Positions 1 to 35,989 of a stretch of DNA of 35,989 nucleotides are shown piece by piece; position 1 is the stretch's first letter; each line of letters opens with the position of its first letter. The position numbers were made by a program, and so were the translations under genes. The notes under the pieces are model-generated. The model was not told the origin of the DNA, searched no databases, and saw nothing but the letters and a program-made list of their open reading frames with translations. This DNA is from Gammaproteobacteria bacterium (GTDB lineage Bacteria; Pseudomonadota; Gammaproteobacteria; Steroidobacterales; Steroidobacteraceae). The stretch covers positions 1-35,989 of the forward strand of contig JANYIY010000460.1 of NCBI GenBank assembly GCA_025358615.1, given 5' to 3'.

Positions 1-2252
1 ATGAACGCCTCCGCCACTTGTTTGAGCGTTTCGCGATCGGCAGATTCGCCGTGTTGCGCCACTAACCACCCATAAGCACGTATCTGCCGTGCGGCTTCGA
101 GCATTTGCGCGAACGACTGGTCCTTGTCGCGTTCTCGTTGCTGCGCCACGCGGTTTTGGCACAGCTTGATTGCCCGCTCGAAGCGCTCGCGCAAACCACG
201 CTCATCAGCCCTTGGCATTTCTCCCCAGCTTTCGAAGCTAGCGCGCCACTGCGCATGCTGCGCCGTCGCTTCGAGTAAGGCCGGCCCCGATAGCGTGGCG
301 GCCTGCTCGATCTCCTCGCATAACGCCACCGCTTGTCCTTTGCTCGCCTCGAGACTCGCCGTGAATTCGGAATAAGCCTGCTGGCGCTTCTGAAACACGG
401 CGTCGCACTGCGCACGAAACTCGTTCCACAGCGTCTGTTCCTGATCGCGTGGCGCCGTGCCCACGTCCTTCCACAACGCTTGCAGCCGCTTCACCTCATC
501 CGTGGCCTCGCGGCTGTCCTCTTTCGTGATCAACTGCTGCGCGCGTTGAATGAGGGATTTTTTCTCCGCGACATTTTGCGCGTACCAGGCATCGATCCGG
601 CCATGCAGCCGACCCATCGCGGCGTCGAACTCTTCTTGCACGGCTCGGCCCGCGGCGCGCTCTACCGGCGCATGCTGCCGAAACTCGCGCGGCGCCTCAC
701 GCAGCACGGCGGCCATCGCGCGCCAGTCCGGATGCTCTGCGCTTTGCGCGGACTCGAACGCCTGCAGCCGTGCGACCACTGCCTTGCGCCTCGCCACGTT
801 GCCTTGCCGCAGTTTGGCCTGCGCCTCGAAGTACTCGCGGCACGGTTGGTACGCAGCCTGTGCGGCCACGTGAAAGCGCTGCCAATCCGCCTCCGAATCG
901 CTGACGATCCCCTTGCTGATGGTCTTCCATTGCTCCTGCAGCTGCTTGATCCGCTCCGCAAGCGCCTGCGGCGCCTCGGTCGATCCCATCAGCCCCTCCA
1001 TTTCCGCAATCAACTCCGCGCGCTTGGGCGCCACGGCAAAATCCTTCCACTCTTTGAGCTCGTTGAGCTTGGCGTCGAGCTGGTGCACCTGCTTCTCGAT
1101 ATACGCCGGCACCACCGGCGCCGTCGGCAACTTCTCCTCGATGGCCCTGCGCAGTCCCGCGGCCCGTCCGGTATTGCCCTCACGAATCGCGCTGTTCACC
1201 TGCCCGATCAGCCCGCCGATTCGGCGCACGGCTGCCGCCTCTACGGCCAGCCGCTCGGCCCGCACCTTTTCTTCTGCCGCGCGGATCCGCGCGGCCTCGA
1301 CCGCCGCGAGCGCCTCAGCCTCGCTTTGCCTCTGCACATCCTCCGCCGCTTGGGCAACGGCTGCTTCTCGGGTCGCCTCGCGCGCCGCCAGCTGCGCCGC
1401 ATGGCGCGATACCTCTGCCGCCTGCTCGGCCAGCTCCCGCAAATGCCCATCGATGACTTGACGACAACGCTCGATGGCCACGCGCGCGCGTTCCTGGATT
1501 TCCGGCCCCGCCAGCGACTCGACCTTGCGCCACTGCGTCTGGTAGTACTCGAACGACGCCGTGTAGTTTGCGTCGTAGACCCGCTGGCTGACATGCTCCA
1601 GAGACCCACACGACGAAGTCACATCGCTCTCGATCTGCGCGATGCGTTCCTCCTCGGCACGCAGCGCATCGTGCTTCTGCTTGAGGATTTTGTAGACGCT
1701 CTTATCCTTGTCGCGCGCCAATTTCAGCAATCGCGACAACTCCACGGGATCTTCGATCCGCTGCGCCGCCAACTGCCGTATGCGGCTGGACGAGCCCTCG
1801 ATGGCGAGCGTCGCCACCTGCTGCAGGTCGCTGATCGCAGCGAGCATGTCGGACAAGTGCCTTGTATCGCTGCACAACCCCGCCACCGACAGTACTGCCG
1901 CAGCGTTGCCCGCTGCCCGCAGGACGCCGAAATCGACCGTCCCCGCATCGATTAGTTGCGCCAGCCGCTCCTGCGCGACTCTCTCGAGTGGCGATGCGGC
2001 TGCGTGTGGCGACAATGCTCGTTCGGCTGCTGCTGGTGCAGGTGACGCGCCGGCACTCAACCCCGCCAGCTTCCTTAAAACCTCGCCATCCGGCAATTTG
2101 CGCACCGCCGCCGCGCGCAGCACCTCATCACCATCGCCCAAGGCGGTGGCGACGATGAAATCCGGAGATCCTGCCTCCAGCGCCGCCACTTGGGCCTCCA
2201 AGGTAGGCGGCGACGGCTGAACTGGACGAAATAGCTGTGTAAGCGGCTTCAT
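1..2252 (-). CDS. DUF349 domain-containing protein (C-terminus runs off the left edge)
   Basis: The reverse strand is open from ATG (CAT at 2250-2252) to the window edge, about 750 codons. Translation starts MKPLTQLFRPVQPSPPTLEAQVAALEAGSPDFIVATALGDGDEVLRAAAVRKLPDGEVL and has repeated charged coiled-coil segments of DUF349 type (ELKEWKDFAVAPKRAELIAEME, WQRFHVAAQAAYQPCREYFEAQ, LWNEFRAQCDAVFQKRQQ). It is absent from the ORF track because no stop lies in the window. Confidence 0.88.
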   Translation of the reverse strand, partial: MKPLTQLFRPVQPSPPTLEAQVAALEAGSPDFIVATALGDGDEVLRAAAVRKLPDGEVLRKLAGLSAGASPAPAAAERALSPHAAASPLERVAQERLAQLIDAGTVDFGVLRAAGNAAAVLSVAGLCSDTRHLSDMLAAISDLQQVATLAIEGSSSRIRQLAAQRIEDPVELSRLLKLARDKDKSVYKILKQKHDALRAEEERIAQIESDVTSSCGSLEHVSQRVYDANYTASFEYYQTQWRKVESLAGPEIQERARVAIERCRQVIDGHLRELAEQAAEVSRHAAQLAAREATREAAVAQAAEDVQRQSEAEALAAVEAARIRAAEEKVRAERLAVEAAAVRRIGGLIGQVNSAIREGNTGRAAGLRRAIEEKLPTAPVVPAYIEKQVHQLDAKLNELKEWKDFAVAPKRAELIAEMEGLMGSTEAPQALAERIKQLQEQWKTISKGIVSDSEADWQRFHVAAQAAYQPCREYFEAQAKLRQGNVARRKAVVARLQAFESAQSAEHPDWRAMAAVLREAPREFRQHAPVERAAGRAVQEEFDAAMGRLHGRIDAWYAQNVAEKKSLIQRAQQLITKEDSREATDEVKRLQALWKDVGTAPRDQEQTLWNEFRAQCDAVFQKRQQAYSEFTASLEASKGQAVALCEEIEQAATLSGPALLEATAQHAQWRASFESWGEMPRADERGLRERFERAIKLCQNRVAQQRERDKDQSFAQMLEAARQIRAYGWLVAQHGESADRETLKQVAEAF

Positions 2253-2338
2253 TGACCTTGAACGGCACGGAAACCATGCCTTTATATCTGAGTGTCGTTA
2301 AATTATATCGGCAAACGCGGCCGCGCGCAGGCCGCAAG

Positions 2339-2386
2339 TCAAGCCGCAATCTCAATGCGATTGCCATCCGGATCAAGCAGCGACTT
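2339..2386 (-). pseudogene. Possible C-terminal remnant of a VOC/glyoxalase-family protein
   Basis: The frame reads K-SLLDPDGNRIEIAA-stop. DPDGN-x-IE is the usual C-terminal VOC signature. A stop codon lies immediately upstream in the same frame. Confidence 0.4.
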
Positions 2387-2792
2387 TCAGATCCAATATG
2401 ACCCGGGCCGTCAAATCATAGTTAGCCGAGAAATAGCAGCTGCCCTCGCCGAGCACTTGCACCCACTCGCGCGTGAGATCGAAGTTGCCGCGCCATTCTT
2501 CCGGCAAGTCTCGAAACGCGCTGATTGCAATCATCCTGTGTCCGGTCGCGGCGAGGCTGCCCTGATATTGAAACAAATAGCGTCGCCATGCGGCAGCGCT
2601 AATTTTGAGTTGCGGGGCGAGGCTGTTGCGCAACGAGGTTTTGGCCTTGGCCAGAACCAGAGCATCAGGCTTCCATGATCCGCCGCATACTTCTATCCAA
2701 TTCATAGGCGCTGACGGCAACACGCCGGACGCCTGCAGGCAAGCCGCGAGGCGGATGCCCATGCCATGCAACAAAACGCTAAAGAACGGCAC
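2373..2792 (-). CDS. Hypothetical protein, possibly secreted
   Basis: ORF of 139 aa, start uncertain, slightly overlapping the end of the MFS gene on the same strand. No family recognised. Confidence 0.5.
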   Translation of the reverse strand: MPFFSVLLHGMGIRLAACLQASGVLPSAPMNWIEVCGGSWKPDALVLAKAKTSLRNSLAPQLKISAAAWRRYLFQYQGSLAATGHRMIAISAFRDLPEEWRGNFDLTREWVQVLGEGSCYFSANYDLTARVILDLKVAA

Positions 2793-3981
2793 CCCTTCCC
2801 CTGCTCCCCGCCATCTTCCAATCCAGCTCAGCCAGCCTCGGCACCATCCATATCCAGCCGATCAAGCCCAGCATGCTCACCCCCGCCGCCACCACGAAGG
2901 CATTCGTGTAATGCCCCGTGCTCTGGATGATATAGCCCGTGAGCCAAGGCGCGATAATCCCCGGCAGATTGCCGAGCGAGTTCTGAATACCCACCCATCG
3001 CCCCGACGCCGGTGGCCCGGCGAGGATTTCGCTCATGGCGTACACCCCGGGCGAGGACGCCCCACACAGCGATTGGTAAACGAACAAACTCACCAACGCC
3101 ACCTTCGGCGACCCCATTGCCATGGCCAGCATGCAGATCACCGAGCCCACGTGAGCCACCGCCATCACCGATTTGTAGCCGGCATTCGCCGAGCCGCCGC
3201 GCGCCAGGTATTTGTCGATGCCCCATCCCGCGAGAAACGCGCTCAATGCATTCACCATGTACGCGCTGGTCGCCACCCACGCCATGTCGATAATGCAGAA
3301 GCCGCGCTCGGTTTGCAGATACGACGGCAGCCAGGCCAACATGAAATAGAACACATAGTTGCTCGCGAACAATCCCAGCGACGTGCCCCACAGCGACGGC
3401 TGCTTGAGAATCATCCACCAGGTCGGCGAGTCTTCTCTACTTGCGCTCACCGCCGTGCGTACCTGCCCCGCCACCCGCGACCACGGCAACAGCCACAGCA
3501 ACGACAGTCCACCAAACACCCAGAACGCCGAGCGCCAGCCGAAGTTCGCCATCAATAGGCCGCCGGCCAGAGTGCCCACCACCGGACCGGATAAATACCC
3601 CAGCGCAATTATCCCGTTCGCCGTGCCCAGACCTTTGGCGGGTACGATCGCCGCCAGTATTTTCGCTACGCCGGGAAAACCTGCACTCTCTCCCAAGCCG
3701 AGCAGCAGCCGCAGCACCAGCAGCATCGCGAAAGAATGCGCGAAGCCGATCAGTATGGTGGCCGATGCCCACAGCGTGAGTCCCGCCGCCAGTATGCGGT
3801 GCGCCCCATAGCGCTCCGACAGCCAGCCCACTGGAATTTGCGTCCACGCATAGGTCCAGGAAAACGCCGACAACAGTATCCCCATCTGCGTGTAACTGAA
3901 GCCCAGATCGCCCTGTACCAGGTGCGCCGCCGTGGATAGGCTGCCGCGATCGACATAGTTGATGAACAGCAGCGTCGCCAT
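2779..3981 (-). CDS. MFS transporter, anion:cation symporter-like (true start probably upstream)
   Basis: INYVDRGSLSTAAHLVQGDLGFSYTQMGILLSAFSWTYAWTQIPVGWLSERYGAHRIL is the typical N-terminal ACS-type MFS signature, with multiple TM segments. First-helix-like residues (AARSPIVFLMATLLF) are encoded upstream of ATG 3981. Confidence 0.9.
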   Translation of the reverse strand: MATLLFINYVDRGSLSTAAHLVQGDLGFSYTQMGILLSAFSWTYAWTQIPVGWLSERYGAHRILAAGLTLWASATILIGFAHSFAMLLVLRLLLGLGESAGFPGVAKILAAIVPAKGLGTANGIIALGYLSGPVVGTLAGGLLMANFGWRSAFWVFGGLSLLWLLPWSRVAGQVRTAVSASREDSPTWWMILKQPSLWGTSLGLFASNYVFYFMLAWLPSYLQTERGFCIIDMAWVATSAYMVNALSAFLAGWGIDKYLARGGSANAGYKSVMAVAHVGSVICMLAMAMGSPKVALVSLFVYQSLCGASSPGVYAMSEILAGPPASGRWVGIQNSLGNLPGIIAPWLTGYIIQSTGHYTNAFVVAAGVSMLGLIGWIWMVPRLAELDWKMAGSRGRGAVL

Positions 3982-4043
3982 CAGGAAAACGATGGGGCTG
4001 CGCGCTGCGCGCGCTGGGTCTATCGCTGTAGGAACGGGCGGAT

Positions 4044-4817
4044 TCAGCTCGCGTAATCCGAATGGCTGCGATCGAGTACGCGCTTCAAGGCTTCGAAGTG
4101 CAGCTCAGAGCGGTCGCGGCCGCCGACGCTACCGCCCGCGGAATACTGCGCCGCCGTCATTTTGACAATCGGTTCCGGGATGAGCTGCAAAGGCCGGCCC
4201 GTCGACAATGCCAGCACCTGCGCCTGCGCCGCGCGCTCCAAAAAGTACAGCCTCTCGAACGCCAGCGGGATGCTCTTGCCCACCACCAATACGCCGTGAT
4301 TACCCATCATCAGCACCGACTTGTCGCCGAGTGCGCGCGCCAGGCGTTCACCCTCGGTCTCATCGAAGGCGAAACCGTTGTAGCCCGGATCGTAGGCCAC
4401 ATCATTGTAGAACCCGAGCGCACTCTGCACCGCCATTTCCAGCCGCGGATTCTGCAGCATGCACAGCGCCGTCGCGTACGGCATATGCGTGTGCAGCACA
4501 CAGCGCCCCTGCGGCGACAGCCGATGCACCGGCTGATGGATGTATAGCGCGGTGTCCTCCACCGCCCCCTGCCCGCTCAGCACTTTCCCCTTGAAATCCA
4601 CCACCAGGAAATCGCTGGCCTTTACCTCCGACCAGTGCATGCCAAAGGGCGCGAGCAGGAATCGGTCCGTGTGCCCCGGCACCAGCAGCGTCAAATGATT
4701 GTCGATGCCCTCGTTCAAGCCGAAGCGATCCGCCAATCGATAGCACGCCGCCAGATCGATTCGGGCACTGCGTTCAGCGTCAGCCGACGCCTGCACGGAC
4801 TTGAGACTGGCATTCAT
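4044..4817 (-). CDS. Class II aldolase/adducin family protein
   Basis: MNASLKSVQASADAERSARIDLAACYRLADRFGLNEGIDNHLTLLVPG...VLHTHMPYATALCML...MMGNHGVLVVGKSI; HTHMPY and NHG motifs. The ORF-track start at 4988 would translate a repeat tract, so 4817 is preferred. Confidence 0.9.
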   Translation of the reverse strand: MNASLKSVQASADAERSARIDLAACYRLADRFGLNEGIDNHLTLLVPGHTDRFLLAPFGMHWSEVKASDFLVVDFKGKVLSGQGAVEDTALYIHQPVHRLSPQGRCVLHTHMPYATALCMLQNPRLEMAVQSALGFYNDVAYDPGYNGFAFDETEGERLARALGDKSVLMMGNHGVLVVGKSIPLAFERLYFLERAAQAQVLALSTGRPLQLIPEPIVKMTAAQYSAGGSVGGRDRSELHFEALKRVLDRSHSDYAS

Positions 4818-4922
4818 GGGGATCCCCTGACGATCGTCGATTATATTCGGGCCAGTATATGCCGGGTGTGCAGCGACCGCGACATCCGCACCGCGGTCCA
4901 ACCGGCAAATTAAGGTAAATGC

Positions 4923-4954
4923 GGCGTTTCGGCGTTTCGGCGTTTCGGCGTTTC
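4923..4954. repeat. Tandem octanucleotide repeat, 4 x GGCGTTTC (GAAACGCC on the minus strand)
   Basis: Direct reading: GGCGTTTC GGCGTTTC GGCGTTTC GGCGTTTC, followed by GGCGG. Confidence 0.95.
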
Positions 4955-4965
4955 GGCGGCAACGC

Positions 4966-4982
4966 GCAGCGCGTAGCGCTGC
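4966..4982 (-). other. Hairpin just downstream of the DUF885 stop codon
   Basis: Perfect 7-bp stem GCAGCGC-GTA-GCGCTGC. No T-run. Confidence 0.5.
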
Positions 4983-4984
4983 CA

Positions 4985-6763
4985 TCACGGCAGTAGACGC
5001 TCCAATACGGGCAACGGCACCGCCCCCTGTTTAAGCGCGGCCTCGTGAAACTCCCGCAAACTAAACGCCGCTCCGCGCTTCGCGCGGAAGTGCTCGCGCA
5101 CCGCCAGCCAGCCCTTGTATCCCGCATAGTAGGTCGGCAACTGGCACGACGACAGCTTGGCGCGCTGCAGCTTGGCCGTGGCCTCTTCAGTTTCCTGATA
5201 CGTGCTCCGGGTCATCAAATCCATGGCCTCCCGATCGGTCATCCCCAGGGTCTGCATGCGCACGTCCAATATCGTATTCGCGAGTACCCGGAGCAGTTGC
5301 TTTTGTAGCGTCAGCCGATATCCCGGCGTATCTCCCAAGTATCCCTGCTCCGCCATCAACTGCTGCGTATACACCGCCCAACCTTCGATGTACGGCCCAT
5401 TGCCGAAAATATTTCGCAGCAGCCGGCGCGAGCGCGGCTGCACCTCGTTCGCATACTCCGCCTGCACATAGTGACCCGGCATGGCCTCGTGCACCGTCAA
5501 ATGCTGAGCCCCCGACTCGTTGTACTCGCGCAGCTTCGAATCCACGCGCGCCTGCGGCCAGGTACTCGGAATCGGCGTCACCCAAAAGAACGCCCCCAGC
5601 TTCGGCTCCAACGCCGGCGCCGCATTGAATCCGCCGACTCCATATACCCCACGCATGAATGCCGGGGTCTCGATCACTTCCAAGTTGCGGTTCGGCGGCA
5701 ACGTCAACAAGCCTTTGGCCTTGACGAACGCCGTCGCCGCCGCCAACGCCTGCTTTGCCGACGGAATGAACGTCGCCGCCGTCGCATGCTGCCGCGCCAC
5801 GTCCGCCAGCGCCTGCTCTACCGTCTTCGGCGCCGCAAGCCGCGTTATTTCCGCCTGCACCGCAACCAGATCCGCCTCCGCCTCTGCCAGCAGCGCCTCC
5901 GGCGTCTTGCCGGTCGCCAGCACCAGCCGAAACTTCTTCGCGTATCTTTCCTTCCCCAACCGCCAATCACTTTTTTTCTCCGCCAGGTTGTCTTCGAGCC
6001 AGCGGTTGAATCCATTCAATGCCGCGATCGCAGCGGCCGCGGACTGGTCATAGCGCATGCGCAAGTCGCCTGGGCAGTCGCCCCGCAAGGTGCTGTCGAT
6101 GAGCGCAACGTTGCCCGCATTTTCTTCGCGCGCCACTTGATTCCAGATGTCCGGAGAATCCTGCAAATTCGCCTCAGCCTGGCGGATGAAGTCAGGAATT
6201 TTGTTCAAGCGATTGATGATGTGCCGGTAGCGGTCCACCGCCGGCGCGTACTGCAGCACGTAGGGCGTATACAAAGCATTGCCCACCAGTTCCACATAGG
6301 TAGTCGGATTGTGCCGGTACCCCTGGATCTCACCCAGCTCCAAGCGCGAAGCGCCCAGCGCATCATGCATGATGTCGATATCCGCCTTCTGCTCGGCGTC
6401 CACCGCCGCCGCATCAAACTTACCGATCCGCGCCTCCATGTCGTGCAGGAAAGCCCGCGACGCCGCAATGCCCGCCGGACTAAAGTCATCCAGCAAGTCA
6501 TCCAGCCCCGTACCGCGATGCTCGTGGTAACCGACTCCAGTTGCAGTCGCCGGCGACAACGCCAAGGTGCCGAAGACGAAGTCATCCACCAGTTGTTCGA
6601 ATTGACTATCGGTCCCCGACTTGGCCGACGCGGCTTTGCCCGCGGCGAGTGCCGCCGTCGCACCAGCCGCCACCGAGCTAGCATTCGACCCCGCCCAAAC
6701 GCCGCAACCCGCGAGCACCCCGGCCAGCACACAAGTAACACGCAACAGCAGTATTTTGTTCAT
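4985..6763 (-). CDS. DUF885 family protein, predicted lipoprotein / metallopeptidase-like
   Basis: Lipobox-like N-terminus (VLAGVLAGCG), GVGYHEHRGTGLDDLLDDFSPAGIAA and the HEAMPGHYVQAEYANE motif of DUF885 proteins. Confidence 0.92.
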   Translation of the reverse strand: MNKILLLRVTCVLAGVLAGCGVWAGSNASSVAAGATAALAAGKAASAKSGTDSQFEQLVDDFVFGTLALSPATATGVGYHEHRGTGLDDLLDDFSPAGIAASRAFLHDMEARIGKFDAAAVDAEQKADIDIMHDALGASRLELGEIQGYRHNPTTYVELVGNALYTPYVLQYAPAVDRYRHIINRLNKIPDFIRQAEANLQDSPDIWNQVAREENAGNVALIDSTLRGDCPGDLRMRYDQSAAAAIAALNGFNRWLEDNLAEKKSDWRLGKERYAKKFRLVLATGKTPEALLAEAEADLVAVQAEITRLAAPKTVEQALADVARQHATAATFIPSAKQALAAATAFVKAKGLLTLPPNRNLEVIETPAFMRGVYGVGGFNAAPALEPKLGAFFWVTPIPSTWPQARVDSKLREYNESGAQHLTVHEAMPGHYVQAEYANEVQPRSRRLLRNIFGNGPYIEGWAVYTQQLMAEQGYLGDTPGYRLTLQKQLLRVLANTILDVRMQTLGMTDREAMDLMTRSTYQETEEATAKLQRAKLSSCQLPTYYAGYKGWLAVREHFRAKRGAAFSLREFHEAALKQGAVPLPVLERLLP

Positions 6764-6909
6764 GACCCATCTTCGGGCAAATCCCGCCCATCAGTCCAGC
6801 GCCGCACTCCGCCCCACGGCCGTCCTGCGTCGCACGCCTGTACTCCCAAGCTGCTCGCTCCCCTGCTTGGGTTAATATGCTCGCCGCCATCACGCTGGGA
6901 GAAGCCGAC

Positions 6910-6993
6910 ATGAAGTGGAGCGTCGTCATCACCGCCTGCGGCGCATCACTGCTCTTCCTTGCACACACGCCCGTGAGTCATACCCCGCGATGA
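6910..6993 (+). CDS. Small ORF (27 aa), signal/leader-peptide-like, overlapping the next gene by ATGA
   Basis: MKWSVVITACGASLLFLAHTPVSHTPR-stop. GGGAGAAG purine-rich stretch upstream. Stop TGA 6991-6993 overlaps ATG 6990-6992. Confidence 0.4.
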   Translation: MKWSVVITACGASLLFLAHTPVSHTPR

Positions 6994-8471
6994 CGATCAA
7001 TCTCCACAAGGTGCTTATCCGCATCACCGTCACCCTCGCCCTGCTCCTAGCGGTGCTGCTGCTCGCGCTCTGGATCAAGCCGCTCGACATCCTGCGAGTC
7101 GGCGCCAACTATTCCGCCAAGATCGTCTGCTCCAATGTGTTTCTCGCCGGCCGCGATCCCGAAGAAGTGCTGCGCTCCGATGTGCAAGCACCCGGCATCG
7201 CGCTGCTGCGCCTGATGCGCGTCGCCGTCGACAGAGAACACCGAGTAGTGCACGCTGATCTGCTCGGTTTCATCGGTCACGGCCTCGCCGTGGCGCGCCC
7301 CGGCGTCGGCTGCGCCGCCGTGCCCGATGGCGACCTCGATTTCGCCACACACGCCAGCATCGCCCCACCCCGCACCGCTACCGCCACTGCCGCAGCTGCG
7401 GCAGCCGCCTCCGACTCATCTTCCGCACTCGCGTCCGGCCTCCCGGTCGCAGGCGCAGTTGCCGCCGAACTCTGGCCCGACGGCAACACTGTCGCCACCA
7501 CCAGCGCGCTCGACCACGTCCTCCACGACGACAGCCTCGCCGGCCCCGGCATGCGCGCCATCGTCGTGGTCGATCACGGCCGCATCGTTGCCGAGCGCTA
7601 TGCTGCCGGCTTCTCCGCAGCGACACCCCTGCTCGGCTGGTCCATGACCAAGTCCGTTCTCGCCGGACTCACCGGCATGCTGGTCAAGGAAGGCCGGCTC
7701 ACGCTCGAGCAACCCGCTGGCTGGCCCGCCGGCGACGGCCGCGAGCAGATCCGGATTGCCGATCTGCTTGCCATGTCCAGCGGCCTGCGCTTCAACGAAG
7801 CCTACGGCGCCGTCTCCGACGTTACCCGCATGTTGTACCTGGAACGCGACGCAGCCGGATTCGCGCGCGCGCAGCCGCTCCTTCATCCGCCAGGTGCCTT
7901 CTGGAGTTACTCGAGCGGTTCAGCAAACATCCTGTCGCGCATCGTCCAGGACGCAGCCGGCAGCCTCGCTGCGGCGTACCCCGCCGAAAAGCTCTTTAAG
8001 CCTCTCGGCATGACTAGCGCCACCATGGAGACCGACGAATATGGAACGCTGGTCGGCTCCTCTTATATGTATGCCACCGCCCGCGACTGGGCCCGCTATG
8101 GACTGTTCCTGGCGCAGGACGGGATTTGGCGCGGCCAAGAAATGCTCCCACCTGGCTTTGTCGCCATGATGGCCACCCCCGTAGCGGCATCCGGCGGCGA
8201 ATATGGCGAGGGCCTCGTCTGGCTGTGGGGCGCCGACGCAATCCAACCCGGCAAAAATCCCGACGCCGCCTATGGCATACCCACCGACACTTTCTGGTTG
8301 GAAGGCCACGACGGCCAAAGCATGGCCGTGATTCGCTCGCGCCAACTAGTCATCGTACGCTTAGGCCTTACGCCTGCGAGCGATCACTACCAACCCGACT
8401 CCCTTGCAAAGGCCATCCTCGACACTGCAAAGCAAGCAGCGCCATTGAGTCTGGCGGTTCGGCAAAGATAG
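6990..8471 (+). CDS. Serine hydrolase, beta-lactamase class C / penicillin-binding-like
   Basis: N-terminal TM segment MTINLHKVLIRITVTLALLLAVLLLALW; SxxK motif in GWSMTKSVLAGLTGMLVKEGRLTLEQP; WSYSSGSANILSRI; C-terminal EGHDGQSMAVI. Confidence 0.92.
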   Translation: MTINLHKVLIRITVTLALLLAVLLLALWIKPLDILRVGANYSAKIVCSNVFLAGRDPEEVLRSDVQAPGIALLRLMRVAVDREHRVVHADLLGFIGHGLAVARPGVGCAAVPDGDLDFATHASIAPPRTATATAAAAAAASDSSSALASGLPVAGAVAAELWPDGNTVATTSALDHVLHDDSLAGPGMRAIVVVDHGRIVAERYAAGFSAATPLLGWSMTKSVLAGLTGMLVKEGRLTLEQPAGWPAGDGREQIRIADLLAMSSGLRFNEAYGAVSDVTRMLYLERDAAGFARAQPLLHPPGAFWSYSSGSANILSRIVQDAAGSLAAAYPAEKLFKPLGMTSATMETDEYGTLVGSSYMYATARDWARYGLFLAQDGIWRGQEMLPPGFVAMMATPVAASGGEYGEGLVWLWGADAIQPGKNPDAAYGIPTDTFWLEGHDGQSMAVIRSRQLVIVRLGLTPASDHYQPDSLAKAILDTAKQAAPLSLAVRQR

Positions 8472-8480
8472 GAGATAGAC

Positions 8481-8552
8481 GTGATTGAAGGGTCCTGTCA
8501 CTGCGGAGCGGCTATGTGGCGGTTCAACGGAATCCCGGAATCACATCCTTAA
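8481..8552 (+). pseudogene. N-terminal remnant of a GFA (glutathione-dependent formaldehyde-activating enzyme/CENP-V) family gene
   Basis: GTG-initiated reading VIEGSCHCGAAMWRFNGIPESHP-stop, preceded by GGAGATAG. The (M)IEGSCHCGAVxWRFxGxPES start is characteristic of GFA proteins. It ends after 23 residues. Confidence 0.7.
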
Positions 8553-8568
8553 TGTTGGAGACCTCGCA

Positions 8569-8949
8569 ATGCATTATTCGCGCCTCTGCGCCGTGCTGAT
8601 CGACTGCAACACCTCCGACGTCGACGAGGCCGCGCACTTCTGGGGCGAGGCGCTCGGGCGCCCGGTAGACCCGGCGCACCCCGGCACCCGCGGCAACTAC
8701 CGCATGCTGGAAACTCCGGCCGACGAACCCATCGTGCAAATTCAGCGCGTCGAGCACGAGAGCCGCGTCCACATTGACATCGAGACCGACGATATTCCGG
8801 CAGAGGTGAGCCGACTCGAAACGCTTGGCGCCAAAGTGGTCGACCGCTTGGAGCGTTGGGTCGTAATGCAGTCGCCCACCGGCCAGCGCTTCTGCGTTGT
8901 ACGTATCCAGCGTCCCGGCTTCCCGAAGAACGCGAATCGCAGGGACTGA
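8569..8949 (+). CDS. VOC family / glyoxalase-like domain protein
   Basis: MHYSRLCAVLIDCNTSDVDEAAHFWGEALGRPVDP...VHIDIETDDIPAEVSRLETLGAKVVDRLERWVVMQSPTGQRFCVVRIQR. The internal ATG at 8569 is preferred over 8485. Confidence 0.9.
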   Translation: MHYSRLCAVLIDCNTSDVDEAAHFWGEALGRPVDPAHPGTRGNYRMLETPADEPIVQIQRVEHESRVHIDIETDDIPAEVSRLETLGAKVVDRLERWVVMQSPTGQRFCVVRIQRPGFPKNANRRD

Positions 8950-9107
8950 TCCGCTCAATCTCACTGTTCGACACCGCGAATCAAAATAGACGACACTGGA
9001 TGGCCTGTGCCAAATCTGCAGCAAATACTCCCGTTCTTGCCGCTGTTGCAACGGGCAACCGCGCGATAAGCGGTCGCCCATACATTAGCTAGAACTTAGG
9101 TGTAAAC

Positions 9108-9794
9108 GTGCCGGAATCATTGACAATCACCGACGGTCGATCGTCCCTTCGCGCTTGGGCCCCGCGACTGCTCGCCACTACTGCGTGGATCGGTCTCCTG
9201 CTACAGCTCGCGCTGTCGATCAAGTTGGCCCTCGCCGACGGAAAACCAGTGATTGACGGGCTGGTCGCCTACTTCGGCTACTTCACGATTCTCACTAATA
9301 TATTCGTCGCACTGGTCTGCACCGCCGGTGCTCTGACTCAGCCCCTTCAAGCCCGCTTGTGGCTATACCGTCCAACAGCCGTGGGGTGCGCCACCGCTGC
9401 GATACTGGTCGTCGGTATCGGCTATCACTGGCTGCTGCGTGATATCTGGTCGCCGCAGGGCGCCCAGTGGATCGCAGACATCCTCTTGCACTACGTCGTA
9501 CCCGTCGGAGCCCTGCTGCATTGGCTGATCTACCCCAACGCCACTCGACTGGCCTGGTGGGCGCCTCTGTCCTGGTGCTGGTACCCGCTGGTTTACTTTG
9601 TTTACGTCATGGCGCGCGGCGAGATGCTGTCCTCCTATCCTTACCCGTTCATCGATGTTTTGGTCCTGGGATACACACGGTCAATCGTCAACGCAATCGC
9701 CTTCCTGATTGGATTTGTTGCCCTGAGCTACGCGCTGCTGGCAATCAAACGTTTGCTGACAGCGAATAGGAGCACCGGGGTAGGGCCCGGATGA
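9108..9794 (+). CDS. Pr6Pr family membrane protein
   Basis: GTG start. DGLVAYFGYFTILTNIFVALVCTAGAL, DILLHYVVPVGALLHWLIYP and YPLVYFVYVMARGEMLSSYPYPFIDV match the typical Pr6Pr pattern. Confidence 0.85.
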   Translation: MPESLTITDGRSSLRAWAPRLLATTAWIGLLLQLALSIKLALADGKPVIDGLVAYFGYFTILTNIFVALVCTAGALTQPLQARLWLYRPTAVGCATAAILVVGIGYHWLLRDIWSPQGAQWIADILLHYVVPVGALLHWLIYPNATRLAWWAPLSWCWYPLVYFVYVMARGEMLSSYPYPFIDVLVLGYTRSIVNAIAFLIGFVALSYALLAIKRLLTANRSTGVGPG

Positions 9795-9985
9795 CCAGAG
9801 GGCCCACGCAATCATCGTCCACCACCATGACGACCGTCCGCGTAATTCTCGAGTCACCCGATCAGCCCGCAGCCCTGGCGTTCTATGAAAGCAGCGGCTA
9901 CCGGCGGCGCGGACCGTTCGGCGCCTATCGCGATGACCCACTCAGCGTTTTCATGCAAAAGTCTCTCCCCCACCGCCCAACCTAA
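9791..9985 (+). pseudogene. C-terminal fragment of a GNAT N-acetyltransferase
   Basis: VRVILESPDQPAALAFYESSGYRRRGPFGAYRDDPLSVFMQKSL matches only the last part of a GNAT domain (LE...qpxAlaxYexxGYxxxgPFGxYxxDPLSVFMxK). The acetyl-CoA binding core is absent. Confidence 0.75.
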
Positions 9986-10333
9986 TCGCATCCCGCCACC
10001 CGCAAGCTGCCCAACATGAGCAACCAGACGCCGCGCCAGCATTTCGACTCCTTCCTGGACAAATTCAACAGCGACTTTGCCAAATCTGCATAGGTTCGGT
10101 GTTGGTCGTATTTGCCGCAATACTGGGGAGCGCGGCGCTCGCCCAAATGCCGCTCAAGTAAATCGTCAGATCTCTTTGCCTAACGTCATCTAAGCCGCAT
10201 CTTCCGCACTGGGCGATTCGGCCCCCCGCCAGGTGTCCAATTAGCTATATTGGGCCTCCCCTCCCCACGGGCGTCAATCTCAATAACCGGCCTCTTAATC
10301 GAGTTTCGCCCGCGCCAGCGCAGCACCCCGCCC

Positions 10334-11800
10334 TCAATGCACCTGCTCGGCGTAAATCTTGACGAGTGCATATAAGAAATCCCGCCCGTCGTACAGCGAC
10401 TGCACCCGGATGCGCTCATTCAACCCGTGAATGTTGCTCAAGTCCGGGTCGATGAACATACCGCTCAACCCATACGTCGGAATCCCCGCTTCGGCCAGAT
10501 AGATCGCATCCGTCCCCGCCGCCTGCAGCACCGGCACCACTTCAATGCCGGGATAAATTCGCCGCATCACCTGTTCGATCGGCTTCATGATGGCCGGCGT
10601 CAGCGGCGGCGGCAGCACCACGGGATCGGATGGCTCGATGGTCGTTATGGCGATCTCTGAATCCGCCAGTACTCCGCCCAGCATCCGGCGCACCTCTTCA
10701 ATGCCCACGCCGGGAAATATACGGCAGTTCACATGAGCGCCAGCCCGTTGGGGCAGCGCATTGGTCGCATGCCCCGCGCTCATCAGCGTCGCCACGCAGG
10801 TGGTGCGCAACATGGCGTTCAATCGCGGGTCCTGCGACACCACCGCCACCGCCTTCGCGTCGGTGGGATCTTTCACCAACGCCTTCATCGCCGCGCCCGT
10901 CTCTCCGCCGACGATCCCCGACATGCGGCTGAAGTAGCTGCGAGTGGTGTCGTTCAATTGCACCGGGAATTCATAGGCGCCGAGGCGCGTCAAGCCCGCC
11001 GCGAGGTGATAGATGGCGTTATTCTTCAATGGCCGCGAGCTGTGCCCGCCCGGATTCACTACTTCCAGCCGATAACCTTGATCCGTCTTCTCGCCCGCCT
11101 CGATTTCCATGACGACGCGATGTCCATCTGCGTCCAGCACCCCATAGGCAAATTCATTCAGCGCGAACGCGGCATCGATCAATTGCCGTTCGTGCTTCAC
11201 CAAGTACTCCGCGCCTTCGAACGCCGACCCAGCCTCCTCCCCACAGGTCAACGCCATCTTGATGGCCCGCTTTGGCTGGTAGCCCTCCTTGCGCAGACGG
11301 ACCAGCGTGTCCACCCACACCGCAGCCATCGACTTATCATCGAAAGTGCCACGGCCGTAAAAGTAGCCGCCCTCCTCCACCAAGGTAAAGGGATCCCGCG
11401 TCCAATCCTCGCGCCGCGCCTCCACCACATCCAGATGCGCCAACAGCAGAATCGCTTTCGCCGACCGGTCACTGCCCGGCAGCAACGCCACCACCCCACC
11501 ATCCTGCGGATGATCGGCTACGGCAAAGGGATGGATGTCGGCTTCCGGATAGCCCGCCGCCCTCAGGCGCGCTGTCATTTTCGCCGCCGCCAAGCTGCAG
11601 CTGCCGACGGAGTGACTGGTGTTGGTCTCGATCAACTCGCGGAACAGCTCGCGGAACTTGAGCTGATCAGCGCGCGGCGCGTCCGCCCGCCCGCTCGCCG
11701 TTCCAGCCGCCCCATCTCCCGGCGCCGCCGCCGCGCACGCCGCCAGCACGATCGCGGCCAGCAGCGGCGCCGCTACAGCCCTCGTCCGCATGTCTCGCAT
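10334..11800 (-). CDS. M20/M25/M40 family metallo-hydrolase, predicted lipoprotein
   Basis: AAIVLAACAAA lipobox-like N-terminus; LLLAHLDVVEA, YFYGRGTFDDKSMAAVWVDTLVRL, TCGEEAGS and NPGGHSS motifs. Confidence 0.93.
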   Translation of the reverse strand: MRDMRTRAVAAPLLAAIVLAACAAAAPGDGAAGTASGRADAPRADQLKFRELFRELIETNTSHSVGSCSLAAAKMTARLRAAGYPEADIHPFAVADHPQDGGVVALLPGSDRSAKAILLLAHLDVVEARREDWTRDPFTLVEEGGYFYGRGTFDDKSMAAVWVDTLVRLRKEGYQPKRAIKMALTCGEEAGSAFEGAEYLVKHERQLIDAAFALNEFAYGVLDADGHRVVMEIEAGEKTDQGYRLEVVNPGGHSSRPLKNNAIYHLAAGLTRLGAYEFPVQLNDTTRSYFSRMSGIVGGETGAAMKALVKDPTDAKAVAVVSQDPRLNAMLRTTCVATLMSAGHATNALPQRAGAHVNCRIFPGVGIEEVRRMLGGVLADSEIAITTIEPSDPVVLPPPLTPAIMKPIEQVMRRIYPGIEVVPVLQAAGTDAIYLAEAGIPTYGLSGMFIDPDLSNIHGLNERIRVQSLYDGRDFLYALVKIYAEQVH

Positions 11801-11806
11801 CGCCCC

Positions 11807-13144
11807 TCAACCAACCCGTCGACGCCGCGACAGCCACATGAACACCGGCGCACAGGCAACCAGCAACAACGCGGCATACAAACCGGATATCCAATCCTGC
11901 AAGATCGCCGCGATCCACAACGCCAGACAGCCCAGCAGCACGATGGCCGTGGTGAACGGAAAGCCCAGTGCACGATACGGCCGCGGCAGCGCCGGCTCTT
12001 TGCGCCGCAGAGCGAACAGAGCGAGGTATGTCAACACATAGTTGAGCAGGAAAAGCACCGCCGCGATCGCCACGATCTGCTCGAAGGCCGCACTCAAGAT
12101 CAGAACCGCCGTTCCCAGGCTCGTGAATGCCAACGCCAGTCGCGGCGTGCCCCCGGCGCTGACGTTGACGGCCTTCTGCGTGAAGAACCCGTCGCGGCCG
12201 ATCGCCAGCAGAATTCGCGGCGCCATCAGCAGCGTTGCATTGATGAGGCTGAGCACCGTCATCAGCGAAATCACCGTCACCAACATGTCGCCGCCGCGCG
12301 GCAGGACTAAGTGCGCGGCATCGGCCGCCGGCAGTTTCGACGCCGCCAACACCGGCAATGGCAGCACCCGCAGGATGGCGAGATTGATCATCACATACAT
12401 GGCCGCGAGTAAGATCGTTCCGCCGATCAGTGCGCGCGGCAGCGTCAGGGTCGGCTGCGTGCTCTCCTCCGCCATGTAGATGGGTGAGTACCATCCGTCG
12501 TAGGTCACGAACACTGCGCGCAGAGCGGTCACGACGGCAGCCAGCATGCCGAACGACAGCAGCGGCAGCGCTGCGGCGGACGTCGCCGGCGGCGGCTCGC
12601 CGGCGGCGGCCACGGATGGCGCGACGAAACAGGCGACTACCAACACCATCATCATGAGACCGATGGTGAGACTGATGATGCGCGTCAGCGTGCTACCGAT
12701 ACGCAGGCCCGCCCAATGCATCACGGTGAAGATGCAAAGCGCGGCAATGGCGATGGCCCGCGGCCACTCCGCGCTCGCCGGCCACAGTGCGCCGATGAAT
12801 ACCGCCGCCGTCAGCGCGGCATAGGCGATGGCGGCGATCTGGTTCAGCCAGTCGCTCCAGCCCACCACGAACCCCACTCCGTTGCCGAAGGCGCGGCGCG
12901 CGTACACATAGAAGCCGCCCGCCTCAGGCAGCATGGCGGACAATTCAGCCACCGCCATTGCGCCGAGCAGCGCATAGATGCCGCCCAGAATCCAAAACAG
13001 CACGATCAGCCGTGAGTCGCCCAGCGCCTGCGCCAGAGTACCCGGCAGCCGCAGAATGCCCACCCCCACGGTGCCGCCGAAGACCATCGCCACTCCGAAG
13101 CCGAGCCCCAAAATTCGCCGCAATGGGCGCGCTGGTTCATTCAT
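11807..13144 (-). CDS. APC family amino acid permease
   Basis: MNEPARPLRRILGLGFGVAMVFGGTVGVGILRLPGTLAQALGDSRLIVLFWILGGIYALLGAMAVAELSAMLPEAGGFYVYARRAFG; multiple TM helices. Start moved to MNEPARP. Confidence 0.93.
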   Translation of the reverse strand: MNEPARPLRRILGLGFGVAMVFGGTVGVGILRLPGTLAQALGDSRLIVLFWILGGIYALLGAMAVAELSAMLPEAGGFYVYARRAFGNGVGFVVGWSDWLNQIAAIAYAALTAAVFIGALWPASAEWPRAIAIAALCIFTVMHWAGLRIGSTLTRIISLTIGLMMMVLVVACFVAPSVAAAGEPPPATSAAALPLLSFGMLAAVVTALRAVFVTYDGWYSPIYMAEESTQPTLTLPRALIGGTILLAAMYVMINLAILRVLPLPVLAASKLPAADAAHLVLPRGGDMLVTVISLMTVLSLINATLLMAPRILLAIGRDGFFTQKAVNVSAGGTPRLALAFTSLGTAVLILSAAFEQIVAIAAVLFLLNYVLTYLALFALRRKEPALPRPYRALGFPFTTAIVLLGCLALWIAAILQDWISGLYAALLLVACAPVFMWLSRRRRVG

Positions 13145-13220
13145 TATTCGTATCGCTGGCGGGGCACGGCCGCCAGCTTGCGCGAGAGCCACGTTGATCG
13201 CAAGCGCTAAGCCCGAGACC

Positions 13221-13430
13221 ATGCAGCGCATCGGCTATGCGGTGGGAGCGGTCACCGTCGGCATCGCCGCCAATATGTCCGGACTCGCCGCAGGTATCTC
13301 AATCGCAGTCGCAAAGGCTGCCGCGTTCTGGGTGTTCGCCGCCTTCGTGCCGGTGCTCATCCTTGCCCTGATCTGCGCCTGGACTTTCACTTGGGAGGTC
13401 CACCTCTCCCCGCTCTCGCGGACTGATTGA
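13221..13430 (+). pseudogene. Probable C-terminal transmembrane remnant of an MFS-type transporter
   Basis: MQRIGYAVGAVTVGIAANMSGLAAGISIAVAKAAAFWVFAAFVPVLILALICAWTFTWEV: two TM helices with the look of a transporter C-terminus. Upstream sequence in this frame is antisense to the APC gene. Confidence 0.5.
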
Positions 13431-13871
13431 TCGCGCCAGCGCCGCGCTCGTCGCCGCGCGCCAATTCTCGATCATGCGGCCATACACCTCCGGCGATAAG
13501 AAATGTTGCACGAAGGCCTGCGCCTGCGCGTCCAGCGCCGTCAAGGTGTAAGTCACGCTCACATCCGTTCCGCCGGCCGGCGGTTCGGTGCAAACGACGT
13601 CGACCAGTCCGATATTGGAGCCATGCGCCAGACGCGCATAGCTCACCCGGCCTGCGGCGGGCCGGTAGTCGAGCACGATCCAAGTGGTCGTTCGAGCCTC
13701 GTGCTTGACGGTTTGAAATGCACTGCCGCGCCGCTCGGCGCCGCTCAACATGATGGGATCCCAGCCCGCGGCCCATGCGCGTTCGCCGCGCGCCGTGAAC
13801 AGCGGCATGACCCTGGCGCGCGGCCCATCCAAGTGAAAGCTACGACTCTGACTGTGCGGTTCGGCCGGCAT
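13299..13871 (-). CDS. SRPBCC (START/Bet v1-like) family protein
   Basis: FTARGERAWAAGWDPIM...TTTWIVLDYRPAAGRVSYARLAHGSNIGLVDVVCTEPPAGGTDVSVTYTLTALDAQAQAFVQHFLSPEVYGRMIENWRAA. Start at MPAEPHS. Confidence 0.75.
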   Translation of the reverse strand: MPAEPHSQSRSFHLDGPRARVMPLFTARGERAWAAGWDPIMLSGAERRGSAFQTVKHEARTTTWIVLDYRPAAGRVSYARLAHGSNIGLVDVVCTEPPAGGTDVSVTYTLTALDAQAQAFVQHFLSPEVYGRMIENWRAATSAALARSISPRERGEVDLPSESPGADQGKDEHRHEGGEHPERGSLCDCD

Positions 13872-13892
13872 GGGGCACCTCCGAGTGATGTT

Positions 13893-13916
13893 TGGTACAT
13901 TGGTACCAACGTACCA
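13893..13916. promoter_or_regulatory. Near-perfect 24-bp palindrome, putative operator in the divergent SRPBCC / RHH-like intergenic region
   Basis: TGGTAC-ATT-GGTACC-AAC-GTACCA: palindromic with one mismatched pair, three GTAC cores 8 bp apart, about 22 bp upstream of the SRPBCC start. Confidence 0.65.
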
Positions 13917-14005
13917 TGAACTTAGGCGACTTCGCAAACTAAGGTGTCCGGCCGCCGCAAACCTGCGATCATTGCCGGCACGGCCTTTGAATTGAGGAAT
14001 CCCCC

Positions 14006-14296
14006 ATGACCGCAAAAAAAACCCTGTCGCATCCCGTGCCGCGCGAAGTCGAACGGATACAGACCGGCGTGCGGCTGGAAAAGCGCCTGCTCAAGGTGCT
14101 CAAAGGACTGGCGGAATACCTCGACCTGTCCTTGGGCGACCTGCTCGAAGGGATTGCCCTACACGCCTTGGAGAATAAGCCCCCCTTCAAGCGTCAGACA
14201 CTGGAAAAGATCTCTCAGCTGCGCCGCGTATATAATTTCGACCTGGTCGCGGCGAACAGTCATCGGCTGCGCGAAACGGAGGGCGGTGGCGGATAA
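14006..14296 (+). CDS. Conserved hypothetical small protein, ribbon-helix-helix-like
   Basis: 96 aa: VERIQTGVRLEKRLLKVLKGLAEYLDLSLGDLLEGIALHALENKPPFKRQTLEKISQLRRVYNFDLVAANSHRL; RHH-like beta-helix-helix pattern. Confidence 0.75.
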   Translation: MTAKKTLSHPVPREVERIQTGVRLEKRLLKVLKGLAEYLDLSLGDLLEGIALHALENKPPFKRQTLEKISQLRRVYNFDLVAANSHRLRETEGGGG

Positions 14297-14313
14297 TAGC
14301 GCCGCCCGATTCA

Positions 14314-15012
14314 ATGGAACTGCATGTGCAATTAGCCACTCTCACCACCTTTCTGCTGGCCTTCGGTGCCTTGTTCTCCATCGTCAATCCGCTGTCGGGC
14401 GCGTTTATTTTCTTTGGCGCCACGCGCGAACTGGATCCGCGCGTGCGCGCGCAAGTATCGCGCTGGGTGGCGATCTACTCCTTTTGTATCGTCAGCATAT
14501 CGCTGTACGTCGGCGCCTATGTGCTGGGTTTCTTCGGCGTCTCCATCCCGGTGCTGCGAGTTGCCGGCGGCATCGTCGTCGCCAGTGCCGGCTGGCGCAT
14601 GCTGAACGAGCCGGACGCCACCGAACAGCGCCGTAGCGAGACTCCAAGCCCTCGCTCCATCGACGTTCCGGCCAGTCGCCTGGCCTTCTATCCGCTCACC
14701 ATGCCGTTGACCACCGGTCCCGGCACCATCTCCGTGGCGATTTCCCTGGGCGCCAACCGCCCCCGCGGCTTTCATGCGTCTACGTTGGAATTCTTCATCG
14801 AGACGCTGGCCGCCGTGGCGCTGCTTTCAGCCCTGGTGTACCTCTTCTATCGAAACTCGGCTCGCATTGCCGGATGGATCGGCGCAACGGGAACTACCAT
14901 CGTGGTTCGGCTGTCCGCCTTCCTGTTGTTCTGTATCGGCATTCAAGTCTTGTGGAATGGCGCGGCAGAGCTCTTGGGCTCCCTGCCACTCGGTATGCCC
15001 GGCGACCGTTAG
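14314..15012 (+). CDS. MarC family integral membrane protein
   Basis: FGALFSIVNPLSGAFIFFGAT, GFFGVSIPVLRVAGGIVVASAGWRML and AFYPLTMPLTTGPGTISVAISLG are MarC hallmarks. Confidence 0.93.
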   Translation: MELHVQLATLTTFLLAFGALFSIVNPLSGAFIFFGATRELDPRVRAQVSRWVAIYSFCIVSISLYVGAYVLGFFGVSIPVLRVAGGIVVASAGWRMLNEPDATEQRRSETPSPRSIDVPASRLAFYPLTMPLTTGPGTISVAISLGANRPRGFHASTLEFFIETLAAVALLSALVYLFYRNSARIAGWIGATGTTIVVRLSAFLLFCIGIQVLWNGAAELLGSLPLGMPGDR

Positions 15013-15048
15013 GCCAACAAACGGGTATTGAAGACACGTGGAGATAGC

Positions 15049-17241
15049 ATGAAGATCGGATTCGACCGCCGGCAATTCCTCGCCGGCAGCACGGGCGCCT
15101 TGTCGCTGACACTGCTGCCGCACGCCTTGTTTGCCACTCCCGTCCCCGCGGCCTCCGCCACCGCGGTCTCCCCGGGCAGCGCCGCGACACCGCCCGTGGC
15201 GCGCATCGACGTCGTACGCGACACCTACTTCGGCGAAACATTGAGCGACCCCTACCGCTGGATGGAGAACGACAAGGACCCCGAGTGGCTGCCGTTCCTG
15301 AAAGGTCAGAACGAGCACACCCGCGCCGTGCTCGATAAGCTCCCGACGCGCACTTCGCTGCTCAAGCGCATACAGCAGCTATCAGGCGACACCGTGGCCA
15401 CCAGCCACGTGCAACGCGCCGGCGGCCTGCTCTTCTTCACCCAGCGACCCAAGGGCGCGGACAATTTCAAGCTGTTCGTACGCCAGGGCGAACACGGTCC
15501 CAACCGCGTACTGGTCGACCCCACTCTCGTCAGCGGCGTCGCAGGCCATGTCTCGCTCGACTGGTGGCGCGCCGCGCCCGACGGCCGGCATGTGGTCTAC
15601 GGTCTGTCGAAGAACGGCAGCGAGGACTCCATGCTGCATATTCTCACCGTCGCCGACGGCGGACTGTTGACCGAGCAGATACCCAACACCCAGGATGCCA
15701 ATCCGCAGTGGCTCGATGACAGCAGCGGCTTCTTCTACAACCAGCTGACCGGCGCAGTCGACACGCCGCAACGATTTCTCGACAGCCAGGCACGCTTCCA
15801 CCGCCTGGGGTCGGACCCGAGCTCCGATCCCGTGCTCATGAAGCGCGGGCTGGTCGCCGGCATCGAGTACGAGAAGATCCAATCACCGAACATTCTCATC
15901 TACCACGGTGCCCGTCACGCCATCCTGCTGCTCAGCGATGTGCGCCCCGAAACGCGTGCCTACATCGCGCCGCTCGCCGACGTCATTGCCGGACGCGCGC
16001 AGTGGACTGCCGTCGCCGCTTTCGAGGACGAGATCACCGACATCGATCTGCATGGCGAAGACCTCTACCTGCTGGTCAACAAGGGCACGCCTCGCGGCCG
16101 TCTGATCAAGACCTCCGCCGCCGCCCCGAATCTCGCAACGGCCGCCGTAGTGATTCCGCAAGGACCCTTTGTTCTCGAAGGAACCGCGCGCGCCCGCGAC
16201 GGCCTGTACCTGCAGATCATGGATGGCGGCATCAGCCGCCTGCAGCGCCTCGCGACTGACGGCAAAGTCACCGACATAGCGCTGCCCTTCGACGGCACCA
16301 TCGGCTCGGTGTACACCGTCAGCAACGAGGATGGCGCCCTGCTTTCCATGACCGGCTGGCTGACTCCCGCAGGCATCTACTCGGTTGACCCCGCCGGCCG
16401 CATGCAAGACACCGGCGTCACCCCCAAGCCCGCCATCGACGTCAGCGCCTACGAAGCCAAGCGCTTCTTCGCCGCCGCCAAGGACGGCACGAAAATCCCG
16501 TACACACTGATTTACCGCAAGGGCTTAAAACTCAATGGCAGTACGCCCACCTGGATTTCCGCGTACGGATCGTACGGCTACCCTTACACGCCCGCCTTCG
16601 CCGGGCGAACCTTGGCGTTCGTCGACGCCGGCGGCATCGTCGGCTACGCCAATGTGCGCGGCGGCGGAGAATACGGCCGCGAATGGCATAAAGCCGGACA
16701 GCTCACCAGCAAACCGAACACCTGGCGCGATCTAATCGCGGTGTGCGAGGAGTTGTGCGCCAAGAAATACACCTCGCCGCAGCATCTGGCCATCGGCGGG
16801 CGCTCGGCGGGAGGCATCACCGTCGGTCGCGCGTTGACCGAACGGCCCGATCTGTTCGCCGCGGTCGTCGACGGCGTCGGCTGGTCGAATCCGCTGCGCT
16901 ACATGGTGGAACAAAACGGCTATGGCGAGGAACCTGAATGGGGCGTCATCACCGAGGCTGCCGGCTATCGCGCACTGAAGAGCATCGACAGTTATCAGGC
17001 CGTAAAGGACGGCACGCCGTATCCCGCGGTGCTGCTCACCACCGGCGTCACCGATCCGCGCGTCGCTCCGTTCCACGTGGCGAAAATGACCGCCCGGCTG
17101 CAGGCCGCCACCAGCTCCGGCAAACCCGTGCTGCTGCGTGTCGACTACGACGCCGGCCATGGCATCGGTTCCACCCGATCTCAACAGGATCGCGAGGCCG
17201 CCGACACGTACGCGTTTCTGCTCTGGCAACTACGCGGATAA
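15049..17241 (+). CDS. Prolyl oligopeptidase family (S9) serine peptidase with Tat-type signal
   Basis: RRQFLAGSTGALSLTLLPHALFA twin-arginine leader; YFGETLSDPYRWMEND; GGRSAGGITVGRAL nucleophile region; DAGHGIGSTRSQQ histidine region. Confidence 0.95.
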   Translation: MKIGFDRRQFLAGSTGALSLTLLPHALFATPVPAASATAVSPGSAATPPVARIDVVRDTYFGETLSDPYRWMENDKDPEWLPFLKGQNEHTRAVLDKLPTRTSLLKRIQQLSGDTVATSHVQRAGGLLFFTQRPKGADNFKLFVRQGEHGPNRVLVDPTLVSGVAGHVSLDWWRAAPDGRHVVYGLSKNGSEDSMLHILTVADGGLLTEQIPNTQDANPQWLDDSSGFFYNQLTGAVDTPQRFLDSQARFHRLGSDPSSDPVLMKRGLVAGIEYEKIQSPNILIYHGARHAILLLSDVRPETRAYIAPLADVIAGRAQWTAVAAFEDEITDIDLHGEDLYLLVNKGTPRGRLIKTSAAAPNLATAAVVIPQGPFVLEGTARARDGLYLQIMDGGISRLQRLATDGKVTDIALPFDGTIGSVYTVSNEDGALLSMTGWLTPAGIYSVDPAGRMQDTGVTPKPAIDVSAYEAKRFFAAAKDGTKIPYTLIYRKGLKLNGSTPTWISAYGSYGYPYTPAFAGRTLAFVDAGGIVGYANVRGGGEYGREWHKAGQLTSKPNTWRDLIAVCEELCAKKYTSPQHLAIGGRSAGGITVGRALTERPDLFAAVVDGVGWSNPLRYMVEQNGYGEEPEWGVITEAAGYRALKSIDSYQAVKDGTPYPAVLLTTGVTDPRVAPFHVAKMTARLQAATSSGKPVLLRVDYDAGHGIGSTRSQQDREAADTYAFLLWQLRG

Positions 17242-17275
17242 TTGCCTGCGCCGCCGCCGTCGCTACCGCACGCCG

Positions 17276-18655
17276 CTAGCGCGCGCCTAGGTAAATCACA
17301 CCTTCTTTCATCACCAGCACCGGGTGCTCAGTGGCGTGCATGTCGCTCAAGGGATTGCCGGCCACCGCCACGATGTCCGCATACTTGCCGACCGTCAGCG
17401 TTCCGGTCTGATCCGAGATCCCCAATAAGTCGGCGCCGTTTGCCGTACCCGCCATCAGCACCTGGGCCGGCGCCAGACCGTTCTTCGCCATCAGTGCGAA
17501 CTCGCGCGCGTTCAAGCCATGCGGCTCCACCCCGGCATCCGTGCCCATGGCCATCGGCACGCCGATCTTCACCGCATGCTGGAACATCTGCTGGCTTTGC
17601 GCCGCAGCGGCGCGCGCCTTGACGGCGATCGCCGGCGGGAAAGTGTCGAGGTGCTCACCCACCCAGGCACCCGCGAACAGGGTGGCCACCAAGTACACAT
17701 GCTTCTTCTTCATTTCAAGCAGCGTGTCATCCTGCAGGAAGCTGCCGTGCTCAATCGAATCCACTCCGGCAGCAATAGCCATCTTGGCGGCTCGATCCCC
17801 ATGACAGTGCGCGGCGACCTTGCGGTTCCAGGCATGTGCTTCCGACACGATGGCGTTCATCTCTTCTTGTGTCAGCTGCACATTGTCTACGGGATCCGAC
17901 AGCGACAGCACCCCGCCCGAGGGCATGAACTTGATGACGTCCGCGCCAAACTTGATCTGCAGGCGCACGGCGGCACGGCACTCGTCAGCGCCGTTGCACA
18001 CGCCCTGCAGAGGTCCCGCCAACGTAATGCGCTGCGGTGGCACCGGATCCTGATCGGCATGTCCGCCGCTCGCTCCAACCGCATAGTTGGACACCAACAT
18101 ACGCGGGCCCGGAACCTCTCCTGCGTTGATGGCATTGCGCATGCTGAGCGCAATGTAGTCGGTGGACCCTAAGTCGCGCACCGTGGTGATTCCTGCCTCG
18201 AGTGTGGCCTTGGCGTAGTGCGCGCCATACAGCGCCTGCTCGGCGGGGAAGCGCATGACACCGTCGAACCAATCGTGGTACCAGTTCGGGCTGCCCTGCT
18301 GCGATAAGTGCACATGCGCGTCGATGAAGCCCGGCAACAGCGTCGCGTCCCCAAGATCGATGACCCGTGCGTTGTCGGGAATCTTCACGTCGCTGCCCAC
18401 TGCCAGGATCTTGCTGCCCGACACCAGCACCACGCCCTGCTCCAGCATTTTGCCGGACACCGAATCGAACAAGTGTGCGGCTTTCAGCGCGATCGGGCGA
18501 GACGCGTTAGCAGCGGCATCCGCCAGAATGGGCTGCGCCAAACACTGCGCGGCAATCACCGCCGCTGCCAATACCCAGGAACTCATCTTCGTACGCCGTG
18601 TCATAATTCGCATCCCCTTCGATGTGGACGCGCAGAATAACTCAGCAGGCATCAC
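17276..18655 (-). CDS. Amidohydrolase family protein (imidazolonepropionase/prolidase-like), exported
   Basis: ATLLPGFIDAHVHLSQQG, TTVRDLGSTDY, AAHCHGDRAAKMAIAAGVDSIEHG and MGTDAGVEPHG motifs. Start uncertain. Confidence 0.93.
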   Translation of the reverse strand: MMPAELFCASTSKGMRIMTRRTKMSSWVLAAAVIAAQCLAQPILADAAANASRPIALKAAHLFDSVSGKMLEQGVVLVSGSKILAVGSDVKIPDNARVIDLGDATLLPGFIDAHVHLSQQGSPNWYHDWFDGVMRFPAEQALYGAHYAKATLEAGITTVRDLGSTDYIALSMRNAINAGEVPGPRMLVSNYAVGASGGHADQDPVPPQRITLAGPLQGVCNGADECRAAVRLQIKFGADVIKFMPSGGVLSLSDPVDNVQLTQEEMNAIVSEAHAWNRKVAAHCHGDRAAKMAIAAGVDSIEHGSFLQDDTLLEMKKKHVYLVATLFAGAWVGEHLDTFPPAIAVKARAAAAQSQQMFQHAVKIGVPMAMGTDAGVEPHGLNAREFALMAKNGLAPAQVLMAGTANGADLLGISDQTGTLTVGKYADIVAVAGNPLSDMHATEHPVLVMKEGVIYLGAR

Positions 18656-18673
18656 CTCTGCTATCGAACCCGG

Positions 18674-20089
18674 CTATCGAACCCGATCTAATTCCGCCCG
18701 GTAGACGACGCCGCCCTTCATCACGAAGCCAACATGTTCGGTGACCTTGATGTCGCTGAGCGGATTGCCGGGCACGGCGACCAGATCCGCCAGCTTGCCG
18801 GCCTCGACCGTTCCGATGCGGTCCTGCCAATGAATGATTTCCGAATTGATACGCGTCGCCGACACCAGCGACGCCATTGGCTTCTCGCCCAATGCCACGC
18901 GCGTGCGAAACTCGCGTGCGTTGAGTCCGTGGGGAATGACGGGTGCGTCGGTCGCCAAGCCAATGGGCAGGCCGGCCGCCAAGGCGCGTCGGAACGCGCT
19001 TTCGGCCATGCTGCGAAGCTGTCGCATGCGCTCCATTTCCGCGGGCGGGATCACTGTCGCACGATTTTCATCGAGGTTCGCCGCCAGTAGCGCCAGCGTC
19101 GGCACGTAGTAAGTGTTGGGGTGCGACTTCAAGAGCGCGATCGCTTCATCATCGAGACCCGAACCATGGTCGATGGTGTGCACGCCGGCACGGATCGCCG
19201 CCTTGATACCCTCGGTACCATGCGCGTGCGCGGCCACATCGCGGCCCCAACGATTGGCTTCAACCACCGCGGCGCGAATTTCCTCGTCCGAATACTGCTG
19301 CGCGCCCGGCGGTATGCCCTTGGAGAGCACCGCCCCCGTCGTCAGGATCTTGATGAAGTCCGCGCCATTCTTGAAATTGGTGCGTACCGCCTTGGTGATT
19401 TCTTCCGGACCGTCGGCGAGATTTTGCACCAGAGGGACATGCACGTAGGGCGAGAACTGCAACGCATCGCCGGCCCCGCCGGTCGACGACACGTAGGCGC
19501 CCGCCACCAGCATGCGCGGCCCAGGCACGGCTCCCGCATCGATTGCATTGCGTAGCGCCACATCGGTATACGGCCAGTCAGGTCCCATGTCGCGTACCGT
19601 CGTAAAACCAGCCATCAAAGTCACCAGCGCCCAATGGGCTCCCCACAGCGCATCCTCGGCCGGAGTGGTCTTGACCAAGGCGTCTTCCCAATGAACATCG
19701 CTGCGTCCCGTGAGATGGGTATGCAAATCGATGAAGCCCGGTAGCAGTGTCGAGTCTCCGAGATTGATCTGGCGCGCACCAGGAGGCACGGGCAAGGACG
19801 AGCCGACCGCCGTGATCCGATCGCCCACCACTCGAACCATGGCCGGAGCCAATGGTTCCCCGCCTCGACCGTCGATGAGACGCGCCGCGCGAATAATAAT
19901 GACGGCGGACCTCTCCTGCGCCGAACTGGGCCCGGCCGCAGCAGTGACCGTCGCTGCCACTACAGCCAGGAGAATCATGAAAATCTTCGCGAGCGGCACT
20001 GCGAGATGTCCCACAGGGGCAGGCAAGCGACGCGGCACGCGAAACAAGGTAGATAAATACATGATGATCCTTTGGTAACTCCCTGGCAC
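18674..20089 (-). CDS. Amidohydrolase family protein, tandem paralog of the neighbouring gene
   Basis: STLLPGFIDLHTHLTGRSD, TTVRDMGPDWPY, AAHAHGTEGIKAAIRAGVHTIDHGSG and LATDAPVIPHGLNAREF. Start may be at MILLAVVAATVTAAAG (about 19978). Confidence 0.93.
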   Translation of the reverse strand: MPGSYQRIIMYLSTLFRVPRRLPAPVGHLAVPLAKIFMILLAVVAATVTAAAGPSSAQERSAVIIIRAARLIDGRGGEPLAPAMVRVVGDRITAVGSSLPVPPGARQINLGDSTLLPGFIDLHTHLTGRSDVHWEDALVKTTPAEDALWGAHWALVTLMAGFTTVRDMGPDWPYTDVALRNAIDAGAVPGPRMLVAGAYVSSTGGAGDALQFSPYVHVPLVQNLADGPEEITKAVRTNFKNGADFIKILTTGAVLSKGIPPGAQQYSDEEIRAAVVEANRWGRDVAAHAHGTEGIKAAIRAGVHTIDHGSGLDDEAIALLKSHPNTYYVPTLALLAANLDENRATVIPPAEMERMRQLRSMAESAFRRALAAGLPIGLATDAPVIPHGLNAREFRTRVALGEKPMASLVSATRINSEIIHWQDRIGTVEAGKLADLVAVPGNPLSDIKVTEHVGFVMKGGVVYRAELDRVR

Positions 20090-20180
20090 CTGGATCTTAA
20101 GTCAATCCGGCAGAGTTGGCTTAGAACCCAACCCGCAGTACATTCTTTGTGCCGCACACCGTGTTACTCAGGAGCCACCG

Positions 20181-20840
20181 ATGCATGCCAAGAAGTTTCG
20201 TATGGGCGTTTTATCCTTCAGCTGTGCCTTATTCTGTCTATTGGGTTCGGTGGTGATTGCCCACGAACCAGTGATCCCGGCAGGCATTAAGATCGCGGTG
20301 TTCGATTTCGAGCTCGAAGATATGAGCGCCGCCGCGGTGCTTCTCGGCCAAAACACCTCAAGCTCTGCCGCGCTGGATAAGGTCACTCAGACCGCTCGCA
20401 AGGAATTGGCCAAATCGGGTCGCTACGTGGTCATCGATTCCAGCCACGAGAGCGCGGGGATCGCAAAGGACACGGCGCTCAAGGACTGCGACGGCTGCGA
20501 AGCACCCCTCGCCTCGCAGCTGGGGGCCGATCAGTCGCTGCTCGGAGTCGTCAGGAGAGTGAGCCAGACTGACTACTATGTGCTGGTGCAGATTCGCGAC
20601 GCACACACGGGAACGGTGATTGCACAGGAGGCGGCGAATTTTGCGGGCGGGGAAGAGGGTTGGGCGAGCGGCGTACGCATGCTGATCGATCACCAAGTAC
20701 TGCCTGCCACCGCCAAGGTACCTGTCGCGGCGCCCGTCTGCAGGACCGCCGACGTCAATCCGGTGAGCGGGCAGGCCGAATGCGTAGATCCGCAGGGGAC
20801 GCCCGTCGATCCCCCGCCGCGGCGCGAGGATCATTCGTAA
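20181..20840 (+). CDS. DUF3280/DUF2380-like secreted protein
   Basis: Signal peptide followed by KIAVFDFELEDMSAAAVLLGQ...DSSLHESAG-type region (DSSHESAGIAKDTALKDCDGCEAPLASQLGAD) and RVSQTDYYVLVQIRDAHTG. Confidence 0.7.
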   Translation: MHAKKFRMGVLSFSCALFCLLGSVVIAHEPVIPAGIKIAVFDFELEDMSAAAVLLGQNTSSSAALDKVTQTARKELAKSGRYVVIDSSHESAGIAKDTALKDCDGCEAPLASQLGADQSLLGVVRRVSQTDYYVLVQIRDAHTGTVIAQEAANFAGGEEGWASGVRMLIDHQVLPATAKVPVAAPVCRTADVNPVSGQAECVDPQGTPVDPPPRREDHS

Positions 20841-20889
20841 TTTCGGAGCCTCGGCAGCAGCGGCCGCGTTGTCGATCGACGGATTTTCA

Positions 20890-23070
20890 TCAGAACTGAT
20901 ATTGGAATCGGGCTCGAACCGTGCGCGGCACACCCGAATGCACCACATAGTCAGCCACCGGCGATGGCTCATTCTTCAATCGCGACACATAGTAATATTC
21001 GATGTCGTTCCACCTCACATCGGCGACGTTAAAGATATCGATTGCAGCCAACCACTTCGATGCACGAAATCCGATTTGAGCATCCACAGTCGTATAGGCC
21101 GGCGACTTCGCGCTGTTGTCCTCCACCAGCGGTGACTCGCCGAAATGGCGTGCGCGCACTGCGCCAAACCAACCGGACTCGCGTTGTGCGGTCAACCCCG
21201 CGTCGAGCACGTTGGTGGGGCTGTTGGGAATATAGCGCCCGACGATCCCTATGTCCTCCGCGCAAGGGTGGCTCAGCGCAGCATCGCCGCAGCCTAAGTC
21301 ATCCCGATCCGCGTTATGGTCGAAGCGTGCGCGCGTAAAAGCGGCGTTCAGATCCGCTGAGAGCCAACTATTGATGTGATACGTGTTGCCCAATTCGATG
21401 CCGGTCCGAGTGGTCGCGCCATTCGGTTGGGTAACTCCGGCATCACCGGAGAAAACCAACTCGGATTTCAACTTCAATTTGAACACGTCCACGCGGGCTT
21501 GCCATTTCGGCACGATACCGCTCGCCAAGCCGACCTCCGCGCTGCTGGCTCGGGTCAATGGGGATACAGCTCCCACATTGGGGTTCTCGCCGCTACGCGT
21601 AATGCCGCGCGCATCGTTACTGTGGAAGCCGCTCCCGGCATTTACGAATACCGTGGTCTTCGCCCAGGGGCCGAGCGTGAGTCCGAATTTGGGACTCAAG
21701 ATCGAGGCACGCTTGTTGCCGGTGTTGCAGCCCAGCGGATCACTATTGATGTTGCAGCTGCCGTCCGGATTCAGCAACTTGTCCTTGACGTCAAAGTTGA
21801 ATTGATCTTCGCGCAATCCAACTACGGTTTGCACATCATCGCGCCAACGCACCGTGTTTTCAACATAAGCGGCGCCGCTTGACTCCAAGACGCCCGCGTT
21901 TTGCGTGCGCATGGCAGCGGGTGCCGCGCTGATGGTTTGTCGTTGAAAGCTGGGAAACAGCCCGACATCGCGAATGTCGTCGATTCTCGCCTGCGCGCCT
22001 ATCACGTTAGTCACGGGGAAGCCCACGATGCTCGTAAACCATGTCTGCGATGCTTTGAACCCATAGACGATTCGATCATCGTGCTGCAGCATTTGATCGC
22101 CTTCGATCGGATTCTTGAGAAAGTAGGTAAAGGTCGACCACAGATCGAGCTTGTACCTGATGACATACGCCGATATTTGCACCTGATCCGTGTCGCAACG
22201 CTTCACGCGACTGAACGACAGGCTGGAGCGGGTGGAAACGCCGCCGTCCGTCGGGTTTAAGCTGCCGAATCGGTCGATGATTCCGTCGGCGATGGCGTGT
22301 TGCGGCACCTGGTCGGTGGAGTTCCACTTGCCTGAGTAGGCCATCGCAGTGAAGGTAAAGTAATCGCGATCATCGCCGCGAAAATATCGAATGACACCAT
22401 TCAGGCGGTTATAGTCATCCGGCACGTCGAAGGGTCCATCGTTGTGATACACCTCCCCGGCGACGATTATTGTGCCGCCGAGAAAACTGGTCGAGCCCAT
22501 CAACAGGCCGCGCCGATATCCATCCTCGCCGAAGCCTAGGGTCGCACTGGTGGACACCGCGTTGACCAGTCCAACCCGCGCAGTGCCGGCGGTCGCAAAA
22601 TCACCTTCATCCGCGTAGTAAGGGCCTTTTTTGTAGTGCAGATCACCGGCGAGCTCGGGGATCACGAAATTGAAGTCGGCATAGCCCTGGCCATGCGCGT
22701 GGCTCGGCATGTTGACCGGCATGTCGTCGACCTCGAGCGCAAGATCCGTGCCGTGATCCAGGTTAAATGCCCGCAGGAAGTACTGGTTCGCTTTGCCCTC
22801 CCCCGAGTGTTGCGTCACGATGAGACCGGGGATGTTTTCCAGGATCGCGGCAGGGCGCAGCAGGGGTTCGCCGGCTATTTGCGCCTGGCTGATATCGCCG
22901 GCGGAGGCGGCGGTCATATTGCTGACACCCGTCGCGACCACCGTAATGGTGTCGAGCGCCGGCGGCGCAACATCCGCCGTTTCGGTCGCTTGGACCGAAA
23001 GCGCCGCCAGAATTAGCGCCGCCGCCGTTCCGAATCTCACAAAGCCGTGGCGCGCAAATGCATAACTCAT
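20890..23070 (-). CDS. TonB-dependent receptor
   Basis: Signal peptide; plug-domain text (ILENIPGLIVTQHSGEGKANQYFLRAFNLDHGTDLALEVDDMPVNMPSHAHGQGYADFNFVIPEL); C-terminal beta-barrel ending in RARFQYQF with terminal Phe. Confidence 0.95.
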   Translation of the reverse strand: MSYAFARHGFVRFGTAAALILAALSVQATETADVAPPALDTITVVATGVSNMTAASAGDISQAQIAGEPLLRPAAILENIPGLIVTQHSGEGKANQYFLRAFNLDHGTDLALEVDDMPVNMPSHAHGQGYADFNFVIPELAGDLHYKKGPYYADEGDFATAGTARVGLVNAVSTSATLGFGEDGYRRGLLMGSTSFLGGTIIVAGEVYHNDGPFDVPDDYNRLNGVIRYFRGDDRDYFTFTAMAYSGKWNSTDQVPQHAIADGIIDRFGSLNPTDGGVSTRSSLSFSRVKRCDTDQVQISAYVIRYKLDLWSTFTYFLKNPIEGDQMLQHDDRIVYGFKASQTWFTSIVGFPVTNVIGAQARIDDIRDVGLFPSFQRQTISAAPAAMRTQNAGVLESSGAAYVENTVRWRDDVQTVVGLREDQFNFDVKDKLLNPDGSCNINSDPLGCNTGNKRASILSPKFGLTLGPWAKTTVFVNAGSGFHSNDARGITRSGENPNVGAVSPLTRASSAEVGLASGIVPKWQARVDVFKLKLKSELVFSGDAGVTQPNGATTRTGIELGNTYHINSWLSADLNAAFTRARFDHNADRDDLGCGDAALSHPCAEDIGIVGRYIPNSPTNVLDAGLTAQRESGWFGAVRARHFGESPLVEDNSAKSPAYTTVDAQIGFRASKWLAAIDIFNVADVRWNDIEYYYVSRLKNEPSPVADYVVHSGVPRTVRARFQYQF

Positions 23071-23316
23071 ACATCCCCGGCAGCTTTGCTGATCCCTAGA
23101 AATAGTCTATTCGCGAGGCGTCGGCAAACAGATGCGCAATGTGGGAAGTTTCAGCCATGCATTTCGGATTGCAATTTCTTCAATGTCGAACCTTAGAGGC
23201 CCGCGTGCCGCGCACTGAGCCGCGTCGCTACAAATAATTATTCTTGTCCTGCATCCATCGGTCCCGCCGCAGCGAAATGAACTTGACCACAGCATCACAC
23301 TCGGGAGTTTGGCCCT

Positions 23317-24861
23317 ATGAATCGACAATCACAATGGTTGGCAGCCGCCGTTAGCGCGACTCTGCTACCTCTCACCGCGCTGGCCTCCAGCCATCGCGAA
23401 GCACCATTTATCACTACTCGCTCGAAGGTCGACGGCACCGACCTGTATCTATTTAACAGCTACGAGACCGGCCGCGCCGGCTACGTCACGATGATTGCAA
23501 GCTATCAGCCGTTCGAGAATCCGCAGGGCGGACCGAACTACTACACGATGGATCCGAGCGCGCTCTATGAGATCTCTATCGACAACACGGGTTCCGGCAA
23601 AGAAGCGCTGACATTTCAATTCCGCTTTACGACCGTGTCCAACGGATTAGCGGTGATGGCCGGTGCCAAGTCCATCCCGGTTCCGCTGGTGAATATCGGA
23701 CCGGTCAGCGCCGGCAGCACTGCATCGCAAAATGTGGCGGAGCACTACACGCTGACGCTGGTCAAAGGCGATCGTCGTACCGGGGCAGCGCAGGCTATGA
23801 CCGATGCCACCGATGGCAGCGCCACTTTCAGCAAGCCGCTCGACAACATCGGCGCGAAGTCCATCGCCGACTATCCGACTTACGCCGCGAGCTTCATCCA
23901 TACGATCGTCATCCCGGGCTGCAGCATGCCGGGCCGCGTCTTTGTCGGTCAGCGGCAAGACGGCTTCGTCGTGAACTTGGGTGAAACGTTTGACCTCGTC
24001 AATATCAAATATCCCGTCACTGAGTTGGCCCCTGCCGGCACCAACGCACGACAACTCGCGCCCAACTCATTGGCTGGCTACAACGTCACCTCGATTGCAT
24101 TGGAAGTCCCGGCTGCCTGCCTCACCGCCGGCACCGATCCGGTCATCGGCGCGTGGACCACGGCCAGTCTCCGTCAAGCATCCGTACTCAATTCCCAACC
24201 GCAAAGCGACAAGAGTGTCGGCAGCGTTGGTGCCACCGCCTCCCCCACCGGAACAGCAATCCAAGGCGGCGCCTGGACCCAGGTCTCGCGCCTAGGGATG
24301 CCGCTCGTCAATGAGCTCGTCATCGGCCTTCCCGATAAGGATCGCTTCAACGCGTCATCGCCGTCCGGCGATGCGCAGTTTGCAGACTACGTGACCAATC
24401 CCTCGCTTCCCGTGTTGTTGCAGACGTTGTTCGGCGGCGCGGGAGTGCTGGCTCCGAATGTCTATCCGCGAACCGATCTCGTCGCAGCATTTCTGACCGG
24501 TATCAAAGGCGTGAACCAGCCCAAGGCGGTCACCGCTGCCGAAGAATTGCGCCTGAATACCAGCACTGCGGTCACACCGATTGCCACCCAAAATGATTTG
24601 GGCGTCCTCGGCGGAGATCTGTCTGGATTCCCGAATGGTCGTCGCCCCATCGACGATGTCGTCGACATCGAGTTGCGGGTGGCCATGGGCGTACTGCTGT
24701 CGCCCTTCGACAAGAGTGCCGCTGATCCGGATCCGGCGTCGGATGCGTCACGGCAGTTGCACTACACCGATGGCGTAGAGCCCAATCCGGCGAACTATCT
24801 GCCCGCGTTTCCCTACTTGAATACACCGCTCGGCGGCTCACCCACCAGCGCAAACGACTAA
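23317..24861 (+). CDS. DUF4331 domain-containing protein
   Basis: Signal peptide then ASSHREAPFITTRSKVDGTDLYLFNSYETGR...YVTMIASYQPFENPQGGPNYYTMDPSALYEISIDNTG. Confidence 0.93.
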   Translation: MNRQSQWLAAAVSATLLPLTALASSHREAPFITTRSKVDGTDLYLFNSYETGRAGYVTMIASYQPFENPQGGPNYYTMDPSALYEISIDNTGSGKEALTFQFRFTTVSNGLAVMAGAKSIPVPLVNIGPVSAGSTASQNVAEHYTLTLVKGDRRTGAAQAMTDATDGSATFSKPLDNIGAKSIADYPTYAASFIHTIVIPGCSMPGRVFVGQRQDGFVVNLGETFDLVNIKYPVTELAPAGTNARQLAPNSLAGYNVTSIALEVPAACLTAGTDPVIGAWTTASLRQASVLNSQPQSDKSVGSVGATASPTGTAIQGGAWTQVSRLGMPLVNELVIGLPDKDRFNASSPSGDAQFADYVTNPSLPVLLQTLFGGAGVLAPNVYPRTDLVAAFLTGIKGVNQPKAVTAAEELRLNTSTAVTPIATQNDLGVLGGDLSGFPNGRRPIDDVVDIELRVAMGVLLSPFDKSAADPDPASDASRQLHYTDGVEPNPANYLPAFPYLNTPLGGSPTSAND

Positions 24862-24870
24862 GGGGTTACG

Positions 24871-25119
24871 ATGAATCATAAATTACTCCTGTTTAGCGCG
24901 CTGGGACTGACTGCAGTGTTGGTCGCTGCCTGTCATGGCCACGACCACGCGGCGAGCGCGGCCCCGCCGCCGCCGACATCGTTAGCTCTCAGCACGGCCG
25001 ATGTACTGGCGCTAGCCCAGCATACCTCCGAGAGCGACGCACCGTTCGCGGTCAACGGCGGCAAGGTGACGCTGAACGACACCAGCGAAACCAGCGCTCC
25101 CATTCCTGTCAGTAACTAG
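24871..25119 (+). CDS. Small predicted lipoprotein with N-terminal HGHDH motif
   Basis: MNHKLLLFSALGLTAVLVAACHGHDHAASAAPPPP: lipobox-like VAAC with a His-rich segment directly after the Cys. Confidence 0.75.
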   Translation: MNHKLLLFSALGLTAVLVAACHGHDHAASAAPPPPTSLALSTADVLALAQHTSESDAPFAVNGGKVTLNDTSETSAPIPVSN

Positions 25120-26306
25120 TGCGTTTGAGGGAACACATCAGCTCGGTGTTCCCAGGCCGGCGCCGAATTCGGCGCCGGCCCTTTTTTACGGCGCTGCTTT
25201 TCGCCTTGCACGTCTCCACAGCCTGCGCCACGCCATACATCCCCGCGCGCGACGCCCAAGTGTTGGCGGAGCTTCCTGCCGGCGCGCGACACGCCGGCGC
25301 CCCCTCGCGGCAGCTGACCGCCAACCGCCTGGACATCGCCCTGCCGCTCGCGCAGTTTTATATTTCCCGGGCGAGGGCCACCGGTGACCTGCGCTTCTTG
25401 GGCTACGCCGAAGCGGTTCTTGCGCCATGGATGAGTCAGCCTGCGGTTGTCCCCCAAGTTTTGGTACTGCACGCCACCATCCTGCAAAGCCGGCATTCCT
25501 TCGATGCCTCACTGATAGAACTCGACCGGGCGCTCAAAATGCGTCCCGACGATGCGCAAAGTTGGCTTACTCGAGCGACCGTTTTGCGGGTACTCGGGCG
25601 TTACGCAGAAGCCCTGACCTCCTGCGAGCATCTCGCGGTTGCCGCCGATCCGGCGATTGCGACCCTGTGCAGGCAAAGCGTGCTCGGTTTGATGGGCCAG
25701 CTAACTAGCGCATACGCGGCAATCGCCGCCCTGTCACCGAAAGAAATGCCGCCCGAGGCCCGCGCCTGGCGCTATTCGGAACTCGGAGAAATGGCCGAGC
25801 GACTGGCCGACGACGCAGCCGCCGAACACTGGTTGCGCGAGGGCCTGGCGCTGGCGCCTCAGGATTTCTACATGCGCTTGGCATATGCCGATCTCTTGCT
25901 GCGCCAGCAACGCGCTGCCGAGGCATTGCAGTTACTGGCCGGCTACGAATCCATGGAACCCATGCTGCTTCGCGTCGCCATCGCGCATCGGCAGTTGCAG
26001 GACGGTGCGAGCGTACAGGCCGAAGCGCTGTTGTCCAGCGCCTTCGATGTCGAACAGCGGCGCAGCGACGTCGTGCATCGCCGAGAACAAGCGCGATTCC
26101 TGCTCGATGTCGATCAGCAGCCGGCGGCGGCGCTGGCGGCGGCCGAGGAGAACTGGAAAGTACAACGCGAACCCGACGATATATTGATCCTGCTGCGCTC
26201 GGCGCAGGCCGCCCACCAGGCGCCGGCAGCCGCACCCGCTCTGCAATTTCTGCAAACGACCGGCCTCGAGGACTCGCGATTAGCGCCGTACCGGGACGCG
26301 ACATGA
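25119..26306 (+). CDS. Tetratricopeptide-repeat protein, exported
   Basis: Signal-like RRRPFFTALLFALHVSTACA; repeated helical pairs of TPR type (LIELDRALKMRPDDAQSWLTRATVLRVLGRYAEALTSCEHL). Start is GTG 25119 or GTG 25146. Confidence 0.8.
   Translation: MRLREHISSVFPGRRRIRRRPFFTALLFALHVSTACATPYIPARDAQVLAELPAGARHAGAPSRQLTANRLDIALPLAQFYISRARATGDLRFLGYAEAVLAPWMSQPAVVPQVLVLHATILQSRHSFDASLIELDRALKMRPDDAQSWLTRATVLRVLGRYAEALTSCEHLAVAADPAIATLCRQSVLGLMGQLTSAYAAIAALSPKEMPPEARAWRYSELGEMAERLADDAAAEHWLREGLALAPQDFYMRLAYADLLLRQQRAAEALQLLAGYESMEPMLLRVAIAHRQLQDGASVQAEALLSSAFDVEQRRSDVVHRREQARFLLDVDQQPAAALAAAEENWKVQREPDDILILLRSAQAAHQAPAAAPALQFLQTTGLEDSRLAPYRDAT
25129..25153 (+). promoter_or_regulatory. Stem-loop 1 upstream of and abutting a terminator-like hairpin
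   Basis: GGGAACAC-ATCAGCTCG-GTGTTCCC, perfect 8-bp stem. Confidence 0.7.
25155..25187 (+). terminator. Rho-independent terminator-like hairpin with T6 tract, inside the predicted TPR ORF
   Basis: GGCCGGCGCC-GAATTC-GGCGCCGGCC, a perfect 26-bp palindrome, then C-TTTTTT. Confidence 0.8.
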
Positions 26307-27436
26307 ACGTCCCACGTTGCATCGTCGCCGCCCTCATGAGCTGTTCATTCAGCGCCGCGGCGCACGCCCATATCGCCAGCAGCGGCTTCCTGGTCGCGAA
26401 CGTCGCCGGCGCAGACGTCACCGGCTCCATCGAAATTGCGGTGCTCGACGTTGAACTGGCCGTTGGGGTGGATGCGAACCGCGACAACCAGATCACCTGG
26501 CGCGAGCTGAGCGACGGCGCGCCGCAGTTGGCGCGCTATTTGTCGGAACATCTCGCGTTCACCGCCCAGGACGGTGGTCTTGGCGTTGCTTGTCGGCTGT
26601 CCTTCCAGGCCATGCAAGTAAATGATCGGGTGGACGGCAGCTATGCTTGGTTGCCGTTTACGGCACAGTGCCCGCTGGCGGTTCGCGATCTGGGGATCGA
26701 CTATAGCGTCATGGCCGGCCTCGACCCGTCACATCGCGGCCTGCTCACACTGACCGCGGGCCGCGTCGTGCAGACCGCCGTGCTCGGCGGCGCGGCAGAA
26801 CACGCCACCTTTTCGGTCTTTGCACCGTCTCGCTGGCGCGCCTTTGTTGACTACTTCCACGCCGGCATCTGGCATATCTGGAGCGGCATCGACCACCTGC
26901 TGTTCCTTCTGTCCTTGCTGCTGCCCGCCGTGCTGTTGCGCAATGGTGGTCGCTGGGAGCCTGTTCCCGAGGCGCGCCCCGCGCTGATCAGTATCTTTAA
27001 AGTGGTGACAGCCTTTACTCTGGCGCACTCGCTAACGCTGACTTTGGCCGCGTTGGATATCGTTCGCCTGCCGAGCCGGCTCACCGAATCTATCATCGCC
27101 GCCTCCATCATCGTGGCAGCGCTCAACAATATATTTCCGCTGGTCACCGAGAGCCGCGCGCGCATCGCCTTTGCATTCGGCCTGTTGCACGGATTCGGTT
27201 TCGCGTCCGTACTCGCCGACATGGGGCTGCCGCACGGCGCCCGTCTGATCTCTCTGCTGGCATTCAACGTCGGAATCGAGACCGGTCAAATGGCTGTGGT
27301 ACTCGCCGTCATGCCCATCATCTATGCGCTGCGCGCGGGCGCCTTCTATCGGCGCGCCGTCATGCCGTGGGGTTCGGCGGCGATCGCCGCGCTGGCTCTC
27401 GTCTGGTTGGTGCAGCGCGCGGTATTGCCGGGCTGA
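26303..27436 (+). CDS. HupE/UreJ family membrane protein with periplasmic N-terminal domain
   Basis: GIWHIWSGIDHLLFLLSLLLP, FTLAHSLTLTLAAL and FGLLHGFGFASVLADMGLP are HupE/UreJ_2 His-containing helices. ATGA overlap with the TPR gene. Confidence 0.92.
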   Translation: MNVPRCIVAALMSCSFSAAAHAHIASSGFLVANVAGADVTGSIEIAVLDVELAVGVDANRDNQITWRELSDGAPQLARYLSEHLAFTAQDGGLGVACRLSFQAMQVNDRVDGSYAWLPFTAQCPLAVRDLGIDYSVMAGLDPSHRGLLTLTAGRVVQTAVLGGAAEHATFSVFAPSRWRAFVDYFHAGIWHIWSGIDHLLFLLSLLLPAVLLRNGGRWEPVPEARPALISIFKVVTAFTLAHSLTLTLAALDIVRLPSRLTESIIAASIIVAALNNIFPLVTESRARIAFAFGLLHGFGFASVLADMGLPHGARLISLLAFNVGIETGQMAVVLAVMPIIYALRAGAFYRRAVMPWGSAAIAALALVWLVQRAVLPG

Positions 27437-27462
27437 TTCTCCTTTCCGCGCCGGCGCTGCTG

Positions 27463-29010
27463 CTAGCTGCGTCGGCGCAGGCCGGCTGGAATCAATACGA
27501 CGCCGAGCAATTCAAAAATCCCATGCGCCACCAATGCCATGAGTGCCGCCGGGATGGCCCCCGTCAATATGGTGTGCACATCGTTCAAGGCAAGGCCCGA
27601 CACAATGGGCGCGCCGTAGCCCCCCGCCCCCACCAAAGCGGCCAGAGTGGCGGTACCGATGCTGACGATGGTCGCCGTCTTGATGCCCGCGAGTAACGTC
27701 GGACTCGCCAGCGGCAGCACCACTCGAAACAGCACCTGCCGCCGGTTCAAGCCAAATGCCCGTGCATTTTCCAGATGGATCGGATTCACCGCGCGAATGC
27801 CGGTGAAGGTGTTGAGCACCACCGGCAGCAAGCTGTACAAGCAAAGCGCTGCCAGCGCAGGCTTCGTGCCCACTCCAAACACCGGAATGAGAAAGCACAG
27901 CAGCGCCAGCGACGGCACCGTCTGAATTATCGCGCTCGACAGCAGGATCGCCTGCCCGGTGGCGTGAAAACGTACGGCCGCGATCCCCAAGGGGATCCCC
28001 ACCAGCACCGAAAACAGCAGCGACACACCGACCAGCCACAGATGCTCCCGCGTACGCCGCCCCACTTCCTGCCACCAGCCCTCCGAATTGCGCGCCTCCG
28101 AGCCGAGAAATTGCGCCGCGATCTTGTTGAAGGGGATCTTCTGAATGTCGGCCTGCGCATTCATGTCGAGCATGGCCGTTTCGCTGATGCGCCCTTCCAA
28201 TGCCAACAGTGCCTGCCACTCGCGCGGATGCTCTGCGACAAAGGACTTGCTCGCCACCCACACCGCCTGATACACCGGAAAATAATTGTGGTCATCCTTG
28301 AGCAGACGCAGGTGCAGTTTCTTGATCTTCGCGTCCGTCGAGTACACATCGATCAAATCAACCGCGTTCTGATCGATGGCCTGGAAGCTCAAGGAATGCT
28401 CCATGCGGCTAACTTTCTGCGTATCGAAGGCCAGATGATAATTGTTCACCAAGCCCGGATAGCCATCCTTGCGATCCATGAACTCGTAGCTGAACGCCGC
28501 CCTGACTCCGGACTGAATGGGAATCAAGTCGCCGATGGTATGCAGCTGATGCTGCTCGGCAAAGCTCTCTTTCACCGCCAGCGCATAGGTGTCGTTGAAG
28601 CCCAGCGACCCGGAGATCGTCAGATCCAGTGCGCCCAACGCCGCGCGAATCTCGTCCAGCGACTTCAAGTCCGGCTTCTTGAGAATGGCCTCCGCCAGCG
28701 TCCCCGTGTAATCCGAATACACATCAATGGCGCCGCTCTTCAGCGCCTCGAATAGAATTCCCGTGCTGCCCATGCCGAGCTTGCGGGTCACCGGGACGGT
28801 CGACGACGCCTCGACGGTCTGCGCCGCAATCTCTCCCAGCACGTAGGCTTCGGTGAATATCTTGCCGCCGATCACGATGCTATCCCCGGCCGGCGCCGCG
28901 CCGGGCAGCAGCACCGTCAGCATGATTGTCACCGCACACGCCCCCGAATTGGCCCTTACCGAGGCCATCCCCTTCATCATCCTGCTCATGGCACGCAAGG
29001 CGCGCTTCAT
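27463..29010 (-). CDS. Osmoprotectant-type ABC transporter, substrate-binding domain fused to permease domain
   Basis: N-terminal IVIGGKIFTEAYVLGEIAAQTVE...DVYSDYTGTLAEAIL (glycine betaine/choline-type SBP), then LWLVGVSLLFSVLVGIPLGIAAVR...ALCLYSLLPVVLNTFTGIRAV permease. Confidence 0.93.
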   Translation of the reverse strand: MKRALRAMSRMMKGMASVRANSGACAVTIMLTVLLPGAAPAGDSIVIGGKIFTEAYVLGEIAAQTVEASSTVPVTRKLGMGSTGILFEALKSGAIDVYSDYTGTLAEAILKKPDLKSLDEIRAALGALDLTISGSLGFNDTYALAVKESFAEQHQLHTIGDLIPIQSGVRAAFSYEFMDRKDGYPGLVNNYHLAFDTQKVSRMEHSLSFQAIDQNAVDLIDVYSTDAKIKKLHLRLLKDDHNYFPVYQAVWVASKSFVAEHPREWQALLALEGRISETAMLDMNAQADIQKIPFNKIAAQFLGSEARNSEGWWQEVGRRTREHLWLVGVSLLFSVLVGIPLGIAAVRFHATGQAILLSSAIIQTVPSLALLCFLIPVFGVGTKPALAALCLYSLLPVVLNTFTGIRAVNPIHLENARAFGLNRRQVLFRVVLPLASPTLLAGIKTATIVSIGTATLAALVGAGGYGAPIVSGLALNDVHTILTGAIPAALMALVAHGIFELLGVVLIPAGLRRRS

Positions 29011-29753
29011 CGCACGTCACCCGCATCCGGAAGCGTTCGCTGCGCATTGATGAACTGCGTTACGAAGGGACTGGCAGGCCGCAGCAGTAAATCTCCGTAG
29101 GCTCCCGTCTGCACCATCCTCCCCTCGTGCAACATGGTGATTTGTTCCGCCAGAAACACGGCCTCGCCCAGATCGTGCGTAACCAACAGCACCGTCTTGT
29201 TCAGCCGTTGGAAAATGGATTTCAACTCCTGCTGCAGGCTGCTGCGAATCAGCGGATCCAACGCGGCCATTGGCTCATCCAGCAACATCACCGCCGGATC
29301 CATCATGGCGGCGCGCATGATGGCCACGCGCTGCTTCTGGCCGCCGCTCATTTCGCGCGGAAAGCGCCCAAGAATCTCCGCGTCCAAGTCCACTATCTTA
29401 CGCAGCTCTTCCACGCGCTCATCGATTTTCGATTTCCCCCATCCGCGCAGCTTGGCGATCAAGGCCACGTTATTCCTTGCCGTGATATGCGGGAACAGTC
29501 CGCCGTCCTGCGGTACATAACCGATCCGGTCCGCCCATTCCACCGGCGTGAACGACAACAGCGCATGGCCATTGATCTTGACGTAGCCTTTGTCGAAGGG
29601 GATGAGGCCGAGCGTAATGCGCAGCAGCGTGGTCTTTCCCGAACCGCTCGAACCGATCAAGGCATGCGTGGCGCCCTTCGGCACCATCAGGTTCACGTCG
29701 ACGAGAACCGCCCTGTCCTCGAAGGTTTTGTAGATGTTCTGCAATTCCAGCAT
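29007..29753 (-). CDS. ABC transporter ATP-binding protein (osmoprotectant/glycine betaine type)
   Basis: Walker A GSSGSGKTT; signature MSGGQKQRVAIMRA; Walker B VMLLDEP; H-loop VTHDLGEA. Overlaps the permease fusion gene. Start MLELQNIYKTF. Confidence 0.95.
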   Translation of the reverse strand: MLELQNIYKTFEDRAVLVDVNLMVPKGATHALIGSSGSGKTTLLRITLGLIPFDKGYVKINGHALLSFTPVEWADRIGYVPQDGGLFPHITARNNVALIAKLRGWGKSKIDERVEELRKIVDLDAEILGRFPREMSGGQKQRVAIMRAAMMDPAVMLLDEPMAALDPLIRSSLQQELKSIFQRLNKTVLLVTHDLGEAVFLAEQITMLHEGRMVQTGAYGDLLLRPASPFVTQFINAQRTLPDAGDVR

Positions 29754-29891
29754 GACGATTCCTGATCGGCGCCCGCAACCTAGCGGTTTCAGTTGAACTG
29801 CTAGCGTAACCCGGCTATACGATTGAGTCGCGCTCATTGCATGCGCGCAGGAAGTATTGTAAATCTGACAATCGCACGATAGGGGAAACGC

Positions 29892-30671
29892 ATGGATTTG
29901 GGAATTCGCGGACGCACGGCCATCGTCTGCGCATCGAGCCAGGGACTGGGCAAGGCCTGCGCTCGAGCGCTCGCCGAAGCCGGAGTCTCAGTCGTAATTA
30001 ACGGGCGCAACCGAACGCTGCTCGATCAAACCGCCGCAGAAATTCGCCGGGCCACGGGCGCTGAGGTGACTGCCGTGGTCGCCGATGTCTCCACCCTGGA
30101 AGGGCAAGCGGCCTTGCTTGCCGCCTGCCCCGCACCCGACATCTTGATCAATAACAACGGCGGCCCGCCGTTTCGCGACTTTCGCGAACTGGATCGGCAA
30201 GCCATGCTCGCCGGCGTCACCATGAACATGATCACGCCCATCGAACTCATTCAAAAAGTCGTCGAGCCCATGGCCGCCCGCGGCTTCGGCCGCATCGTGA
30301 ACATCACCTCCATCAGCGTGAAGATGCCGGTTGCCGGCCTCGATCTGTCGAGCGCGGCGCGCGCCGGCCTCACCGCCTTCCTCGCCGGAGTAGCGCGCAA
30401 GATCGCCGACAAGAACATCACCATCAATAATCTGTTGCCGGGAAACTTCGATACCCAGCGCCTGCGCAATGGCTTCACAGTCGCGGCCAAACAAACGGGG
30501 CAGCCGGAATCGGTGGTGGCCGCCCAGGCCATGGCGGAGATCCCCGCCAAGCGTTTCGGCACACTCGCCGAGTTCGGTCAAACCTGCGCCTTTCTGTGCA
30601 GCGTCCATGCCGCGTACATTACCGGTCAGAATATTCTATTGGATGGCGGAGCCTACCCCGCCGCTTTTTGA
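29892..30671 (+). CDS. SDR family oxidoreductase
   Basis: MDLGIRGRTAIVCASSQGLGKACARALAEAGVSVVINGRN...DILINNNGGPP...GQNILLDGGAYPAAF. Confidence 0.94.
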   Translation: MDLGIRGRTAIVCASSQGLGKACARALAEAGVSVVINGRNRTLLDQTAAEIRRATGAEVTAVVADVSTLEGQAALLAACPAPDILINNNGGPPFRDFRELDRQAMLAGVTMNMITPIELIQKVVEPMAARGFGRIVNITSISVKMPVAGLDLSSAARAGLTAFLAGVARKIADKNITINNLLPGNFDTQRLRNGFTVAAKQTGQPESVVAAQAMAEIPAKRFGTLAEFGQTCAFLCSVHAAYITGQNILLDGGAYPAAF

Positions 30672-30680
30672 GGAGCAGCC

Positions 30681-32900
30681 ATGTCGAGTGAAAGGAATCA
30701 CCGCGTCGTTGGTTCGCGAACCAAGCGCATCACCGCCGGCGCCATCGCCCGCGCCGCGCTCGCCGGCATCCTGACAACCGCCGCTGCGGCCGCGCCGGCG
30801 GCCGGCGACCCGGGCGCGCCCGCCACCGCGCAACGCCCCGTCACCGATACCTACCACGGTGTGCGCGTCTCCGATGCGTATCGCTGGCTGGAAGACTCCT
30901 CGAGTCAGGAGGTCCGCGACTGGAGCGCGGCGCAGAATAAGCGCACTCGCGGCTACCTCGACTCCCTGCCGCAACGCCGGCCCATCTATAACCAACTGCT
31001 GCGCCAGATTTCCGCCACCTCGAGTTCCTACTACCGCCTGTACGCCGTCGGCGCACAGGTGTTCGCTTTCTACAGCGAGCCACCCAAGCAGCAGCCCATG
31101 ATCGGCCTGCTCACCAACGCAGCGGATCCTGCGCTCACCCGCGTCATCGTCGATCCGAACACCATCAATCCCAGGGGCACTACGGCCATCGATTGGTTCG
31201 TGCCCTCGCCGGACGGCAAGCTCGTCGCCGCGTCGCTATCGGACAACGGCAGCGAAGATGGCGCTCTGCATTTATTCGACGTGGCGACCGGCAAGGAGAT
31301 CGTGCCGCCAATTTTGCGTGTGCAGTACCCGACCGGCGGGGGCAGTCTTGCCTGGCGCGCCGACAGCAAGGGCTTTTGGTACACGAGCTATCCCGGACCC
31401 GACCGGCCCGCCTACGAGCAGCACTTCTTTCAACAGGTGTACTTCCACCGGTTGGGCGACGCTGTAGAAAAAGATGTCTATGTCATGGGCAAGGGCCTGC
31501 CCAAGGTCGCCGAAATCGCCTTGGAGAATCGATTCAATGCCAAATTCGTGGTGGCATCCGTCGCGAATGGCGACGGCGGCGAATTCGCGCACTACCTCAT
31601 CGACCCCAACGGCACCGTCCGGCAAATCACAAAATTTCAGGACCAGATTGTCGCCGCTACCGCGGGCCCGGACGGCGCGCTGTACTTGATATCGCGCAAC
31701 AACGCACCGCACGGCAAGCTGCTTAAGCTCGCTCCCGGGGTCGTGGATCTAAGCCAGGCCAGCCAGCTGGTCGCGGAGTCCGACGCCGTCATGCTGAGCG
31801 CCGGTCAGGCGGGCGGCGACCCCATCGCGCTGACGGCGAAGGCCATCTACGTGCGGGAACTCGTCGGCGGTCCATCTCGCGTCGCCGTTTATGATCACGC
31901 CGGCAAACCTCGCGGCATGCTGCCGCTGCCCGACTTGGCATCGGTCGAGGAGGTCGAGCCCTTGAGCGATGGCACACTTCTGTATTCCATCGAGACTTAT
32001 CTGCGGCCGCCTTATTTCTCCCGCTACGACGAATCCGTCCTGCGCAGCTCCGACACCAAGCTGGTGCAGACCAGTCCCGTGTCCTTCGCCGACGCCGAAG
32101 TGGTACGGGAAATCGTCACCTCCAAGGACGGCACGTCGATCCCGATCAATATCGTTCGCCGTACCAGCGCCAAGCTCTCCGGCGCCAACCCGGTGCTGTT
32201 GAACGGCTACGGCGGCTACGCCATCAGCCTCACTCCGCAATTTCTCGGCGCCTCCACCCGGCTGTGGCTCGACGGCGGCGGCATCTACGTCATCGCCAAC
32301 CTGCGCGGCGGTGGCGAGTTCGGCGAGGCTTGGCACCAGCAAGGCGCGCTCACACACAAGCAAAATGTATTTGATGATTTCATCGCGGCGGCCGAATACC
32401 TGATTGCCCATCACTATACAAACCGCGACCATCTCGCCATCATCGGCGGCAGCAACGGCGGTTTGCTCATGGGCGCCGCCTTCACTCAGCATCCCGAATT
32501 GTTTCGTGCCGTCGTCTCACGAGTCGGCATCTACGACATGCTGCGCGTCGAGCGCGATCCGAACGGCCTGTTCAACACCACCGAATTCGGCTCCGTCAAA
32601 GACCCCGAGCTATTTAAGGCTCTGTACGCCTATTCCCCCTACCACCACGTGACCGATGGCACTGCCTATCCGGCCATTTTCATGGCCACCGGCGAAACCG
32701 ACGGCCGCGTCAATCCCGCGCACTCCCGTAAAATGATCGCGCGGCTGCAGGCGGCAACGAACTTGGGAAGGCCCATTTATCTCAGCATCAACTCGCACGC
32801 CGGCCACGGCATCGGCAGTTCGCTATCCATCCGCGTCAATCAATCCGCCGACACTTACAGCTTTCTGTTCGATCAGCTCGGCATGCATCTCGCGCAGTGA
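30681..32900 (+). CDS. Prolyl oligopeptidase family (S9) serine peptidase
   Basis: DTYHGVRVSDAYRWLEDSSSQEVRDWSAAQN; GGSNGGLLMGAAF; ATGETDGRVNPAHSRKMIARLQ; HAGHGIGSS. Confidence 0.95.
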   Translation: MSSERNHRVVGSRTKRITAGAIARAALAGILTTAAAAAPAAGDPGAPATAQRPVTDTYHGVRVSDAYRWLEDSSSQEVRDWSAAQNKRTRGYLDSLPQRRPIYNQLLRQISATSSSYYRLYAVGAQVFAFYSEPPKQQPMIGLLTNAADPALTRVIVDPNTINPRGTTAIDWFVPSPDGKLVAASLSDNGSEDGALHLFDVATGKEIVPPILRVQYPTGGGSLAWRADSKGFWYTSYPGPDRPAYEQHFFQQVYFHRLGDAVEKDVYVMGKGLPKVAEIALENRFNAKFVVASVANGDGGEFAHYLIDPNGTVRQITKFQDQIVAATAGPDGALYLISRNNAPHGKLLKLAPGVVDLSQASQLVAESDAVMLSAGQAGGDPIALTAKAIYVRELVGGPSRVAVYDHAGKPRGMLPLPDLASVEEVEPLSDGTLLYSIETYLRPPYFSRYDESVLRSSDTKLVQTSPVSFADAEVVREIVTSKDGTSIPINIVRRTSAKLSGANPVLLNGYGGYAISLTPQFLGASTRLWLDGGGIYVIANLRGGGEFGEAWHQQGALTHKQNVFDDFIAAAEYLIAHHYTNRDHLAIIGGSNGGLLMGAAFTQHPELFRAVVSRVGIYDMLRVERDPNGLFNTTEFGSVKDPELFKALYAYSPYHHVTDGTAYPAIFMATGETDGRVNPAHSRKMIARLQAATNLGRPIYLSINSHAGHGIGSSLSIRVNQSADTYSFLFDQLGMHLAQ

Positions 32901-32913
32901 GTCATGGCACCCG

Positions 32914-33654
32914 CTACAGCGCAGCCATCTCTTCCGCAGTGAGCATCCGCCACTGACCCTTGCCCAGTGCGCCCAAGGCAAGCGAACCGATCGCCACGCG
33001 CACCAAGCGCAAAACCGACACATCGAAGGCCTCGAGCAGCCGGCGAATCTGCCGATTGCGGCCCTCCTCCAGCACGATCTCGAGCCAGGCGTTCTTCTCC
33101 CCCATCCGTAATGAGCGCGCCGACTTCACCGCCAGGCGTTCGCCCTGTCCCGCGATGCCCTGCTCGAGACTCGTCAGTAACCCGGCGTCCGGCAATCGAT
33201 TCACTTGTACGTGATAGGTCTTCGGCGGCCCGGTCCTGGGATCCGCGATGCGCGCGGCCCACAGCGAATCATTGCTGAACAGCAGCAAGCCCTCGCTCGC
33301 CTTATCCAGCCGCCCGATCGGCGCCAGCCACGGCAGCTCCGCCCCCGCGAAGCAGCTGTACACCGTCGCGCGGCCGCGCTCATCTTTGGTCGTCGTCACC
33401 AAGCCACGCGGTTTGTTCAGCATCAGCGCCACAGGGGCCGGCGCCTCCGTCTCCCGGCCATCAATCGCGATTCGGTCCACACCCTGGCGCACCGCATGCT
33501 CAGCGTCGCGCACCACGCGGCCGTTGACGCGGACCCGCCCCTCGCTCACCCAGGCAGCCGCCTCCGTGCGCGAGCCTAGGCCCAGCTTTGAAATAACCCG
33601 CGCCACACCGTGACTCGGCGCCTTCGCTGCGGTGGACGACGGCTTACCTTTCAT
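32914..33654 (-). CDS. Pseudouridine synthase, RsuA/RluB/E/F type, with N-terminal S4 domain
   Basis: RVISKLGLGSRTEAAAWVSEGRVRVNGRVVRDAE (S4); MLNKPRGLVTTTKDE; PIGRLDKASEGLLLFSND; KTYHVQVN; EGRNRQIRRLLEAF. Confidence 0.94.
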   Translation of the reverse strand: MKGKPSSTAAKAPSHGVARVISKLGLGSRTEAAAWVSEGRVRVNGRVVRDAEHAVRQGVDRIAIDGRETEAPAPVALMLNKPRGLVTTTKDERGRATVYSCFAGAELPWLAPIGRLDKASEGLLLFSNDSLWAARIADPRTGPPKTYHVQVNRLPDAGLLTSLEQGIAGQGERLAVKSARSLRMGEKNAWLEIVLEEGRNRQIRRLLEAFDVSVLRLVRVAIGSLALGALGKGQWRMLTAEEMAAL

Positions 33655-33685
33655 GTGACGCTACGCCTAAGAGGCATCTCGAGGG

Positions 33686-34489
33686 TCAATTGGATGCACC
33701 CCCCGCCGTCTTCGCCACCGCCACCGTGATGCCGGCGGCGATGACATTGCCGCAGGTCCCGATCAGAATCGGCAGCGTGTAGCTATGGCTTACGTCAAAG
33801 GCAAAGCCTGCCGCGCTCGGGCCAAGTAAGGTGCCGAGCGCCACGCTGGTGTACAGAATTCCTATGATGCCGCTCACATTGCGCCCGCCGAAGTAGTCCA
33901 TCACCAAGGCGGGCAGCACAGCCACGAAGCCGCCATAAACCACGCCATAGGCCAGCGCGAACAACGCCATGCCCCAGAACGCCGTCGCAAATATCCAGCT
34001 CAGCAACACCAGTGCCATCCCGGCGAACATCAGCACCAAGGTGCCGACTCCAATCCCGCTCACCGCCAGGCCCGAAGCAAATCCGCGGCGCTTGACGAAC
34101 CAACGCTGCACCACGGCGACCGCAGGAACATAGGAGCATCCCACTCCCAATCCCATCCCCAGTCCGTAGGCCACGTACACCTGCTGCAACGTGTGCGCCA
34201 TGCCTGCGCAGCACAGGCCGAGACCCACCATCACCATGCCCACAATGCTGAGCCGGCGTGCGCCGAAGCGATCCGCCAGCGGCCCCGTCAAAATTCCCAG
34301 TCCAAAGTACAGAAAGCCGGCCAGCGAGAACACCAGCGACACCGAGCCGCGCGACGCCGCGAATTCCCGCTGCAGCGACCCGACGAAGGCGCTGAAGGTG
34401 TACGCGCTGCCGAAACCGACGAAGGTGACGGCAAAGGCGGCGGCCACCACGAACCAGCCGTAGAACGGGCGCGGCGGCATCACTCTCAT
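33686..34489 (-). CDS. MFS transporter, shortened (apparent internal in-frame deletion)
   Basis: N-terminal half (FYGWFVVAAAFAVTFVGFGSAYTFSAFVGSLQREF...GPLADRFGARR...GFASGLAVSGIGVGTLV) joins directly to C-terminal helices (FALAYGVVYGGFVAVLPALVMDYFGGRNVSGIIGILYTSVALGTLLGPSAAGFAFD). 267 aa versus about 400 for the family. Confidence 0.8.
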   Translation of the reverse strand: MRVMPPRPFYGWFVVAAAFAVTFVGFGSAYTFSAFVGSLQREFAASRGSVSLVFSLAGFLYFGLGILTGPLADRFGARRLSIVGMVMVGLGLCCAGMAHTLQQVYVAYGLGMGLGVGCSYVPAVAVVQRWFVKRRGFASGLAVSGIGVGTLVLMFAGMALVLLSWIFATAFWGMALFALAYGVVYGGFVAVLPALVMDYFGGRNVSGIIGILYTSVALGTLLGPSAAGFAFDVSHSYTLPILIGTCGNVIAAGITVAVAKTAGGASN

Positions 34490-34578
34490 ACTCGCTTTCC
34501 TTAAGACAAAGCGGCCGGTGCGCCCGCCGTTACATTATTAGGATAAGCGCGGGCAGCGGCAAATAGTACAATTCGCCC

Positions 34579-35727
34579 ATGACACACCCTGATACCCGCA
34601 CCGCCCTGCAACTCCGCTCACTGGTCACCAGCAGCGGCGATCTCGAAGTATCGCTGACGCAGGTGCCGATCCCGCTTCCCGCCGACAACGAAGTGCTGGT
34701 CCGCGTCGAGGCAGCTCCCATCAATCCGTCGGATCTCGGTCTGCTGTTTGCCGGCGCCGATATGCAAAAAGCGGCGCAGCGCGGTACCACGAATGACCCG
34801 AAGGTAGTGGCGCGTGTTCCCGAGGGAGCGCTCAGGGGCATGACCGCCCGCTTCGGCATCTCCATGCCGGTGGGCAACGAAGGTGCCGGGGTGGTGGTCG
34901 AGACCGGTTCCTCCGCAGCCGCGAAAGCCCTCAAGGGCAAGACCGTCGCCGTGCTCGGCGGCGCCATGTATTCACAGTTCCGCAGCGTTCCGGTGGAACA
35001 ATGTCTGCTGCTGCCGGCCGGCGCGACAGCCGCCGAGGGCGCCTCTTCCTTCGTCAATCCACTCACCGCTCTCGGCATGGTCGAGACTATGCGCAGCGAA
35101 GGCCACCAGGCCTTGGTGCACACCGCGGCCGCGTCCAACTTGGGGCAAATGCTCAACCGCATCTGCCTTAAGGACCAAATCGCTCTGGTGAACATCGTGC
35201 GCAGCCCATCCCAGGCGCAGCTGCTGCGCTCCATCGGCGCCACCTACGTCTGCGATTCGAGCGCCGCCAGCTTCACGCAGGATTTGATCGGCGCCCTGAC
35301 CGCGACCGGCGCCACTCTGGCCTTCGACGCCATCGGCGGCGGCAAACTCGCCGGCCAAATTCTGACCTGCATGGAGGTGGCGCTCAACACCAAGGCCACG
35401 CCGTACAGCCGCTACGGCTCGCCAATTCACAAGCAGGTATACGTCTACGGCGGCCTCGGGATGGGTCCCATTGAACTCAACCGCAATTTCGGCTTTGCCT
35501 GGGGTGTAGGCGGTTGGCTGCTCACCCCCTTCCTGCAAAAAATCGGGCCTGCCGCAACCCAGCGCCTCAAGGAACGCGTCGCCGCCGAGCTCAAAACCAC
35601 CTTCGCCAGCCATTACGCCGGCGAGGTGTCGCTCACCGAAGCGTTGGACCTGCAAGCCATCGGCGTCTACAGCAAGGCCGCGACCGGACATAAGTACCTG
35701 ATTAACCCCAACAAGGGCATCCCTTAA
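34579..35727 (+). CDS. Zinc-binding dehydrogenase / MDR-type oxidoreductase (quinone oxidoreductase- or enoyl reductase-like)
   Basis: VPIPLPADNEVLVRVEAAPINPSDLGLLFAGAD; GNEGAGVVVETGSS; VNPLTALGMVETMRSEGHQALVHTAAASNLGQML; LAFDAIGGGKLAGQIL. Confidence 0.88.
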   Translation: MTHPDTRTALQLRSLVTSSGDLEVSLTQVPIPLPADNEVLVRVEAAPINPSDLGLLFAGADMQKAAQRGTTNDPKVVARVPEGALRGMTARFGISMPVGNEGAGVVVETGSSAAAKALKGKTVAVLGGAMYSQFRSVPVEQCLLLPAGATAAEGASSFVNPLTALGMVETMRSEGHQALVHTAAASNLGQMLNRICLKDQIALVNIVRSPSQAQLLRSIGATYVCDSSAASFTQDLIGALTATGATLAFDAIGGGKLAGQILTCMEVALNTKATPYSRYGSPIHKQVYVYGGLGMGPIELNRNFGFAWGVGGWLLTPFLQKIGPAATQRLKERVAAELKTTFASHYAGEVSLTEALDLQAIGVYSKAATGHKYLINPNKGIP

Positions 35728-35760
35728 GCGCAACAACGTCCCACGCTGAGGGAACCTCCC

Positions 35761-35785
35761 GAATCCCTTAAACTCCAAGGGATTC
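35761..35785. other. Stem-loop between MDR oxidoreductase and MoxR genes
   Basis: GAATCCCTT-AAACTCC-AAGGGATTC, perfect 9-bp stem, followed by a C8 run and no T-tract. Confidence 0.6.
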
Positions 35786-35835
35786 GCCCCCCCCGCTGCG
35801 GACGGCGCCAATCTGTTACAGAGGATTTTCGGCTC

Positions 35836-35989
35836 ATGATTCAAAAACCTGCGGCCTACCAGGACCCTCGCCCCATGCCGGTCGAGTCCGACGCCGCCAT
35901 GCCCGCCGCGCGCGAGAACGTGCTGGACAATTCCACCTGGATCGCGCCGCTGCAGGCAGAAATGGCGCGGGTCATCGTCGGCCAGAAAC
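35836..35989 (+). CDS. N-terminus of a MoxR-family AAA ATPase (runs off the right edge)
   Basis: MIQKPAAYQDPRPMPVESDAAMPAARENVLDNSTWIAPLQAEMARVIVGQK. The MxRVIVGQK segment is the usual MoxR lead-in to the AAA core. Missing from the ORF track because it is truncated. Confidence 0.75.
   Translation, partial: MIQKPAAYQDPRPMPVESDAAMPAARENVLDNSTWIAPLQAEMARVIVGQK

Follow-up and report, generated by a model that had tools for sequence, protein, structure and literature searches.

What is the function of a TonB-dependent receptor gene and the four genes diverging from it in a member of the Steroidobacteraceae? The five genes lie in a stretch of 35,989 nucleotides, hereafter the window (Table 1). A sequence-only reading had proposed that they form one envelope-spanning metal uptake or sensing system, composed of an outer-membrane receptor, periplasmic DUF4331 and TPR proteins, a lipid-anchored metal ligand and an inner-membrane channel. 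On recheck, the reading frames, strands and coordinates of all five genes agreed. The plus-strand genes are indeed tightly packed, as the GTG start of the TPR gene overlaps the lipoprotein stop by one base and the HupE start overlaps the end of the TPR gene via ATGA; nevertheless, an intrinsic terminator separates the lipoprotein gene from most of the TPR gene. The Rfam scan of the window gave no match and no metal riboswitch, and the anti-phage defence library gave no match either.

Table 1 Features of the locus, with positions in the window
Feature	Position	Strand	Details
TonB-dependent receptor	20890..23070	-	Pfam Plug and TonB barrel (3e-27); no other domains
Weak candidate receptor promoter	23110..23136	-	CGCATCT-N16-CGAA; PWM 1.3 bits only
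ECF-type promoter	23250..23276	+	TGCATCC-N16-CGAA; about 41 bases 5' of the DUF4331 start; PWM score 15.5
DUF4331 protein	23317..24861	+	PF14224, 2.8e-144
Predicted DUF4331 signal peptide	23317..23385	+	Mature N-terminus SSHREAP from 23386; -3/-1 rule only
Small lipoprotein	24871..25119	+	82 aa; AAC followed by HGHDH; no Pfam match
Periplasmic TPR protein	25119..26306	+	GTG start; predicted signal peptide; Pfam TPR; homologue at 64/81 loci
Intrinsic terminator	25155..25180	+	11 G-C pairs, then CTTTTTT; lipoprotein/TPR junction
HupE_UreJ_2 permease	26303..27436	+	PF13795, 7.3e-47
Mature N-terminal His of HupE	26369	+	Predicted by rule, cut between AHA and H

The operon of DUF4331, small lipoprotein, TPR protein and HupE_UreJ_2 permease (hereafter the cassette) is kept in many Pseudomonadota, and variants were found in Actinomycetota, Bacteroidota and one Phycisphaerales MAG. 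Among 32 canonical DUF4331 loci, drawn from genome samples selected without regard to neighbours, 22 have HupE_UreJ_2 and 25 the TPR gene; over 81 loci (80 named loci and the window), the counts are 60 and 64. The 3.78 Mb genome to which the window belongs has HupE_UreJ_2 at only two sites, so that about 0.5% of genes would lie within 5 kb of it by luck, and its association with DUF4331 is far above chance. In Acinetobacter loci, HupE is not adjacent. Variant cassettes also carry metal-related parts. NicO replaces the HupE_UreJ_2 permease in Streptomyces plasmids, and DUF4198, a nickel-binding protein family according to PMC12537917, lies between DUF4331 and HupE in the Phycisphaerales form (L150), alongside the permease. 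The plus-strand genes are therefore neither dispersed nor devoid of metal-related neighbours; the sequence-only reading had named dispersal, or a lack of such neighbours together with no metal phenotype or regulation, as contrary to it.

The Streptomyces cassette is adjoined by a fasciclin gene, and phosphatase genes adjoin the cassette of a Marinobacter plasmid and lie close to HupE in a plasmid of Deinococcus. Conserved partners of the cassette do not include an efflux pump. The DUF4331 family is large, with at least 536 relatives in the matched genome contigs, and none of the papers in the open-access literature searched names DUF4331 or its accession. The cassette is a module of the bacterial cell envelope that is widespread and apparently without earlier study.

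The permease offers one link to metals. The PF13795 membrane domain, with an HX5DH motif, follows an Ang-1-like periplasmic domain, which bears an EF-hand-like loop and has the predicted fold of an Ig-like beta-sandwich. In the AF2 model (pLDDT 93), the periplasmic domain had 9GCE as its best Foldseek match (E 6.9e-6, probability 1.00, TM by target 0.57), followed by the zinc-binding ZrgA and PA4063. PDB sequence searches with HupE found no credible relative, 9GCE lying below profile-match similarity. In all homologues whose start could be read, a His becomes N-terminal after an AxA-like predicted cut, a survey less biased than the A2 alignment, whose rows were picked for this residue. H1, D35, E46, H169, D175, H176, H220 and H274 are invariant in 39 homologues and D39 is near-invariant, while the loop has weak similarity to the EF-hand profile.

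The anglerase Ang-1 permeases (PMC12537917, 9GCE) share with the cassette HupE a signal peptide, an N-terminal His, a periplasmic beta-sandwich of the same predicted fold and the HupE_UreJ_2 domain, and Ang-1 binds copper (Kd 74 nM) and nickel (220 nM). The neighbours named in the sections consulted are DUF4198, an indigoidine-synthase-like protein and PfkB, DUF4331 not being among them, and the invariant EF-hand-like loop sets the cassette HupE apart from Ang-1. The HupE/UreJ and NicO nickel/cobalt permeases have an HX5DH-type motif and membrane-helix His in common with the cassette protein, which differs in its extra periplasmic domain and in having no linkage to hydrogenase or urease genes.

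DUF4331 itself resembles no solved structure. Its AF2 model (pLDDT 85.8) matched no PDB fold at E<=0.001, hence no enzyme claim is made, and PDB sequence searches gave no credible relative. At its predicted mature N-terminus, SSHRE is invariant across 50 aligned homologues, and the predicted cut has Ala at -1 in 75 of 75 sequences and a small residue at -3 in all. The invariant SSH follows this rule-predicted cut; the ASH variants retain His as third residue, and a cut two residues further would leave an N-terminal His. The predicted NH2-X-X-His is a possible Cu/Ni (ATCUN) site. Regarding its destination, a T9SS sorting tail is found on DUF4331 of one Bacteroidota plasmid (Adhaeribacter), and DUF4331 lies within the type II secretion clusters of four Rhodobacterales plasmids. 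Judged from these sequence contexts, DUF4331 may be exported, in some lineages beyond the periplasm. A sortase link was also noted among the contexts. Neither the candidate metal site nor such export had been part of the sequence-only reading.

A small lipoprotein gene follows DUF4331 in about 67 of the 81 loci. Past its Cys the encoded protein has a variable linker, and an acidic S/T-E/D-x-x-EP-like tail recurs. The HGHDH after the lipidated Cys, on which a role as metal ligand had been based, is present in the window but is not a conserved feature: only five of 67 lipoproteins have at least two His just past the Cys. The ligand role is therefore rejected. As a whole, the earlier interpretation is partly supported, in that the metal-linked gene set is conserved.

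The nearest kin of the receptor are that of the cassette locus L025 (66% identity) and the NikR-linked L200 and L201, in a clade with SH-aLRT 100. NikR (NikR_C in the neighbours) adjoins the kin L200, L201, L202, L204, L209 and L210, and receptor kin sit beside NikR and canonical HupE. The NikR-linked nickel TonB receptors, for which Helicobacter FrpB4 is the comparison case, thus belong to the same clade as the window receptor. The cassette receptors differ from them in being ECF-promoted, and no NikR gene adjoins the window receptor. A TonB receptor is adjacent in 21 of the 81 loci and is encoded elsewhere in several cassette genomes, and of 42 homologues of the receptor in the order, 31 are found without DUF4331. 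The receptor is consequently a common partner of the system but not an obligatory one.

ECF control, likewise missing from the sequence-only reading together with the promoter and terminator, emerged from the comparison of loci. An ECF sigma gene is found at 44 of the 81 loci, an RskA gene at 36 and a ChrR-like cupin anti-sigma gene at four; the anti-sigma factors carry RskA_C (PF10099) or the ChrR cupin (PF12973), and none is of the FecR-like type. Unbiased dyad discovery returned TGMATCC-N16-CGTA upstream of both DUF4331 and sigma genes, and the dyad also precedes TonB receptors outside the operon. The motif lies upstream of DUF4331 in 52 of 80 loci, compared with three of 476 control genes; it was found at seven of 21 receptors, though receptors were left out of training, and at none of 198 operon-internal and anti-sigma genes. 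Two of four receptor copies checked beyond the cassette (L186 and L189) have the same promoter.

The window promoter differs from the consensus by one base in the -10 element. It belongs to a set of nine exact matches across the 3.78 Mb genome, where the reversed pattern, used as control, gave two. The candidate receptor promoter is at the expected distance but not significant alone. The window has no sigma or anti-sigma gene, and in the organism's 82%-complete MAG the cassette RskA was not found and the only sigmas found are paralogous. Of these, the best homologue, the ECF sigma on C215, was rejected as cassette regulator despite a similar promoter, because its 61% relative in G161 is distinct from the cassette sigma of that genome. 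No regulon was inferred from the other genomic matches, since the one on C275 falls within a gene that runs on the other strand and that on C463 lies 273 bases before a start. A SigK-like pattern (-35 RCATCC, -10 CGAA) was discarded as the general one, with one occurrence in 81 loci and CGTA as the usual -10. At the terminator position, a hairpin with a T-run recurs in 20 of 78 loci (shuffles: 1.0).

Known regulatory systems show similarities. M. tuberculosis SigK-RskA also pairs an ECF sigma factor with an RskA_C anti-sigma factor, and its promoter, with CCATCC at -35 and CGAAT at -10, is similar to that of the cassette; the genes it regulates differ, being the MPT70/MPT83 fasciclins. As in the hemophore/TonB/ECF systems of the Has and Fec types, an ECF sigma/anti-sigma pair and a TonB receptor come together with a ligand-capturing protein, in the cassette putatively DUF4331, which may be exported. 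However, the STN signalling domain is absent by Pfam from the window receptor, L072 and L116, which have only Plug and barrel and a sub-threshold DUF481, the anti-sigma factor is RskA rather than FecR, and DUF4331 showed no similarity to HasA.

With moderate confidence, we regard the locus as an ECF-controlled envelope module for metal capture and uptake, most likely of nickel or copper and possibly of cobalt. The gene set, the shared promoter, the invariant predicted N-terminal residues and the NikR-linked receptor kinship can be read from the sequences, and the Ang-1-like fold is predicted; from these we infer the metal identity, transport direction, DUF4331 export, lipoprotein and TPR roles and inducing signal. 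The metal link is supported by the N-terminal His of HupE, its fold, the receptor kin, the NicO and DUF4198 variants and the DUF4331 His. An envelope signal would free the ECF sigma from its RskA-type membrane anti-sigma, and the sigma would transcribe the cassette, and in many species the receptor, from TGMATCC-N16-CGTA. DUF4331 would leave via its signal peptide, in some lineages probably to the cell surface or outside, and its predicted mature NH2-Ser-Ser-His would suit Cu(II) or Ni(II) binding. Through the terminator 3' of the lipoprotein gene, DUF4331 and lipoprotein would exceed TPR and HupE, which fits a scavenger relative to its permease. The lipoprotein may tether or dock DUF4331, the receptor would import the metal, free or chelated, as far as the periplasm, transfer to the permease would be scaffolded by the TPR protein, and the N-terminal-His domain would accept the metal and pass it to the membrane channel. 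A more specific version, advanced only tentatively, is that DUF4331 is an abundant, secreted protein metallophore, with ATCUN binding of copper or nickel, docking on a surface lipoprotein, delivery to a dedicated TonB receptor and the anglerase permease, and an envelope-sensing ECF factor.

Several observations weigh against this explanation. Only some quarter of the loci have an adjacent receptor, that of the window is without a strong promoter match, most receptor homologues in the order are without DUF4331, Acinetobacter is without adjacent HupE, and the window is without a sigma gene or a metal riboswitch. Control by ECF/RskA, in four loci ChrR-type, argues against metal starvation alone and suggests envelope or oxidative stress. 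Lipid-modifying genes moreover share the L025 neighbourhood or the L028 promoter: in L025, a near relative, the genes after sigma/RskA encode a fatty acid desaturase, an amine oxidase, a DUF1365 protein and a cyclopropane synthase, and a related operon in L028 has the same promoter. The cassette could accordingly be a stress module, in which ECF/RskA or ChrR responds to damage and the four cassette proteins bind away or clear toxic metal, or shield the envelope, instead of acquiring a nutrient; a nickel-induced HupE/UreJ of Sphingobium was indeed interpreted as sequestration (PMC5557971). This alternative is unlikely, as the receptor and its NikR-linked kin suggest import, just two loci have the lipid genes next to the cassette and a conserved efflux pump is lacking.

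It is less probable still that metal plays no part and that the complex works in secretion or the assembly of surface structures, HupE_UreJ_2 being only a distant homologue of metal permeases and SSHREAP structural; the type II, T9SS and sortase links and the lack, in the searches made, of a solved relative or paper for DUF4331 would fit, but metal associations of four kinds (the Ang-1 fold plus His1, NicO, DUF4198, NikR-linked receptor kin) oppose it. A calcium or metallophosphatase module, in which the EF-hand-like HupE loop would bind calcium and to which the plasmid-borne phosphatases would point, is very doubtful, as phosphatases do not recur among the neighbours of 80 loci, transition metals fit better with the N-terminal His and with the NicO, DUF4198 and NikR links, and the loop may simply adjoin the His1 site.

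These results move DUF4331 from an orphan domain to a member of a defined regulon, for which a promoter, partner genes and a predicted metal site can be named. The module parts are testable in cultivable bacteria, for example Marinobacter, Pseudoalteromonas or Duganella. The module bears on the passage of scarce nickel and copper across the outer membrane and on the partners of anglerase permeases and, if the metallophore version is true, it would be the metal counterpart of hemophore systems.

Re-reading of the window's ORFs bore out the gene positions of the sequence-only reading, and its domains were found again by domain search, in which the lipoprotein had no family match. The assembly (3.78 Mb, 82% complete, 492 contigs) carries a single DUF4331 copy. 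Prolyl oligopeptidase genes stand on both sides of the region, and amidohydrolase and transporter genes are also present (see table).

The distribution of DUF4331 is patchy (19 of 196 genomes of the window's order; 22 of 398 in the phylum sample). Around canonical matches, the order DUF4331-lipoprotein-TPR-HupE is repeated. Partners were counted across 81 loci, made up of the window and 80 named ones that include Duganella, Massilia, Acinetobacter, Marinobacter and Alcanivorax; the counts are lower bounds, as contig ends cut some loci. TPR genes occur in at least 64, HupE in at least 60, ECF sigma genes in at least 44, RskA anti-sigma genes in at least 36, TonB receptors of the window's type in at least 21 and ChrR-like anti-sigma genes in at least 4. 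The neighbour clusters next in rank are lineage-specific, which leaves sigma, anti-sigma and receptor as the partners that recur. In Acinetobacter, HupE is replaced by a TonB receptor and one further protein. The mature TPR proteins there begin with a His-rich, HPKHHH-like stretch; the role of metal ligand may thus have shifted to the TPR protein in loci that lack HupE.

Variants also occur outside Pseudomonadota, among them those on annotated plasmids. Streptomyces plasmids carry a DUF4331-TPR-'nickel transporter' arrangement, the transporter being NicO (PF03824). On the S. anulatus plasmid there is a fasciclin gene as well, and in M. tuberculosis SigK-RskA controls genes of this kind. Adhaeribacter (Bacteroidota) shares the window's layout, with DUF4331-TPR divergent from a TonB receptor that has the same plug motif. 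In a Phycisphaerales MAG (L150), DUF4198 is placed between DUF4331 and HupE.

An unbiased spaced-dyad search upstream of DUF4331, limited to loci with RskA, returned GCATC-N17-CGTA in 15 of 35 loci (at most 4 in shuffles); the dyad also precedes 13 of 36 sigma genes. A weight matrix was trained on the discovered sites, with receptor upstreams left out. At a cut-off of >=13 it marked 52 of 80 DUF4331 genes, 14 of 44 sigma genes and 7 of 21 receptors, compared with 3 of 476 control genes and none of 198 inner cassette and anti-sigma genes. Many receptors without a site are downstream members of an operon. Elsewhere in cassette genomes, two of four receptors have a promoter at >=21 bits (L186, 21.8; L189, 22.1). 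The common promoter ties cassette and receptor into one regulon in the relatives. The window's promoter is one of only nine exact TGMATCC-N16-CGWA matches genome-wide, and its receptor has a correctly placed but weak candidate. The cognate sigma was not found in this 82%-complete assembly. A second ECF sigma, on contig C215, is preceded by TGAATCC-N16-CGAA; RskA-type sigma paralogues may thus have the same promoter specificity.

In about 67 of 81 loci the gene after DUF4331 encodes a small lipoprotein. The linker of this protein is variable and its acidic tail recurrent, the tail also terminating longer Ig-domain lipoproteins; two or more His lie near the Cys in only 5 of 67. Immediately 3' of the window's gene lies a hairpin of 11 G-C pairs with a T-run, and an equivalent is found in 20 of 78 loci versus 1.0 in mononucleotide shuffles. 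This implies that DUF4331 and lipoprotein would be made in greater amount than TPR and HupE.

A free NH2-X-X-His terminus is an established ATCUN Cu(II)/Ni(II) site. In 50 DUF4331 homologues, SSHRE is invariant directly after the predicted signal peptide. Position -1 is Ala in all 75 sequences fitting the motif search, and -3 is small. Single-Ser variants (TYA|ASH in Paraburkholderia, TQG|ASH in locus L151) keep His third. An ATCUN site is predicted at the mature N-terminus from sequence. The model has a pLDDT of 85.8 (about 51 at the N-terminus), and the fold search found no PDB counterpart. Adhaeribacter DUF4331 bears a T9SS sorting domain, and DUF4331 lies within type II secretion clusters on four Rhodobacterales plasmids (Sulfitobacter, Paracoccus, Jannaschia and Marinovum; loci L218, L225, L227 and L228), which suggests export past the periplasm. 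On these plasmids TPR and HupE are not adjacent, and a small annotated gene lies 3' of DUF4331 in all but Sulfitobacter.

His is the first residue after the predicted signal peptide in every readable HupE. In 39 aligned homologues, the rows being selected for H1, the invariant residues are H1, D35, E46, H169, D175, H176, H220 and H274. The AF2 model (pLDDT 93) matched best the Cu-bound Ang-1 domain of anglerase permeases (PDB 9GCE), then Zn-binding ZrgA and PA4063. PMC12537917 describes Cu and Ni binding by Ang-1 through its N-terminal His and proposes that the domain supplies metal to the HupE/UreJ-2 channel; no mention of DUF4331 was found there.

The window's receptor clusters with that of L025, a cassette locus, and two NikR-linked receptors (support 100). 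Among 16 cassette-free receptor loci, NikR adjoins in six and canonical HupE in two. In the order, the receptor is commoner in genomes with DUF4331 (11/19 vs 31/177; Fisher p 2.7e-4, uncorrected for kinship).

These results are explained most simply by a metal-capture module under ECF control. The NikR-linked relatives of the receptor, and NicO, speak for nickel, and the in vitro preference of Ang-1 speaks for copper; neither is ranked first. A stress or detoxification module is a live alternative: stress-type anti-sigmas accompany the cassette, and lipid-modifying genes lie beside it in L025 and L028, in an arrangement reminiscent of singlet-oxygen regulons.

Positions of features in the window and in compared loci
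Feature	Locus	Position
Prolyl oligopeptidase gene	window	15028-17241
Tandem amidohydrolase gene pair	window	17276-20089
Cassette promoter	window	23250-23276
Glycine-betaine-type ABC transporter (fused OpuAC/permease gene, ATPase), convergent to cassette	window	27463-29837
Prolyl oligopeptidase gene	window	30681-32900
Second ECF sigma with RskA_C anti-sigma; TGAATCC-N16-CGAA just upstream	L170 (C215, window's genome G000)	1289-1843 (-)
Sigma/RskA pair, then fatty acid desaturase, amine oxidase, DUF1365, cyclopropane synthase genes	L025 (near relative G106)	10095-15950
Related operon, same ECF promoter	L028	11893-14433
His-rich TPR N-terminus, Acinetobacter	L110	11803
His-rich TPR N-terminus, Acinetobacter	L113	11786
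His-rich TPR N-terminus, Acinetobacter	L125	11739
Two DUF4331, TPR, NicO, sortase, fasciclin genes	L221 (Streptomyces anulatus plasmid)	519-9459

No paper with the DUF4331 name or accessions was found in the open literature searched, a coverage outside which most subscription journals lie. Permeases of this type have been described before. What appears to be new is the module built around DUF4331, together with its regulon and the predicted metal site.
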